Numbered from the stretch's first letter, positions 1 through 64,000 are shown. The stretch is 64,000 nt of DNA from Flavobacteriales bacterium (GCA_019912395.1 JAIOIH010000021.1:1-64000), one strand, 5' to 3'. Notes: a model not told the origin generated them from the letters alone. Numbers and translations are program-made.

Positions 1-419
1 CCCTGAATGAAATGGGGCGGCGGGCCGAAGCGATTGCCGCGTATCAGCAGAACGTGCGCGTTGCGCCGGGCGATGTCATGGCCCGCAACAACCTGGGCAA
101 TGCCTACCGCGACAGCGGGCGCATCCGCGAGGCGATGCACGCGTATCGCGCGGCAGTGGAAATCGACCCCGACTACGTTCAGGGCTGGCATAACCTGGGG
201 CTGACGTTTTATCTGACAAAAGGCGAGGCGGGGGTGACGCAGGTGCTGCAAAAACTGCAGGCCACCGACCCGGCGCTGGCCGAGGTCTGGCGCAGACTGG
301 CGATCGATTATTCGATCACGCGCGATGAGCGGGTGGCGCGCGAGGCGGTACGGGTGCTGCGGGGCTTGAGCGAGGCCGAACGGGCACGCATGTTCGGCAT
401 CCTGTTTGCCGGGGGCTGA
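1..419 (+). CDS. TPR-repeat protein, 3' end only
   Basis: The reading frame is open to the left edge of the window, so this is the C-terminal part of a longer protein; the stop codon is at 417-419. The visible ~138 residues hold at least two tetratricopeptide repeats: an EAIAAYQQNVRVAPGD unit followed by NNLGNAYRDSGRIREAMHAY and a further NLGLTFY unit. TPR arrays are helical scaffolds for protein-protein contacts. No catalytic domain is visible here, and the function of the full protein cannot be told. The gene converges on the glycosyltransferase gene, with only 4 nt between the two stop codons. The first ATG in the frame (position 12) sits inside a TPR helix and is unlikely to be the true start. 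Confidence 0.8.
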   Translation, partial: LNEMGRRAEAIAAYQQNVRVAPGDVMARNNLGNAYRDSGRIREAMHAYRAAVEIDPDYVQGWHNLGLTFYLTKGEAGVTQVLQKLQATDPALAEVWRRLAIDYSITRDERVAREAVRVLRGLSEAERARMFGILFAGG

Positions 420-423
420 GTCC

Positions 424-1383
424 TCAGACGGTGGTTTGTTCGAACTCCGCCACGATTTGCCGCAGCCGGCTGGCTTCGTGCTCCGGCCGCATCAGGCCGC
501 GCCGCAGCCGGCCATGTTTGAGCAGGTCGGCATAGAAACCCGGATCGTCCTCGGCCATCGATAACAGCCTGGCCAGATGCCGTTCGTCGCCCACCGGGAA
601 ATAGCCGGGGTAATCCTCGCCCAGCATGCCGATGTTGCCGGGCATGTGCGAGGCCAGCACCGGCACATCCGCCGCCAGCGCTTCGCAGATCACGTTGGCG
701 CCGCCTTCCATCACCGAACTGATCACCAGCAGATGCGCGCGTGACAGGCGCTTCAGCACGGTCTTGTGCGGCACGTCGCCCGCCCAGGTCCAGCGCGGCA
801 GCTTGGTCTGGGCCATCTCTGCGGTATCGGCCATGTCGTCGCTCAGGGCGCCGCCGAGATGGGTGATCTGGATTTCCGAGTTTTCGGGCAGATAGGCCGT
901 GGCGAGGGCTGCGCGGAACGGATCTTTTTCCTCGCGCAGGTGACCGATCGCCAGCACGTCGAACAGGTTCGGCCGTTCAGGCGTGCGGGCAATGTCGGGC
1001 GCCGACTGATACACTACCCGCGTTTTGGCGGCCAGATGCACAGCCAGTTCGTCGGGGCCGTGATCCTGCAGCACGATCAGGCGGTGCGCGAGTTCCAGCG
1101 CCTGCTGGGCATGACGGTCTTCGTGGATGTCGCGGTAAAGGTCGGTGCCGGTGAGCGCGAGCAATAACGGGCGGGTCGGAAAGGCTGTTGCAAAGGACTG
1201 GATCGAGGCAAAGCTGCGCCGTGCATGCAGCGCCAGCATCAGGTCGGCTGGACGGCCGTCCCATTCCACCTGTACCCGCACCGTGTGCCCGGCTTCGCGC
1301 AGAAAGCGCGTCCAGCGTGCGGCCGTGTGCCAGTTTCCGTTGCGATGTTCACGGCCGTAAGGGGTGATGAGGGCGATCCGCAT
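424..1383 (-). CDS. senB: SenB-type selenosugar glycosyltransferase (TIGR04348-like)
   Basis: 319-aa GT-B glycosyltransferase. The N-terminal block with GNWHTAARW (about residues 16-24) and WDGRPADLMLALHARRS, the TGTDLYRDI motif (78-86), GHLREEKDP (147-155) and the donor-site block EGGANVICEALA (226-237) match the family described as selenoneine biosynthesis selenosugar synthase (SenB). That enzyme joins selenophosphate to a UDP-sugar to give a selenosugar. In characterised clusters it sits with senA (selenoneine synthase) and senC (selD-like selenophosphate synthase). Neither is visible here: the neighbours are a TPR gene and an rRNA methyltransferase. The family match is by recalled motifs, and a generic GT4-like enzyme cannot be excluded. 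The start at 1383 gives the expected short N-terminal beta strand, MRIALITP. Confidence 0.75.
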   Translation of the reverse strand: MRIALITPYGREHRNGNWHTAARWTRFLREAGHTVRVQVEWDGRPADLMLALHARRSFASIQSFATAFPTRPLLLALTGTDLYRDIHEDRHAQQALELAHRLIVLQDHGPDELAVHLAAKTRVVYQSAPDIARTPERPNLFDVLAIGHLREEKDPFRAALATAYLPENSEIQITHLGGALSDDMADTAEMAQTKLPRWTWAGDVPHKTVLKRLSRAHLLVISSVMEGGANVICEALAADVPVLASHMPGNIGMLGEDYPGYFPVGDERHLARLLSMAEDDPGFYADLLKHGRLRRGLMRPEHEASRLRQIVAEFEQTTV

Positions 1384-1427
1384 GGCGGAAGTGTACGCCC
1401 GCCATGCGGATCGCGGATAATCCGGGC

Positions 1428-2207
1428 ATGAGCGAAACGACCATCACCTCGCGCGACAACCCCATTTTCAGGCGCCTGAAAAAGCTGGCCGAATCGGCGC
1501 GCGCCCGGCGTGAGGCGCACATGACTTTGCTGGACGGCGAACATCTGCTGGCGGCCTATCTCGATGCGGGAGGCCAGCCGCACACGCTGGCATGCGCATC
1601 GTCGTTCGACGTGGGCCGTTTCAGAGCCTTGGCGGGGCGATGTCCGCATGCCAAAACCATCGTGCTGCCCGATGCACTGTTTGCCGAGCTGGCGCCTGTA
1701 GCCACGCCCACGGGGGTGCTGAGCGAAGCCGCCTGGCTGACGCCGCCCACCCTCAACACGCCGCCGCTGGTGTTGGTGCTGGAAGACATTCAGGACCCCG
1801 GCAATCTGGGTGCCATGTTGCGTACCGGGGCGGCGGCAGGTGCCACGCTGGCGGTGCTGAGCAAGGGTTGCCACGACGCGTGGTCGCCCAAGGCGCTGCG
1901 TGGCGGGCAGGGTGCCCAGTTTGTGTTGCCGCTCGAATGCGGTGCGGATATTCCGGCCTGGTGTGCGTCGTTCGAAGGGCAGAGTCTTGCCCTTGCGTTA
2001 GGTGAGGACAGGAGCGTGTTTGCGCGCGACCTGACAGGTCCGCTGGCAATTATTGTCGGCAACGAAGGCGCGGGCTTGTCGGATAAGGTACGTGCCGCGG
2101 CGACCGCTACGGTTCAGATTCCGATGCCGGGCAGGATGGAATCATTGAACGCCTCGGCGGCACTGGCCATTGCCATGTTTGAAGCCGTGCGGCAGCGGTT
2201 AGGTTGA
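1428..2207 (+). CDS. SpoU/TrmH-family RNA 2'-O-methyltransferase
   Basis: 259-aa SPOUT-fold methyltransferase, predicted to transfer a methyl group from S-adenosylmethionine to a ribose 2'-OH in rRNA or tRNA. An N-terminal substrate-binding domain (about 1-95) precedes the three SpoU motifs: DIQDPGNLGAMLRT (120-133) with the conserved N and R, IIVGNEGAGLS (208-218), and IPMPGRMESLNAS (231-243), which helps form the knotted cofactor pocket. Length and order fit the RlmB/TsnR-like branch; the target nucleotide cannot be deduced. I chose the ATG at 1428 because the upstream in-frame ATG (1404) adds eight non-conserved residues. The gene is divergent from senB (44 nt apart) and followed by a convergent small gene. 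Confidence 0.85.
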   Translation: MSETTITSRDNPIFRRLKKLAESARARREAHMTLLDGEHLLAAYLDAGGQPHTLACASSFDVGRFRALAGRCPHAKTIVLPDALFAELAPVATPTGVLSEAAWLTPPTLNTPPLVLVLEDIQDPGNLGAMLRTGAAAGATLAVLSKGCHDAWSPKALRGGQGAQFVLPLECGADIPAWCASFEGQSLALALGEDRSVFARDLTGPLAIIVGNEGAGLSDKVRAAATATVQIPMPGRMESLNASAALAIAMFEAVRQRLG

Positions 2208-2230
2208 ATCGCGTATTTTATTGCTGTGTC

Positions 2231-2533
2231 TCAGTTCGGGTGTGGCAAGGCCCGCTCGCCGGTGCGCCGGTCTTCCACAATTCGCAACTGGTGTTCTTTG
2301 GCAAAGCTCATCACGTGGTCGTAGGTGGCACGGTCCTCGGTTTCCAGCCAGGGGGCCACAATCAGGCTAAGCTCCCCTTCGACCACGTTGGGCTGCACGC
2401 CGTAGGTATAGCGTAAACGCGGGTCTGCAAGGAAACCGGCCAATGCCGCCGCAAGACTCTCGATCCAGACTGCCGGGTTGAACGCGGTATCGCTTGTTGT
2501 CATGCCACTCAATCCCCTGTTTTCTTCAGACAT
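2231..2533 (-). CDS. small hypothetical protein
   Basis: A 100-aa frame (or 90 aa from the internal ATG at 2503, which gives MTTSDTAFNP). I do not recognise a family. It is acidic to neutral and has no signal peptide or membrane segment. A central helical stretch (IESLAAALAGFLADPRLRY) is followed by a segment that could form beta strands (EGELSLIVAPWLETED) and an amphipathic helix. It lies between the rRNA methyltransferase gene (convergent, 23 nt) and ppsR, with a 178-nt gap on the ppsR side. Codon use resembles its neighbours, so it is probably a real gene, but no role can be assigned. Confidence 0.5.
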   Translation of the reverse strand: MSEENRGLSGMTTSDTAFNPAVWIESLAAALAGFLADPRLRYTYGVQPNVVEGELSLIVAPWLETEDRATYDHVMSFAKEHQLRIVEDRRTGERALPHPN

Positions 2534-2711
2534 TGACCATGTACCTTTTTGCGGAACGCACAGTACTTATTCGGCATGTTTCGACAAAACTGAAGCGGGG
2601 CGTGGTGCCGCGAGGCCATTTTTTCATGAAAGCGCAGACTTGCCTTCGGGGTTCCTGCCGGTGCTGGCGAGTACTGCCGTCAGCCCCTTTCCCGGGATGA
2701 CAGGTCGTTAT

Positions 2712-3488
2712 TCAGGCTGAGCGCAAGCGGGCGGCGATTTCCTCGACCGACATGCGGGTGGTGTCGATGACCGGAATGGCGTGGAGGGCGTAGAAGCGTT
2801 CGGCGGCTGCGAGCTCTTCGCGACATTGCGCGAGGCTGGCGTAGCGGCTGTCGGGGTAGCGTGCCTGGCGGATGGCGGCCAGGCGTTCGGCCGACAGGGT
2901 CAGGCCGCGCAGACGGGGAAGCTGTGCCAGTAGCGGCTGCGGCAGGCTGCTTTGGGCAAGGTCTTCCGGTGTGAGCGGATAGTTGGCGACACGCAGGCCG
3001 TATTGCAGGGCGAGGTAGAGTGCGGTGGGGGTTTTGCCGACGCGCGACACGCCGATCAGGATGAGGTCGGCCTGATCGAGCCGCTGCGGCTGCAGGCCAT
3101 CATCCAGTGCCAGGCTGAAATTGACCGCGTCCATGCGCGATTCGTAGTTGTGCGCCATGCCGTGGGTGCGGCCGCCGCTGGGCGTGGCGGCATGCCCCAG
3201 CGCGGTTTCCACAGCCGGGGAAAGCAGGTCAAACACATCGAACAGGCTGGGCGTGCTGTCACGCAGCCGGTCACGCAGGGCGGGGTCGGTCAGCGTGGAA
3301 AACACCAGCGCGTCGGGCGTGCGGGCGATCCGTTCGATGGCGGACTGCACCTTCTCGTGATTGTCGATGAACGGCAAGGTAATCAGGCTAAACTCGAAGG
3401 CAGGAAACTGCGACAGCACGCTCTTCGCCACCGCTTCGACGGTGACGCCAGTGTGATCGGAAACGCAGTATGCAATGCGGTTTTTCAT
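2712..3488 (-). CDS. ppsR: PEP synthase regulatory protein (kinase/pyrophosphorylase)
   Basis: 258-aa member of the DUF299/PpsR family. It inactivates PEP synthase by ADP-dependent phosphorylation of a Thr near the catalytic His, and reactivates it by Pi-dependent dephosphorylation. The N-terminal [17 protein letters not shown] block and the P-loop-like [10 protein letters not shown] (146-155) are the family hallmarks, and the length is normal (about 270 aa). It lies head to head with ppsA, its substrate gene, and the two start codons are 11 nt apart. Each gene's promoter and ribosome-binding region must therefore lie at least partly inside the other's first codons. The start is fixed by the conserved N-terminal alignment. 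Confidence 0.92.
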
Positions 3489-3499
3489 GGAGAGTAAGT

Positions 3500-5896
<2,397 letters not shown>

Positions 5897-5920
5897 GCCG
5901 GCGCCTCGGCTTCAAGCAAA

Positions 5921-5947
5921 AAAAGCCCCGTCGATGACGGGGCTTTT
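5921..5947 (+). terminator. Rho-independent terminator of ppsA
   Basis: A 10-bp perfect stem, AAAAGCCCCG (5921-5930) and CGGGGCTTTT (5938-5947), with a 7-nt loop, begins 25 nt after the ppsA stop. The A-run and T-run at its two ends let it work in both directions, so it could also stop transcription from the cold-shock gene. Confidence 0.85.
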
Positions 5948-5960
5948 CACTCAGCAGGGT

Positions 5961-6020
5961 GCTGAAAAAGTCCATCCTGGACTTCTTCAGCTCGCCGAGT
6001 CCGGTACATGCCCGGACTCG
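5961..6020. repeat. two tandem hairpins between ppsA and the cold-shock gene
   Basis: Hairpin 1 (5961-5991) pairs gctgaaaaagtcca with tggacttcttcagc: 14 bp, one mismatch, 3-nt loop. Hairpin 2 (5996-6020) pairs cgagtccgg with ccggactcg: 9 bp, 7-nt loop. They directly follow the ppsA terminator and precede the convergent cold-shock gene stop at 6036. The layout looks like a dispersed repeat or an insertion-sequence remnant rather than a second simple terminator; the family was not identified. Confidence 0.55.
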
Positions 6021-6035
6021 TCTCCGACGAATCGA

Positions 6036-6242
6036 TCACTTGATCGGTTGCACGCCCGAGGCCTGCGAGCCCTTGGGCCCCTGCACGATTTCGAAATTCA
6101 CGCGCTGGCCCTGCTGCAGGGAGCGAAATCCCTGCGCATTGATTGCCGAAAAATGCACGAAGATGTCTTCGCCGCCCTCTTCGGGCGCGATGAAGCCAAA
6201 CCCCTTGGCATCGTTGAACCACTTGACGGTACCGGTACGCAT
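6036..6242 (-). CDS. cold-shock domain protein (CspA family)
   Basis: A 68-aa single-domain cold-shock protein, a five-stranded OB fold that binds single-stranded nucleic acid and melts RNA secondary structure. The RNP1 motif KGFGFI (13-18) and RNP2 motif DIFVHF (26-31) are intact, as is the [18 protein letters not shown] opening. The ATG at 6242 is chosen because it starts exactly at the conserved domain; the longer upstream frame would add 23 low-complexity residues. The 228 nt upstream contain no other gene and could hold a structured leader, as in many csp genes. It is a stand-alone gene convergent with ppsA. Confidence 0.92.
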
Positions 6243-6470
6243 TGCCTTGAACCCCTCTGGATGATCCCCTGCGTGCGGCGCAGCTCCCCGCCCGCCAGCG
6301 CGGGCGCACACGCTGGTGCACCGGGAAATTCAAGCACCGTCGTGCGTAGGCGATCAAGCCGCGTCCGATCGACGGTCAAGGATCACGCCTGAAAGGCTCA
6401 TCGCCTGCAAACGCAAATCAGCTGCGGGTTTCGGGCGGTTTCTAGTCAGCCGTACCGCGATTGCTGAAGG

Positions 6471-7223
6471 TCAAAGGCCTTCGAGCAAGGCCACGACCAA
6501 GGTCGGAACCTGCGCGGTTGCCGCGGCCAGATTGGCGTAGATCTCGGCCAGACTGATTTCCTTCGTCTCGCCACAACCCGCCGCCCAGTTGGCGATCAGC
6601 GCGATGCAGGCATATTCAAGATCCAGCTCGCGCGCGAGCGCCGCTTCGGGCATTCCGGTCATGCCAACCAGGTCGCAGCCATCCCGGCGCATGCGTGAAA
6701 CCTCGGCGCGGGTTTCCAGTCGCGGGCCCTGGGTTGCGCCGTAGCAGCCCCCATCGACGATCGCAATGCCGATGCTGTCGGCCGCTTCGATCAAGCCTTG
6801 GCGCAGACTCGCCGTATACGGCTCGCTGAAATCGATGTGGCGCACCTGCGCTCCGGCAACATCGCAGAAGCTGGTGATGCGTTCACTGGTGTAGTCGATG
6901 ATCTGATCGGGCACCGCAAGGATGCGCGGCACCATGTCGGCACGAATGCCGCCCACCGCGTTGATGCCGATCACGCGGCGCGCACCCAGATGATGCAAGG
7001 CCCACAGGTTGGCGCGATAGTTCACGCGATGCGGCGGAATCGTGTGCGACTCGCCATGCCGCGCGAGAAACGCGATGCGATGTCTGCCGACCGTGCCGAT
7101 CACGATGCTGTCGGATGGATGGCCGTATGGCGTATCGAGCGCATGCCGCTCGACGCCCTGCAGGTCCGGGAACCGATACAGGCCGGTGCCGCCAATCAGG
7201 GCGAGGTCGATCGTGCGTGTCAT
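6471..7223 (-). CDS. S-methyl-5'-thioinosine (or thioadenosine) phosphorylase
   Basis: 250-aa PNP/MTAP-family phosphorylase, which splits the methylthio-nucleoside from polyamine synthesis into base and methylthioribose-1-phosphate. Visible motifs are the phosphate-binding GGTG (11-14), RHG (55-57), NAVGGI (88-93), TQGPRLETRAEV (164-175) and GMTGMPEAALARE (187-199). Placement next to a hypoxanthine phosphoribosyltransferase favours the methylthioinosine type known from Pseudomonas, since that reaction releases hypoxanthine; sequence reading alone does not settle it. The start at 7223 overlaps the hpt stop (ATGA), which indicates translational coupling as the last gene of nagZ-hpt-this operon. 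Confidence 0.85.
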   Translation of the reverse strand: MTRTIDLALIGGTGLYRFPDLQGVERHALDTPYGHPSDSIVIGTVGRHRIAFLARHGESHTIPPHRVNYRANLWALHHLGARRVIGINAVGGIRADMVPRILAVPDQIIDYTSERITSFCDVAGAQVRHIDFSEPYTASLRQGLIEAADSIGIAIVDGGCYGATQGPRLETRAEVSRMRRDGCDLVGMTGMPEAALARELDLEYACIALIANWAAGCGETKEISLAEIYANLAAATAQVPTLVVALLEGL

Positions 7224-7768
7224 GCATCCACCGCGTAGATGGCCGGCAGGTTCCGTCCCTGCTCGTGATAGTCCATGCCATAGCCGAACACATAGCGATC
7301 GGGGACTTCGACGCCGACGAATTCGGCGCGGAGTCCGACGCCACGGCCATGCCGTTTCTCGCACAGTACCGCGATCAGGACACGCGCTGCACCTTGCGCG
7401 CTGCAATAGTCGCGGATCTCGGCCAGGGTGTGACCTTCATCGAGGATGTCATCGACCAGCAGCACGGTGGCGCCGGCCAGCGATACGTTCGGACGCTTGA
7501 CCCAGTGCAGCGCGCCGCCGCTGGTTTCACCGCGATAGCGCGTGGCATGCACGTAATCGAATGTCAGTGGTGAGGACAGCAGGGTGGCAAGCTGGCCCGC
7601 GAACGGCAAGGCACCTTGCATCACGGTGAGAAACACCGCCGGGCGACCTGCCAGCTCGGTGTCGATCTCGCCGGCCATGCGCGTGATCGCCGCGGCCAGC
7701 ACGTCGCCATCGTGGATGCGCTCGGCGCTTGCCAGCGCCGCAGCAAGAGGGGGAACTTGCTTGTTCAT
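7220..7768 (-). CDS. hpt: hypoxanthine-guanine phosphoribosyltransferase
   Basis: 182-aa purine salvage enzyme: hypoxanthine or guanine + PRPP to IMP or GMP. The PRPP-binding loop VLLVDDILDEGHT (102-114) has the two acidic residues and the Gly-x-Thr expected. The metal/PPi segment near VMQGALPFAG (49-58) and the base-binding PDRYVFGYGMDY region are also present. It overlaps nagZ upstream by 4 nt (7765-7768) and the phosphorylase downstream by 4 nt (7220-7223). The three genes form one translationally coupled unit that links cell-wall sugar recycling with purine and methylthio-nucleoside salvage. Confidence 0.93.
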   Translation of the reverse strand: MNKQVPPLAAALASAERIHDGDVLAAAITRMAGEIDTELAGRPAVFLTVMQGALPFAGQLATLLSSPLTFDYVHATRYRGETSGGALHWVKRPNVSLAGATVLLVDDILDEGHTLAEIRDYCSAQGAARVLIAVLCEKRHGRGVGLRAEFVGVEVPDRYVFGYGMDYHEQGRNLPAIYAVDA

Positions 7769-8778
7769 GTCGTCGTTTCCGTATCCAGCGCAGCGAGGCG
7801 CGCAATGAAGAGTTCACGCTGGGGATTGTCCGCCAACGCCCGCCAGGTCGGCGCCAGCGCGCCCTGCAGCGTGGCCAGTCGTGCCTGCGCACAGGGTACA
7901 TGCGCGCGCGCCGCAGCGATCGATTCGTCGACGATCGCTGGCGAACAGGCCAGCAACAGATCGCAGCCGGCGCGCACATGCGCCTCGATGCGAGCGGCTA
8001 TCGGCCCCATCGATTCGGCTGCGGCCATGCCGATGTCATCACCGATCACCAGGCCGCGAAATCCGAGTTCGCCGCGCAACACCTGATCGATCCAGACGCG
8101 CGAATAACCGGCCGGCAGCGCATCGACTGCGGGGTAGGTGACATGCGCCATCATCACCGCCTCGGCGCCGGCCTCGATCGCGTCGGCAAATGGCACGAGG
8201 TCGCTGACTCGCAAGTCGGCCAGGCTGCGCGAATCGATTGCGGCGTCGAAATGGGTGTCTTCGGACACGCTGCCGTGGCCGGGAAAATGCTTGATCGTCG
8301 CCGCCATCCCGGCCAGGCGCATGCCGCGCAGGCAAGCCAGCGCGAGCCGCGAAACCACCTGCGGATCGGCATGCAGGGCGCGCACGCCGATCGCGCGGTT
8401 GCCGCGTGCGAGATCGACCACCGGGGCAAAGCTGAGGTCGATGCCGATCGCGCGCATCTCGGCCGCCATCAACCAGGCATGTTCTTCGGCGCGCGCGACG
8501 GCGGCTTGCGGATCACGATCATGCAGTGCGCCCAGACTCGCGAGCGGCGGCAGGCGCGTGAAGCCTTCACGAAAACGCTGCACCGGGCCGCCTTCCTGAT
8601 CGACACAGACGAGAAAGGGCCCACCGCGCTCCGCGCGGATCGAGTCGATCAGCGCGGCGACCTGCTCGCGACTGTCGAAATTGCGCGCGAACAGGATCAC
8701 GCCGCTGACCTGCGGCACCGCCAATCGTGCGCGGTCGGCCTCGTCGAGTCGCTTGCCAGCCAATCCAATGATGAGCAT
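7765..8778 (-). CDS. nagZ: beta-N-acetylglucosaminidase, peptidoglycan recycling
   Basis: 337-aa GH3 glucosaminidase, cytosolic (no signal peptide). It removes GlcNAc from GlcNAc-anhydroMurNAc-peptides during wall recycling. The diagnostic KHFPGHGSVSEDTH (163-176) carries the His/Asp general-acid loop of NagZ, and GDDIGM (246-251) holds the probable nucleophile Asp247. VCVDQEGGPVQRF (57-69) is the usual substrate-pocket segment. The ATG at 8778 begins at the conserved MLIIGLAG; the longer frame adds a poor Arg-rich extension. First gene of the nagZ-hpt-phosphorylase operon. Confidence 0.93.
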   Translation of the reverse strand: MLIIGLAGKRLDEADRARLAVPQVSGVILFARNFDSREQVAALIDSIRAERGGPFLVCVDQEGGPVQRFREGFTRLPPLASLGALHDRDPQAAVARAEEHAWLMAAEMRAIGIDLSFAPVVDLARGNRAIGVRALHADPQVVSRLALACLRGMRLAGMAATIKHFPGHGSVSEDTHFDAAIDSRSLADLRVSDLVPFADAIEAGAEAVMMAHVTYPAVDALPAGYSRVWIDQVLRGELGFRGLVIGDDIGMAAAESMGPIAARIEAHVRAGCDLLLACSPAIVDESIAAARAHVPCAQARLATLQGALAPTWRALADNPQRELFIARLAALDTETTT

Positions 8779-8924
8779 CTGCGGCCTTTCCCGGGACTCC
8801 CCGCGCGCCGCCCATCGGCGGCCGCAGGGCCCTGTCAAACCGCCGATTGTACCGGCAAGCGGCGCTGGCGCAGCGTCGATGGGCCGAACGGGGCTTCAGA
8901 CACAGGCCGCGCGGCAGCCGTCAT

Positions 8925-10223
8925 TCAGCGCACGAACAGCGCGATCGATTCCACGTGCGCGGTATGCGGAAACATGTCCATCACGCCGGCCGCCTCAAGC
9001 GTGAAACCGTGCCGATTGACCAGGGTTCCGGCATCGCGAGCAAGAGAACCCGGATGGCAGGACACATAAACGATGCGATCGCAGCCCTTGCGCGGCAGGT
9101 ATTCGAGCACGGCGGCCGCGCCCGAGCGTGGCGGATCGAGCAGCAGCTTGTGGTAGCTGCGTCGCGCCCACGGCGCATCAGCCTGATCGGCGGCCAGATC
9201 GGCGGCGAAGAACTCGACATTGCCGATGCCATTGGCTTGCGCGTTCTCGCGCGAGCGCGCCACCAACGCCGCCTCACCTTCGACGCCGACCACCTCGCCT
9301 GCGCGCCGCGCAATCGGCAAGGTGAAATTGCCGAGGCCGCAGAACAGGTCGAGCACGTGGTCGGAGGCATTCAATTCGAGCAGTTCGAGCGCGCGCGCGA
9401 TCATGCGCAGGTTCATGCCGCCATTGACCTGGATGAAGTCGAGCGGGCGAAACGCGATGTCGATGTCGAAGTCGGGAATGCGAAACGACAGCGACACCTG
9501 TTCGGGCCACAACGGCACGACGCTGTCGGGCCCGCCACTTTGCAGCAGGATCGCGATCTCATGGGCCTTGGCGAAGTCGACGAGCGCGGCGCGATCGCTG
9601 TCCACGAGCGGCTGCAGATGGCGAAAGGTCAGCGCAACGCACTGATCGCCGGCGGCAATCTCGATCTGCGCGATCTGCTCACGCGCGGTCAGCGAGCCGA
9701 CCAGGCGCGACAACTCGGCCAGACGCAGGCCGATCGCAGGCAGCAAGGTGTGGCACTCGCTCAGATCGGCAACGAAGCGCGGATTGTCCTCGCGGAAGCC
9801 GACCAGTGCCTTGTCTTTCTTGGCCACCCATTTCACCGACAGCCGGCCCTTGCGTCGATAGCCCCAAGGCTCGGCAGTCAGCGGTTCGAGCCAGCGCAGC
9901 GGCGCGACCTTGCCGATGCGCTCGAAATTCTCGGCGAGCACGCGCTGCTTGGCGGCGATCTGCGCAGCCGGCGGCAGGTGCTGCAGCGTGCAACCGCTGC
10001 AACCGCCGAAATGCGGACAGCGCGGGGCGATGCGCTCGGGCGAGCGTTGCAGCAACTCCTCGACCTTGGCCTCGTCGAAATGGCGGCTGCGCTTGACGAT
10101 GCGCACGCGCGCCGTCTCGCCCGGCAGAGCGCCGGCCACGAACAGGGTCTTGCCATTGACGTGGGCGACACCACGACCATCATGGGAAAGGTCGGTGATC
10201 GAAACTTCGGTGATCTGATTCAT
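8925..10223 (-). CDS. rlmD: 23S rRNA (uracil-1939-C5)-methyltransferase
   Basis: 432-aa RlmD/RumA. An N-terminal TRAM domain (about 1-60, with DLSHDGRGVAHVNGKTLFV) binds RNA. Cys69, Cys75, Cys78 and Cys157 are placed to hold the [4Fe-4S] cluster (CPHFGGCSGC). The C-terminal SAM domain has DLFCGLGNFTLPIA, LDPPRSGA and the catalytic nucleophile Cys389 in VYVSCHPGSL. The length and the position of the catalytic Cys equal those of the E. coli enzyme as I recall it. Stand-alone minus-strand gene between nagZ and the ydbL homologue, with short gaps on both sides. Confidence 0.94.
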   Translation of the reverse strand: MNQITEVSITDLSHDGRGVAHVNGKTLFVAGALPGETARVRIVKRSRHFDEAKVEELLQRSPERIAPRCPHFGGCSGCTLQHLPPAAQIAAKQRVLAENFERIGKVAPLRWLEPLTAEPWGYRRKGRLSVKWVAKKDKALVGFREDNPRFVADLSECHTLLPAIGLRLAELSRLVGSLTAREQIAQIEIAAGDQCVALTFRHLQPLVDSDRAALVDFAKAHEIAILLQSGGPDSVVPLWPEQVSLSFRIPDFDIDIAFRPLDFIQVNGGMNLRMIARALELLELNASDHVLDLFCGLGNFTLPIARRAGEVVGVEGEAALVARSRENAQANGIGNVEFFAADLAADQADAPWARRSYHKLLLDPPRSGAAAVLEYLPRKGCDRIVYVSCHPGSLARDAGTLVNRHGFTLEAAGVMDMFPHTAHVESIALFVR

Positions 10224-10256
10224 CGGTTGCGGACAGGGGCGGCGCGCCGTGCGACG

Positions 10257-10847
10257 CTACTTGCGCTGCCAGACACTGTGGGAATCCTGATAGTACCAGC
10301 CGGGCCGGGCCCGCTCGATCCATTGCTGCGCAAACGTCGCACGAATCTGCGGCGCCCAGTCGGCATGGCCGTTGGCGAGCGCGATCTCGCGATAGGCGGC
10401 CTCGCGGTCACGATTCTCGGCGGCGACTGCCGCATTGATCGCAGCACGCTGGGCGAGTGGAATCAAGGCTGCATCGCGCACGGCGACCAGGGCGTCGCGC
10501 GTGAAACCGAGGGCACCGCTGTCGAAGTGCGCACGCAACTGCGTCGAGAAGCGTTCCTGCATGCGTACCTGAATCGCCTGGATCTGCGGTGTCTGCACGG
10601 TGATGTCGGCGCCCTGCGCATGCGCGCTGGGCACCAAGAGGTCGAGCAAGGCCGCGGCTGGATTCTTGCGCTCTGGCGCGGGGGGCGGATCGCTGGGCGC
10701 AGGCGCCTCGCCACCGAGCACCTTGTCGACGAACTGGCCCGCCGCTTTCTGCGCGGCAGCCTCGGGAAAGTAGACATTGATCGTCACGCAAGCGACCGGC
10801 GCGACGCAGGCGATGAACAGGGCAAGGACGGCAAGCGGACGACGCAT
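10257..10847 (-). CDS. YdbL-like (DUF1318) lipoprotein, possibly with a YnbE-like N-terminus
   Basis: 196-aa predicted lipoprotein. The signal peptide ends in PVAC (Cys20; Cys14 is a weaker candidate), followed by VTINVYFPEAAAQKAA. The C-terminal half (AAENRDREAAYREIALANG, then ERARPGWYYQ...W) matches the YdbL/DUF1318 pattern. In E. coli ydbH-ynbE-ydbL, YdbH is an AsmA-like bridge for phospholipids and YnbE is a small lipoprotein with a TIN strand. No separate ynbE gene is present here, and the VTIN strand right after the lipid-modified Cys suggests this protein may combine both roles; that is inference. It lies 12 nt downstream of the ydbH homologue, same strand. Confidence 0.7.
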   Translation of the reverse strand: MRRPLAVLALFIACVAPVACVTINVYFPEAAAQKAAGQFVDKVLGGEAPAPSDPPPAPERKNPAAALLDLLVPSAHAQGADITVQTPQIQAIQVRMQERFSTQLRAHFDSGALGFTRDALVAVRDAALIPLAQRAAINAAVAAENRDREAAYREIALANGHADWAPQIRATFAQQWIERARPGWYYQDSHSVWQRK

Positions 10848-10859
10848 GAAACCTCCGAT

Positions 10860-13637
10860 TCACTCGATGACGGGCGCCTGCCCCCGGGTCGCATCACGCA
10901 GACGGCGTACCAAGGTGGGCCAATCGACATGGCGGCGATGACCGACGATGTCGATGCGCGGCAGGCCCGCACCCTTGACGATAGCGTAGCCACGCGCATC
11001 GAGCGAGTGATCGGCATCGAGCCGTTCAGGCACGGGATCGACGCCGCCCATCGTGCAGATCTCATCGCGCAATCGGCAACGCACACCGAGTTGTCCGAAG
11101 CGGAAGGTATTGACGAGCTTGAGCGCGAGATTCTGCAGCGCCGGCGCGCCGCTGCTGATGCCGGTGATGTCATCGACCGCGGTGTAGCTCATCTTGCCGC
11201 CGCCCTTGGTGCGCAACCAGGCATCGAAGGCGACCGTGCCCCAATCAAGCAGGCGCAGATCATCGATGGTGCCGAACAGGCGCCCGCTCATGCTGCCGAA
11301 GGAAAAAGCGCTGGTGAGTTGTTCGAGGTCGAAATTCTCGAAATGGATATTGGCGCCGAGCGCGGGCTCGCTGCCGAAGGGTCGCTCCAGGCTCATGGTG
11401 TTGACGCCCAGATGGCCGTCGAACAGATACAGGTCCAAGCCACCATGGAAATCGATGCGATCGCCGACGAATTCGATTTCGGGAATGCCGCCCGACAGAT
11501 TGCCGGGAAAGATCGGCCAGCCGAAGGCCGCCGACATCTGCGGCAACTGCACGCCGACCACCGCGAACGAGGCTTCATAGCGATCGCCACGCGGCGATGC
11601 GGGCTGGGCAATGAACTTCTCCAGTCGCAACTGCCCGCCCAGCACATCCACGGCCAACGGCGCGGCCAGACGCAGGCTTTCGCGGTCGGCCGTCCACTGC
11701 GAACGCGCTGCACCGAACGGGACCCTGTAGAACTCCGCGTGCCGCCAGCCAAGAGCAGTTGGAGCGCGCGGCGTGTCGGCGCTCCAGTCAAGCGCGCCAT
11801 CGAGTCCTTCGAGCGCGAAGCGCCCTGCACCATCGACGAGATCGACTTTCTTCGCCTCGAATGAAAAGCCGCGCACGCGTCCCGCTTCGAGCGCGACCGC
11901 GCCCTGCGCGCGACCGCGTGCCTGCAACTCGCCATAGCCACGCGTGGCGAGCCAACTGCGCGCGTAGCGGTCGGTTGCAAGCGCAAGATCGAGCTCGCGC
12001 AGCTGCGCCTGCAGTGCCTGCCACTGGTGCGTGAGCGGGTTCCACTGTCCATGCAGGCTCGCATCGAGCACGCCCGGGTCACGCCAGTCGAAGCGATCGA
12101 CCTTCCACACCGATGACGAAAGAGCGGCTCCGATCCGTGCGTGGATCGGCGTCTGCGGCAACTCCACATAGATGCTGCCAGCCAGCGCCTGTCCGCCGTG
12201 CAGACTCGCGTCAGCCGCGATATGCAGCGCATCGAGCGCACCGGCGAGTCTGAGATCCAGATCAGCGGCGAGATTGGCAATCCCGAAACTGCCATCGGTG
12301 GCGTCATGGCCCATGCCCCGCACGCCCACGCGCCCCTGCAACCAGGTCACATCCGCAGCAGGCTCGCGCAGCGTCAAGTCTTGCGCCACGAGTTTGCCGC
12401 CCAAGAGCCGCGCACTCAGCGGCCCGATCAGATGCGCCGCCCGATCGCGAATCTGCCAGCGCGAACGCAGTGCGTCGACGGCGATGTCGCCCAAGCGCGC
12501 ATGCGCAAAGGAAAGCGGCCTGATTTCGCCGTGGCCATCACGTCGCCAATCCAGACCACCGCGCAATCCTTCGATCGAGATCGCACGCTGCGGCTCGCGC
12601 AGATCCAATCGATCGGTCGCGGCCGCGGCGCGGATCAAGCCCTCACCGTCCAGTTCCGCACTGCCGCGCAGTTCGCCGACGAGTGCAAGATCATTCAATT
12701 CCTGTGCAGCGAGCACACCGCGACCATAGCGTTGCAGGGCGAGCGGGAACACCGCGCGCGCCTGATGCAATTGGAGACGCCGCAAGGGCGCAAGCTCGCG
12801 CGGGTCGAAGCGGGCAGCGGCGTCGAATTCGAGCACGTCAGGATCGCGCCAATTCAGCTGCGCGATGTCCCAGACCGCATCGACGCCGCGCCGCACATCG
12901 AGCGCCAGATCGACCGGCGCCTGCGGCAATTGCGCGTGCAGCACGCCAACGTCCAGACGTCCGCGCGCGAGGCGCAACTGCGCACCGATCCGGGCGATAC
13001 CGTTCGTCACGGACCAATTGCCCTCGCCTTCGATGTCAACGCCATCGAGTGCGAGCGTGCCATCATGCGTGCCGAGCGTGAGCCCCGTGATCGAACCACT
13101 TGCATGCGCCCGCTGCGCAGCATCGATCGTCAGCTCGGCTTCGACCAGTCCCGCACGCAGACTGCCGCCGCCCCAGTGTCTGGCCAAGACCGGAGCGACC
13201 CACGCCGCAGGCAAGCTGCGCAGCTTGAGCGCAGTCGTTCCGGCACCGAGAGGCCATTGCAAGACGCCTTCGAAGGCATCCTGCTCAAGCCGCAGAGCGA
13301 GCTGCTCACGCGCGAGGCGCACGCGCAGTTGCGCGCTGCGCCCGTCAGACAACCGCAAGGGCCCATCGCAGACCTGCGCATCGCCCTCGCGTTTGAGCAC
13401 GCATTGCCAATCGAGGACCTGATCCACGCCAAGCTCAGCAATCCGCAGCCGCTGCGCAACCACCTGCAGCTTGCCGCCATCAGTGTCGAGCTGCGCATCA
13501 AGGCGCACGCCCTCAAGGCTCAGGCTCGGCGCTTCCACATGCGCCGCCTGCAGGCGCAGGCTGCGCGCGGCCGCTTGCGTCGCTGCAAACATGGCCAGGC
13601 AGCACAGGATCAGGACTGGGTTTGACGAAAGGCGCAT
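10860..13637 (-). CDS. ydbH: YdbH-like AsmA-family intermembrane lipid transport protein
   Basis: 925 aa with an N-terminal signal/anchor (VLILCCLAMFAATQAAA), then a long run of alternating beta-strand segments with no enzyme motif. This is typical of TamB/YhdP/YdbH proteins, whose hydrophobic groove carries phospholipids between the inner and outer membranes. The C-terminal part has LGVRCRLRDEICTMGGVD with Cys854 and Cys861, a feature I associate with YdbH, and NTFRFGQLG. E. coli YdbH is about 880 aa. The start at 13637 gives the signal sequence; the frame extends upstream but through non-coding sequence opposite the response regulator. Followed after 12 nt by the YdbL-like lipoprotein. Confidence 0.8.
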   Translation of the reverse strand: MRLSSNPVLILCCLAMFAATQAAARSLRLQAAHVEAPSLSLEGVRLDAQLDTDGGKLQVVAQRLRIAELGVDQVLDWQCVLKREGDAQVCDGPLRLSDGRSAQLRVRLAREQLALRLEQDAFEGVLQWPLGAGTTALKLRSLPAAWVAPVLARHWGGGSLRAGLVEAELTIDAAQRAHASGSITGLTLGTHDGTLALDGVDIEGEGNWSVTNGIARIGAQLRLARGRLDVGVLHAQLPQAPVDLALDVRRGVDAVWDIAQLNWRDPDVLEFDAAARFDPRELAPLRRLQLHQARAVFPLALQRYGRGVLAAQELNDLALVGELRGSAELDGEGLIRAAAATDRLDLREPQRAISIEGLRGGLDWRRDGHGEIRPLSFAHARLGDIAVDALRSRWQIRDRAAHLIGPLSARLLGGKLVAQDLTLREPAADVTWLQGRVGVRGMGHDATDGSFGIANLAADLDLRLAGALDALHIAADASLHGGQALAGSIYVELPQTPIHARIGAALSSSVWKVDRFDWRDPGVLDASLHGQWNPLTHQWQALQAQLRELDLALATDRYARSWLATRGYGELQARGRAQGAVALEAGRVRGFSFEAKKVDLVDGAGRFALEGLDGALDWSADTPRAPTALGWRHAEFYRVPFGAARSQWTADRESLRLAAPLAVDVLGGQLRLEKFIAQPASPRGDRYEASFAVVGVQLPQMSAAFGWPIFPGNLSGGIPEIEFVGDRIDFHGGLDLYLFDGHLGVNTMSLERPFGSEPALGANIHFENFDLEQLTSAFSFGSMSGRLFGTIDDLRLLDWGTVAFDAWLRTKGGGKMSYTAVDDITGISSGAPALQNLALKLVNTFRFGQLGVRCRLRDEICTMGGVDPVPERLDADHSLDARGYAIVKGAGLPRIDIVGHRRHVDWPTLVRRLRDATRGQAPVIE

Positions 13638-13679
13638 CACGCCCCATTCTGCCGCAACGCCGCCACGGACGGATCGATC

Positions 13680-14411
13680 ATGTCGCGTCCACGCCTGCTC
13701 GTTGCCGATGACAATCCCATGAGCCTGCAGTTTCTTGCCGAGGCCTTCACGAAACTGGGCGTCGATGTTGTGTCCGCGACGGATGGCGGACGGGCGTTGG
13801 CACTCGCGCAGGAGCATGCCTTCGACCTGCTCGTGCTCGACCTCAACATGCCTGTCCATGACGGCTGCGCCGTTCTTGCAATGATCCGTGCTGGCAGCGG
13901 CCCCTCGCGCGCCGCACCGATCTGGGCGACCAGTGCGGAGCTCGACGTCACGAAAACGGCCGCGCTCAAGGTGCGAGGTTTTGACCAGGTGTTGGCCAAA
14001 CCGATCACGATACAGGCCTTGCGCGACGCCCTTGCGCGCAGGCTGCCGCAAGTCGGATTCGCATCCGAGTCCGAACCGACATGCCGACTCGATGATGCAC
14101 AGGCGCTGCGCACGACGGGCGGGGACGCCGCGATCGTCATCGCGCTGCGCGGATTGTTTGCTGCCGAGTTGGCTGGCTTGCCCGCCGAGCTTGCGCAGTT
14201 TGCGGCGCAGAAGGATCGCGACGCGCTGCGCGCCCGCCTGCACCGACTGTCGGCATCCGCAGGCTTCTGCGGTGCGCCCGGCTTGATCGCTGCGATCGCA
14301 AGCCTGCGCGAACGCCTTGAGCACGATGCCTGGCCGGACAACGCGATCGAGTCCTTGCTCATCGAGTGTGGCCACGTGCATGACGCGATCAAGGGCAGCG
14401 CACCCACCTGA
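13680..14411 (+). CDS. response regulator with C-terminal Hpt-like domain
   Basis: 243 aa. The receiver domain (1-120) has acidic pocket Asp10-Asp11, phospho-acceptor Asp54 (VLDLNMP), Thr84 and Lys107 (LAKP). The C-terminal helical domain (about 140-240) carries RLHRLSASAG with His188 in the position of a histidine phosphotransfer site. There is no DNA-binding domain, so it probably relays phosphate rather than binding promoters. No sensor kinase lies nearby. It is divergent from ydbH (42 nt gap) and convergent with recO (3 nt between stops). The Hpt call is weaker than the receiver call. Confidence 0.85.
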   Translation: MSRPRLLVADDNPMSLQFLAEAFTKLGVDVVSATDGGRALALAQEHAFDLLVLDLNMPVHDGCAVLAMIRAGSGPSRAAPIWATSAELDVTKTAALKVRGFDQVLAKPITIQALRDALARRLPQVGFASESEPTCRLDDAQALRTTGGDAAIVIALRGLFAAELAGLPAELAQFAAQKDRDALRARLHRLSASAGFCGAPGLIAAIASLRERLEHDAWPDNAIESLLIECGHVHDAIKGSAPT

Positions 14412-14414
14412 GCT

Positions 14415-15125
14415 TCAGCGCGACGGAGCCGCTGCGCTGCGCGCGAGTCGCCAGGATTTCAGCTCACCGCCGATCAGATGGCGCACCACGGCGCGTACGA
14501 GGCCGCGCAACTCGCGCAGCCCTTCGGCAGGCGGGCGCACATCGGCTGCCAGTGCAAGCAACGCGGCGCCGGAAATGCGCAGGCCGGAACCTTGTCCGGA
14601 CCAGAGCCGCGCGCCTTCTTCGGGGTCGTAGCCGTAGTCGAGTTCAGGCTGCAAGACTGAGCCATCCGCGGCGCGTTCCAGTACGAGGCCGTAGCCGATT
14701 TCGGCGAGGAAATCGCGCTCGAAGCGGCGCAGCGTCCATGCCACCGCGTCCTCATCGGCCAGCCGCGCCAGGCACTGCGCATACAAAGAGAACGCTTGTG
14801 GATGCGGATCGCCACGACCACTCAGGCGCAACACGAATTCATTGACGTACATCGCTGCAAGCAGGGTCTGACCCTGCGGCTGCAAGGACGCACTTGCGGC
14901 TTCGGCGGCAACCAAGGTGCCCAGTTCGCCGCGGGCGACCCAATCGAGCAACAGCGGCTGCAACGGCTGCAACAGGCCGCGTGGCCAGCGGCTGCGTTCC
15001 CGGCGCACGCCACGCGCCACCAGTCCGACCCGGCCGTGGTCGCGGCTGAAGATCTCCAGCAGCAGCGAAGTTTCGCGCCAGGCTCGCGCGTGCAGGACGA
15101 AAGCGGGCTGTCCCTCGACGCGCAT
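14415..15125 (-). CDS. recO: DNA repair protein RecO
   Basis: 236-aa RecO, the RecF-pathway mediator that loads RecA on SSB-coated DNA and anneals strands. The N-terminal OB fold starts with QPAFVLHARAWRETSLLLEIFS and contains GRVGLVARGVRRERS. The helical C-terminal domain follows (FERDFLAEIGYGL). The length is standard (about 240 aa). It sits 18 nt after era in the lepA-lepB-DUF4845-rnc-era-recO order found in Gamma- and Betaproteobacteria. Confidence 0.93.
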   Translation of the reverse strand: MRVEGQPAFVLHARAWRETSLLLEIFSRDHGRVGLVARGVRRERSRWPRGLLQPLQPLLLDWVARGELGTLVAAEAASASLQPQGQTLLAAMYVNEFVLRLSGRGDPHPQAFSLYAQCLARLADEDAVAWTLRRFERDFLAEIGYGLVLERAADGSVLQPELDYGYDPEEGARLWSGQGSGLRISGAALLALAADVRPPAEGLRELRGLVRAVVRHLIGGELKSWRLARSAAAPSR

Positions 15126-15143
15126 CGACGTGTCCGCAGCGCC

Positions 15144-16046
15144 TCAGTCGGTATAACCAAATTGCTTGAGCGCGGCGGCGTCGTCGCTCCATGATTCACG
15201 CACGCGCACCCACAGTTCCAGATGCACGCGCCGTTCGAACAGACGCTCCATCCCGCGGCGGGCGGCGCTGCCGATTTTCTTGAGCTGGGCACCCGCAGCC
15301 CCGATCACGATGCCCTTCTGTCCTTCGCGCTCGACCCAGATCACCGCGCCGATGCGCGTGATCTTTGCAGTGTCTTCGAATTGCTCGATCTCGACCGCAG
15401 TCGCATACGGCAATTCATCGCCCAACAGGAGCATGAGCTGCTCGCGCACCAGTTCGGCGGCGAGAAAGCGCTCACTGCGATCGGTGAATTCGTCTTCGGC
15501 GTAGGCCGCCTCTCCTTCCGGCAGCAGTTGGGCAATGTCGTCGAGCAACACCGCCACGCCGTCGCCGCGCCGCGCACACAGGAAATGCACTCCGGCATAG
15601 TCATGCTCGCGCGTGACCTGCGCGGCAAAGGTCAGTAGACGCGTCTTGTCGGCGAGTTTGTCGACCTTGTTCACCGCCAGCAGCACCGGCTTGCCCAGTG
15701 GCGCGAGCAATTTCCAGATCGCTTCGTCCTCGTCGTTCCATTTCGGGCCGTCGATCACGTGCACGAGCACGTCGGCCTCTTCGGGCGCCTGGCGGGCAAT
15801 GCGGTTGAGCTGGTGATTGAGCGCGCGACGCGTCTGTCGATGCAGGCCGGGTGTGTCGAGCAGTGCGATCTGGGCGTCGGGGCGGGTGACGATGCCGAGG
15901 ATGCGGTGGCGCGTGGTCTGCGGCTTGGGGGTGACGATCGATAGCCGCAGGCCGAGCATTGCATTGAGCAAGGTCGACTTGCCGACGTTGGGCTGGCCGA
16001 CGAGGGCCACGGTGCCAAAGCGATGCGGTGTCGACTCAGTGCTCAT
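15144..16046 (-). CDS. era: GTPase Era, 30S ribosome assembly
   Basis: 300-aa GTPase that binds the 3' end of 16S rRNA through a KH domain and gates 30S maturation. GTPase motifs are G1 GQPNVGKST (17-25), G3 DTPG (64-67) and G4 NKVD (126-129). The KH domain near the C-terminus has EREGQKGIVIGAAGAQLKKI. The start at 16046 overlaps the rnc stop region by 11 nt, so translation is coupled with RNase III, its usual partner in rRNA processing. Confidence 0.96.
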   Translation of the reverse strand: MSTESTPHRFGTVALVGQPNVGKSTLLNAMLGLRLSIVTPKPQTTRHRILGIVTRPDAQIALLDTPGLHRQTRRALNHQLNRIARQAPEEADVLVHVIDGPKWNDEDEAIWKLLAPLGKPVLLAVNKVDKLADKTRLLTFAAQVTREHDYAGVHFLCARRGDGVAVLLDDIAQLLPEGEAAYAEDEFTDRSERFLAAELVREQLMLLLGDELPYATAVEIEQFEDTAKITRIGAVIWVEREGQKGIVIGAAGAQLKKIGSAARRGMERLFERRVHLELWVRVRESWSDDAAALKQFGYTD

Positions 16047-16707
16047 CGGATCCCTGGTTTTCCATCACGGCCAGAACCTGCTCAGCCGCAATCTGCTCGG
16101 CGGCGCGGCGGCTCGATGCGCTGCCTTCAAAACTTCTTTCGATCGAATCGACGCGGCAACTGACGGTGAACACGCGTGCATGTTCCTCGCCAGCGGTGGC
16201 GAGCAGTTCATAGACTGGCAGCTGCATCCCGCACGCCTGCAACAGCTCCTGCAGCCGGGTCTTGGCATCCTTGGGCGTGCGCTCGCCCGCTTCCACCAGC
16301 GGCGCGAACAGGTCACGCACTCGCTGTCTGCAGGCTTCCCAGCCGCCATCGAGATAGACCGCAGCCACCAACGCCTCGAAGGCATCGGCGAGGATCGAAT
16401 CGCGACGATGACCACCACTCTTGAGTTCACCGGGCCCCAGGTGCAGGAGATCGCCCAACTGCTGCGCACGCGCCATGCCGGCCAGCGCGTTGCCGTTGAC
16501 CAGCGCCGCGCGCAAGCGTGTCATCTCGCCCTCGCTCGCACGCGGATGCCGTTCGAAAATGAGCTCGGCGACGAGCAGGTTGAGCAGCGCATCGCCGAGG
16601 AACTCCAGCCGCTCATTGTTCGCATGCGCCGCGCTGCGATGGGTGAGCGCACGCTCACGCAAGGCAGCGTCGGCAAAGTGATGCCCGAGGGTGCCCGACT
16701 CACTCAC
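16036..16707 (-). CDS. rnc: ribonuclease III
   Basis: 223-aa double-strand-specific RNase. The RNase III signature ERLEFLGDA (32-40) provides catalytic acidic residues; the second acidic cluster is in DAFEALVAAVYLDGG. A dsRNA-binding domain fills the C-terminal ~70 residues (DAKTRLQELLQA onward). It processes rRNA precursors and structured mRNAs. It overlaps era by 11 nt downstream and the DUF4845 gene by 8 nt upstream. Confidence 0.95.
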   Translation of the reverse strand: MSESGTLGHHFADAALRERALTHRSAAHANNERLEFLGDALLNLLVAELIFERHPRASEGEMTRLRAALVNGNALAGMARAQQLGDLLHLGPGELKSGGHRRDSILADAFEALVAAVYLDGGWEACRQRVRDLFAPLVEAGERTPKDAKTRLQELLQACGMQLPVYELLATAGEEHARVFTVSCRVDSIERSFEGSASSRRAAEQIAAEQVLAVMENQGSDEH

Positions 16708-17083
16708 CCGTGTTGCTGGTCAGATTGATGGAATGATCAAAACTGACCAGAAGGTCGACGTTGTACATGAACGGGATACGCCGTTCGTAGGCCGTGCGCA
16801 GAATCACCTTGCCGGCATCGCGCACCGCAGTGACCGAGCTCAAGGGCACGTTCTGTTCATCGACATACTGCGTGCTGAACTTGAAACCGAGGTCACGCCT
16901 CAACTGGTCGAGTGATTTGCTCGCGACGCCCGGCTCCTTGCTCAGCTGATCCATCGATTTCACCACGCCGAAATATTCCGTGTACGCGGGGATCAGCTTC
17001 ATCGCCACATAGGCGAAAAAGCCGGCGACGACGAGGACAATGACGAAACCGATCAGCGTGATGCCTTTGCTCTTGTGGTGCAT
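16700..17083 (-). CDS. DUF4845 membrane protein
   Basis: 127 aa with one N-terminal transmembrane helix (GITLIGFVIVLVVAGFFAYVAMKLIP, about 7-32) and a small periplasmic domain. It opens like a pilin-type N-terminus (KGITLIGFVIV), but no prepilin peptidase site is certain. It is conserved between lepB and rnc in many Gamma- and Betaproteobacteria; I know of no established function. It overlaps rnc by 8 nt and lies 45 nt downstream of lepB. Confidence 0.85.
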   Translation of the reverse strand: MHHKSKGITLIGFVIVLVVAGFFAYVAMKLIPAYTEYFGVVKSMDQLSKEPGVASKSLDQLRRDLGFKFSTQYVDEQNVPLSSVTAVRDAGKVILRTAYERRIPFMYNVDLLVSFDHSINLTSNTGE

Positions 17084-17128
17084 GTGCGTACTCCCTCGAT
17101 GGCCGGATGCGGACTGCTGCCGCGCATC

Positions 17129-17953
17129 TTATTTGATCACGGTGCCGATACGATTCAAATTACCGAAATTCATCCAGACGAGATACGCCCGGCCGACCAG
17201 GTTTTCCTCGGGCACGAAACCCCAGAAACGGCTGTCGGCGCTGTTGTCGCGGTTGTCACCCATCGCGAAGTAGTGGCCTGGCGGCACCGTCCAGGTGCCC
17301 TCATGGCCGACCCAGGCGCGCGGCACCTCGAGGATCTGGTGCTCGACGCCGCCGAGGTTCTCGAGCTTGAGCTCGGCGCCATCGGCCGGGCGGCCGGGCT
17401 CGCTCGGCCCCGAGTAGGCTCCCAGATCGGTCTCGGCGATCTGCTGGCCGTTCACGAACAAGGTCTTGTTGCGGTATTCGATCGTGTCGCCGGGCAGGCC
17501 GATCACGCGCTTGATGTAGTCCTCTTTCGGATTCTTCGGATAGCGGAACACGAACACATCGCCACGCTTGGGCTCGCCGGTGGCGAGGATGCGCTTGTTG
17601 AGCACCGGCAGGCGCACGCCGTAGGAAAACTTGTTGACGAGAATGAAGTCACCGACCAGCAGGGTCGGCATCATCGAGCCCGAGGGAATCTTGAACGGTT
17701 CGGCGATGAACGAGCGGAACAACAGGATCAGGAACAGCACCGGAAAGAACGAGTGTGCATATTCGACCACCACCGATTCGCGCAAGGCATCGCGCTTACG
17801 GGCATCGCGCTCTTCATCGCTCAGTGCGGTCATTGCCGCGATCGTCTGCGCGCGACGGCGCCGACGCGGCGCGAGCAGCAGCAGATCGAACAGCCAGATG
17901 ACACCGGCGGTTCCCGTCAGCACGACCAGCAGCAATGCGAAATCGAAATTCAT
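17129..17953 (-). CDS. lepB: signal peptidase I
   Basis: 274-aa type I signal peptidase. Two N-terminal membrane segments (about 5-27 and 68-80) flank a basic cytoplasmic loop. Box B IPSGSMMPTLL carries the catalytic Ser93; the general-base Lys148 is in YIKRVIGLPGD; GDNRDNSADSRFWGFV is the box E region. It cleaves Sec and Tat signal peptides on the periplasmic face. The ATG at 17953 is chosen because it starts directly at the first membrane helix; the upstream 16 codons are not family-like. It follows lepA by 71 nt. Confidence 0.95.
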   Translation of the reverse strand: MNFDFALLLVVLTGTAGVIWLFDLLLLAPRRRRRAQTIAAMTALSDEERDARKRDALRESVVVEYAHSFFPVLFLILLFRSFIAEPFKIPSGSMMPTLLVGDFILVNKFSYGVRLPVLNKRILATGEPKRGDVFVFRYPKNPKEDYIKRVIGLPGDTIEYRNKTLFVNGQQIAETDLGAYSGPSEPGRPADGAELKLENLGGVEHQILEVPRAWVGHEGTWTVPPGHYFAMGDNRDNSADSRFWGFVPEENLVGRAYLVWMNFGNLNRIGTVIK

Positions 17954-18024
17954 GTTTGGCTCCGGAATTCCCCAGCGCTTTGTCACGCCCCTGACCCACA
18001 CCCAGCGGCCATGACGGGCAGCGA

Positions 18025-19815
18025 CTACTTGTCCATCTGCAAGACCGCGAGGAAGGCTTCCTGCGGAATCTCGACACTGCCCACCTGCTTCATGCGCTTC
18101 TTGCCTTCCTTCTGCTTCTCCAGCAGCTTGCGCTTGCGGGAAATATCACCGCCGTAGCACTTCGCGGTCACGTCCTTGCGCAGGGCCTTTACGGTTTCGC
18201 GGGCCACGATCTTCGCGCCGATGGCCGCTTGGATGGGGATGTCGAACTGCTGGCGGGGGAGGAGTTCCTTCAGCTTGCTGCACATCTTCTTGCCCAGCTC
18301 GTGCGCATGGTCGCGGTGGATCAACGCGCTGAGGGCATCCACCTTTTCACCGTTCAGCAGAATGTCCAGCTTGATGAGGTCGCTCTCCTTGAAGCCGATG
18401 GGGTGGTAGTCGAAACTGGCGTAGCCGCGGCTGATGCTCTTCAGCTTGTCGAAGAAGTCGAACACCACCTCGCCGAGGGGCAGCTCGAAGGAAAGTTCCA
18501 CGCGGTCCGTGGTGAGGTAGTTCTGGTTGGTGAGCATGCCGCGCTTGTCGATGCACAGGTTCATGATCACCCCGGTGTACTCGCTCTTGGTGATGATCTG
18601 CGCCTTGATGTAAGGCTCCTCGATCTTCTCGATGTGCATCACCGGAGGCAGCTCGCTGGGGTTGTGTACATCGATCACTTCACCGTTGGTCTTGGTGACG
18701 ATATAGCCCACGTTGGGCACGGTGGTGATCACGGTGATGTTGAACTCCCGCTCGATCCGCTCCTGAATGATCTCCATGTGGAGCAGCCCGAGGAAGCCGC
18801 AGCGGAACCCGAAGCCCAGCGCGGCACTGCTCTCGGGCGTCCAGGTGAGGCTGGCATCGTTGAGCTTCAGCTTCTCCATGGCATCGCGGAGTTCCTCGTA
18901 CTCGTCGGTCTCCACGGGGAAGATGCCGGCCCACACCATGGGTTTCACGTCCTCGAAGCCGTGGATGCCCTCAGCACACGGCCGCGCCTGATGCGTGATG
19001 GTGTCGCCCACCTTCACCTCGCTGGCTGTCTTGATGCCGCTGATGATATAGCCCACGTCGCCCGCGCTCAGCTGGGGCTTGGGCAGCAGGTCCATCTTCA
19101 GCACGCCGATCTCGTCCGCGTCGTACACCACGCCGGTATTGAAGAACTTCACCTTGTCGCCCTTGCGGATGGTGCCGTTCATTACGCGGAAATAGGCGAT
19201 GATGCCCCGGAAGGAGTTGAACACGCTATCGAAGATGAGCGCCTGCAGCGGTGCGGTGGGATCGCCCTTGGGTGCGGGAACGCGCTCCACGATCGCCTCC
19301 AGCAGCTTGTCCACGCCCAAGCCCGTTTTTCCGCTGGCGCTGAGGATGTCCTCCAACTTGCAGCCGATGAGGTCCGTGATCTGGTCCTTCACCTCCTCGG
19401 GATTGGCGCTGGGGAGGTCCATCTTGTTCAGCACGGGGATGATCTCCAGGTCGTGCTCCAGGGCGAGGTAGAGGTTGCTGATGGTCTGCGCCTGGATCCC
19501 TTGCGTGGCGTCCACGATCAACAGCGCGCCCTCACAAGCGGCGATGCTTCGGCTCACCTCGTAGCTGAAGTCCACGTGGCCCGGGGTATCGATCAGGTTC
19601 AGGATGTACTTCTCGCCATTGAGCTCGTAGTCCATCTGGATCGCCTTGCTCTTGATGGTGATCCCCCGCTCACGCTCCAGGTCCATGTCATCCAGGTTCT
19701 GCGCCTGCATGTCACGGTCGGCGATGGTGCCTGTCATCTGCAGCAACCGGTCGGCCAAGGTGCTCTTGCCGTGGTCGATGTGCGCGATGATGCAGAAATT
19801 GCGGATGTTCTTCAT
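18025..19815 (-). CDS. lepA: elongation factor 4 (LepA), apparent hybrid of two phyla
   Basis: 596-aa ribosome-associated GTPase that promotes back-translocation and initiation fidelity. G1 AHIDHGKS (11-18), [15 protein letters not shown] and NKMDLPSA are intact. The body ([34 protein letters not shown]) is of the Bacteroidota type. The last ~20 residues ([16 protein letters not shown] then LAVLQMDK) read as proteobacterial, and the gene leads into a proteobacterial lepB operon. The crossover probably lies within about 18065-18150, in a nearly universal Lys-rich stretch. The ATG at 19815 starts at the conserved MKNIRNF; the 34-residue upstream extension is rejected. A Bacteroidota-type -7 box lies 25 nt upstream. 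Confidence 0.9.
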
Positions 19816-19839
19816 GGAATGCCGGGCCGAAAAGGTCCG

Positions 19840-19847
19840 CGAAGGTA
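19840..19847 (-). promoter_or_regulatory. putative Bacteroidota -7 box of lepA
   Basis: On the minus strand this reads TACCTTCG followed by CGG, close to the Bacteroidota TAnnTTTG -7 element. It ends 24 nt before the lepA ATG. No convincing -33 TTG is visible. Confidence 0.4.
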
Positions 19848-19959
19848 ACGGTGATGGGCCTACCCCACGGAAGGCGCGAAGTACAGGGAAGAATGCGGTA
19901 AGCGCTGGTCGGTCCACATTTGTGGTTCAATAGCATTCCCCCACCTCCGGCGCGCCCCG

Positions 19960-19967
19960 TACTTTCG
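19960..19967 (+). promoter_or_regulatory. putative Bacteroidota -7 box of metG
   Basis: TACTTTCG followed by CGG, 10 nt before the metG ATG. It has the same form as the lepA and DUF2723 boxes. The expected -33 TTG is not clear, and the short distance would leave almost no leader. Confidence 0.4.
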
Positions 19968-19977
19968 CGGCTTCCGC

Positions 19978-22110
19978 ATGAAAGCCCCTGCCCGCACCAC
20001 CGTCACCGCCGCACTGCCCTATGCCAACGGCCCGCTCCACATCGGCCACATCGCCGGGGCCTACCTGCCCGCGGACATCTACGTCCGGAACCTGCGGGCA
20101 CGCGACAAGGAGGTGCTCTTTGTCTGCGGAAGTGATGAGCACGGCGCGGCCATCACTCTGCGCGCCCTGAAGGAGGGCACCACCCCGCAGGCCATCGTGG
20201 ACAAGTACCACGCGCTGATGGGCAGTGCCTTTACCGACTTCGGCATCGCGTTCGACATTTACCACCGCACCAGCAGTGAGCTCCACAAGAAGACTTCCCA
20301 GGACTTCTTCCTGCAGCTCAATGCCAATGGCTCGTTAACGGAGAACACCGAAGAACAGTACTACGATGCCGAGGCCAAGCAATTCCTCGCGGACCGCTAC
20401 ATCACAGGCACCTGCCCCAACTGCGGCAATGCCGATGCCTATGGCGACCAGTGCGAGAAATGCGGCAGTGCGCTCAGCCCGAAGGACCTCATCGATCCGC
20501 GCAGCACCCTTAGCGGCAGCAAACCGGAGCTGCGGCCTACCAAGCACTGGTACCTGCCCATGGAACGCAGCCAGGAATGGATGACGAAGTGGATCAACAC
20601 CGGCATGCTGGACGGCGAACAGCAGCACGATCCCGCCGAGTGGAAGCCACAGGTGCTGGGGCAGTGCAACAGCTGGCTGAAGGAAGGCCTGCGCCCCCGC
20701 GCCATGACGCGCGACCTCGATTGGGGCGTGCCCGTACCGCTGCCCGGCGCGGAAGGAAAGGCGCTCTATGTCTGGCTCGATGCGCCCATCGGCTACATCA
20801 GCGCCACCAAGCAATGGGCCAAGGACCACAACACGGAGTGGGAGAAATGGTGGAAGGCCGACGACACGCGCCTGCTGCATTTCATCGGCAAGGACAACAT
20901 TGTTTTCCACTGCATCATCTTTCCGATCCTGTTGAAGGAGCACGGCGGCTTCATCCTTCCGCAGAACGTGCCCGCCAACGAATTCCTCAACCTGGAAGGG
21001 CGCAAGCTCAGCACCAGCCGCAACTGGGCGGTGTGGCTGCACGAATACATCGACCGCTGGCCGGGCAGGCAGGACGAGCTGCGCTATGCGCTCACCACCA
21101 TTTTTCCGGAGTTCAAGGACAGCGAGTTCACGTGGAAGGATTTCCAGGACAAGAACAACAACGAGCTGGTGGCCATCATCGGCAACTTCGTGCAGCGCGT
21201 GTTCGTGCTCTGCCACAAGTACTACGATGGCAGGGTGCCGGAGCCCGCAGCCAGCAACGCCGCACAAGGGGAGCAGGACACCGTGCTCTGGGCGGAGCTC
21301 GCCGGCATCCCCGGAAAGGTCGCGGCGGACATCGACAAGTTCCGCTTTCGCGATGCGCTCGCAACGGCCATGAACGCCGGCCGCCTCGGCAACAAATACC
21401 TCACCGATACCGAGCCGTGGAAGCTGGAGAAGACCGATCCGGACCGCGTGCGCACGGTGCTCTTCAACGGCCTGCGGATCACGGCAGCCTTGAGCGTGGT
21501 GCTGGAACCCTTCCTGCCCTTCACCGTGCACAAGCTGCGCACCATGCTCGGCCTCGGTGAGCTGAAATGGGCGGATGCATTGCGTGATGGACTGATCGTT
21601 CCCGGTGCGCAACTGGGAAAACCGGAGCACCTCTTCAAGCCCATCACCGATGCGGAGATCGCCGCCGAGGTGGAACGCCTGAAAGCCAACGAACCCATGG
21701 ACCAAAAGCCTGCAGACCCCAAGGCCAAAGCCCAGCTGAGCTCGCCGAAGCAAGGCGAAGGAGAGCCGAAAGCAGCCAAGGCCGCCATCAGCTTCGACGA
21801 TTTCACCAAGCTGGACCTGCGCATCGGCATCATCACCGCTGCGGAGAAAGTGCCCAAGGCCGACAAGCTTCTCAAGCTCGCCATCGATATCGGCGAGGCT
21901 GAACCGCGCACCATCGTCAGTGGCATCGCGGAGCACTTCGATCCGGAGGAATTACCCGGCAAGCAAGTGCTCGTGCTCTGCAACCTCGAACCCCGCAAAA
22001 TGCGCGGCGTGGAAAGCCAAGGCATGGTGCTGATGGCGGAGGACTCCGAGGGGAAGCTCGTGTTCGTGGAGCCGGGCAGGGAGGTGCCACCAGGTGCGGA
22101 GGTGCGTTAG
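19978..22110 (+). CDS. metG: methionyl-tRNA synthetase
   Basis: 710-aa class I synthetase charging tRNA-Met. Visible are HIGH (21-24), the zinc knuckle CPNCGNADAYGDQCEKCG, the KMSKS equivalent KLSTS (343-347), the anticodon-binding helical domain and a C-terminal EMAPII/Trbp111-like tRNA-binding domain from about residue 605 (FDDFTKLDLRIGIITAAEKV). A charged linker (DPKAKAQLSSPKQGEGEPK) separates the last two. The length fits the dimeric long form common in Bacteroidota. The gene is divergent from lepA with 162 nt between the starts. Confidence 0.96.
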   Translation: MKAPARTTVTAALPYANGPLHIGHIAGAYLPADIYVRNLRARDKEVLFVCGSDEHGAAITLRALKEGTTPQAIVDKYHALMGSAFTDFGIAFDIYHRTSSELHKKTSQDFFLQLNANGSLTENTEEQYYDAEAKQFLADRYITGTCPNCGNADAYGDQCEKCGSALSPKDLIDPRSTLSGSKPELRPTKHWYLPMERSQEWMTKWINTGMLDGEQQHDPAEWKPQVLGQCNSWLKEGLRPRAMTRDLDWGVPVPLPGAEGKALYVWLDAPIGYISATKQWAKDHNTEWEKWWKADDTRLLHFIGKDNIVFHCIIFPILLKEHGGFILPQNVPANEFLNLEGRKLSTSRNWAVWLHEYIDRWPGRQDELRYALTTIFPEFKDSEFTWKDFQDKNNNELVAIIGNFVQRVFVLCHKYYDGRVPEPAASNAAQGEQDTVLWAELAGIPGKVAADIDKFRFRDALATAMNAGRLGNKYLTDTEPWKLEKTDPDRVRTVLFNGLRITAALSVVLEPFLPFTVHKLRTMLGLGELKWADALRDGLIVPGAQLGKPEHLFKPITDAEIAAEVERLKANEPMDQKPADPKAKAQLSSPKQGEGEPKAAKAAISFDDFTKLDLRIGIITAAEKVPKADKLLKLAIDIGEAEPRTIVSGIAEHFDPEELPGKQVLVLCNLEPRKMRGVESQGMVLMAEDSEGKLVFVEPGREVPPGAEVR

Positions 22111-22179
22111 AATGAGTTGTCGGCTGTCAGTTGCCAGTTGTCCGGCGTAGAGCGTTCACAACCTCCGACGACAAGCGGT

Positions 22180-22345
22180 TCCGTCGCGTTCGTTGCGCCC
22201 GTTGCGGTAAAAACCAACGAGGCCTGTGATATTTCCTCGGCGCTATCTCCTTCATTCCCCGTGCCGCAGGCACATCTGCGTTCATTTGGCGGAGCTCGGC
22301 ATTATCTGTGCCATCTGCGCCATCTGCGGTTCCTAAAACCAGAGA
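22180..22345. repeat. degenerate dispersed intergenic repeat sequence
   Basis: Short words recur here: gttgcg/gttgcgcccgttgcgg followed by taaaaaccaacga, then atctgtgccatctgcgcc followed by atctgcggttcctaaaacc. This is the look of a repeat type widely scattered between bacterial genes, with no known role. No gene is visible between the metG stop (22110) and the next gene's stop (22369). Confidence 0.45.
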
Positions 22346-22368
22346 TATCCTGTTCCATGGAGGTACCG

Positions 22369-24183
22369 TTATCGCACAAGCGGCACACGGAACGTCCGCT
22401 GTGCTTCCGCGCCCGTTACGCGCACATACCACACGCCCGTCCCCAGCTCAGCAGTTGGTAGGCTGATGCGACCCGACATTGCGATGTGCTCGCGGTTGAT
22501 CACCGTGCGGCCCAGCGCATCGAGCACCTCCACCTGCATGGTACCCGTGCCGAAACCCTGCGTGATGATGATCGCATCCGCCGTGGCGAACACATGCATT
22601 TCGGCCAAGTCGTCCCGGCCGTGGATCCCGGTGTTCACGTCCACCATCACATCCATACTGAACGTGGCTTCGCAGGCGCCGTTGTTCACGGTAAGCTGTA
22701 CCGTGTATGTGCCGGGCGTGTCCCACACATGTGTCGGCTCGGCAGCGGTGCTGCTATTGCCATCGCCGAAGTCCCAGAGGTACTGGTTCACGGCAGTGCC
22801 TGTGTAGGTAAGGGTTGCGGCGATCCCCGCGATCACATCGGTGGTATCCATGATGAAGCTTGGAACGGGCGCATCCAGCACGGTGAAGTTCACAGCGGTG
22901 CGTCCAGTGCTGGTGCATGCGGTGGAGGAGACCCCGCAATCCGCATAAAGCAGGGTCACCCCGGGTACATCCGTATGGGCCAGGCCTTCAGCCACGGGGT
23001 CGATCACGGAGCTGCCGTAGGCAACGAGATCGCCACCCGTGGGCGCATCGTACCAGAAGGGCGTGGGGAGGAGGTAGTCGAACTCCACGCGGGCACTGCC
23101 AATAAAGCCTGTTCCATAGGTGCTGGCGGTATGGAGTTCGGCCACTCCGGCTTCGTAGGGGCCGGTCATGGCCACGATCAGCTCGGACACGGTCCCGGAG
23201 TAGTTCTCGTGGTTCGGCATCAGCTGGATCTCTCCTTCAATGGTGCCAGTGAGGTTGATGTACAGATCGCTCATCCACACCGGGTCGGGGGCCTGCACGT
23301 TGGTGAGGATGAGGCGGCCTGCCTGGAGCACCGCGCCGGTGGGCAACGGGGGCAGGGTGAGCGAGGAGCGCAGCACATAATCGGTACCCGTACACTCCAG
23401 GTTGGTGCCCGGGAATGCATGCGTGGCGGTGAACCGGCCGCCGAGGCTTTCGGTGCAGCCTTCCACGGATACGCCATCGCCGCTTGGCACCCCATCGCCC
23501 ACGCACACGGTGTATCCGGTGGCGGTGAGCGGTGCGCAGTCCGTGGCCACGCCCAATACGATGTTCGGCAGTGCGGTGGAGTTCAGCACCTCTCCATCCA
23601 GCGGCTCCGATTGCGATGTGCTGTACAGCAGGTCGTCCAGCAGGGAGTAACTGCGCTTAACCGGTGCGGTGCTGGTGAAGGCCACCGAGGCGTTGGCGCT
23701 TGCCGTGGCGTACGTGGGGCTGAAGTGGGTGACCTCCAGCAGGAGGTTGCTGGTGCCGTCCCACTCGTAGGGCGTGTTCAGGGTGAAGTCATTGTTCCCC
23801 ACTACCGGTTGGTGGTCCATGGGTGTGGTGGCGGCCTCGTTGGGCGCATTCAGGAAACCGCTGAGAGAGGTGGCCGTGGTATTGCCGAGCCGCATGGTGA
23901 AGTTCTCGTGGATCCCCGAGCCGTTGAGGGCGGTGACCACCCAGCGCAGCCTCACCACGGCATCGCCGGCGGAGAGGCCGGCCGCGGAGAGCTCCGAGGC
24001 CAGATAGATGTACTGGGCGCGCTGTCCGGCGTAGATGTCGCCGAAGGGGCAGGGCACGCCATTGGCACCGTTCACATTGGTGCCGGTACCTACGGGATGC
24101 CAGTCCTGGGCCATGGCCGGGGTGAGCAGCAGGGATGCACTGAGCACCAGGGTGGAGAGCAACGAAGTGGAGCGAAGGTTCAT
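22369..24183 (-). CDS. secreted protein with PKD domain and T9SS type-A sorting domain
   Basis: 604 aa. A signal peptide (LLSTLVLSASLLLTPAMAQ) is followed by a region of beta-rich sequence (about 25-420, including repeated proprotein-type segments such as SSLTLPPLPTGAVLQAGRLI). A PKD-like domain follows (AATLTYTGTAVNQYLWDFGD, about 460-530), then a C-terminal T9SS type-A sorting domain of about 75 residues ending GVWYVRVTGAEAQRTFRVPLVR (split here for reading: GVWYVRV ... RTFRVPLVR). It is exported by the T9SS to the surface or medium. The substrate or partner is unknown. It stands alone on the minus strand and shares a near-identical last C-terminal segment with the 2113-aa protein downstream. 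Confidence 0.85.
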   Translation of the reverse strand: MNLRSTSLLSTLVLSASLLLTPAMAQDWHPVGTGTNVNGANGVPCPFGDIYAGQRAQYIYLASELSAAGLSAGDAVVRLRWVVTALNGSGIHENFTMRLGNTTATSLSGFLNAPNEAATTPMDHQPVVGNNDFTLNTPYEWDGTSNLLLEVTHFSPTYATASANASVAFTSTAPVKRSYSLLDDLLYSTSQSEPLDGEVLNSTALPNIVLGVATDCAPLTATGYTVCVGDGVPSGDGVSVEGCTESLGGRFTATHAFPGTNLECTGTDYVLRSSLTLPPLPTGAVLQAGRLILTNVQAPDPVWMSDLYINLTGTIEGEIQLMPNHENYSGTVSELIVAMTGPYEAGVAELHTASTYGTGFIGSARVEFDYLLPTPFWYDAPTGGDLVAYGSSVIDPVAEGLAHTDVPGVTLLYADCGVSSTACTSTGRTAVNFTVLDAPVPSFIMDTTDVIAGIAATLTYTGTAVNQYLWDFGDGNSSTAAEPTHVWDTPGTYTVQLTVNNGACEATFSMDVMVDVNTGIHGRDDLAEMHVFATADAIIITQGFGTGTMQVEVLDALGRTVINREHIAMSGRISLPTAELGTGVWYVRVTGAEAQRTFRVPLVR

Positions 24184-24260
24184 GTGGATGAATGAGGTGG
24201 ATGGAGCCGATCCGGCAACAATAGGGAGGTTTTTTCACATGCGGGATGAGGGTCAGGGCT

Positions 24261-24288
24261 ATCTGTCCCCACTAAGATGGGGACAGAT
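24261..24288. repeat. perfect 11-bp inverted repeat
   Basis: ATCTGTCCCCA (24261-24271) and TGGGGACAGAT (24278-24288) pair perfectly around a 6-nt spacer, in the gap between two T9SS cargo genes (24184-24547). There is no T-run beside it, so it is not a simple terminator. It may be an operator, an element end or a structured RNA. Confidence 0.6.
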
Positions 24289-24397
24289 CACCGGGACAAG
24301 TGCAGCGTCGAGTCTTATGCGCCCGTTGGGCGCGGCATCCAAGGTCGCATAGCTCCCATCGGAAGGGTTGGATCGCCCTGCGGGCGAGCGCCCTTGA

Positions 24398-24462
24398 TGC
24401 TTTGAACCGCGGATATACACGGATCCACACGGATAATTATCCGTGTCCATCCGAGATTGAAA
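24398..24462. repeat. ACACGGAT-type dispersed repeat with perfect palindrome
   Basis: gaaccgcggatatacacgga is followed by tccacacggataattatccg and tgtccatccg. ACACGGAT occurs directly twice and once inverted, and 24427-24446 is a perfect 20-bp palindrome. This resembles the cgcggattnacacggat family of degenerate repeats common in intergenic DNA of many bacteria; no function is established that I know of. Confidence 0.55.
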
Positions 24463-24499
24463 TTCCTTCGGTGCAGTGATCGCAGGTCGCGTAGAACAA

Positions 24500-24528
24500 A
24501 AAGGGCCGCCTTTCGCAGGCAGCCCTTT
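24500..24528 (-). terminator. terminator of the 2113-aa T9SS cargo gene
   Basis: Read on the minus strand: AAAGGGC then TGCCT, loop, AGGC, GGCCCTTTTTG. The stem is 7 bp plus 4 bp around one mismatch, and a run of five T follows. It lies 20 nt after the stop codon of the gene at 24548-30889. Confidence 0.75.
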
Positions 24529-24547
24529 CCGTGGAAAAGAGGTCAGA

Positions 24548-27500
24548 TCAACGGATCAGCGGCACACGGAAGGTCCGCTCCACATCGCCACTCTTCACGC
24601 GCACGAACCAAACGCCCGTGTTCAGTTCGCGGTCGGCGAGGGTGATGCGGCCCGGCCTGGTGATAGCGGTACGGCTCATAGCCATGCGGCCCGTGGCGTC
24701 AAAAACAGATACGTCCACCGGGGCGTTTCCGAAGGCGTGGTCGATCACGAGCTGATGCGGGGTGGCGTACACGTTCAGCGTGGTTGCTGCCCGGGTGGTG
24801 CCGATCGCCGTGGCCATTCCAACGGTGATCTCCTGTGTGGTCACGTCCGTGCAGGTGCCATCGGTGGCGGTTAGGGTTACCGTGTAGGTGCCGGGCGTGG
24901 TGTAGGTATGCACGGGGTCCATGTCCGTGCTGGTGCTGCCGTCACCGAAATCCCAGGTCCAGGACGAACTCATCGTGCTGGTGTTGGTAAAGCTCACAGG
25001 CTCCGTGGCGACAGCGGTCCCTGCGGTGAAGCCCGCGATCGCGCCCTCCCCTGCGGGAACGATGAACGATGTGCCGAGGACGCACCCGTTCTCATCCGTG
25101 ATGGTGACCATCTGCTCGCCTGCCACTCCGGTGAATTGCGGGCCTGTGGTGCCATCGTCCCAGAGGTAGCTCAGCTCGCCCGTGCCGCCATCGGCCTCAA
25201 TGCTCACGCTGCCATCGGCACTGTTCGGGCAGCTCGTGGCCTGGCTGGCGTTCTCGGTGGCTTGGATCAATGCCGGTGCTTCGATGCTGAAGTCGGTGGT
25301 CACTTCGCCGCAAGCACCGATCGGTGACACGCGTACGGTGTAGTTGCCCGCCGCCAAGGCATCGTTGATGGCCACACCATTACTGACACCGGTCTGGGTG
25401 AGCAGGATCGTGCCGAAGGCATCCGTCCAGGTAACATCCACCGGTCCATTATCGATCGCCACCGCGGCCGTGCCGTTGGGCGAGTTGGCGCAGGTGGCGT
25501 TCTCCGCGGTGAAGGGCAGGGGCGCCGTGCCGTGCAGGATGAAGCGCGGGGTGCCGGCATCATCGTTGGTGTTGATCGCGAAGCTGTACGAAGCACCGTC
25601 CGTGAGCGGGGTGATGGTGCCGGTGGTGAGGTCCTCCAGGCTCAGGCAGCTCAGGTTCTGCATGCCGGTGATGCCTGCGGTGATGGTGTAGGTGCCGGTA
25701 ACGTCCACTTCCACGGTAACGGGGATGCTGATGTCCGTGGTGTAGGCACCGAAGAAGTCGATGGCGAGGTTCTCACCGTCCGTGCTTTGGGCGGAGATCA
25801 GCGGTGCGCCGACCGTGCGGAAAGGCATCTTCCGGGCATCCATCGCATCATGGTCCGGCGTGCCTTGGTCGAACACGAGGGTGGCCTCATCGCTGTAGGC
25901 GTTGATGGCGCTGGCCACGAAGAGGCGCACGATCGGCCGCACCGCTTGCTGGCTTCCGCCGAAGACGCCGCCGGTGGGCTCGTTCATCTTATCGGCCTCG
26001 CTTACCGTGGTGGTCACGTTGCTGCCGGAAGCTTGCAGCCAGAACCCTTGACTGCTCTGGATCTTGCCGTTCACGTTTCCTTGGCCGATGCCCCCGGAGT
26101 AGGTCTGCGAGGTACCGTTGGCAGGGTTGAAGATCCAGTACTGTGCCGCCACATCACTGCCGAGACTGATGGAGTCGAAGGCGATGGGGCTTGGTACCGG
26201 GTTGCTCACCAGGTTCCAGCCGTCCGCTGCGGGGGTACCGCTGCTGGTATGGGTCATGGGCAGGGTGATCGGCGTGTTGGCCACGTTGGGCGCACCTGTC
26301 ACATCCACGGTGAAGGCCGTGGTGGTGGTGAGGTTATCACCGCTCCAAGCGAAGAAGCCCTGGCCGGCCGTGAGGGCCTGGGTGCTACCGCTCACGCCCA
26401 CGATCCCGGAATCGGCTGCGGCGTAGGTGTTCGTCTCATCATAATAGCGCACGCTGGGCCACAGGATGCCGCTGCCCACAGGGTCGTCGAAATTGGGATA
26501 GGCGCTGCCTGGATAGCCGGCGGTGATGAAGTCGTCCTGCCAATTGCTCACGGTCCGGCCTGCCACGGGGCTGCCGAGCATGCGCCAGTTGGTGGCACCT
26601 GCGGGGATGTAGCGCTGCACGGTCATATTCCCGGTGAAGCTGGCTCCGCTGGCCACGGGGCCGAGGCGACCGGTGCCGGTGGCCGTGCTCATCAGGGTCA
26701 CCGCCCCGGTGCTTGCGTCAAAGTCGCCATCCTCCAGCAGCAAGGTGCCGCGCATGTTGATGGTGGCATCCGTGGTCAGGTCGCTAGGCACGTCGGCGGT
26801 GAGGTTCCAGAGTGAAAGCGCACTCGTACTGGTGAGCACCACGCCGCCGGTCCCGAGCAGTGCCAAGGTGCTGTTGTCGTTGGCGGTGAGGGTGCCGCTG
26901 AAGTCGGCATCGCCGTTCGCGGAGAGCGTAAAACCAGCGTTCAGCACCAAGGTGCCGCCGGCATCCACGGTGAGGTCGTTCACGGCGACATTTCCCGCAT
27001 TGGTCACCACGTCACCGCTCTGCACCACCATGCTGGAGGCTGCGGTGAACACGGCCGGGCCCGCGGTGCCTCCGGGCGTGTCGCTCCAGATGTCGTCGCT
27101 CACGAAGCCCGTGCCCCTGCTGTAGTAAACCGGGATGGCCAAGGTGCTCAACGCGATGGTATCGCTGTTGTCGCTGGCCCCGCAGCTGTTGGCACGGATG
27201 CGGTAGTAGTAGGTGGTCGCCGGATCAAGGCCGGTCACGGCATAGGAGGTGACATTGCCCACGTTCAGGTTCTCATAGCCTGGAACAAAGGAGGGAATGT
27301 AGCCATTGAAGCTGTGGGCGCCCAGATGGCTCACGTCACCTTGTGCGTATCCGTCCCATTCGGTGGCCAATGCGGGGAAGCCGGTGCCGGGGTTGGAGCT
27401 GATGCCGCCGGTAACGGTGGCCTTGCGCACCAAGGTCTGGTCCGATGTCGCCAAGGATCCGGAGGTCCATTCGGTACCCGGGTCCTCCCCGATGGTGCCG

Positions 27501-30500
27501 AAGATGTCCACGAAGGCGCCTCCGGCGGTCAGGGTCAAGGACACCGCGTCGTCCCCGTTGAAATTAACGGCGGATTCGGTGGTGGTGGCTCCTCCGTAGG
27601 CACTGGCGCTGCTGCCGGCGTACACGATGGTGCTGTTGTTCGGCAGGGTGCCGGAGAGCACATTGGAAATGCTGGCCGAGGAACTGCCGTTGCTGTACAG
27701 GTTGAGCGTGTAATCGGAAAGGTCCACGGCTGCTCCCGTGCCGTTGTACAACTCGATGTATTTGTCGTTACCGTCCTCCACGTACTCGGAGATGATAAGG
27801 TCCGTGGCGGCCACGGTGGTGCCGAAGGTGGGGCTGGTGCTCACATCGATGGAGTAACTGGTGGCCCCGGCCGAAGCGCCCCAGTTGGCCGTGAAGCCCG
27901 TGTAGCCGATGCTGGTGCCGGCACTGGCCGCGGGTGCGCCCGCACCGGCCGTGGTGAGGCTGTCCAGTGCCCCGTACGTGGTGCTGGAAGCACGTGTGGC
28001 ATAGGCATAAGTGTAGTAGGTGGTGCAGGAGCTGAGCCCGGTAAGGTCACTGCTGAAGGCCGTGCCGCTGAGGTTGGTGCTGGCCACTTGCGTGCCCGTT
28101 CCCGGAGTAAAGCCCGAAGTGGTGCCGTACTCGATGCCGTATGCGGTCACCGTGCCGCAGATCCCGGTCACGTCCAAGGTGCCGTCCACGGTGGCGGTGG
28201 TGTTGGTGATGGCGGACGCCGTGCCGGTGGTCACCACCGGTGCCGTATCGATGCCGCTGCCGGTGGCGGCCACATCGCTGCTCGCAGCACCGCCGCCGCC
28301 CACGGTGATGTCGCCATCATAGCTCGCAACCGCAGTGGGGGTGAACTTCACGTAGATATCCTGCGAATAGGAACCGCCGGGCTGGGTGAGCGAAAGAGTG
28401 CTCGTGTACGTGCCGCCAGCCGTGGTGCTGTAGGTGAAGCCTGTCAATGCCGCCACAGTAACGTCCGCGGTGGTGAGGTTGGTGCCGGTGAGCGTGAAGC
28501 TCTCCGGGCCGCCGTCCGTATTGATGCAGACGTTGCCGAAGTCCGTCAAGCTGCCGGGGATCAGCAGCGGGGATGCGCCTGCCGTGGTGGTCACCGTGAT
28601 CACGTTGCTGTTCACCGAGGTGCAGCTCGGCCCCACGGTGCGCACGCGGTAGTAGTAGGTAGTGAGCGGGGAAAGCCCGGTGACGGACTGCGAGGTGCCC
28701 GCTACGGAGAGGTTGTCGTAGCCGGAAACATACACTTCGGTGCCGCCCAGAACGATGTTATCGATGTAAACGCGACGTGTGGTAGCGGGACTGGCAAAGC
28801 TTGTGTAAACGCCGAAGTAGCTGGAGGTGGTGTGGGTATTGTCCGTCAATGTGCCTGCGCTGGTGGTGGGTGTGCTGGCATAGGTGAAACCTGTGGCATA
28901 GAACAGTTCGAACTGGCCGCCCCCCGTACGAGTGACGCGCACATCGAGACCGGCCCCAAGCGCGTTGGAATTATAATCGGGACTCGATGGGAAGGTACCG
29001 ATCTGGGTCTTGGTCGTCCCGGTGCTTTTCCAAAGTTCAATCGGGTCTGGGCTTGAACTCACACCGACGCGTAGGAAATACCCGTTGAAGGAACTTGCGA
29101 TATCCGAAACCACGGCGTCCGACATCAAGATTACGCCGAAATAGTTTGAAGAAGAACCGCTGAAATTGGTCGATCCCCAGCTGAATTTCCATTCACTCGC
29201 CTCGGTGGAAGGCATGAGCAAGGCACTTGATCCCACGGATGCGTTGGATCCCAAATAGGAAGCATCGGTGGAAGCACTTCCGCTCGGCAAGGTCGCGGCA
29301 GTTAGCACGCTGTAATTACTGGTGCTGCCGGACCATGTTGGGTTGCTTGTGAATTCACCATCGGTGAAGTCCTCGGTGACCAAGGGGGAAAGGGTGTATA
29401 CATCCAAGCGGTAGCCCGTAGCACCGGAAACTACGCCCCAGTTCGCAGTGAAATCCACATCGGTAACACTGGTGCCCGCCGTGGCCACGGGGGCGGCAAT
29501 GGCTGCGGTGGTGAAGGTGCCTTCCGTGCCATAGGTAGTGCCTGCGCTGTTCGTGGCGTATGCCCTGTAATAGTAGTTCGTGCAGGACGAGAGCCCGGTG
29601 AGTGCGCTGCTGTAGTTGACGCCGCTGAGGTTGGTGCTGGGTTCCTGGGTGCCGGTGCCCGGGGTGAAGCCCGTGCTGGTGCTGTATTCGATGCCGTATG
29701 CCGTCACCGCGCTGCACCCCGCGTCATTGATCTGCCCGGCCACCGTGGCGGTGGAGGTCGTGATCGAGGAGGCCGCCCCTGTGGTCACGGTGGGTGCCGA
29801 GTCCACACCGCTTCCGCTGGCCGCCACGTTGATGCCGGTGGCCCCCCCGCCGCCAACCGCGATGTTGCCGCTATAGCTCTGGACTGCCGTGGGGTCGAAC
29901 TTCACAAAGATGTCCTGGGAATAAGCACCGCCCGGTTGGGTGAGCGAGAGACTCGTGGTGTACGTACCGCCGGAGGTGGTACTGTAGGTGAAACCACTCG
30001 ACGCGCCCACGGTCACATCGGCCGTGGTGAGGCTGGTTCCGGTGATGGTGAAGGAGTTGGGGCCGTACGGGCCGGCATTGATGCACTGGGCACCGAAGGC
30101 GGTGAGCGCCGTGGCCGAAAGATTGGGTCCCACGCCACCGTATCCCGTAACGCTGATATCATCCAGCGCGAACTCATCGCGACTACCGCTGCCACCTACG
30201 TCATCGCTTTCCCAGCGGAGGTAGATGTAGGCATTGTTCGCCAAGGTCAAGCTGCTGATGGTGGTGCTCTTGTTGTTCACCACAAAACCGCTGCCATCGG
30301 AAGTTGTAGTACTCGTGTGATCCAAGGCGCCGACCGCCGTGTAGGAGGCATCGTCGGTGCTGTAGGAAAAGTTGAAGCTGCTGCTCCGCTCTTCATTATT
30401 GTTCACCCAAAGTTCATAGGCCACGTCCATGCTTGTGAGGGTGGATCCCGTGGTGTTCTGGACCCGGAGTGTCAGCGTTCCCGGAGTCCAATCAGCAGTT

Positions 30501-30889
30501 GTTGCCTGCACTCCCAGCGCATAGTCGGATGTGCCCACATCGAAGGCGTAGAATCCACCGCCGCTTACACCGCCGGTCGATGTTCCCCGGTTATAGTCTC
30601 CGGTAGTCCGTGTTCCGCCGAAGGTCAATGCTCCATCGGACATGCCCGTGGAGGCCCAGGCATTGGAGTTCAGTTGCCCGCTTGCGGGCGAGGATTGAAA
30701 GCCGCTACCCGTGAAAACTCCATTCTCTACACCTGCCACGGTCGCGTCAAATGTGATGGTGTAGGCCGTACTGGTCGCCGACACGCTCAACTGGCCCTTC
30801 GCTTGGTTGGGTGCAAGGGCCAGAACGACCAATGCGATGAGGCCAAGGCCATTGAGGAGTGTCGTGGGTAGCGTAAAGAACTTCTTCAT
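24548..30889 (-). CDS. 2113-aa T9SS type-A cargo with lamin-tail and PKD domains
   Basis: Signal peptide MKKFFTLPTTLLNGLG to the KGQ cleavage region, then a galactose-binding-like/MAM-like segment, two long tandem modules with FnIII-like parts (TTYYYRV, GLSSCTNYYYRAYA), and a lamin-tail domain at about 1030-1150 (LIISEYVEDGNDKYIELYNG). A beta-helix-like segment, a SprB-like part (ENASQATSCPNSADGSVSIE), a PKD domain (WTWDFGDGS) and a type-A sorting domain ending RTFRVPLIR complete it. The lamin-tail domain and T9SS tag point to a surface or secreted protein; enzyme motifs were not seen. The ATG at 30889 is chosen for the signal peptide; the upstream frame adds 19 unlikely residues. Confidence 0.88.
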   Translation of the reverse strand: MKKFFTLPTTLLNGLGLIALVVLALAPNQAKGQLSVSATSTAYTITFDATVAGVENGVFTGSGFQSSPASGQLNSNAWASTGMSDGALTFGGTRTTGDYNRGTSTGGVSGGGFYAFDVGTSDYALGVQATTADWTPGTLTLRVQNTTGSTLTSMDVAYELWVNNNEERSSSFNFSYSTDDASYTAVGALDHTSTTTSDGSGFVVNNKSTTISSLTLANNAYIYLRWESDDVGGSGSRDEFALDDISVTGYGGVGPNLSATALTAFGAQCINAGPYGPNSFTITGTSLTTADVTVGASSGFTYSTTSGGTYTTSLSLTQPGGAYSQDIFVKFDPTAVQSYSGNIAVGGGGATGINVAASGSGVDSAPTVTTGAASSITTSTATVAGQINDAGCSAVTAYGIEYSTSTGFTPGTGTQEPSTNLSGVNYSSALTGLSSCTNYYYRAYATNSAGTTYGTEGTFTTAAIAAPVATAGTSVTDVDFTANWGVVSGATGYRLDVYTLSPLVTEDFTDGEFTSNPTWSGSTSNYSVLTAATLPSGSASTDASYLGSNASVGSSALLMPSTEASEWKFSWGSTNFSGSSSNYFGVILMSDAVVSDIASSFNGYFLRVGVSSSPDPIELWKSTGTTKTQIGTFPSSPDYNSNALGAGLDVRVTRTGGGQFELFYATGFTYASTPTTSAGTLTDNTHTTSSYFGVYTSFASPATTRRVYIDNIVLGGTEVYVSGYDNLSVAGTSQSVTGLSPLTTYYYRVRTVGPSCTSVNSNVITVTTTAGASPLLIPGSLTDFGNVCINTDGGPESFTLTGTNLTTADVTVAALTGFTYSTTAGGTYTSTLSLTQPGGSYSQDIYVKFTPTAVASYDGDITVGGGGAASSDVAATGSGIDTAPVVTTGTASAITNTTATVDGTLDVTGICGTVTAYGIEYGTTSGFTPGTGTQVASTNLSGTAFSSDLTGLSSCTTYYTYAYATRASSTTYGALDSLTTAGAGAPAASAGTSIGYTGFTANWGASAGATSYSIDVSTSPTFGTTVAATDLIISEYVEDGNDKYIELYNGTGAAVDLSDYTLNLYSNGSSSASISNVLSGTLPNNSTIVYAGSSASAYGGATTTESAVNFNGDDAVSLTLTAGGAFVDIFGTIGEDPGTEWTSGSLATSDQTLVRKATVTGGISSNPGTGFPALATEWDGYAQGDVSHLGAHSFNGYIPSFVPGYENLNVGNVTSYAVTGLDPATTYYYRIRANSCGASDNSDTIALSTLAIPVYYSRGTGFVSDDIWSDTPGGTAGPAVFTAASSMVVQSGDVVTNAGNVAVNDLTVDAGGTLVLNAGFTLSANGDADFSGTLTANDNSTLALLGTGGVVLTSTSALSLWNLTADVPSDLTTDATINMRGTLLLEDGDFDASTGAVTLMSTATGTGRLGPVASGASFTGNMTVQRYIPAGATNWRMLGSPVAGRTVSNWQDDFITAGYPGSAYPNFDDPVGSGILWPSVRYYDETNTYAAADSGIVGVSGSTQALTAGQGFFAWSGDNLTTTTAFTVDVTGAPNVANTPITLPMTHTSSGTPAADGWNLVSNPVPSPIAFDSISLGSDVAAQYWIFNPANGTSQTYSGGIGQGNVNGKIQSSQGFWLQASGSNVTTTVSEADKMNEPTGGVFGGSQQAVRPIVRLFVASAINAYSDEATLVFDQGTPDHDAMDARKMPFRTVGAPLISAQSTDGENLAIDFFGAYTTDISIPVTVEVDVTGTYTITAGITGMQNLSCLSLEDLTTGTITPLTDGASYSFAINTNDDAGTPRFILHGTAPLPFTAENATCANSPNGTAAVAIDNGPVDVTWTDAFGTILLTQTGVSNGVAINDALAAGNYTVRVSPIGACGEVTTDFSIEAPALIQATENASQATSCPNSADGSVSIEADGGTGELSYLWDDGTTGPQFTGVAGEQMVTITDENGCVLGTSFIVPAGEGAIAGFTAGTAVATEPVSFTNTSTMSSSWTWDFGDGSTSTDMDPVHTYTTPGTYTVTLTATDGTCTDVTTQEITVGMATAIGTTRAATTLNVYATPHQLVIDHAFGNAPVDVSVFDATGRMAMSRTAITRPGRITLADRELNTGVWFVRVKSGDVERTFRVPLIR
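27838..30115 (-). repeat. two-copy internal module of the 2113-aa protein
   Basis: The segments at about 29395-30115 and 27838-28556 encode clearly related ~240-residue blocks. Each contains LTTADVTV, GFTYSTT, LSLTQPGG, TAYGIEY, GFTPGTGTQ and STNLSG in the same order. The copies are nearly equal in length (about 720 nt) and are separated by about 840 nt of unrelated sequence, consistent with an old internal duplication. Confidence 0.75.
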
Positions 30890-30943
30890 GGGGAAAGGGT
30901 TGGGAATGTCCGGGTCTAATTGGGCGATACTTGCCCAAGTTGA

Positions 30944-30951
30944 CAAAAGTA
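30944..30951 (-). promoter_or_regulatory. putative Bacteroidota -7 box of the 2113-aa gene
   Basis: Reads TACTTTTG on the minus strand, matching TAnnTTTG exactly. It lies 54 nt upstream of the chosen ATG (30889). No clear -33 element is visible. Confidence 0.45.
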
Positions 30952-31255
30952 GCCGTTTGGGGATATATGCGCACAGGACTTTCCCATTCAGTGCGAACAG
31001 GGTACTACAGCACTACAGCAGCACCCGCCTGAGGCGCACCAAACCCTTTTGGGTGCGGGGTCTTTCAGCATCTGGAACGTCCTTCCCGGCCAGCGCTCGA
31101 AATGACAGTACCTCTGGCATTTCTCGGCGGGTGCGCGAGAGCGTTGGCATGTAGAGCGTTCGGCGGGACACTGGCATCAGGTCCCGAAGGCGGATCCGCG
31201 CACATCGGACCCGGCATCAAATGCCTGGCCCGGCCCTCAGAACCTGTTCAGGTTC
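30952..31255. other. gene-free gap
   Basis: No supported gene. It contains an imperfect hairpin near cgcacc...ggtgcg (about 31036-31060) and an AGAACCTG/CAGGTTCT inverted repeat (31239-31256) that touches the stop codon of the next gene and may help end its transcript; no T-run follows. Confidence 0.5.
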
Positions 31256-31663
31256 TCAGTCCTCCATCAGCTCCACTACCTCGATCTGCTGCTCCACCCA
31301 GACCAAGGCCTCCGCTTCCGTAGGGAACACCTTGCTCAGGAACTGTGTGGGGTGGTAGGCAAAATACAAGTTCGCTATCGGTTCGAACAAGGCACCCTCG
31401 GCCACGATGGCGAGGATCCGGGTCGCGGCCTTCAGTGCGCTATCGGTATAATGGTCCTGCTCCAGGAGCGACATGTCGAAGTCCACATCCTCGGGGAAGA
31501 TGCCCACCACCGCATAGGGCTCCTTGCCGGGAAAGCGCATGCGGGCCGCCACGTTCTCCCGGACGGCGGCGGCATCCACCTTCACCCCGTGCTTGTAGCG
31601 GCAGATCACCAGTTCCGGTCTTGTACGTTCAACCAGGGCACTCGGGGTTTCCACACGTTCCAT
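31256..31663 (-). CDS. small conserved-type protein, possible STAS/SpoIIAA-like fold
   Basis: 135 aa from the ATG at 31663 (MERVETPSA); an upstream ATG at 31696 would add 11 residues. The pattern CRYKHGVKVDAAAVRENVAARMRF, then EPYAVVGIFPEDVDFDMS, and a C-terminal YFAYHPTQFLSKVFPTEAEALVWV resembles the small STAS/SEC14-like proteins frequent in Bacteroidota, in which four strands and helices form one compact domain. No catalytic site or export signal is visible. It may be a regulatory or binding protein; no confident name is possible. It lies 131 nt upstream of the stop codon of the next minus-strand gene. Confidence 0.6.
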   Translation of the reverse strand: MERVETPSALVERTRPELVICRYKHGVKVDAAAVRENVAARMRFPGKEPYAVVGIFPEDVDFDMSLLEQDHYTDSALKAATRILAIVAEGALFEPIANLYFAYHPTQFLSKVFPTEAEALVWVEQQIEVVELMED

Positions 31664-31794
31664 GATCAGGTCTGAATGAAGGAATGGTTGGGCCATGCGC
31701 GGCCGGATGCCATTGCAGGCCTACCCTGTGCCCGTCGCCTCCCGTGCGATCCCATGGGTCCGCACCTGCTCCGGTTGTTCGCTTGTTCCATGGG

Positions 31795-32508
31795 TCAAAA
31801 GCCGTAGCCCAGTTTCACGCCGAGGAAGTAGGCCATCACATCGTCACGGACCACTTCCTGCGTCACGGTCCACTGGCCGTCCATCAAGTCCATCCGCTCG
31901 TTCACCTGATGGAGCTCGCGTGAGCGATAGCCCACCCCGCCATACACATCGAACAGCCAATTGCTGGTGGAGGCCAGGCGCTGGTAGCCGAAGTAGAGCC
32001 GCCCGTCCTTGAAGATGCTCTGGTCGCGCAGGGATGCCCCCGTGAACCGTCCGTGGGCATCCCTTATGGAAATGTCCTTGGAGTGGTCCAAGTACACATA
32101 TTCGCCTTGGAAATAAAAGCCCTGCGCCTCCATGTCCTTGGTCAGATAGAAACGCAGTCCCCCGTGGATGGCCGGCCTGGAAAGCACCTTGGTGCCGGCT
32201 CCGTAGTCATCGGAGCGCTCATGAGAGTGCGGCAGGTCCAAGGCCTTCCTGTTGGTGATCCCTGCGGCCACCACAACGCTCATGCGCGGGGAGAGGGCGC
32301 GCTCATAGTAGATCGGGGTTTCCCCGCGCAGGAACAGGGCCGGATTCAGCTTGATCGCGTTGCGGACCAGGTTCACCGTATCCCCCGGTATGGAGGAACT
32401 ATCGCCTTGCAGAACAACCTTCATCTTCTGCCCTTTTCCTTGGGCAAGGATGGTCCCTGTGCCAAGCACCAATAGGGCGGTAAGGGTCCAGGCGATCGGA
32501 TACTTCAT
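31795..32508 (-). CDS. outer-membrane beta-barrel protein, function unknown
   Basis: 237 aa from the ATG at 32508, giving a signal peptide MKYPIAWTLTALLVLGTGTILAQ. The remainder alternates amphipathic strands (GLRFYLTKD, GFYFQGEYVYLD, GRLYFGYQRL, NWLFDVYGGVGY) and ends in LGYGF, a C-terminal Phe typical of barrel proteins recognised by BamA. About eight strands are likely. There are no functional motifs. An upstream in-frame ATG (32526) adds six residues before the basic region and cannot be excluded. Confidence 0.7.
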   Translation of the reverse strand: MKYPIAWTLTALLVLGTGTILAQGKGQKMKVVLQGDSSSIPGDTVNLVRNAIKLNPALFLRGETPIYYERALSPRMSVVVAAGITNRKALDLPHSHERSDDYGAGTKVLSRPAIHGGLRFYLTKDMEAQGFYFQGEYVYLDHSKDISIRDAHGRFTGASLRDQSIFKDGRLYFGYQRLASTSNWLFDVYGGVGYRSRELHQVNERMDLMDGQWTVTQEVVRDDVMAYFLGVKLGYGF

Positions 32509-32821
32509 GATGTTCGTAACGGACATGGAGTAAAAGGGTTACAATACCTTTATTTGGTCCGGACGGACGCTCCCCTAAGGGCACTGCGGTCTCGGAGCCG
32601 CCCGAAGGGCCGAGGCCGCGCTTTGGCCACCACGCAAAAAGGCCCCGTGTTACCCGTGATCGATCCCGGGCCGCCGCAAGAGATCGCCGATCCTATATCC
32701 AGAGGCCGCTTAGCATGCAGCACTCGGGAAAACCAGATCACCCCAACGGGGTTGAAACCCGAGGCTCGGTTAGCGCTGATGGAAGGACCAGCCGTAATGC
32801 TCCCGGATACAGGTTAACGAT
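32509..32821. other. gene-free gap
   Basis: No supported gene. Small inverted repeats such as acccc-aac-ggggt (about 32741-32755) are present, but no terminator with a T-run and no tRNA. It probably holds the promoter of the barrel gene and the end of the restriction operon. Confidence 0.5.
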
Positions 32822-33406
32822 CTACTTCCCCTCCTGCTGCGGGAACTTCGTCAACAACCAATGGAGCACATCAAGCTGATCCTTGGCTGGTGCCCGGCGT
32901 ACTTGGGCGATGAGCTTGATGGCATCAGGACGATTCAGCGTCAGGTTCGATGCGCCTTCGTTGCACACCGAACAGATGGCCCGAAGGTTCCCGGGATTAT
33001 CGTCGCCGCCCATCGACTTGTCGATGATGTGGCCCAAGTGCAGCCGGGTCTTTCTCCCCAGGTCGTATGGATGCGGTTCGCCAGCGGCCGCGCCGCACAT
33101 TTGGCACGTGAATCCGTTGCGGTCCAGCACGAACGAACGGGTCTCTTTGGAGATGCTCCGGTCGAACGCCGGCCTCGGCTTCGCGGAGACCAGGATGTAT
33201 TGCCCCGGCTTCAGCTCGCTGCGGTCGTTGTGTGTCTGAATGTCGAAACCTTCTTCATTGCGCAGTTCGCGGATGCGTCGGCCGAATTCATTCGTTCCAC
33301 CCGAAACATCGAACAGCGTTGAGGAATCCAGCACACGGCCCACATTCTCCAAAAAGAACTTGCGCAGTTTCGATCGGGCACCTTCGCCGCGTTCCTTCTT
33401 TGCCAT
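32822..33406 (-). CDS. HNH restriction endonuclease
   Basis: 194 aa. A winged-helix-like N-terminal domain (RKFFLENVGRVL, EFGRRIRELRNEEG) is followed by an HNH nuclease: CQMCG and CSVCN form the zinc knuckle pairs around HLGHIIDKSMGGDDNPGNLR, which provides His, Asn and a downstream metal ligand. It follows the C5 methyltransferase with a TGATG overlap (stop and start share one base), which strongly suggests a type II restriction-modification pair in which this is the cutting enzyme. The ATG at 33406 is chosen; a GTG one codon earlier is possible. The recognition site cannot be predicted from reading. Confidence 0.85.
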   Translation of the reverse strand: MAKKERGEGARSKLRKFFLENVGRVLDSSTLFDVSGGTNEFGRRIRELRNEEGFDIQTHNDRSELKPGQYILVSAKPRPAFDRSISKETRSFVLDRNGFTCQMCGAAAGEPHPYDLGRKTRLHLGHIIDKSMGGDDNPGNLRAICSVCNEGASNLTLNRPDAIKLIAQVRRAPAKDQLDVLHWLLTKFPQQEGK

Positions 33407-34359
33407 CACGCTACCATCACGGTTCTGCGCGCAGCCAACTCGAACATTTGCATGATGCTGCGCCCAACAGCCTCCGCCACCGGCGGTGGGAACGCATTGC
33501 CCACTTGCCGGTAGGCCGCTGTTTTCCGGCCCGTGAAATGCCAGTCGTCCGGGAAACCTTGTATGCGTGCCACCATGCGAACGGTGAGTTTGGGCACTTC
33601 GGTGAAGTCACGCTCCGGGGCGGAGTCCGCGATGGTGCCGCCGTTCACGCCCAGTTGTGCCCAAGCTTTGCGGGCACGTGATGGGCCGAGGTCCGGGCCG
33701 CCGTGTTTTTTTGAACCGCCGACTATGGTGGGGCCGATCGACTGCGCACCAGCAGCCCATGCCTCGGCACCACGCCAATTGTTTGCAGCCATCAGGTCCA
33801 ACAGCGTATTACCCACAGTGGGCGCCGTGGCGGTGGATATTTCGGGCCATGCGAAGTGGTCTGCATCATCCGAACGCAGCGCCACGATCACTACGCGTGG
33901 GCGCAATTGTGGTACGCCATGATCCGAGGCGCGCAGCAACTTGATGTCCGTTCTGTAGCCGAGTTTGCGGAACTGGGCGAACAGCCGGTCGCGGTAGCCT
34001 TCGAAACCAGGGTCCAAAAAGCCGCGCACGTTTTCCAGCATCACGGCGCGTGGACGGATCTCATCGGTGAGCCGGAGGGCCTCGGGGAAGAGGTCGCGTT
34101 CGTCCTTGGCACCAAGCTGCTTACCTGCCACGGAGAACGGCGGACATGGAACACCACCAGCGAGCAGCTCCACTCCTGCGAAGGCACGGCCATCGAATTG
34201 GTTCACATCGCCGTGCAGTACGTTCCAACGCGGCCTGTTGGCACGCAACGTCGCGCAACAGGCTCCATCAATTTCCACCAAAGCTTCGTGCTCGAAGCCC
34301 GCTCGCTCAAGCCCTAACGATTGCCCACCGGCACCTGCACAGATCTCCACACTGGTCAT
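33406..34359 (-). CDS. DNA (cytosine-5) methyltransferase of a type II R-M system
   Basis: 317-aa C5 methyltransferase. Motif I CAGAGGQSLGLERAGF (7-22) binds SAM; motif IV GGVPCPPFS (68-76) has the catalytic Cys72; motif VI ENVRGF (109-114); motif VIII-like LRPRVVIVAL; motif X near YRQVGNAFPPPV. The target-recognition region between VIII and IX (about 190-260) is short. It methylates the site that the neighbouring HNH enzyme would cut. A TTGAC-N9-GTCAA inverted repeat sits 9 nt upstream of the ATG. No controller (C) protein gene is present. Confidence 0.93.
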   Translation of the reverse strand: MTSVEICAGAGGQSLGLERAGFEHEALVEIDGACCATLRANRPRWNVLHGDVNQFDGRAFAGVELLAGGVPCPPFSVAGKQLGAKDERDLFPEALRLTDEIRPRAVMLENVRGFLDPGFEGYRDRLFAQFRKLGYRTDIKLLRASDHGVPQLRPRVVIVALRSDDADHFAWPEISTATAPTVGNTLLDLMAANNWRGAEAWAAGAQSIGPTIVGGSKKHGGPDLGPSRARKAWAQLGVNGGTIADSAPERDFTEVPKLTVRMVARIQGFPDDWHFTGRKTAAYRQVGNAFPPPVAEAVGRSIMQMFELAARRTVMVA

Positions 34360-34368
34360 CTCTTCTAT

Positions 34369-34387
34369 TTGACGGTATTTATGTCAA
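34369..34387. promoter_or_regulatory. inverted repeat in front of the methyltransferase gene
   Basis: TTGAC (34369-34373) and GTCAA (34383-34387) with 9 nt between, ending 9 nt before the methyltransferase ATG (34359). The position overlaps the leader and ribosome-binding region, suitable for an operator; it might be autoregulated by the methyltransferase. Chance occurrence is possible. Confidence 0.35.
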
Positions 34388-34579
34388 GGCGATGGCACCA
34401 ACATACCACCGATCCGTCATTTGAAAGTTCAATTCAGGGGTAAGTTTTTCACAACTGTTCATAGTGGAAGAGAACAACCGGGCACCGGGGAGGTGACCCC
34501 TGCGAAAGTTCAGCGCGGGACATGGGCCTACTGCCCAGCCTTGCTTCCCTTACCTTGGTCGCAAGTAGATTACCTTACC

Positions 34580-34987
34580 ATGGCCGAACTGCAAACGAAA
34601 AGGACCGGGGCCAGCGTGGATGCCTTCATTGCCGCGCAGCCGGATGCCGAAGTACGCGCTGACTGCCGAACGATCATTCGGATCATGAGCGCCGCCACCG
34701 GGGATGCGCCCAGCATGTGGGGACCCGCCATCGTGGGCTTCGGCCATAGCAAATTGAAATACGCCAGCGGCAAGGAGATCGATTGGATGGAGGTGGCCTT
34801 CAGTCCGCGCAAGGCCAACCTTACGCTGTACCTGTACGGTACGCATGAGCAGCTGCTGGCCAAGCTCGGCAAGCACCGCACCAGCAAGGCCTGCCTGTAC
34901 ATCAAGCGGTTGGCGGACGTGGACACCAAGGTGCTGAAGGCCCTGGTGGAGGCCAGCGTGAAGGAGTTCCGGAAAGCGAACAGGTAA
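34580..34987 (+). CDS. DUF1801 (YdhG-like) domain protein
   Basis: 135 aa. The pattern VDAFIAAQPDAEVRADCRTI, then MWGPAIVGFGHSKLKYASGK, EIDWMEVAFSPRKANLTLYL and GKHRTSKACLYIKRLADVD is that of the DUF1801/YdhG family, small cytosolic proteins of unknown biochemical role often annotated near stress genes. The ATG at 34580 is chosen because the upstream part of the frame (from 34421) is not family-like. It stands alone, 220 nt from the divergent methyltransferase gene. Confidence 0.8.
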   Translation: MAELQTKRTGASVDAFIAAQPDAEVRADCRTIIRIMSAATGDAPSMWGPAIVGFGHSKLKYASGKEIDWMEVAFSPRKANLTLYLYGTHEQLLAKLGKHRTSKACLYIKRLADVDTKVLKALVEASVKEFRKANR

Positions 34988-35135
34988 GGGGGCGGCCCCC
35001 TGTTGCTCCCGCAGGTTGTCCAGCCCATCCCGGGCTCCATTGCGGCTCATTGATCCACCCTTTCCGCGCCGGGAAGTTTCCCGATCGCCGCGTCCGGTAT
35101 CCGGCACGGATCCGTTGATCGCGAAGGAACATCGG

Positions 35136-35480
35136 TCACAGTATCCGCATGCGGTGCACCAGGCCCTTCTCGAACTCATAAACATGACGCACCAGACCTT
35201 GGGAAATGGGTTCGCCGTCCTTTCCACGTATCGTTTGCACCAGGGTGATCACCATGTGCCCGTTCGGATCCAGGGCAAAGTTCTTCAACTCGAAGGAGGG
35301 ATCCATCACGGCCCATTGCCGCCTCCAATACTCGGCCACCGCCTCGGGCCCGTGGAGGGTGACCCCTTCCAACTGGTCCTGCCATTCCACATCGGGCGCC
35401 AGTGCCTTCAAAGCCGTGGCGATATCCCGCGCATTGAAGGCGGCATAGCTGTTCCGGAGCAGGTCCTCGTGTTCAACCAT
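35136..35480 (-). CDS. SnoaL-like / NTF2-fold protein
   Basis: 114 aa with the SnoaL-like layout: N-terminal helices (LLRNSYAAFNARDIATALKA), the LAPDVEWQDQ turn, GPEAVAEYWRRQW, and four beta strands (HMVITLVQTIRG, VRHVYEFEKGLVHRMRI). The NTF2 fold makes a small hydrophobic pocket used by isomerases, cyclases and binding proteins; no specific catalytic residues can be named. It is monocistronic; a TTACATTG sequence about 30 nt upstream may be part of its promoter. Confidence 0.75.
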   Translation of the reverse strand: MVEHEDLLRNSYAAFNARDIATALKALAPDVEWQDQLEGVTLHGPEAVAEYWRRQWAVMDPSFELKNFALDPNGHMVITLVQTIRGKDGEPISQGLVRHVYEFEKGLVHRMRIL

Positions 35481-35631
35481 TCTGGAGGTTGCCAGGTCAA
35501 TTCAAACAGGGCAATGTAACAAATGGATGGAAGTACGGGGCAACGGGTTGCCTGACGGGTACCCGGAAGAACCGGTGAATGACCTGCTTCGGGCTATTTT
35601 TGCGCCCGGTGCCGGAGCGGCATGCGCGCCC

Positions 35632-35703
35632 AGCCTCATAGTTCAACGGATAGAATAGGAGTTTCCTAAACTCTAGATCCAGGTTCGATTCCTGGTGAGG
35701 CTA
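35632..35703 (+). tRNA. tRNA-Arg (anticodon CCT)
   Basis: A cloverleaf can be drawn by hand. The acceptor AGCCTCA pairs with TGAGGCT (7 bp) and the discriminator is A. The D stem is GTTC/GAAT-like. The anticodon stem GGAGT/ACTCT has loop TTCCTAA and anticodon CCT. The T stem CCAGG/CCTGG has loop TTCGATT. No CCA is encoded. A T-run (ttatttttt) follows within 11 nt and may stop transcription. Confidence 0.92.
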
Positions 35704-35770
35704 CTTATTTTTTGATCAGCTGATGGGTTTTCCGGAGGTCCATCGGTCAGCATTGCAGGTTCCCGAACCG

Positions 35771-35823
35771 CCATCAGCTAATCAGCTCATTGACCCATCA
35801 GCTAATCCTTTCGATCCGCTGAT
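35771..35823. repeat. ATCAGCTAAT-type short repeats
   Basis: catcagctaat occurs twice, with atcagctcattgacc between the copies and gatccgctgatc after; a related gatcagctgatggg lies at about 35714. Such ATCAGCTAAT/GCTGATG repeats are frequent in intergenic DNA of Bacteroidota metagenomes. The wider gap (35704-35970) has no supported gene. Confidence 0.5.
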
Positions 35824-35970
35824 CTTTCCGCGATCGGTATCGGAGGCGCTGTACCGGCAATTGGCATGGGCTCTCGCAAGCACCTAACATCGGCGTGTGT
35901 GAAACTGCGGTAGCTGCGCGGCAGTGCGCTTATGCACCGGCCTACCTTCGGCGCAACCCGCAGCGTGCCC

Positions 35971-36963
35971 ATGCTCGACCTTCGCCTTGTTGCACTGGCC
36001 TTGTTCCTCATCGCCGCCGGACGCCTTTCGGGGCAGCCCGCGAACGATGATTGTGCCAACGCGGCGAACCTGTGCGCCCGGCAGCCCATGGCGGGGGACA
36101 ATACCGGTGCGCTGAACAACATGCCCGCCTATTGCCAGCCCGGGGCGCTTTCGGTGTGGTACACCTTCACCACCAACAGTGTGGGCGGCCCGGTCACCGT
36201 GAGCGTGGACGGTATAGACTGCCCGGCCGTGACCGGCATGGACAATGCGCTGAGCGCCGTGATCCTGGGCGGTGATGGAACCTGCGTTCCCAGCAGTTTC
36301 CAAGTGGCATCCGTTTGCCAGCAAGGTTCCGCGCCATTCTCGGTAACCTCCACCCAGGGGCTGCTGCCCTCCACGCAGTATTGGGTGATGGTGAGCGGCA
36401 TGCGCAACCCCCCGGCGACCATCGCCGCCCAGTGCGGGTTCAACATCACCGTGAGCGGGCCGGGGATGAACGTGGTGAACGTGGATTTCGATGCCGGCCC
36501 CGACGTGAGGATCCCGGCAGGCGCCAGTACCCAACTGCATGCCACCGGCGGCACCACCTATGAGTGGAGCCCCACCTCCGGACTGAGCGGAAATACCGTT
36601 TCCGACCCGGTGGCCCAGCCCACGGAAACCACCGTGTACACGGTGGCCACGGAGCTGAACGGCTGCATTTACGAGGATGCACTCACCGTGGAGGTGGTGC
36701 GGCTGGTGAACCCGGTGAACACCTTCACCCCCAATGGCGACGGCATCAACGATGTGTGGCTGATCCCGGAGCTCCGCGACCATCCGCAGGCGGAGGTCTC
36801 CATCTACGACCGATGGGGCCAGCGCGTGTTCCACAGCAGCGGGTACCGGGAACCCTTCGACGGTGCCGGCCTGCCCACGGCCACCTACTACTGGTATATC
36901 CAGCTGAACAACGTAACGGGAAAGTCCGATCCCTACACCGGTTACATCACCATAGTCCGCTGA
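35971..36963 (+). CDS. secreted protein with T9SS type-B (gliding-motility) C-terminal domain
   Basis: 330 aa. A signal peptide (LDLRLVALALFLIAAGRLSGQ) precedes a Cys-containing beta domain (about 25-170, NDDCANAANLCARQP ... SVWYTFTTNS) like the N-terminal binding domains of many Bacteroidota surface proteins. An Ig/PKD-like segment follows (FDAGPDVRIPAGASTQLHAT, about 175-245), then the type-B C-terminal domain (FTPNGDGIND ... ISIYDRWGQRVF-type ... YYWYIQLNN). The domain directs T9SS export. The ATG at 35971 is chosen to begin at the signal peptide; an in-frame ATG at 35932 is possible. Its stop codon overlaps the next gene's ATG by 1 nt. Confidence 0.82.
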   Translation: MLDLRLVALALFLIAAGRLSGQPANDDCANAANLCARQPMAGDNTGALNNMPAYCQPGALSVWYTFTTNSVGGPVTVSVDGIDCPAVTGMDNALSAVILGGDGTCVPSSFQVASVCQQGSAPFSVTSTQGLLPSTQYWVMVSGMRNPPATIAAQCGFNITVSGPGMNVVNVDFDAGPDVRIPAGASTQLHATGGTTYEWSPTSGLSGNTVSDPVAQPTETTVYTVATELNGCIYEDALTVEVVRLVNPVNTFTPNGDGINDVWLIPELRDHPQAEVSIYDRWGQRVFHSSGYREPFDGAGLPTATYYWYIQLNNVTGKSDPYTGYITIVR

Positions 36964-37898
36964 TGCGCTATTTGGCCCTGCTCCTCCTGTTCGGCTGTAC
37001 GCCGCTCATCGCGCAGCAAACCGCGCAGTACACGCAGTACGTGCTGAACATGTTCGCCATCAACCCGGCGGTGGCGGGCAGCAAGGATTGCATCGATGTT
37101 CGCCTGGGCTATCGCCAGCAATGGGTCGGCTTCCCCGGAGCGCCCGTTACCGGATGGGCCACGGTGAGCGGCGTGATCAAGCCCAAGAAGCGCTCCTACA
37201 AGGCCAACCGCCATGGCATCGGAACGTTCGTGGAGGCCGACAATACCGGGCCGATGGGGTACACCTCCTTCCAGTTGGCCTATGCCTACCACATCCAGAT
37301 GAAGCAGAACGTCTTCATGTCCCTGGGTTTATTCGGAGGGGTCCGGCAGGAGAAACTGTCCCTGGGGGATGTGTACGCCACGGACAACACCGATCCGGCA
37401 CTGGCCAACAACGGCAGTGTACTGGTCTATCCCGATGTGACGCCCGGCATCTGGATCTACGGGAAATCCACCTGGGCCGGGCTTTCCATTCAGCAGCTGC
37501 TGGGCAATAAGGTGGAGGATATCGGATTGGAGACCCGGCTTACGCGGCACTACATCGCGAGCGCAGGTCATCGCTTCAGGGTGAGCAAGAAGTTCAGCGT
37601 GGTTCCCAGCGGGCTGTTCAAGCTCTCTCCCGGTTCACCCCTGGCGATGGACCTCAACGTGATGATGGAATACCGCAGGAAGGTGGGCCTGGGCGTCTCC
37701 TACAGGAACCAGGACGCCGTGGCCTTCATGCTGAAGGTGCCCTTCCTGAAGTTCTTCACCCTGGGCTACAGCTACGACGTCACCACCAGCAAATTGCGCG
37801 TGGGGGGGGCGAACACTCATGAGATCATTCTTGGGATCTACCCCTGTGCACCCATGGACCCCAACAAAGCGATCGTACGATGCCCCATCTTCGAATGA
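36963..37898 (+). CDS. PorP/SprF-family outer-membrane protein (copy 1)
   Basis: 311 aa. A signal peptide ending LIAQQ is followed by the family opening QYTQYVLNMFAINPAVAGS and alternating barrel strands (GYRQQWVGFPG, SFQLAYAYHIQM, FSVVPSGLFKLS, TLGYSYDVTTSKL, HEIILGI). PorP/SprF proteins are outer-membrane barrels needed for T9SS secretion or for holding type-B C-terminal domains at the surface. TGATG coupling to the type-B cargo upstream and an ATGA overlap with the giant adhesin downstream imply co-translation. A G8 tract (37802-37809) lies near the 3' end. The C-terminus extends beyond the last strand (CAPMDPNKAIVRC). Confidence 0.9.
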   Translation: MRYLALLLLFGCTPLIAQQTAQYTQYVLNMFAINPAVAGSKDCIDVRLGYRQQWVGFPGAPVTGWATVSGVIKPKKRSYKANRHGIGTFVEADNTGPMGYTSFQLAYAYHIQMKQNVFMSLGLFGGVRQEKLSLGDVYATDNTDPALANNGSVLVYPDVTPGIWIYGKSTWAGLSIQQLLGNKVEDIGLETRLTRHYIASAGHRFRVSKKFSVVPSGLFKLSPGSPLAMDLNVMMEYRRKVGLGVSYRNQDAVAFMLKVPFLKFFTLGYSYDVTTSKLRVGGANTHEIILGIYPCAPMDPNKAIVRCPIFE

Positions 37899-40800
37899 GC
37901 ACCAACCGGCCCCCTCGATCCCCGATCCACGCCTATGCGTTCCTGTTGTGCGGTCTATTGATCGCCGGTACGCTCCGGGCACAGCAGGAGCGTTACTGGG
38001 TGGGCGGAAGCGGTCCCTGGAGCGATCCCGCGCACTGGGCGCTCACAGCAGGCGGAGCCGGTGGAGAAAGCGTGCCCCGCAACGGCGATGCGGTGATCAT
38101 TGCTCCTGCTGGCGGCGAGGTGGTGGTGACCGTGAACAAGGATGTCTCCGTTGGCGATCTGTTGCTGGATGGAACCAAGGCTTCCGTGGTCCTGGAGGGT
38201 TCGCAGGGCCGCCTGCGGATCAGCGGCGACATGGCGCTGCGCGGAAGCGTTGCGTGGAACCATGCCGGCACGGTGGAACTGGTCCAAGGAAAGGCAGTGG
38301 GTGAGCTGGACCTGCGCGGGATCCCGCTGGGGGGTGACCTCCTCTTCACCGGAGGAGGTACCTGGAGCATGCGGAGCGACCTGGTGCTGATCGACAGGGC
38401 TGATGTGGAATTGCGATCGGGCACGCTCGTTACCAACGGCAACATGCTTCGCGCCGGCGGTCTGGCCATCGCCGATCGGGGAGCGAAACTGATGGCCGGC
38501 AGCTCCGTGGTGATGCTCGCACGGGAGTTCGATCCCGGAAGCGCGCAGGGTGCGGTGGACCCTGGAAGTTCCAGGCTGTTGGTCGGCGGAGCCCTTGAGC
38601 CGTGGCGGGCGGGGACCGACCAGGGGCCGGAGGGCATACGCGCCGCGAACGTCTGTGCAACGGGGGTGGGCCAAACGCCCTTCACCATCGATGCCCAATT
38701 GATGAGCAATTACAATGGCTTCGGGGTGAGCTGCCACGGGGTGTGCAACGGCTCGGTGCGGGTGGTGGTCACCGGCGGTGTGGGGCCGTTCACCCACAGT
38801 TGGGTGGGAGGACCCGCTTCGGCCACATGGAACAATGTCTGCCCCGGCAACCAGATCGTGATCGTGACCGACCAGGGCCAAGGCGTGAGCTGCGCGACCA
38901 CGGTACAGGTTACCGATCCCGCGTTGTTGAGCGTGATATTCGCCGGGACCCAGCCACCCACGTGCGCGGGGGTGTGCAACGGTTCCTCTTCGGCGTTCGC
39001 GGTGGGCGGAGTGCCCGGATACGATTATTCCTGGAACAATGGCGCGGGAACGGGGGCCAGCTTCAACGCCCTTTGTCCCGGTTCCAATACCCTGCACGTC
39101 ACGGATGCCAATGGCTGCGCGTTCGATACCACGTTCATCTTCCCCATCCAGCCCATCCAGCCCAACCTGACCACCACGGACGTGCAATGCGCGAACGCCT
39201 GTGACGGAACGGCATCAGTGGCCCCGACCGGCGGCACCGGAAGCTTCACCTACAACTGGGGGCCCGGCAGTCCCGCCGGTGACGGCACCGCGTCGGTCAC
39301 CGGGCTGTGCGCCGGGAATTACACGGTGAACATCAGCGATGCCAACGGTTGTGATACCACGCTACTGTTCGAGATCACCGAGCCTCCCCCGATCCTGCCC
39401 AACGCCACCCATGTGGACGCCAGTTGCGGCAATGCTTGCGATGGCACGGCCACGGTGAACCCCACCGGGGGCACGGGTCCCTATGGCTATCTCTGGGCAC
39501 CTGAGCCGGGTGGAGGCCAAGGCACCGCTGCGGCCACCGGGCTTTGCGAAGGCAGCTATACCGTTACCATCGTGGACCTGACCAGCGGATGCGATACGAT
39601 GGTCACCATCACCATTGATGCACCGCCCGCGTTGATCCCCAACCCGAGCAGCACCGATGCCACGTGCGCCAACACGTGCGATGGCACCGCCACGGTGGCC
39701 CCTTCCGGAGGTACGCCACCGTTCGGCTATGTGTGGAACCCTGCACCACCGGTGGGCCAAAACACGGCCACCGCCTCGCAGCTCTGCCCGGGCAACTGGA
39801 GCGTGACCATCACCGATGACGCCGGTTGCGATACCACCGTGCAGTTCGTCATCAATGCGCCGCCGCCGATCACGGCCACTCCTGCACAGACCGATGTGAC
39901 CTGTGCAGGCGAATGCGACGGCACGGCCACCGCACCGGCCACGGGCGGCACCGGAACCCTCACCTACGATTGGCTGCCCGGTAATCCGCCAGGGGATGGC
40001 ACCGCATCGGTTACCGGCCTCTGTGCCGGCACGTGGACCGTGACCATCAGTGACGATAACGGCTGCGATACCACCATCACGTTCATCATTACCGAACCCG
40101 TGCCGCTGACCCTGGTCCCCAGCCAAACGGATCTGACCTGCGGGAATACCTGCGACGGGACCGCGACCGCCACCGTGGGTGGAGGGACCCCCGGCTACAG
40201 CTATGCATGGTCCCCCGAACCGGGAAGCGGGCAAGGAACCGCCACGGCCGTAGGGCTCTGTGCCGGCGTGTGGACCGTTACCGCGACCGATGACAATGGC
40301 TGCGAGATCATCCATGTGTTCACCATCCTGCCCGCCACACCCATCGTGGCCACATTGCAGACCACGCCGATCAGTTGCGCGAACGAGTGCGATGGAACAG
40401 CCACGGGCGTTGTTTCCGGTGGCGTTCCGCCCTACACCTACCAGTGGATGCCCCCACCGGCAGCGGGGCAGGGAACCTTGAACGCAACAGGTCTGTGCGA
40501 AGGACCGGGCACGTTCACCGTAACGGATTCCCTGGGTTGCGACACCACGATCCTGTTCACCATCACGGCACCGCCGCCCATCCAAGTGACGTCCACGGTA
40601 ACGGATGCGAGTTGCGCCGGGATCTGTGACGGCTCGATTGTGCTGGTCGCCTCCGGGGGAACAGGCCCCTTCAGCTATGCATGGACACCGGCCTCCGCGG
40701 GCACGGGCGCATCCGCCGTTGACCTGTGCTCCGGGGATTACCAAGTGGTGGTGTCCAGTGGCGGCTGCGATACCACGCTCAACTTCACCATCGACCAGCC

Positions 40801-43800
40801 ACCGGCCCTCGATGTGGACCTGTCCTTCACACCGGCCAACTGCGCGAATGCCTGCGATGGCACGGCCACCTTGACGGGCGACCTGGCCAACCTCACCTTC
40901 GTTTGGGCACCACAGCCGGGCAGCGGTCAAGGCACGGCGAACGTCACCGGCCTCTGCGCAGGACCCAACACGGTGACCGTGACCAACGCGGCGGGCTGCG
41001 ATACGCTGATCGCCTTCACCATTGATGCACCCACCCCGATCGTGCCGGCACTGGACATCACGAACGCCTCCTGCGGCACGGACTGCGATGGAGCCGTGGA
41101 GATCACCACCACTGGCGGAACCCCGGGCTACACCTACTTCTGGGCACCTGATCCGGGAAGCGGCCAAGGCACCTCCACGGCCGGTGCACTTTGCCCCGGA
41201 AGCTACGCGGTCACCATCACGGATGCCGCGGGTTGTGACACCACGGTACAATTCATCATCTCGCGGCCTGGGGGCATCAACGCCATGGGGACCGCGACAC
41301 CGGCCACTTGCGCGAACACTTGTGACGGTGCGATCGATGTAACGGCCACAGGAGGCTTGGAACCGTACACTTGGGCATGGTCTCCGGAACCGGGCGCTGG
41401 CCAGGGCACGGGGTCCGTTAGTGGTCTCTGCCCCGGCACATGGAGCGTCCTCATCGGCGACCAGGCGGGGTGCGACACCACGTTGACCTTCACCGTGGGA
41501 TCACCGGCCGCGATCGATCCGCACGGCGTGTTCACCCATGAAAGTTGCAACGGCCCATGCGATGGCACGGCGACCGTTTCGCCCACCGGGGGAACCGGGT
41601 CCTTCAGCTATGCATGGTCGCCTGCCCCTCCGGTGGGTGCGGGTACGGCATCAGTGAGCGGGCTTTGCGCCGGGGATTGGTGCGTTACCATCACGGATGG
41701 CGCGGGTTGCGATACCACTTGGTGCTTCACCATCCTTCCGAATTCACCGATCACGGGCACCGTGACCACGGTGGACGGAGGCTGCTGGAACGAATGCACG
41801 GGTGAGGCCACGGTCGCTGCCACGGGTGGGGTAGGAGCCTACACCTATCTCTGGGTGCCCGAGCCCGGTGCGGGCCAAGGCACGGCAACCGCCACCGGTC
41901 TCTGCCAAGGGCCTGGAACCGTGACCATCACGGATGCCGCCGGCTGTGATACCACCATCGCCTTCATCATCTTCAAGAATCCGCCCATCGTACCCAACCT
42001 CACGGTGTACCCGGAAAGCTGCACGGGTCCCTGCACCGGGGAGGCCGGTGTGTCGCCCTTGGGAGGCGGCGGTGGATACGTTTACCTATGGGCACCCGAA
42101 CCGGGCACGGGTCAAGGCACCGACGTGGTCTCCGGGCTGTGTGCCGGGGTGAGCTATTCCGTGACCATCACCGATGTGAACGGCTGCGATACAACGGTGG
42201 CGTTCACCGTGCCGGAGTTCGTGCCGATCGTGCCAGCGCTCACGCACGTGCCTGCTACTTGCTCCGATGCCTGTGATGGATCGGCAACGGTGACCGGCAT
42301 TGCGGGAGGCAGTGCGCCGTATACCTATTTCTGGGAGCCGACCCCCGCCAACGGACAAGGTGATTCCCTGGCCACGGGATTGTGCCCGGGCAGCTACCTC
42401 GTCACCGTTGCGGATGCGAACGGATGTGACACCACGCTGAACTTCATCATCACCGCACCCGCCCCCATCGATCCGCAGGCCACGGTAACGCCCATCGGCT
42501 GCGGGGGCCAATGCACGGGAGCCATCGATCTGGACACTCAAGGCGGCAACGGCAATTTTACCTATGTGTGGACGCCTGCACCGCCGGTGGGCCAAGGCAC
42601 GGCGAATGTGAGCCAGCTCTGCGCCGGTGATTGGAGCGTATTGATCACCGATGCGAATGGCTGCGACACCACGGTCACGTTCACCTTGACCGAGCCGCTG
42701 CCCATTGTGGCCAGTGCGGACGTGACGCAAAGCCATTGCGGTACCTGTGATGGAGCTGCCCAACTGCATGTATCGGGCGGGAACGCGCCTTACTCCTTCT
42801 TCTGGGGCCCGCCCTTGAACCTGACGACCACGGACAGCCTGCTCACGGATCTCTGCGGAGGTGTGTATACCGTGACGGTCACCGATGCTTCCGGATGTTC
42901 CATCCCGCTGGTAGTGGCCGTATCCGATGATGACGGGGAAGTGCTCACTGTGACGGATGGCATCACCAGCTGCCCCGATCTGTGCGACGGCTCGGTCTCG
43001 GTGAGCTACAACTGCGGCATCGCCCCATGCACCGTGGAATGGACCGACCTGCTCGGCAACAGCTTGGCTACCGGCACGGATACATTGGACGATCTATGCG
43101 CGGGGACCTACCTCGTATCGGTGACCAATGGCAGTGGTTGCATCACCATCGATACGGCGTTCGTTACCGAGCCGGATCCATTGGAAGCCAACATCAGCAG
43201 TACGCCCACCAATTGCGCGAACACCTGCGACGGCACGGCCACCATCGGCATCGTCGGTGGTGTGGGTCCGTTCACCTACACGTGGAGCCCGGCCCCCGGA
43301 GGTGGTCAGGGTACGCCCCAGGCCACGGGGCTGTGCGCGGGTAGCTACGAGATCCTCGTGCATGACCAAGGGGGGTGCGATGCCACCTTCAATGTGCTCA
43401 TCCTCTCCCCACAGCCGATCGCGGTGGATGCCACCGTAACGACCATCAGCTGCGCGGGCCAATGCGATGGCAGCATTACCGTGAACGCGCAAGGTGGCAC
43501 GGGAACCTTGGGTTACACCTGGTCGCCGATGCCGCCTGCCGGGCAGGGCACGGCCACTGCCAGCGGGCTTTGTCCCGGTACGTGGTCCGTTACCGTGGCT
43601 GATGCCAATGGTTGCGACACCACCCTCAGTTTCACCCTTGTGGACCCGCAGCCGTTGTCACTTTCCGGATCGAGCACTCAGAGCCATTGTGCGGTCTGTG
43701 ATGGCACGGCCACGATGATGGTGACCGGAGGTTCCGGTACGTTCGACATTCAATGGACCCAAGGCGGTGTTGGGGTCGGCTCCGGAGAAACGTTGACGGA

Positions 43801-46800
43801 TCTCTGTGCAGGCGTTTACGTGGCCAACGTGACCGATGCATCCGGGTGCACCGCCATGCAGACCGTGGTGGTGCTTGATGCCAGCGGAGAGATGATCACT
43901 GCCGTGGACGGCCAGACCCTGTGCGCCAATTCCTGCGACGGCCAAGTAAGCGTTTCCTACATCTGCTCCGATGCACCATGCACTGTTACGTGGTTCGGCA
44001 TTGCGGGGAACCAGTTGGCACAGGGCCAGGACACCTTGTCCGGGTTGTGCGCGGGCACCTATCTGGTGCAGGTGCTCAACGGTAGTGGATGCACGAGCAT
44101 CGACACCGCCCATGTGGTCCCTTCGCAAGTGATCGTGCCGAACCTGAGCACGACTCCGGTGAGCTGCTACGACCTCTGCGATGGTACGGCCACGGTAGGC
44201 CCCACCGGCGGTAATGCGCCGTATACCTTCAACTGGGTCCCGGCCCCTGCTGGTGGCCAAGGCACCCCACAGGCCACCGGCCTTTGTCCGGGCATCTATC
44301 AGGTGACCATCGCGGATTCCTCCGGATGCGATACCGTGGTGAGCCTGCTGATCACGGCACCACCGCCGTTGGCCGTTTCCGCGCAGGTGGACCAGGTCTC
44401 CTGCAACGGTGCCTGCAATGGAAGCATCGTGCTTTCACCCTCGGGAGGCAACGGCTTCTATTCCTACGTCTGGTCGCCCATGCCGCCCAACGGCCCCGGA
44501 AGTAATGCAGCCTTCAACCTCTGCCCGGGTGAATGGTCCGTGACCATTGCCGACCTCAACGGATGCGATACCACCATCACCTACACCATCACGGAGCCCG
44601 ACCCGCTCACCGCGCTCACCAGCTCCACCTTGAGCACGTGCAGCATCTGCAACGGCACGGCCTCGGTGATCCCAAGCGGAGGCACGGCACCCTATGCGAT
44701 CACCTGGTTGCAGAACGGCACCGTGCTCGGGAACGATAGCACCATCATCGATCTCTGCGCGGGGCTGTACACCGTCCGCGTGGTGGATGCCCACGGATGC
44801 GAAGTGGAGGTTCCCGTTCCGGTGAACGATATCGGCGGGGAGGTGCTGTCCACCACCGACTTCATGCTCACCTGTCCGGACCATTGCGACGGCATGGTGA
44901 GCGTCTCCTTCAATTGCGATGAACCACCCTGCACCACGGCCTGGTTCGATGGGGCCGGCAACGACCTGAACGAGCCGGGGAACACCCTCTCCAACCTCTG
45001 CGCGGGAACCTATTTCGCACAGGTGACCAACGGCTTGGGCTGCACCAGCTTGGATACGGCCTACGTGATCGCCCCCGATCCCATTGTGGCCAACCTCAGC
45101 ACTACGCCGGTGACCTGTGCCGGTGATTGCGATGGCACCGCGACCGTGGGGCCGACGGGCGGGGCTGGAGGGTATGAATACGAATGGGAGCTGGGATCGG
45201 GAACCGCCCAGGGCACTCCCCATGTGATCGGCCTCTGCGCGGGGACCTATCAGGTCACCATCACCGACCTCGCTGGCTGTTCGATCACGCAGGACGTGCT
45301 GATCCTCTCGCCGCCGCCGATCACTGCCGCCGCCGTGGTGGTGCCCATCACCTGCAACACTGCGTGCAATGGCAGCATCACCGTGATGGGGCAGGGAGGC
45401 ACCGGTACGCTGACCTATCAGTGGTCGCCCGAGCCGCCAACAGGCCAAGGCACCAATACGGTGACCGGGCTTTGCGCCGGTGCTTGGAGCGTTACCATCA
45501 CCGATGCCAACCAGTGCGACACCACCTTCACCCTCACCCTCACCGATCCCCCGGCACTGGTGGTGGACCTTTCCCACACGGACAATGTGTGCTTCAATGA
45601 TTGCGTGGCCGCGGCACATGCCGAGATCGCCGGCGGGGTGGCTCCATACGCGATCACATGGACGGGCCCCAATGGCGCTGTGATCGATCAGGACGTCATT
45701 GATGTCCTCGGACTTTGCGGGGGGGCGCACCAGCTCACGGTAACCGATTCGCGCGGTTGCGTGGTCGTCACTCCGTTCACTGTAGCAACAGGGGCACCGA
45801 TAGAGGCAAACCTCGTTTTCCAAGGGGAAAGCTGCAACGGCCCCTGCGATGGAAGCGCATCGGTCTCGCCCACGGGTGGAACAGGTGCCGGCTACAGCTA
45901 CCATTGGCAGCCCGGCAACCCGACAGGCCAGGGGACCGACCAAGTGAGCGGCCTCTGTCCGGGAAACTGGACGGTGACGATCACCGACGATGCGGGTTGT
46001 GACACCACGTACGCCTTCACCATCGCCCCCTTCATGCCCATTACTCCCGTGGCCACGGTGGAGCAGGTCACCTGCAATGGCGATTGCGATGGCAGCATCG
46101 CACTGGCCACCACCGGCGGTGTGGGCAGCCTTGCCTACCTCTGGGCGCCCGAGCCGGGAAGTGGCCAAGGCAGTGCCACGGCCAGCAACCTCTGCCCGGG
46201 ATCGTGGACCGTGACCATCACGGATGTAGCCGGCTGCGATACCACGGTCAGCTTTACCATTACTGAGCCGCCCGCATTGGAGGTGGTGGTGGACACTGCG
46301 GTATTCGCCAGTTGCAACTCCGCCAGCGACGGAGCCATTTCCATCTCGATCAGCGGTGGGGTGCCGGGCTACGGGATAGAGTGGACCGGCCCGAACGGCT
46401 TCACCTCCACGGATGAGGACATCAGCGATCTGGTACCCGGCACCTACGAGGTGACCGTATCGGACCTCAACGGCTGCCAAGTCTCCCGTACCATCGTGGT
46501 GGGCGCATCGAACACGGTGGTGGCCAACGCCGGGCCGGACCGCACGGAATGCTCCGGCGTGCTGATCACCCTGGATGGATCCGCCAGCCAAGGGGCCGTC
46601 ACCTACCAATGGAACGATGATCAAGGGGCGAGCGTGGGCACTGATCCGGTTGTCGATCTCGGCGTGCTCCCCGACGGCACCTACACTTACGTGCTCACCG
46701 TGGCCGATGGCGTATGCACCAGTACGGACACCGTGGTGATCACCATATTGCCCACGCCCATCGCCGATGCCGGCCCCAACAGGAGCATTTACCTTCAAGG

Positions 46801-47263
46801 AACCACGGTGCTCGGCGGATCGCCGTCCGGTCCTCCGGGAAGCAGCTTCACCTGGCAACCCGACAGCTTGCTGGACCATGCCGACATACCGGACCCCACC
46901 GCCACGCTGGATGTCACCACATGGTTCCACCTGACGGTGGTGGCACCCGATGGCTGCGTCGGCATCGATTCGGTATTGGTGACCGTGGTGCCGGAAGTGA
47001 AAGTGCCCAGCGGCTTCACGCCCAATGGCGATGGCCATAACGATACGTGGATACTGGACTTCGCATCCTTGTTCCCCGGTATTGAGGTACAAGTGTTCAG
47101 CCGATGGGGCGAACCGCTGTTCCGCAGCGTGGGCTATGCGGTGCCATGGGACGGAAAATATGACGGGAAGATCGTCCCCATGGGCACGTACTACTACGTG
47201 GTGGAGCTGCACGACGACCGCTTCCCGGAGGCACTCACCGGACCGCTTACCGTGATCCGTTAA
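37895..47263 (+). CDS. giant SprB-like repeat adhesin with type-B C-terminal domain
   Basis: 3122 aa. Signal peptide (FLLCGLLIAGTLRAQ), then a beta-rich N-terminal region with ERYWVGGSGPWSDPAHWAL (about 37-275), as in many Flavobacteria surface proteins. About 33 SprB-like modules follow from residue about 279 to 2870, mean about 78 residues. Each has C-x3-C-D/N-G-T/S, a GG turn, Y-x-W, LC-G and a GC-D turn. Then a PKD/Ig-like part (ANAGPDRTECSGVLITLDGS) and the type-B domain from residue 3037 (VPSGFTPNGDGHND). SprB-type proteins are carried along the surface in gliding or act as adhesins. The ATG at 37895 overlaps the PorP stop (ATGA). Confidence 0.93.
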   Translation: MSTNRPPRSPIHAYAFLLCGLLIAGTLRAQQERYWVGGSGPWSDPAHWALTAGGAGGESVPRNGDAVIIAPAGGEVVVTVNKDVSVGDLLLDGTKASVVLEGSQGRLRISGDMALRGSVAWNHAGTVELVQGKAVGELDLRGIPLGGDLLFTGGGTWSMRSDLVLIDRADVELRSGTLVTNGNMLRAGGLAIADRGAKLMAGSSVVMLAREFDPGSAQGAVDPGSSRLLVGGALEPWRAGTDQGPEGIRAANVCATGVGQTPFTIDAQLMSNYNGFGVSCHGVCNGSVRVVVTGGVGPFTHSWVGGPASATWNNVCPGNQIVIVTDQGQGVSCATTVQVTDPALLSVIFAGTQPPTCAGVCNGSSSAFAVGGVPGYDYSWNNGAGTGASFNALCPGSNTLHVTDANGCAFDTTFIFPIQPIQPNLTTTDVQCANACDGTASVAPTGGTGSFTYNWGPGSPAGDGTASVTGLCAGNYTVNISDANGCDTTLLFEITEPPPILPNATHVDASCGNACDGTATVNPTGGTGPYGYLWAPEPGGGQGTAAATGLCEGSYTVTIVDLTSGCDTMVTITIDAPPALIPNPSSTDATCANTCDGTATVAPSGGTPPFGYVWNPAPPVGQNTATASQLCPGNWSVTITDDAGCDTTVQFVINAPPPITATPAQTDVTCAGECDGTATAPATGGTGTLTYDWLPGNPPGDGTASVTGLCAGTWTVTISDDNGCDTTITFIITEPVPLTLVPSQTDLTCGNTCDGTATATVGGGTPGYSYAWSPEPGSGQGTATAVGLCAGVWTVTATDDNGCEIIHVFTILPATPIVATLQTTPISCANECDGTATGVVSGGVPPYTYQWMPPPAAGQGTLNATGLCEGPGTFTVTDSLGCDTTILFTITAPPPIQVTSTVTDASCAGICDGSIVLVASGGTGPFSYAWTPASAGTGASAVDLCSGDYQVVVSSGGCDTTLNFTIDQPPALDVDLSFTPANCANACDGTATLTGDLANLTFVWAPQPGSGQGTANVTGLCAGPNTVTVTNAAGCDTLIAFTIDAPTPIVPALDITNASCGTDCDGAVEITTTGGTPGYTYFWAPDPGSGQGTSTAGALCPGSYAVTITDAAGCDTTVQFIISRPGGINAMGTATPATCANTCDGAIDVTATGGLEPYTWAWSPEPGAGQGTGSVSGLCPGTWSVLIGDQAGCDTTLTFTVGSPAAIDPHGVFTHESCNGPCDGTATVSPTGGTGSFSYAWSPAPPVGAGTASVSGLCAGDWCVTITDGAGCDTTWCFTILPNSPITGTVTTVDGGCWNECTGEATVAATGGVGAYTYLWVPEPGAGQGTATATGLCQGPGTVTITDAAGCDTTIAFIIFKNPPIVPNLTVYPESCTGPCTGEAGVSPLGGGGGYVYLWAPEPGTGQGTDVVSGLCAGVSYSVTITDVNGCDTTVAFTVPEFVPIVPALTHVPATCSDACDGSATVTGIAGGSAPYTYFWEPTPANGQGDSLATGLCPGSYLVTVADANGCDTTLNFIITAPAPIDPQATVTPIGCGGQCTGAIDLDTQGGNGNFTYVWTPAPPVGQGTANVSQLCAGDWSVLITDANGCDTTVTFTLTEPLPIVASADVTQSHCGTCDGAAQLHVSGGNAPYSFFWGPPLNLTTTDSLLTDLCGGVYTVTVTDASGCSIPLVVAVSDDDGEVLTVTDGITSCPDLCDGSVSVSYNCGIAPCTVEWTDLLGNSLATGTDTLDDLCAGTYLVSVTNGSGCITIDTAFVTEPDPLEANISSTPTNCANTCDGTATIGIVGGVGPFTYTWSPAPGGGQGTPQATGLCAGSYEILVHDQGGCDATFNVLILSPQPIAVDATVTTISCAGQCDGSITVNAQGGTGTLGYTWSPMPPAGQGTATASGLCPGTWSVTVADANGCDTTLSFTLVDPQPLSLSGSSTQSHCAVCDGTATMMVTGGSGTFDIQWTQGGVGVGSGETLTDLCAGVYVANVTDASGCTAMQTVVVLDASGEMITAVDGQTLCANSCDGQVSVSYICSDAPCTVTWFGIAGNQLAQGQDTLSGLCAGTYLVQVLNGSGCTSIDTAHVVPSQVIVPNLSTTPVSCYDLCDGTATVGPTGGNAPYTFNWVPAPAGGQGTPQATGLCPGIYQVTIADSSGCDTVVSLLITAPPPLAVSAQVDQVSCNGACNGSIVLSPSGGNGFYSYVWSPMPPNGPGSNAAFNLCPGEWSVTIADLNGCDTTITYTITEPDPLTALTSSTLSTCSICNGTASVIPSGGTAPYAITWLQNGTVLGNDSTIIDLCAGLYTVRVVDAHGCEVEVPVPVNDIGGEVLSTTDFMLTCPDHCDGMVSVSFNCDEPPCTTAWFDGAGNDLNEPGNTLSNLCAGTYFAQVTNGLGCTSLDTAYVIAPDPIVANLSTTPVTCAGDCDGTATVGPTGGAGGYEYEWELGSGTAQGTPHVIGLCAGTYQVTITDLAGCSITQDVLILSPPPITAAAVVVPITCNTACNGSITVMGQGGTGTLTYQWSPEPPTGQGTNTVTGLCAGAWSVTITDANQCDTTFTLTLTDPPALVVDLSHTDNVCFNDCVAAAHAEIAGGVAPYAITWTGPNGAVIDQDVIDVLGLCGGAHQLTVTDSRGCVVVTPFTVATGAPIEANLVFQGESCNGPCDGSASVSPTGGTGAGYSYHWQPGNPTGQGTDQVSGLCPGNWTVTITDDAGCDTTYAFTIAPFMPITPVATVEQVTCNGDCDGSIALATTGGVGSLAYLWAPEPGSGQGSATASNLCPGSWTVTITDVAGCDTTVSFTITEPPALEVVVDTAVFASCNSASDGAISISISGGVPGYGIEWTGPNGFTSTDEDISDLVPGTYEVTVSDLNGCQVSRTIVVGASNTVVANAGPDRTECSGVLITLDGSASQGAVTYQWNDDQGASVGTDPVVDLGVLPDGTYTYVLTVADGVCTSTDTVVITILPTPIADAGPNRSIYLQGTTVLGGSPSGPPGSSFTWQPDSLLDHADIPDPTATLDVTTWFHLTVVAPDGCVGIDSVLVTVVPEVKVPSGFTPNGDGHNDTWILDFASLFPGIEVQVFSRWGEPLFRSVGYAVPWDGKYDGKIVPMGTYYYVVELHDDRFPEALTGPLTVIR
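38729..46520 (+). repeat. about 33 SprB-like coding modules
   Basis: Counted by the C-x3-C-D/N-G signature in the translation. Most units are about 230-240 nt. Sequence identity between neighbouring units is partial, so the array is old or diversified rather than freshly expanded. Confidence 0.8.
42731..45583 (+). repeat. three copies of a 951-bp four-module super-repeat
   Basis: The same order of four distinct module types (a: short, C-x-x-CDG/CNG, ending GE-L/M; b: with a second Cys pair, NC/IC...PCT; c: TCDGTAT/LCDGTAT; d: ICNGS/QCDGS) occurs at 42731, 43682 and 44633, and the next unit starts at 45584. Each step is 951 bp (317 codons) with no net insertion or deletion. Confidence 0.85.
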
Positions 47264-47266
47264 CAC

Positions 47267-48205
47267 ATGGACCTCATGCGACATCTCCTTCTCCTCCTGA
47301 TCGCTGGATCGTCCCTGCAGGCCGTGCGTGCGCAGCAACTGCCGCAGCTCAGCCAGTACAACAGCAACGATTACCTGTACGACCCGGCGGTGGCCGGAAG
47401 TCGCCCCTGGTTCGAGATCCGGAGCACCCACCGCAACCAATGGGTGGGCATCCAGGATGCACCGCGCACCTTCATGCTCAGCGCCACCACGCCCTTGGGG
47501 ACCAACATGGGCCTGGGCGGATACATCTTCACGGACAACGTGGGGCCTTCGCGGCGCACGGGCATGCAGCTCAGCTACGCCTACCACCTGCGCATCACCG
47601 AGGGTATCAAGCTGGGCCTGGGCCTTTCGTTCGGCATGCTCCAGTTCCTGATCGATGGATCCAAGATCGAGTTCCACGATCCCGATGAACCCCTGATGGA
47701 TGCTCAGCTCCGCGGATCGCTGATGCCCGATGCCACCTTCGGCCTCTATCTCTATCACGAGAAATGGTGGTTCGGCGCCACCGCTCCGCAACTGCTCCAC
47801 AACAGGGTCATCTTTTTCGATGATCAGGACCAGAGCTTCAGCACCTTGGCCGCGCATTATTATGCGTTGGGCGGCTACCGCTTCGCCATTGGTGAAGACC
47901 TGAAGCTGGAACCCTCCTTCCTGCTGAAGTATGTGGACCCGGTCCCACCGAAGGTCGACCTCACCGCCACCGTGCGTTACCGCGATATGGTCTGGTTGGG
48001 TGCCACCTACCGCACCGAGGATGCACTCAGCTTCATGGTGGGTTACTGGATGAAGAAAACATTCCAGTTCGGCTACAGCTACGACCTTACCACCACCAAT
48101 TTGCGCAATTACACTTCCGGCACCCATGAGGTGATGTTGGGTGTGACCTTTGGGAAGGAGCCCCCGCCGCCACCGGCCCCACCGACTTTGGAGCCCACAC
48201 CTTGA
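47267..48205 (+). CDS. PorP/SprF-family outer-membrane protein (copy 2)
   Basis: 312 aa. Signal peptide (LLLLIAGSSLQAVRAQQ), the family opening LSQYNSNDYLYDPAVAGS, and barrel strands (STHRNQWVGIQD, LSYAYHLRI, GATYRTEDAL, FGYSYDLTTTNL, HEVMLGV). It starts 3 nt after the stop of the 3122-aa adhesin. The short C-terminal PPPPPAPP tail is unusual for the family and may be periplasmic or a linker. It is the dedicated barrel partner candidate for the adhesin just upstream. Confidence 0.9.
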   Translation: MDLMRHLLLLLIAGSSLQAVRAQQLPQLSQYNSNDYLYDPAVAGSRPWFEIRSTHRNQWVGIQDAPRTFMLSATTPLGTNMGLGGYIFTDNVGPSRRTGMQLSYAYHLRITEGIKLGLGLSFGMLQFLIDGSKIEFHDPDEPLMDAQLRGSLMPDATFGLYLYHEKWWFGATAPQLLHNRVIFFDDQDQSFSTLAAHYYALGGYRFAIGEDLKLEPSFLLKYVDPVPPKVDLTATVRYRDMVWLGATYRTEDALSFMVGYWMKKTFQFGYSYDLTTTNLRNYTSGTHEVMLGVTFGKEPPPPPAPPTLEPTP

Positions 48206-48322
48206 GTTCTGGAGGTAGGTGTTGATCAGTGTTTATCCAAGTTCCGTCGGGCTGAACCGTTCATTGGTCGGAGGTGTTGCGGGGCACCGTCGAGCCGCGG
48301 GGTTCCACGGGAGCTATTTTTC

Positions 48323-48330
48323 TATCTTGC
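48323..48330 (+). promoter_or_regulatory. putative -7 box before the second large adhesin
   Basis: TATCTTGC, 41 nt before the ATG at 48372, in the 166-nt gap that is the only real gap in the cargo/PorP cluster. A TAnnTTnG-like box here would give this adhesin its own transcript start. No -33 element is clear. Confidence 0.35.
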
Positions 48331-48371
48331 GGCACGAGCAAACACGCGGTAGAACGGGTTTCGGTCAGCAG

Positions 48372-51300
48372 ATGAATGTGAACAGGACCTTGTCCACCCT
48401 ATGGCCTGTGCTGTTGATCTTGGTGCTGATATCACCTCGCAGCGTATTTGGAGGTACGGTTGTGCCTGATGGTAACAGCACCCTGGTCGCCCTTGGGGCC
48501 GGGAACGATAGCACGGCTTCACTCTGTAGCAGTGGCAACCCCGTTCAGTTGATCGATTATTTGGGCGGATCGCCCGATCCGGGAGGGACATGGAGCGGCC
48601 CCGCTGCCCACCCCGGCACCTTCGATCCGGCCACGGATGCACCGGGCGTGTTCACCTACACCGTTGCCGGTCCGCCGGTTTCCAGCGCAACGGTTACCGT
48701 AACAGTGGTCGCTGCGTCCAACGCGGGAAGCAACAATAGCTACACGGCGTGCAGCAGTGACGCGTCGTTCAGCATGCGTTCGAAATTGGGCGGCACCCCC
48801 CAGCCGGGCGGCACTTGGTCACCTGGCGGCAGTGATACGTTCACCCCGGGAACCAGCTTACCGGGCATCTACACCTATACCGTGCCGGGCACCGCGCCAT
48901 GCCCCAATGCAACGGCCACACTGACGGTCTCGGTGAACCCCGCCGTTTCCGCAGGGGGGAACGGTACTTTCAACACGTGCAGCAACGGCCCCGCCGTGGA
49001 TCTCTTCACCAGGTTGACAGGCTCTCCGAACACCGGGGGCGCATGGACCTTGGGAGGGGTTGCGGTCAGCAACATGTTCACGCCGGGCACCTCGTTGCCG
49101 GGTACCTATGTGTACACCGTGAACGGGACCCCGCCTTGCGCGAACGCAACGGCGAACGTGGTGGTGACCGTGGAGACCGCACCGGAAGCCGGGAACAGTG
49201 CGAGCATTACGGTCTGCAGCAACGATGCGTCCTTCAGCCTGCGCTCCAAGCTGGGCGGTTCACCCGATGTCGGCGGTACATGGACCCCTGGCGGAAGCGA
49301 TACGTTCGTCCCCGGCACATCGCCTCCCGGGATCTACACCTACGTGGTGGCCGGTACCGCCCCCTGTGCCAATGATACCGCCAAGGTGACCATTGTCGTG
49401 CGGGATGCACCGGATGCCGGCACCAACCGTTCGGTATCGGTATGCAGTGATGGCGCTACCTTCAACCTGCGTGATTCCTTGGGCGGAACTCCGGATGTCG
49501 GTGGTACATGGACAGGCCCGGGTGGCCCGCATTCCGGGCAGTTCCAGCCGAACATGGATCCATCAGGGGAATACACCTACACCGTTGCAGGCCAAGCACC
49601 TTGCAGTCCGGCCACGGCGAAGGTGACGGTTGCGGTGAAGGCGGCACCCAATGCGGGCACCAACGCCAATGTGTTGAAGTGTTCCAACGACCCCTCTTTC
49701 ACATTGATCTCCCAATTGGGGGGGACTCCAGCCAGCGGAGGCACTTGGCGCGGCCCGGACAACCAGGTCTTCCCATCAGGCAATTTTGTGCCGGGGACCA
49801 CGCCTCCGGGTGCATACACCTACACGGTCACGGGTGAGTCGCCCTGCATGCCGGCCACCGCCACGGTGAACGTCTCGGTGACCACGGCACCAAAGGCCGG
49901 TAGCAATGGAACGCATACGGTATGCAGCAGCGGCGGCTCCTTCGCCCTGTTCACGCATTTGGGCGGCAGCCCGGATGTGGGCGGTACGTGGACCGGTCCC
50001 GGTGGCCCCGTGCCTTCCGGGAATTTTGTGCCGGGCACCAGCCCTGCGGGCGTCTACACCTATCGCGTTACGGGCACGGGACCTTGCTCGGATGCCACCG
50101 CGACGGTGACCGTTACCGTGGTGCCTGCGGCCAATGCCGGTAGCAATGGCTCCGTGACCCTTTGCAGCACCAGTTCCAATACGAACCTGTTCTCCTACTT
50201 GGGCGGCTCTCCCGATACCGGCGGAACATGGACCAAGCCTGCACCCGGAGGGGGAACATTGGCCGGAGGGATCTACCAACCGTCCAACCCGGCCCACCCG
50301 GCCGGTGCCTATACCTATACGGTTACCGGTATTTCGCCTTGCCCGAACGTTTCCGCGATCGTGCAGGTGGTGGAGAACCAAGCCCCCAATGCCGGAACCA
50401 ATGGCACCACCGTGCAGTGCAGCACCAATCCGCCCTTCAACATGGCTACCCTGCTCGGTGGTGGGCCGGATGCGGGGGGCACCTGGCTGAATGCCGCGAA
50501 TGCCACGGTTCCTGCGCAATTCACACCCGGCACCACCACGCCCGGTGTGTATCGCTATGTGGTTCCGGGGCTCGCTCCCTGCGCAAATGACACGGCACAG
50601 GTGACGGTGAACGTGAACACGGCACCCGTGGCCGGTAGCAATGGTGCCATCGTGGTGTGCAGTGATGATGCCCCCGTGGACCTCTTCGCCCAGCTCGGCG
50701 GAAGTCCGGATGCAGGAGGTACGTGGAAGGATCCGAACAACGGGAACAATAACGGCTCATATGTACCTGGCCCCGGTGCAGTGCAAGGTGGATATACCTA
50801 TACGGTGGCGGGTGCGAGCCCATGCGCAAATGCCACAGCCGTGGTCACTGTAACGCAGCACCGCAGGCCGGTGGCCGGTACCAGTGCCACCTTGCCCCTG
50901 TGCAGTACCGCCGATCCGGTGAACCTGTTCAATAGCTTGGGCGGTACGCCCGATGCCGGTGGCACCTGGACCGGCCCGGGGGGGACACCGAGCAATGGGG
51001 TCTTCATCGCTTCCACGGCAGGAAGCTTCGAGTACAAATACAAGGTCACCGGCACAGCGCCCTGCGCTCCCGATAGCGCTACGGTGACGGTGAACGTGAC
51101 CCAAGCACCCAACGCCGGCGACAACGGGACATTGACGATCTGCTCCGGCCAAGCGACCGTGGACCTGTTCGATGCGTTGGTAGGTACCCCGGACCTGAAC
51201 GGCGTTTGGAGCGAGATCACCGTGACGGGCCGGCTCAGCAACCAGTTCTTCAATCCCGGAACACCCACGCAGCTTCCCGCCGGGGACTATGATTTCCGCT

Positions 51301-54300
51301 ATATCGTTCCGGCGAGCGGGCTTTGCGTGGCGGACACTGCTTTGGTACGGATCACCATTGTGGCCTTGCTGGATGCGGGGAACAACGGCACGAAGACCGT
51401 GTGCAGCACGGAGACCAACGTAAACCTGTTCACCGGCCTTGGAGGAACGCCGCAATCTGGAGGCACCTGGATCGACCTGAACGCGACGGGGCAGGTCACG
51501 GGACAATTCTTCAATGCCAACGGTGCCGGCGCTGGATCGTACCAGTTCAGGTACAGGCTCACCGGCATCATGGGTTGTGCATCGGACTCCGCCACAGTGA
51601 CCGTGAACGTGACCGCTGGGCCGAATGCTGGCGGGAACGGCCCGGCAGTGGTCTGTAGCGACGGGAGCCCAGTGAGCCTGTTCCCCTTCCTGACCGGAAA
51701 CCCGCAAACGGGCGGTACGTGGCGCAAGCCCCCTCCGGGCAGCCAAGTATTCAGTGGGACATACGTTCCGAGCACGTTCGATCCAGGCGATTATTCCTAT
51801 ACCGTGAGCGGTACCGGGCCATGCAGCGCGGCCGTAGCGGTGGTGACGGTGAGCGAAACCCAGGGTCCGAACCCGGGACAGTCCGACTTGATCACCAAGT
51901 GCGCCAGTGATCCGCAATTCGATATGGTCGCTGCGTTGGGCGGAACCCCGGATCCGGGGGGTACATGGACCGGACCGAGCGGACCTCATTCCTCCAACAC
52001 CTTCGTTCCGGGACAGGATGCCAGCGGGGTCTACACGTACACCGTTGCAGGAGCCTACCCTTGTCAAGATAAGTTCAGCACGCTTACAGTGATCGTAAAT
52101 CCCGTGCCACAGGCAGGTGGTGCCACCACCAGGTCCGTATGTGACAATAGCGCGGCCTTTTTCCTCATCAACGAACTTCCCGGAGCGGAAACCGGTGGTT
52201 CATGGTTTGATCCGAGCATGGACCCCTTCCCGTCCGGCACCTATACCCCGGGTACCAACGATCCGGGGACCTATACCTACCGCGTAACGGGCCTAGTACC
52301 GTGCGGGGTTGCTGAAGGCACGGTAACCGTTTTCGAGACCGTTTCGCCCCAGGCCGGGCGGGACACATCCGTGGCCTTCTGCCAAAACGGGGCATCGGTT
52401 GATCTGGTAGACCTCCTGGGTGGGCCGCACGACCTCAGCGGAACATGGACCGGACCGGCCCCTTCCCAAGCCTATTTCAGCGGAACCTTCCTGCCGGGTA
52501 CCAGTTTGCCCGGTATCTACACCTATCATGTGAACGGTATTCCGCCATGCCCTGCGGATAGCAGCACCGTGACAGTGGCCGTGCTGCCACCCCCGAATGC
52601 AGGTCAAAGCAGGATCATCAACATCTGTTCATCGGCCGGTCTCTTTGCCATGGACGATAGCCTGGGCGGTAGCCACGACCTGAACGGTTCGTGGATGCGC
52701 CTGCCCTCAGGCCCGGCGAGCAATGGCATTTTCGACCCTGCCGCGGCGGGACCCGGTACCCATAGTTACAGGTATACGGTGCAACCCGCGGGCAATTCAC
52801 CCTGCGCGCCGGCGCAAGCCACGCTCACCATCAATGTGACGGCGGCACCCAATGCCGGTGGGGATGGCAACTTGCCGCTTTGCAGCACCAGTGGGATCAC
52901 GGCGATGTTCCCCTATCTGACCGGCACTCCACAAACCGGTGGCACATGGAGCTTCAATGCTGCTGGCCACGGAAGCAGTTTCAACCCCTTTTCGGACCTG
53001 CCCGGGCCGTACGCCTATACGGTGCAGGGCAGCGGGGGCTGTGCGAACGACACCGCCATTGTGACGGTGACCCTGAACCAAGCGCCCAATGCGGGCTGCA
53101 ACGGTGTGTTGACCATCTGCGACGATACCTTGGCGGCCATCGTGCTGCGCAGCGTACTGAATTGTTCCCCCGCAACGGGAGGTACGTGGACGGATGCCGA
53201 TGGCAACCCGGCGAACGAGATCTACCTGCCGGGTGATCATGGAGTAGGCGTCCACACCTTTACGTATACGGTGGCAGGAATTCCTCCTTGTGATACGGCC
53301 ACTGCACAGGTCACCATTATCCAGAATGGCAAGGCCGTGGCGGGCAACGATGCCAACATCACTTCCTGTACGGATGGTGCCAATGTGAACATGTTCATGC
53401 TCTTGGGACCGGCTGCCGATCCAACGGGCAATTGGATCAATGCATCTGGTGGCGTATTCGTGCCGGGTGATCATCCTGCCGGTACCTACAACTATCAATA
53501 TATCGTTACGGGTAATGCACCATGCAGGAACGATACCGCGAACGTGAACATCACATTGAACCGCAAGCCGGAGGCCGGCATCAGCACGGCACCACAGATC
53601 TGTACAAATTCCCCGCAATTTCCTCTGCTGGACTCATTGGGGGGTACGCCTGACAACAATGGAAGCTGGACTTACCAACCCGCCGTAGGTCCTGTCGAAC
53701 CGCATGGCCCCATCTTTAATCCGACCACCGATCCAGCCGGTGCCTATGTGTACACCGTGAGCGGAATAGCACCGTGCACGAATAGCACGGCCACGGTACA
53801 GATCACCTTGGTGCCCGAACCGCATGCCGGTTCCTTTGGTTCCATGAGCGTCTGTGTAAGCGAATGTTCCGTGGTCCTCTTTAACGGGCTGCAGGGAACC
53901 CCCCAAGGTGGAGGGACTTGGACGGATATCAATTCATCGGGCCAGTTGAGCAATGGGGTCTTCAACGCCTGCGGTGTTTCGCCGGGTGTGTACCGCTTCC
54001 GGTATACGGTCGCTGGAGTGGGTCCCTGTGCGAACGACACGGCCACGGTTGCAGTGACCGTGGTCCCGGAACTGGATGCCGGCAATGATGCATCGGTCAC
54101 CCTTTGCACCAGCGACTTCGTTCCCCTGCTGCAATACCTGGGCGGATCCCCACAGCCGGGAGGCACGTGGACCGGGGTGGAAAGCCAGGCCGGGTTGATC
54201 AATGGCGCATTGAATGCCGGGTTGGCCGGGGTTGGTCTCCATCACTACAGGTACGTGTTGAGCGGCTCCTCCAGCTGCGCACCGGACACGGCGATCCTTG

Positions 54301-56576
54301 CCGTGACCATCCAGAACGGGCCACGGGCCGGTAATGGCGTGCCTCATGGCCTGTGTTCCAATGCGACCTCCTTTGACCTGTTCTCACAACTAAGCCCTCC
54401 CTATGATCTCAACGGTACGTGGTACTATCCGGGTAGCGGTGGGGCCATGCCCAGTTCCACCCTGAACGCGGGCGTGGATCCCCCGGGAACGTACGTGTAT
54501 ATCGTACCGGCCATCGGCAACTGCCCGGCGGATTCAGCCTTCGTGGCCATCACCATCGATCAGGCGGTGAGCGCCGGTACCAACGGCACCTTGAGCTTCT
54601 GCTCCAATGGGGCTTCCGCACTGCTGAGCACCGGACTTGGAGGCAACCCCGATCCCAACGGTTCCTGGACCTTCGGCTCCCCGCCCCAAGGGCACGGTCC
54701 GAGCTACAACCCCATTACGGATACGCCGGGCAATTACATATACACCGTTCCGGGCCAGGGTCAATGCCCGAGCGCCACGGCAACAGTGCTCGTGAGCGAA
54801 ACACTGGCACCGTTCGCCGGAGGTGACAACAGCTACACGTTCTGCTCCAGCGATGGCTCGTTCAATATGTTCGATAAGCTGTCCCAGAATCCGCAGAGCG
54901 GGGGTACATGGAGAAGGGACGGCACGCCGCCCACCAGCCATGGCACCATCTACGACCCGGCCGTGGACAGCAGTGGCGTGTTCCTGTACATCCGGGCCGG
55001 CACGGGTCCCTGCGCCAATGATACCGCGCGCTTGACGGTGGTTGAAGTGCGCGCTCCACGAGCGGGTACCAATGCCACATTGAACGTTTGCCCCACGGAT
55101 ACCCTGGTGAACTTGTTCGCGGCCTTGGGGCCTGACGCGGACAGTGCGGGTATCTGGACGGACGCGGGCAACACGGAACTGCCCGACAGCATCTTCGATG
55201 CTACCCAAGTGACCATTGGCACTTATGTGTTCACGTACACCGTCACCGGGACGCCGCCGTGCGTGGACGCCACGGCGACCGTAACAGTGAACGTGGGGGC
55301 GGGTTTGAACGCCGGCATCGGAGGCAACGACACCATCTGTGGGGCGCTCACGGCCTACGACCTGTTCCAGTCCTTGGGCGGAGCGCCCGACCCCGGAGGG
55401 ATTTGGAGCGAGCAGACCGGCGTGGGTGCCATATCCGGGAACTTCCTGAACGCAACCGCGCTGCCACCGGGATCCTCCTATCCCATCGTGTATACATTGG
55501 ACGACCCCTTCTGCGGCCAGGTGCAGAGCGTGGTCCTCATGTACATCGCCCCCTTCCCGGACCCGGGACCCGATACCACGATCACCGTGTGTGCCACAAG
55601 CGTGGCCTTCATCATGGACCCGTTGCTGTTGCACGCGGACCCGGGGGGCACTTGGACGGCACCCGATGGCAACCCCACGGACAACGTCTTCGACCCTGCG
55701 ACGGACCCTGCCGGAACCTATCGCTATCACTTGGGCGGCAGTGCATACTGCGCGGATACGGTGGCCCGGGTCACGATCGTGGTGAATGCGCCCGCCAATG
55801 CCGGCACTGCCGGCAACGAACAAGTGTGCAACGACGGGCCTGTACCGCTCTTCCCCTTGTTGAACGGCGGCCCACAGGCCGGTGGCACCTGGACGGACCT
55901 CGATGGTAGCGGGGCCTTGACGGCGGGAACCGTGGACGCGGCACAGCTCATGGCCGGAGCATACCGGTTCCGCTATCGCGTGGAGGTTGCCGGTTGTCCA
56001 TCGGACAGTTCCGAAGTGACCTTGTCCGTGGTGGACGGCGTGACCGTGACCGATCTCCAACGCATTTGCAATGAGCAGGACCGCACCTACACGGTCCGCT
56101 TTACACTTACCGGCGGGACCCCTTCGAGCTATGCGGTAACCGGTGGTCCGGGGGTGCTTTCCGGCACAGCACCCTACATCTTCACCAGTGCGCCGATCTT
56201 CACCAGCCAGCCGTTCTCCTTCCAGGCGGACGATGCCAACCATTGCACGCCCCGGACAGTGGAAGGGACCACGCCCTGCGTGTTCGAGGATGAAGTCTTC
56301 GTTCCGGAATCCTTTAGCCCCAACGGCGACGGCATCAATGACAACTTCGAGGTACCCGGGATCGAAGGCTACCCGGCCAACCACATCGTGATATTCAATC
56401 GTTGGGGTGGAAAGGTCTACGAAGCGGACGGCTATGACAATGTTCGCACCGTATGGGACGGCAGTTCACCAAAGGCGCTCGTACCCGGCGATGCCTCCAC
56501 CGGCACCTACTACTACGTGCTGGACCTGGGCAATGGCGCCGAACCGCTCAAAGGCTTCATCTACCTGAACCGATGA
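48372..56576 (+). CDS. 2734-aa repeat adhesin with type-B C-terminal domain
   Basis: Signal peptide (NRTLSTLWPVLLILVLISPRS), then about 31 modules from residue 52 to about 2560, each near 80 residues: a CS-N/D-D-x-F-x-L-x2-LGG-x-PDxGGTW start, a PGT-x2-PG-x-YTYTV middle and a PC-x-TATVTV end. This is a second family of repeats, different from SprB. A 70-residue linker with NEQDRTYTVRFTLTGGTPSS precedes the type-B domain from residue 2644 (VPESFSPNGDGINDNFEV). The upstream frame from 48219 is rejected because the signal peptide starts at 48372. Its stop overlaps the next PorP start (ATGA). Likely a T9SS-exported surface adhesin. Confidence 0.92.
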   Translation: MNVNRTLSTLWPVLLILVLISPRSVFGGTVVPDGNSTLVALGAGNDSTASLCSSGNPVQLIDYLGGSPDPGGTWSGPAAHPGTFDPATDAPGVFTYTVAGPPVSSATVTVTVVAASNAGSNNSYTACSSDASFSMRSKLGGTPQPGGTWSPGGSDTFTPGTSLPGIYTYTVPGTAPCPNATATLTVSVNPAVSAGGNGTFNTCSNGPAVDLFTRLTGSPNTGGAWTLGGVAVSNMFTPGTSLPGTYVYTVNGTPPCANATANVVVTVETAPEAGNSASITVCSNDASFSLRSKLGGSPDVGGTWTPGGSDTFVPGTSPPGIYTYVVAGTAPCANDTAKVTIVVRDAPDAGTNRSVSVCSDGATFNLRDSLGGTPDVGGTWTGPGGPHSGQFQPNMDPSGEYTYTVAGQAPCSPATAKVTVAVKAAPNAGTNANVLKCSNDPSFTLISQLGGTPASGGTWRGPDNQVFPSGNFVPGTTPPGAYTYTVTGESPCMPATATVNVSVTTAPKAGSNGTHTVCSSGGSFALFTHLGGSPDVGGTWTGPGGPVPSGNFVPGTSPAGVYTYRVTGTGPCSDATATVTVTVVPAANAGSNGSVTLCSTSSNTNLFSYLGGSPDTGGTWTKPAPGGGTLAGGIYQPSNPAHPAGAYTYTVTGISPCPNVSAIVQVVENQAPNAGTNGTTVQCSTNPPFNMATLLGGGPDAGGTWLNAANATVPAQFTPGTTTPGVYRYVVPGLAPCANDTAQVTVNVNTAPVAGSNGAIVVCSDDAPVDLFAQLGGSPDAGGTWKDPNNGNNNGSYVPGPGAVQGGYTYTVAGASPCANATAVVTVTQHRRPVAGTSATLPLCSTADPVNLFNSLGGTPDAGGTWTGPGGTPSNGVFIASTAGSFEYKYKVTGTAPCAPDSATVTVNVTQAPNAGDNGTLTICSGQATVDLFDALVGTPDLNGVWSEITVTGRLSNQFFNPGTPTQLPAGDYDFRYIVPASGLCVADTALVRITIVALLDAGNNGTKTVCSTETNVNLFTGLGGTPQSGGTWIDLNATGQVTGQFFNANGAGAGSYQFRYRLTGIMGCASDSATVTVNVTAGPNAGGNGPAVVCSDGSPVSLFPFLTGNPQTGGTWRKPPPGSQVFSGTYVPSTFDPGDYSYTVSGTGPCSAAVAVVTVSETQGPNPGQSDLITKCASDPQFDMVAALGGTPDPGGTWTGPSGPHSSNTFVPGQDASGVYTYTVAGAYPCQDKFSTLTVIVNPVPQAGGATTRSVCDNSAAFFLINELPGAETGGSWFDPSMDPFPSGTYTPGTNDPGTYTYRVTGLVPCGVAEGTVTVFETVSPQAGRDTSVAFCQNGASVDLVDLLGGPHDLSGTWTGPAPSQAYFSGTFLPGTSLPGIYTYHVNGIPPCPADSSTVTVAVLPPPNAGQSRIINICSSAGLFAMDDSLGGSHDLNGSWMRLPSGPASNGIFDPAAAGPGTHSYRYTVQPAGNSPCAPAQATLTINVTAAPNAGGDGNLPLCSTSGITAMFPYLTGTPQTGGTWSFNAAGHGSSFNPFSDLPGPYAYTVQGSGGCANDTAIVTVTLNQAPNAGCNGVLTICDDTLAAIVLRSVLNCSPATGGTWTDADGNPANEIYLPGDHGVGVHTFTYTVAGIPPCDTATAQVTIIQNGKAVAGNDANITSCTDGANVNMFMLLGPAADPTGNWINASGGVFVPGDHPAGTYNYQYIVTGNAPCRNDTANVNITLNRKPEAGISTAPQICTNSPQFPLLDSLGGTPDNNGSWTYQPAVGPVEPHGPIFNPTTDPAGAYVYTVSGIAPCTNSTATVQITLVPEPHAGSFGSMSVCVSECSVVLFNGLQGTPQGGGTWTDINSSGQLSNGVFNACGVSPGVYRFRYTVAGVGPCANDTATVAVTVVPELDAGNDASVTLCTSDFVPLLQYLGGSPQPGGTWTGVESQAGLINGALNAGLAGVGLHHYRYVLSGSSSCAPDTAILAVTIQNGPRAGNGVPHGLCSNATSFDLFSQLSPPYDLNGTWYYPGSGGAMPSSTLNAGVDPPGTYVYIVPAIGNCPADSAFVAITIDQAVSAGTNGTLSFCSNGASALLSTGLGGNPDPNGSWTFGSPPQGHGPSYNPITDTPGNYIYTVPGQGQCPSATATVLVSETLAPFAGGDNSYTFCSSDGSFNMFDKLSQNPQSGGTWRRDGTPPTSHGTIYDPAVDSSGVFLYIRAGTGPCANDTARLTVVEVRAPRAGTNATLNVCPTDTLVNLFAALGPDADSAGIWTDAGNTELPDSIFDATQVTIGTYVFTYTVTGTPPCVDATATVTVNVGAGLNAGIGGNDTICGALTAYDLFQSLGGAPDPGGIWSEQTGVGAISGNFLNATALPPGSSYPIVYTLDDPFCGQVQSVVLMYIAPFPDPGPDTTITVCATSVAFIMDPLLLHADPGGTWTAPDGNPTDNVFDPATDPAGTYRYHLGGSAYCADTVARVTIVVNAPANAGTAGNEQVCNDGPVPLFPLLNGGPQAGGTWTDLDGSGALTAGTVDAAQLMAGAYRFRYRVEVAGCPSDSSEVTLSVVDGVTVTDLQRICNEQDRTYTVRFTLTGGTPSSYAVTGGPGVLSGTAPYIFTSAPIFTSQPFSFQADDANHCTPRTVEGTTPCVFEDEVFVPESFSPNGDGINDNFEVPGIEGYPANHIVIFNRWGGKVYEADGYDNVRTVWDGSSPKALVPGDASTGTYYYVLDLGNGAEPLKGFIYLNR
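48525..56060 (+). repeat. about 31 coding modules of the GGTW/YTYTV type
   Basis: Counted from the translated C-S-x-D and LGG-x-P-x-GGTW blocks. Most units are 225-260 nt. Identity is clear at the protein level but the DNA is diversified, so recent amplification is unlikely. Confidence 0.8.
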
Positions 56577-57496
56577 GGCACAACGCACATCTTTTGGCGG
56601 TCACTGCACTGACCCTGTTCTTGGCAGCGCCCGGGGCACGGGCCCAGCAAGATCCCATGTACAGCCAGTACATGTTCAACACCTTGGCCTTCAACCCGGC
56701 CTATGCAGGCAGTGCCGATGTGTTCAGCGCCATGGCGCTCAGCAGGCACCAGTGGCTGGGCTTCGATGGCGCTCCGTCCACCCAAACGCTCTCGCTGAAC
56801 TCACCGCTTCCGGGCGATAAATTGGCCCTCGGCGGCAACTTGATCCATGATGTGGCCGGGCCGGCCAAGCAGAACAGCGTCTTCCTCGATGTGGCGTACA
56901 GGATCCGCACCGGCACCGGTACGCGGCTCGCCTTCGGCCTGAGCGGTGGCGTGAATTTTTTCCAGGCGGACCTGGCCTCCCTGAGCACCGTGGAGGTGGA
57001 CCCGAGCAATGCGAGCATCAGCGGGAAGGCCCTGCCGAACTTCGGATTTGGGCTGTACTGGCATGCCCCCCGCTATTATGTGGGCATCAGCGCGCCGAAG
57101 CTGTTGGAGAACAAGATCGGCGACGATGGCTTGGTGGTGACCAATCAGGAGTTCCGCCACTATTTCCTCATGGGCGGCTATGTAATGGACATCAACCGGG
57201 ACTTGAAGTTCAAGCCCTCGATCATGCTCCGTGCCGTCGAGGGGGCACCGCTCTCGTTGGACGTGAACGCGAATTTCCTGCTTCGCGAACGGGTGTGGTT
57301 CGGGGCGATGTACCGGTATGGCAATGCCTTCGGGGTAATGGCACAGTACCAAGTGAACGAGCAGCTGAAGGTGGGCTATGCGTTCGATATGACCACCACG
57401 AAGTTGGGAGCCTATAATGCAGGTACGCATGAGATCATGTTGGGCTACGATTTCAAATTCACCAAGGGGCGCACCATTTCCCCGAGGTATTTCTGA
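56573..57496 (+). CDS. PorP/SprF-family outer-membrane protein (copy 3)
   Basis: 307 aa. Signal peptide (LLAVTALTLFLAAPGARAQQ), the family opening DPMYSQYMFNTLAFNPAYAGS, and barrel strands (LSRHQWLGFDG, VAYRIRTG, YFLMGGYVM, VGYAFDMTTTKL, HEIMLGYDF). Of the three copies, this one looks closest to canonical PorP/SprF. It overlaps the 2734-aa adhesin by 4 nt and the PorE-like gene by 1 nt (TGATG), so the three are co-translated. The product is the probable outer-membrane partner of both. Confidence 0.93.
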   Translation: MRHNAHLLAVTALTLFLAAPGARAQQDPMYSQYMFNTLAFNPAYAGSADVFSAMALSRHQWLGFDGAPSTQTLSLNSPLPGDKLALGGNLIHDVAGPAKQNSVFLDVAYRIRTGTGTRLAFGLSGGVNFFQADLASLSTVEVDPSNASISGKALPNFGFGLYWHAPRYYVGISAPKLLENKIGDDGLVVTNQEFRHYFLMGGYVMDINRDLKFKPSIMLRAVEGAPLSLDVNANFLLRERVWFGAMYRYGNAFGVMAQYQVNEQLKVGYAFDMTTTKLGAYNAGTHEIMLGYDFKFTKGRTISPRYF

Positions 57497-59691
57497 TGAA
57501 GAGGACGCTCTGTCGCATACTGCTTCTGCTGGGGCTGGCCGTACCGGCCGCACCCGTGCTTGCCCAGAGCGCGGAGGCCCACACCCGCATCGCGGACCGC
57601 TACTACCAGCGCATGGCCTACGCACAAGCCAAGGAGGAGTACAGGATCGCCGCCGACCTCGGGGCGGTGAACGAACATGTGGTGAAGCGCCTCGCGGATT
57701 GTTCCATGAAGCTGGGGGATACCGCGGAGGGCGAGATCTGGTACGCGCAAGTGGTGAAGTTCCTCAACCGCGAACCCTTGGACCTGTACATGTACGCGCA
57801 GGCCTTGAAGGGCAACGGCAAATACGCCGAGGCCGAAGAGTGGATGGACCGCTACTTGGCCCTGGACCGGAACGAGGGGGAGCCGAAGAGGAGCAATATC
57901 CTTGATTTTGTGCGGAAGTTCACCTCCAATATGGACCGCTTCACCGTGAAACGGATATCGGCCAATTCCCCCTTGGACGACATGGGCGCCACGTGGGATG
58001 GCGAGGACCGCGTGATCTTTGCATCCGCCAGGGACACCGCGGTGGGCGTGCAATGGCGATCGGCCTGGAACGACCAGCCCTTCCTGGACCTGTACACGGC
58101 GCGGCGGCAACCCGACGGTGACCTGATCGCGCCCATGAGGGTCAATGGAAACGTCAATTCCAACTTGCATGAGGGACCGGCCGTGGTGGCGCCGGACGGT
58201 TCCCTCTGGTACACGCGCACCAATGCCGCAAAAAGCAAGAACGGCATCCACCGCCTCAGCATCCTGCACGCTCGGCGCGAAGGCGATGGCTGGAATGGCG
58301 ATGACCCGTTCCTCTACAACAACACGGAATGTTCCGTGGGCCATCCGGCCATATCGGCCGACGGCAAGTGGTTCTTCTTTGTCAGCGACATGCCCGGAGG
58401 CTACGGGGGCACGGATATTTATGTGTGCCAGGACATGGGCGGGCAGTGGGGCGAGCCCCGCAATCTGGGTCCTGGCGTGAACACCGCGCGGAACGAACTT
58501 TTCCCCTTCATGGCCCAGGAGGGTACGCTCTACTTCTCCAGCATGGGCCTCCCCGGCCTGGGCGGATTGGACGTGTTCGCGACCAAGCGGGACGTCAATG
58601 GGGAGTTCTCGTTTTCCGTGAACGTGGGTGCTCCGGTGAACGGGCCCAAGGATGATTTTGCATTTGTGATCGACAAGGCGAACACCACCGGTTACTTCAG
58701 CAGCGATCGGCCCGGAGGGGCGGGGGGCGACGACCTTTATTCCTTTACGATGCACTACCCCCTGGAGCAACGCTTCCTCTGCACGGGTACGGTGATCGAT
58801 GACGACAATGCCATGCCCGTGGCCGGTGCGGAGGTGGAGCTCCTGAACGCGGAGGGGGCCGTTCTGGAAAGTGTGGGAAGCGATGCCGATGGACGCTATT
58901 CCTTCCCGGTGGAAGAGAACAAGGAATACGCAATTCGGGCACGCCTGGCGGGTCATTACGATGGGATCGTACACTTCGGTACGGAGGATATCGCGCAGCT
59001 GCAGATCGTGGCCCGGGATGTTCACCTGGTGCCCGATGCGGGCATTTGGATGCGTGGTGCGGTGAAGTACAAGGACAAGCTCGGCTTCGTGAAGGGCGTG
59101 AAGGTGAGCGTGGTGAACCTTGCCAGCTTTTTCAGCGAGGTCCGCACCACCGATGCAGGAGGGGATTTTCTCTTCCGGATGCAGCCGAACGAGGAGTTCG
59201 AGGTGGTGCTGGAAAAGCCCGACTATTTCAGCATGAGCGTGCCGTTGAGCACTGCCGGGGTGAAGCGGGGCGTGATCGACCTGGGGGAGGTGAAGGAGCT
59301 GAGCCTGGAGCGGATCGAGGTGGGTCGCCCACTCCCGTTGAAGTATGTCAACTGGTCAGCGGATGAGATGACCTTGTCGCCCACGGCGAAAGCGGAATTG
59401 GACCTGCTGGTGGACCGCATGCAGGTGAACCCGTCGCTGGACATCGAGGTGGCGGTACATGCCAATACGCGACGATCCGCGGACGCGGCCTTGAAGCTGA
59501 CCCAGGGCCGGGCCAAGGTGATCGATGCCTACATGCGCGCCAATGGGGTCCCCAAGGACCGGTTGACGGTAAAGGGTTACGGCATCACCAAGCCGCTGAA
59601 CCCCTGCGGTCCGGACGTGGAATGCACGGACAGGCAGCACGCTGAGAACGAGCGGGTGGAATACACGGTCACCGGGGTCCAAGGTTCGTGA
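57496..59691 (+). CDS. porE: PorE-like T9SS protein (TPR, propeller, OmpA)
   Basis: 731 aa. Signal peptide (1-23), TPR region (about 25-125, with YYQRMAYAQAKEEYRIAADL), a WD40/PD40-type beta-propeller (about 150-425, ending SSDRPGGAGGDDLYSF), carboxypeptidase-regulatory-like segments (about 435-600, GTVIDDDNAMPVAGAEVELL) and an OmpA-type domain (about 610-731). This is the PorE domain order known from Porphyromonas, where it connects PorP to peptidoglycan. In the OmpA domain the usual Asp is Asn657 and the NxxLS Asn is Ala; Arg672 is kept. The start overlaps PorP copy 3 (TGATG). The 3' end overlaps the convergent deacetylase gene by 23 nt. Gene name by analogy. Confidence 0.85.
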   Translation: MKRTLCRILLLLGLAVPAAPVLAQSAEAHTRIADRYYQRMAYAQAKEEYRIAADLGAVNEHVVKRLADCSMKLGDTAEGEIWYAQVVKFLNREPLDLYMYAQALKGNGKYAEAEEWMDRYLALDRNEGEPKRSNILDFVRKFTSNMDRFTVKRISANSPLDDMGATWDGEDRVIFASARDTAVGVQWRSAWNDQPFLDLYTARRQPDGDLIAPMRVNGNVNSNLHEGPAVVAPDGSLWYTRTNAAKSKNGIHRLSILHARREGDGWNGDDPFLYNNTECSVGHPAISADGKWFFFVSDMPGGYGGTDIYVCQDMGGQWGEPRNLGPGVNTARNELFPFMAQEGTLYFSSMGLPGLGGLDVFATKRDVNGEFSFSVNVGAPVNGPKDDFAFVIDKANTTGYFSSDRPGGAGGDDLYSFTMHYPLEQRFLCTGTVIDDDNAMPVAGAEVELLNAEGAVLESVGSDADGRYSFPVEENKEYAIRARLAGHYDGIVHFGTEDIAQLQIVARDVHLVPDAGIWMRGAVKYKDKLGFVKGVKVSVVNLASFFSEVRTTDAGGDFLFRMQPNEEFEVVLEKPDYFSMSVPLSTAGVKRGVIDLGEVKELSLERIEVGRPLPLKYVNWSADEMTLSPTAKAELDLLVDRMQVNPSLDIEVAVHANTRRSADAALKLTQGRAKVIDAYMRANGVPKDRLTVKGYGITKPLNPCGPDVECTDRQHAENERVEYTVTGVQGS

Positions 59692-60307
59692 CCGATTCAT
59701 CAAGTGCCAAGCAGCGATACCCTTGGCGCGCCCAACCCTCCAAGATCAAGGGTAGCGCATCGGTGAGGCATGCAGTGCTCTTCAAGTTGTCGTGCAGTAC
59801 GATGATGCTGCCCGGTCTCGTCCGTCCGAGCACCAGGCGGGCACAGGCCGCACCGGTCCTGCCCGGCTTGAAATCCCCGCCCATCACATCCCACATCACC
59901 ACCCGATAGCGCTTCCGCAGGACGTGCAGGTGCGCGGGACGGAGGTGACCGTACGGTGGGCGGAACAAATGCCCTCCGATATGCTTCTCACCGCGCAGCA
60001 CCGAGCGATGGAACGCACGCGCCGGGGTGCGCCAGCCATCGCTGTGGTCCCATGTGTGATGCCCCACTGCATGCCCTTCATTCCGCAGCCGCAGGAACAG
60101 TTCGGGGTACCGTTCCGCATTGCTGCCCAAGCAGAAGAACGTGGCCTTCGCGTCGTAGGCCGCCAAGGTGTCCAGCACCCAGGGGGTTACCTCGGGTCGT
60201 GGTCCGTCATCGAAAGTGAGGAAAACCTCCTTCTCCCGCGTGGGCACGCGCCACAGCACGCGGCGGTCCAGCATGGCCAGCATGCGCAGGACCACCCCGC
60301 CGGGCAT
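59669..60307 (-). CDS. polysaccharide deacetylase (NodB-homology domain)
   Basis: 212 aa. NodB motifs: TFDDGP (31-36) with catalytic/metal Asp33-Asp34, GHHTWDH (82-88) with metal ligands His84 and His88, RPPYG (116-120), and VLHD near the C-terminus. This family removes N-acetyl groups from peptidoglycan, chitin-like or surface polysaccharides. No signal peptide is obvious, although the N-terminal VVLRMLAML is hydrophobic. It is translationally coupled to the DUF2723 gene upstream (stop/start share 1 nt at 60307). The substrate is unknown. Confidence 0.9.
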   Translation of the reverse strand: MPGGVVLRMLAMLDRRVLWRVPTREKEVFLTFDDGPRPEVTPWVLDTLAAYDAKATFFCLGSNAERYPELFLRLRNEGHAVGHHTWDHSDGWRTPARAFHRSVLRGEKHIGGHLFRPPYGHLRPAHLHVLRKRYRVVMWDVMGGDFKPGRTGAACARLVLGRTRPGSIIVLHDNLKSTACLTDALPLILEGWARQGYRCLALDESVTNLGPR

Positions 60308-63300
60308 CAGAACCGCGCGTTGGTGGTCCGCATGCCCTGGGTGGCGATATCCTCCATCTTCATCTGGTACAGCGTGTCCACTTCCGCTGCACGGGCGTTC
60401 AGCTTATTGGCCAGGTCCTTTTGTCCGTAGATCTGGGCCGTGCGGGCCAAGCGCTCCATCACCAGCTTGCCCATGCTCATATCATCGCTCACCCTGTTGG
60501 CGAACTTCGGCGAGAGGCTCAAGTACCAGTTCATGTTCTCGTCCATGATGGTGAACAGCCTTTCGGTCAGGCGGTTCGCCGAGGTGGTATCATCGGCCTG
60601 GTAGTAGGCCTCGATGATCGGGAGCATGATCCGGTCGTAGGGCACGTTCTTCTCCGGCATTTTCGCCTGTGCGAGGTCCAGGACCTGCTTGGCCTCCTCC
60701 TTTCGCCCTTCCGAAGCCAGTTCCGTGGCCAGGGTGGCGATCTGCAGTCGCAGGTTGGTGGTCATCCGCAGCACGTTCTCGTCCAGGTACACGCCTGGCT
60801 CGTAGTCCATGCCGCCCCACTTGAACTTGTTCATCACGTTGTCCAGCATAATGTCCGTGGCCACGCTGCCGTACGTGTTCGGGTTGGCCGATTCACCGGC
60901 CACCGGCACCAAGCGGTAGGTAAGGCCCTCCAACCGGAAATAGTCCTGGAGGTTCAGGTAGCTGTCCGGTCCGGTGGTCACCGCAAAGTAGATGGGCCGC
61001 TTCCAATCGTTGTTGGCCAGCAGGTCCATCATCAGGAAGTGGTTCTTCAGCACATATTGCTTGTTGATGGTCCAGCGCACGTCACCGGTGAAGTAGGCGG
61101 TGTCCGCTGCCGTAAGCATGCCTTGCGGACCGAAGACGAAGGCGCTGTCCGCCGTGATCCGGAAGTTCTGGCTGGGGATGTAGGCATCCTTCATGCCCAG
61201 TTGGAAGATCTGCTGCAGGTTGCGGTCGTCCGTGGCGAAGTCCATGGCGCGCTTGAGGTCCAGGTAGCCCTTTACCTTTTCGTTCGGGATCAATGCCACC
61301 ACGTCGCGTGTCCCCTGCCGATACTTGGCCGGGTCCATCTTGAACGGCACCGGTTCGCTATCGTATGCCTTGCGACGCATCTGGTCGATGTACCAATCGG
61401 TGTTCAACAGGCTCAGGTTCACCACGCGCACATCGGTGCGGATGCCTTCCACTTCCTGGGCGTACCACAAGGGGAAGGTGTCGTTGTCGCCATTGGTGAA
61501 GAGGATGGCGTTCGGGGCGCAGCTGTTCAGGTAGTCGGCGGCGAGGTCCCGGGCAGGGTAGCGGTTGCTCCGGTCATGGTCGTCCCATTCCGCACGCACC
61601 ATCACCACGGGCACCACGAGGCCGATGAGCGTGGCCACCACGGCACTGGCCCGGTCGTTCCGCAGGTTGCGCATCAGGTACATCACCCCCAGCGCAATGC
61701 CGCTGACGATGCCGATGAGGAAGAAGCTGTAGGAGATGGAGTGGTCGGTGCCGGAAACAAGCTCCACCAAGTATTTCAGCACGCCGATGCCCAGCGTTCC
61801 GCCCACGGCATACAGCAGTTCCTTTTGGGTGATGGACCGCGCCGCATCGAACAGCGCGTACACCCCGAGGCCGATCCAGAAGGCGAAGGCGTAGAACGAA
61901 CCCACGTAGGCATAGTCCCGTTCACGCGGCTGGAACGGATACTGGTTCAGGTAGACCACGATGGCCAGGCCCGTGAAGAAGAACAGCAGCATCACCACGC
62001 TCCAATTGCGAATATCACGGGTGAGCTGGTACACCAGCCCGATGAGGCCCAGAATGAGCGGCAACAGGTAGAGCTTGTTCATGCCCTTGTTCTCCGTCAT
62101 GCTCGGCGGCAGGTGGTCCTGGTTGCCGAGGCGCTGGGAGTCGATGGCCTTGATGCCGGTGTACCAGTTGCCATCGGTTATGCCGCCATGGCCTTGGATA
62201 TCGTTCTGGCGTCCGGCGAAATTCCAGAGGAAATAGCGCCAGTACATCCAGTTCACCTGGTAGTTGACGAAGAAGCGCATGTTCTCCATCTGGGTCGGCT
62301 TCTGGATCACCGTGGGCTTGCCCTCGCGGTCGGTGGTGCGCACGGGGTAGCCCTTGAAATCGCTCCACTGCTTGTAGGCTGTGACGTGGTTGGCCTGCGA
62401 ACTGTACATCCGGGGGAACGCCATGGTGGTGGCGGGATCGTACACCGGCTCGGTCCCTTTGCGCGCATCCGTGATCACGTACTCGTTCTTGATGGTGAGG
62501 CCCGGGTTTTCGGCCACGTAATGGTCCGCACTCCAACCGTCGTAGAAGAGCTTTTCGGTCCGGGTGCCCTTCATCACCTTGTAGGTGGCGGTGTATACCG
62601 GGTTGCCATCGTCGCGCTGGTTGGTCATCTGGCTGCCCCAGAACTGGCCCATGACCAGTGGGCGGTCGCCGTACTGTTCGCGATTGAGGTAGCTCAACAG
62701 GTTGAACACGTTCTCCGGATTGTTCTCATCGATCGGTGGGTTGGCATTGCTGCGGACCACGATCATGGCGAAGGTGCTGTAGCCCACCAGGATCACGGTG
62801 ACGCCCAGGATCACGGTGTTCAGCACCACTTTGCCCTTGCGCTGGGTCCACATCAGCCCCCAGACGATCAGTCCGATGATGATCAACGCATAGATGAGGT
62901 TCCCCGTGTTGAAGGGCAGGCCGAAGTCGTTCACGAAGACCAGCTCGAACTTGCCCGCCATATTCACCAGTCCCGGAATGATCACGCCCTGGATGGCCCC
63001 GAGGATCAGCGCTGAAATGATGAAGGTGTAGATGATGCCCTTACGGGTCACCTCGTACTTCTTGAAATAGTAGACGAAGGCGATGGCCGGGATGCAGAGC
63101 AAGTTCAGCAGGTGGACACCGATGCTGAGGCCCATCAGATAGGCGATCAGGATAAGCCAGCGGGTGTTGTGCGGTTTATCGGCCTCGCTCTCCCACTTCA
63201 GGATGGCCCAGAACACGATGGCGGTAAAGAAGGACGACATGCCATAGACCTCGCCCTCCACGGCGCTGAACCAGAACGAATCACTCCAGGTGTAGGCCAG

Positions 63301-63681
63301 GGCACCCACGATGCCGCTGCCGAGCACGGCAATGATCTTGCCGCTGGTGAGTTCCTCATCGCCTTTCCGGGTGGCGAGGCGCAGGGCCATGTGGGTAATG
63401 CTCCAGAAGAGGAAAAGAATGGTGAACGCGCTGGCCAAGGCGCTCAGGGTGTTCACGGCCACCGGCACGTTCTCCGGGGAAACGAAGGCACTGGCCACCC
63501 GTGCCAGGATCATGAACAGGGGCGCTCCGGGAGGGTGCCCTACCTCGAGCTTGTAGGCCGTGGCAATGAATTCCCCGCAATCCCAAAAGCTTGCCGTGGG
63601 CTCGATGGTGGAGAGATAGGTGACGGCGGCCACCAGAAAAACGGCCCATCCGGTGGCGATGTTCAGCTTCTTGAAATTCAT
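60307..63681 (-). CDS. DUF2723 multi-spanning protein, probable GT-C glycosyltransferase
   Basis: 1124 aa. The N-terminal half contains about ten transmembrane segments (WAVFLVAAVTYLS, ILFLFWSITHMAL and others), with the family signature FWDCGEFIATAYKLEVGHPP near residue 32 carrying the Asp-Cys-Gly-Glu loop of GT-C enzymes. The C-terminal half is a periplasmic region with TPR-like helices (QVLDLAQAKMPEKNVPYD). DUF2723 proteins are considered O-mannosyltransferase-like and are typical of Bacteroidota, where secreted proteins are O-glycosylated. The ATG at 63681 is chosen; the extra 14 residues upstream are not conserved-looking. First gene of a pair with the deacetylase. Confidence 0.85.
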   Translation of the reverse strand: MNFKKLNIATGWAVFLVAAVTYLSTIEPTASFWDCGEFIATAYKLEVGHPPGAPLFMILARVASAFVSPENVPVAVNTLSALASAFTILFLFWSITHMALRLATRKGDEELTSGKIIAVLGSGIVGALAYTWSDSFWFSAVEGEVYGMSSFFTAIVFWAILKWESEADKPHNTRWLILIAYLMGLSIGVHLLNLLCIPAIAFVYYFKKYEVTRKGIIYTFIISALILGAIQGVIIPGLVNMAGKFELVFVNDFGLPFNTGNLIYALIIIGLIVWGLMWTQRKGKVVLNTVILGVTVILVGYSTFAMIVVRSNANPPIDENNPENVFNLLSYLNREQYGDRPLVMGQFWGSQMTNQRDDGNPVYTATYKVMKGTRTEKLFYDGWSADHYVAENPGLTIKNEYVITDARKGTEPVYDPATTMAFPRMYSSQANHVTAYKQWSDFKGYPVRTTDREGKPTVIQKPTQMENMRFFVNYQVNWMYWRYFLWNFAGRQNDIQGHGGITDGNWYTGIKAIDSQRLGNQDHLPPSMTENKGMNKLYLLPLILGLIGLVYQLTRDIRNWSVVMLLFFFTGLAIVVYLNQYPFQPRERDYAYVGSFYAFAFWIGLGVYALFDAARSITQKELLYAVGGTLGIGVLKYLVELVSGTDHSISYSFFLIGIVSGIALGVMYLMRNLRNDRASAVVATLIGLVVPVVMVRAEWDDHDRSNRYPARDLAADYLNSCAPNAILFTNGDNDTFPLWYAQEVEGIRTDVRVVNLSLLNTDWYIDQMRRKAYDSEPVPFKMDPAKYRQGTRDVVALIPNEKVKGYLDLKRAMDFATDDRNLQQIFQLGMKDAYIPSQNFRITADSAFVFGPQGMLTAADTAYFTGDVRWTINKQYVLKNHFLMMDLLANNDWKRPIYFAVTTGPDSYLNLQDYFRLEGLTYRLVPVAGESANPNTYGSVATDIMLDNVMNKFKWGGMDYEPGVYLDENVLRMTTNLRLQIATLATELASEGRKEEAKQVLDLAQAKMPEKNVPYDRIMLPIIEAYYQADDTTSANRLTERLFTIMDENMNWYLSLSPKFANRVSDDMSMGKLVMERLARTAQIYGQKDLANKLNARAAEVDTLYQMKMEDIATQGMRTTNARF

Positions 63682-63704
63682 GGGGTGCCGGGCTTCATAA
63701 GCGG

Positions 63705-63712
63705 CGAATGTA
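63705..63712 (-). promoter_or_regulatory. putative Bacteroidota -7 box of the DUF2723 gene
   Basis: Minus-strand TACATTCG followed by CCGC, 23 nt before the ATG at 63681, the same form as at lepA and metG. Confidence 0.4.
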
Positions 63713-63813
63713 CCTAAAGTCACATGTTCGCATTCTTTTCGGCGGCCGTATTGCGGAACTTTCTAAATTTGCCGCGCTTTCAAGGTGGCGTTTGCCGGTC
63801 CGGGAAGCGGTAT

Positions 63814-63886
63814 TGGCCGATGGTGTAACTGGCAACACGTCTGATTTTGGTTCAGAAGAGTCCAGGTTCGAGCCCTGGTCGGCCAA
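63814..63886 (+). tRNA. tRNA-Gln (anticodon TTG)
   Basis: The acceptor TGGCCGA pairs with TCGGCCA; the discriminator is A. The anticodon stem TCTGA/TCAGA has loop TTTTGGT and anticodon TTG. The T stem CCAGG/CCTGG has loop TTCGAGC. The D arm GGTGTAACTGGCAACAC is typical. No CCA is encoded. A strong hairpin follows 6 nt after the end. Confidence 0.93.
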
Positions 63887-63892
63887 CAACAA

Positions 63893-63914
63893 GAACCCCG
63901 CGAACGCGGGGTTC
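63893..63914 (+). terminator. terminator after tRNA-Gln
   Basis: The perfect 10-bp stem GAACCCCGCG/CGCGGGGTTC around AA is followed by CTTGTTTT. It begins 6 nt after tRNA-Gln. Downstream to the window end (63915-64000) no gene is visible; ccgggcctgacccgg at about 63958 is a small inverted repeat. Confidence 0.8.
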
Positions 63915-64000
63915 CTTGTTTTGGACGGGCGGGGCGAGAAGTTTATCCCGAGCGGACACCGGGCCTGACCCGGTGGAAGTCGAGGGAGACCGTCAGGGTC

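Follow-up and report, generated by a model that had tools for sequence, protein, structure and literature searches.

The window, a 64,000-nucleotide stretch of DNA from an uncultured Flavobacteriales bacterium (GCA_019912395.1 JAIOIH010000021.1:1-64000), encodes a repeat protein in which a block of four modules recurs three times at a spacing of exactly 951 bp, while the sequence of the copies has diverged. A first-pass annotation had suggested that this spacing would fit a fixed axial repeat, that is, a rigid rod segment. The question raised by the locus is whether the 317-codon unit is itself held to a fixed length, or whether the equal spacing has another origin. The 951-bp super-repeat is probably an old higher-order repeat, made by recombination, in a fibrillar adhesin of T9SS type B whose Ig-like stalk is rich in cysteine.

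Protein and domain organization

The open reading frame and its parts outside the repeat region are the following.

37880..47263, + strand: SprB-repeat fibrillar adhesin ORF (P0001), 3127 aa, with a T9SS type B C-terminal domain
37985..38710, + strand: N-terminal domain after the signal peptide, 242 aa; predicted by AlphaFold2 to be all-beta (pLDDT 88.8, pTM 0.81)
38708..42235, + strand: modules 0-14 of the array, with a weak four-module period in modules 2-14
47000..47260, + strand: T9SS type B sorting domain (CHU_C / Bac_Flav_CTERM), residues 3041-3126

P0001 consists, in order, of a signal peptide, an N-terminal domain of about 240 aa, some 33 SprB modules, each 75-81 aa long, and the T9SS type B sorting domain. 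Profile PF13573 matched 23 stretches of the protein (543 bits against a Pfam cut-off of 28, E 1.6e-167), and the C terminus was matched by both PF13585 (69.9 bits, cut-off 27) and TIGR04131 (57.5 bits, cut-off 35, E 1.1e-15). The earlier description of the protein as an SprB-like adhesin is thus confirmed by PF13573 and TIGR04131, which identify a T9SS SprB-repeat adhesin. The N-terminal domain belongs to no Pfam family and had no significant match in the PDB, where the best hit was a tapirin adhesin domain (E 0.18). The strand pattern of the prediction suggests a beta-solenoid; should the C terminus sit at the membrane, this domain would be the fibre tip.

The four-module super-repeat

Modules were cut at each first cysteine and numbered from 0, so that the super-repeat comprises modules 17-28. 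The types of module are designated a, b, c and d.

42713..43663, + strand: super-repeat unit 1, 317 aa (a1 42713-42946, b1 42947-43189, c1 43190-43426, d1 43427-43663)
43664..44614, + strand: super-repeat unit 2, 317 aa (a2 43664-43897, b2 43898-44140, c2 44141-44377, d2 44378-44614)
44615..45565, + strand: super-repeat unit 3, 317 aa (a3 44615-44848, b3 44849-45091, c3 45092-45328, d3 45329-45565)

Module lengths of 78, 81, 79 and 79 aa follow each other three times consecutively, giving three in-frame units of exactly 951 bp and 317 codons, as had been noted from the sequence; the starts given then (42731, 43682, 44633 and 45584) mark the same units, six codons after the first-cysteine starts. 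The three units were aligned by MAFFT in exactly 317 columns with zero gaps, so that there are no compensating indels within the units of the window genome. Protein identity between units in this gapless alignment is 53, 53 and 50 %, and the units do not match better in another register, the next-best offset inside the region (one module, 79) giving 21 % identity. At the DNA level the units are 56-58 % identical, in agreement with the earlier remark that they had diverged considerably. Four-fold sites are 38-44 % identical between units, against 30-34 % expected from composition. This near saturation indicates that the triplication is old, and no recent DNA-level exchange between units was seen in the window genome.

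Modules that continue the period flank the three units on either side, as listed below.

42236..42712, + strand: modules 15 (c-type) and 16 (d-type), which continue the period upstream, from within-genome identity
45566..45808, + strand: module 29, a-like; once module means are corrected for, its nearest modules are 17 and 25

Averaged over 26 orthologues, a module-by-module identity matrix gives a mean within-genome identity of 55-60 % between module 15 and the c modules and of 52-54 % between module 16 and the d modules; the modules that follow module 29 (30-32) are non-periodic. The four-module period therefore spans modules 15-29, and the choice of its first module is arbitrary, because modules 15 and 16 are of the c and d types and module 29 is a-like. 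Over the whole array the offset-4 signal in this matrix is not due to chance (permutation p = 5e-5); the excess in modules 2-14 alone is weak (p = 0.0014).

Module types and predicted fold

The a modules open with C-x2-C and carry a DxxGE linker, the b modules have an additional cysteine pair, and c and d are of the ordinary type. An alignment of eight modules from 27 genomes showed four cysteines in each a, c and d module and six in each b module, all of them invariant or at least 90 % conserved; they are presumed to form disulfides. The structure of two units (a1-d2) was predicted with AlphaFold2 using 27 orthologues, as a check that had been proposed for a single unit, and an all-beta chain was obtained (pLDDT 88) in which the domain-to-domain geometry is unreliable, given a pTM of 0.41. 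The SprB modules are accordingly predicted to form a chain of Ig-like domains. The best solved relative in a sequence profile search was GhpA, the Aureispira grappling-hook protein (E 1.8e-30), and in a fold search the best PDB matches were GhpA fragments and multi-Ig adhesion proteins.

Orthologues and module number

Of 45 genomes from the genus, most of them fragmented MAGs, 42 contain matches to P0001. Regions were taken from 39 further genomes, and their arrays were segmented with an HMM built from the modules of the window. A canonical array has 34 HMM hits (33 SprB modules and a weak last domain), sometimes with a 35th weak terminal hit. Among 30 complete orthologues, 27 have an ORF of 3118-3156 aa with about 33 modules, at identities down to about 50 %. 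Where both ends could be anchored, 18 proteins have the canonical distance of 2753-2766 aa between the first module cysteine and the sorting domain. The exceptions are G003 (four modules fewer), G033 (one more, with a local two-module amplification) and G012 (four more). The +317-aa span of G012 was considered as an extra copy of the super-repeat and rejected, as modules 8-11 are duplicated there and the three units are all present. Collapse of short reads does not explain the constancy, since assemblies of few contigs also have 33 or 34 modules (G002 in one contig, G033 in four, G037 in seven and G024 in nine).

Two loci served as controls for length constancy: P0002, the adjacent type B repeat protein (48219-56576), and an SprB paralogue on contig C24. 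Control lengths were open-frame lengths from the search tables, with those judged to be cut by contig ends excluded. The median absolute deviation (MAD) of ORF length is 6.5 aa for P0001, with 90 % of orthologues within 1 % of the median; for P0002, whose orthologues are 2567-3099 aa long, the MAD is ten-fold wider (72.5 aa) and 30 % lie within 1 % of the median, and for the C24 paralogue the MAD is 82 aa. A Mann-Whitney test of the length spread gave p = 1.6e-4, a value that ignores relatedness and is indicative only. Plain standard deviations are equal (112 aa) owing to the three outliers, and the claim of constancy thus rests on the MAD and on the share of orthologues close to the median. 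Mean module identity is 38 % in P0001 and 39 % in P0002, so the difference in length spread is not explained by divergence alone.

Tandem-repeat adhesins often differ in length, and this variation is thought to be useful. P0001 has kept its number of stalk domains across the genus while internal blocks were overwritten (see below), beside an adhesin that varies, and the two proteins form a natural comparison for when stalk length matters and how long arrays are edited without a change in size.

Changes within the array

For 277 of 300 a-d modules from 20 genomes, the nearest relative is the module at the same position in another genome and not a paralogue within the same genome, which indicates that most units were already evolving separately when most of the genus had yet to diversify. 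In two genomes the units cluster within the genome (G039, support 0.84-0.93; G013b, support 0.72-0.81), and here either concerted evolution or separate triplications are required.

Recent copying inside the array proceeds chiefly by steps of four modules, and many of the events are count-neutral. Of 32 within-array module pairs with at least 75 % identity, drawn from several lineages and not mutually independent, 20 are exactly four modules apart and seven are two apart. In G023, the sister of the window genome (G000), modules 12-15 are copies of its own modules 8-11 (65-82 % identity) and are 47-55 % identical to the same positions in G000, with an equal number of modules in both genomes. Similar events are visible in DNA: G022 contains a stretch of 911 nt copied without a gap 945 nt, or four modules, away (83 % identity), and G033 contains copies offset by 465 nt, or two modules (91 %). 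The direction and mechanism of the copying are deduced from end states, in which gene conversion and duplication plus deletion look alike.

Explanations for the spacing and for the array length

The reading of 317 aa as the fixed axial repeat of a rigid rod, with the length of the unit selected for a superhelix turn or a lateral contact, draws on three units of equal length at 50 % identity, on a and b features that recur at every fourth domain, on the weak four-module period in modules 2-14, and on the four-step register kept by recent copying. It is nevertheless improbable. Across the 27 canonical orthologues the length SDs of the super-repeat blocks (1.31, 1.59 and 0.79 aa) are ordinary when set against other four-module blocks (0.63-1.82 aa), and the variance of total array length (14.40) matches the summed variances of the modules (14.36), so that small indels are neither compensated nor correlated. 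The spacing of the a-type cysteine motif ranges over 313-320 aa in the genus, and exact 317/317 spacing was found only in the nearest clade (G000, G023, G020, G030 and G017). Over half of the array lacks the a-b-c-d alternation, yet its length is equally well conserved. The same four-module period was looked for in more distant homologues and not found: SprB arrays of other genera have periods of 2 (L035), 3/6 (L038) or possibly 7 (L040), or none (L039), and an order-level search added no genera beyond that of the window. The proposal that length is held more tightly than sequence therefore stands insofar as length is kept while sequence diverges, but this is not special to the 317-aa unit, and a fixed axial repeat of 317 aa is not supported beyond the conservation of domain length in general. 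The equal 951-bp spacing is accounted for by the rarity of indels within modules together with the age of the block triplication. Still less probable is the suggestion that the four-type alternation keeps neighbouring domains dissimilar and so avoids co-aggregation during folding, a misfolding argument that has been discussed for repeat adhesins (PMC8201768). Adjacent pairs that involve a or b are indeed 27-31 % alike, compared with 45-61 % for like modules four apart, but c-d neighbours are about 45 % alike, and the offset-1 residual in modules 2-14 is unremarkable, with no depletion of neighbour similarity.

A length constraint becomes visible one level up, in the module count of the whole array, and selection on length, if there is any, would act on the stalk as a whole and not on the 317-aa unit. 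It is a tentative proposal that the 33-module array is a length-constrained stalk of fixed reach, edited by count-neutral copying in four-module steps, with its reach held across the genus at 50 % identity. The constant module number could also have non-selective causes. In particular, the number may have been frozen because the modules are too diverged in DNA to recombine, with length itself unselected; the 56-58 % DNA identity of the units in the window genome and the drift of total length as a sum of independent small indels would fit. This explanation is considered somewhat unlikely, because P0002, at the same locus and with equally diverged modules, has the ten-fold larger spread in length, and because recent copying within the P0001 array does occur and is often count-neutral.

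Carrier, neighbouring genes and gliding

47267..48205, + strand: cognate carrier, an outer-membrane protein of the PorP/SprF family (TIGR03519, PF11751), 312 aa

The gene order is P0001, its carrier, P0002, and then another PorP/SprF-type carrier and an OmpA-like protein. The cognate carrier matched TIGR03519 with 275.5 bits (cut-off 90.55, E 5.4e-82) as well as PF11751, and a carrier-like ORF lies directly 3' of the P0001 orthologue in most loci. Type B cargo stays bound to its dedicated carrier, and in F. johnsoniae the Cys-x-Cys C-tail of SprF couples SprB to the moving track and is needed for sustained movement (PMC12635249). P0001 combines an SprB repeat array with a type B sorting domain and a partner of the SprF family, and the GldJ score of the genome is just over the cut-off (459.3 against 458.2 bits); these features would be compatible with its being a gliding adhesin that moves as SprB does in Flavobacterium johnsoniae. 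This is unlikely, however, as the periplasmic C-tail of the carrier has no Cys-x-Cys, the carrier sequence in the window has no cysteine anywhere in its mature part, no tail cysteines occur in the orthologous carriers recovered (a survey that leaves out loci G005 and G006), and the GldB score is under its cut-off (180.9 against 190 bits). With a carrier that lacks the track-coupling cysteines, P0001 is more likely, judging from sequence, to be a fibre for static attachment than an adhesin that moves in gliding.

Proposed history and function

In the preferred explanation, an old recombination-made repeat, a four-module block of Ig-like SprB modules (a-b-c-d) underwent tandem duplication; orthology and near-saturated synonymous sites show that this preceded the split of most of the genus. 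The units would then have diverged under a fold constraint that kept the cysteines and left indels rare and small, and the 951-bp spacing could thereby survive while half of the sequence differs. Later copying would still prefer partners at a four-module distance, presumably owing to the likeness of modules at that spacing, and by often overwriting instead of inserting it would hold the module number near 33. After export, the C-terminal domain would remain bound to its dedicated outer-membrane carrier of the PorP/SprF family, and some 33 domains stiffened by disulfides may keep the all-beta domain at the N terminus a more or less constant distance away from the cell.

Comparison with known systems

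SprB of Flavobacterium johnsoniae is a T9SS type B gliding adhesin of 6497 aa (PMC9870892, PMC12635249). P0001 shares with it the SprB repeats, the type B C-terminal domain and a dedicated PorP/SprF carrier, but is half as long, has four to six cysteines per module and a four-module higher-order repeat, and is paired with a carrier that has no twin-cysteine tail. GhpA of Aureispira sp. CCB-QB1 (PDB 9FLP and related entries) has similar chains of Ig-like domains; it is the only PDB sequence match of full-length P0001 and the top match of the unit profile, and the C-terminal part matches too. GhpA is 5898 aa long, and the likeness shown is one of sequence and fold, with no sign here of hooks, of an assembly of several chains or of predation.

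Like the periscope proteins Sgo_0707, SasG and Rib, P0001 has a stalk of tandem folded domains that would project an N-terminal domain; unlike these proteins, whose repeats are highly identical in DNA and variable in number (PMC8201768), it has units about 57 % identical in DNA (56-58 %) and a nearly constant number of modules (27 of 30 orthologues with the canonical count), and it falls outside that definition. The combination of many stalk domains with a distinct terminal domain is that of fibrillar adhesins in general (PMC8286594), from which P0001 differs in an N-terminal domain that has no Pfam family and a putative adhesive role. P0001 adds to the known class of T9SS type B SprB-repeat fibrillar adhesins a member with an old higher-order repeat.

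Gene cluster surrounding the adhesin

Features of the adhesin locus and its surroundings
35932-59691: cargo and carrier cluster, three type B cargo genes in succession, each paired with a PorP/SprF carrier
36564-37898: PorP/SprF protein directly upstream of the 3127-aa adhesin
37985-38710: N-terminal domain of this adhesin, all-beta by confident structure prediction
48219-56576: the second giant in the window, a T9SS type B protein of 2785 aa
60307-63723 (-): TMEM260-like protein O-mannosyltransferase (PF11028)

The cluster pairs cargo proteins of 343, 3127 and 2785 aa, in that order, each with a PorP, and is closed by an OmpA/PorE-like protein. The C-tail of the carrier upstream of the adhesin has two cysteines (PCAPMDPNKAIVRCPIFE), as does that of the PorP/SprF protein adjoining GldJ (L149; CKKKRRRVRTVPC), and the track-coupled carriers may be these two. 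The N-terminal domain of the adhesin falls in no Pfam family, and nothing in the PDB matches it significantly. The 2785-aa protein is built of ~80-aa repeats with GGxPDxGGTW and CS motifs, without a proper match to any repeat model in Pfam or NCBIfam, and its orthologues differ in length within the genus. The PF11028 gene lies near these surface proteins, which are Thr-rich and could be its glycosylation targets.

Block duplication in SprB arrays

Within modules 8-14 of the orthologous array in a same-genus genome (G033, assembled in four contigs), a two-module stretch (465 bp) was recently amplified, the copies being 90-91 % identical in DNA. Higher-order periods differ among SprB arrays of other Bacteroidota (3/6 modules in L038, possibly 7 in L040 and 2 in L035), and duplication of multi-module blocks therefore seems common in this repeat family.
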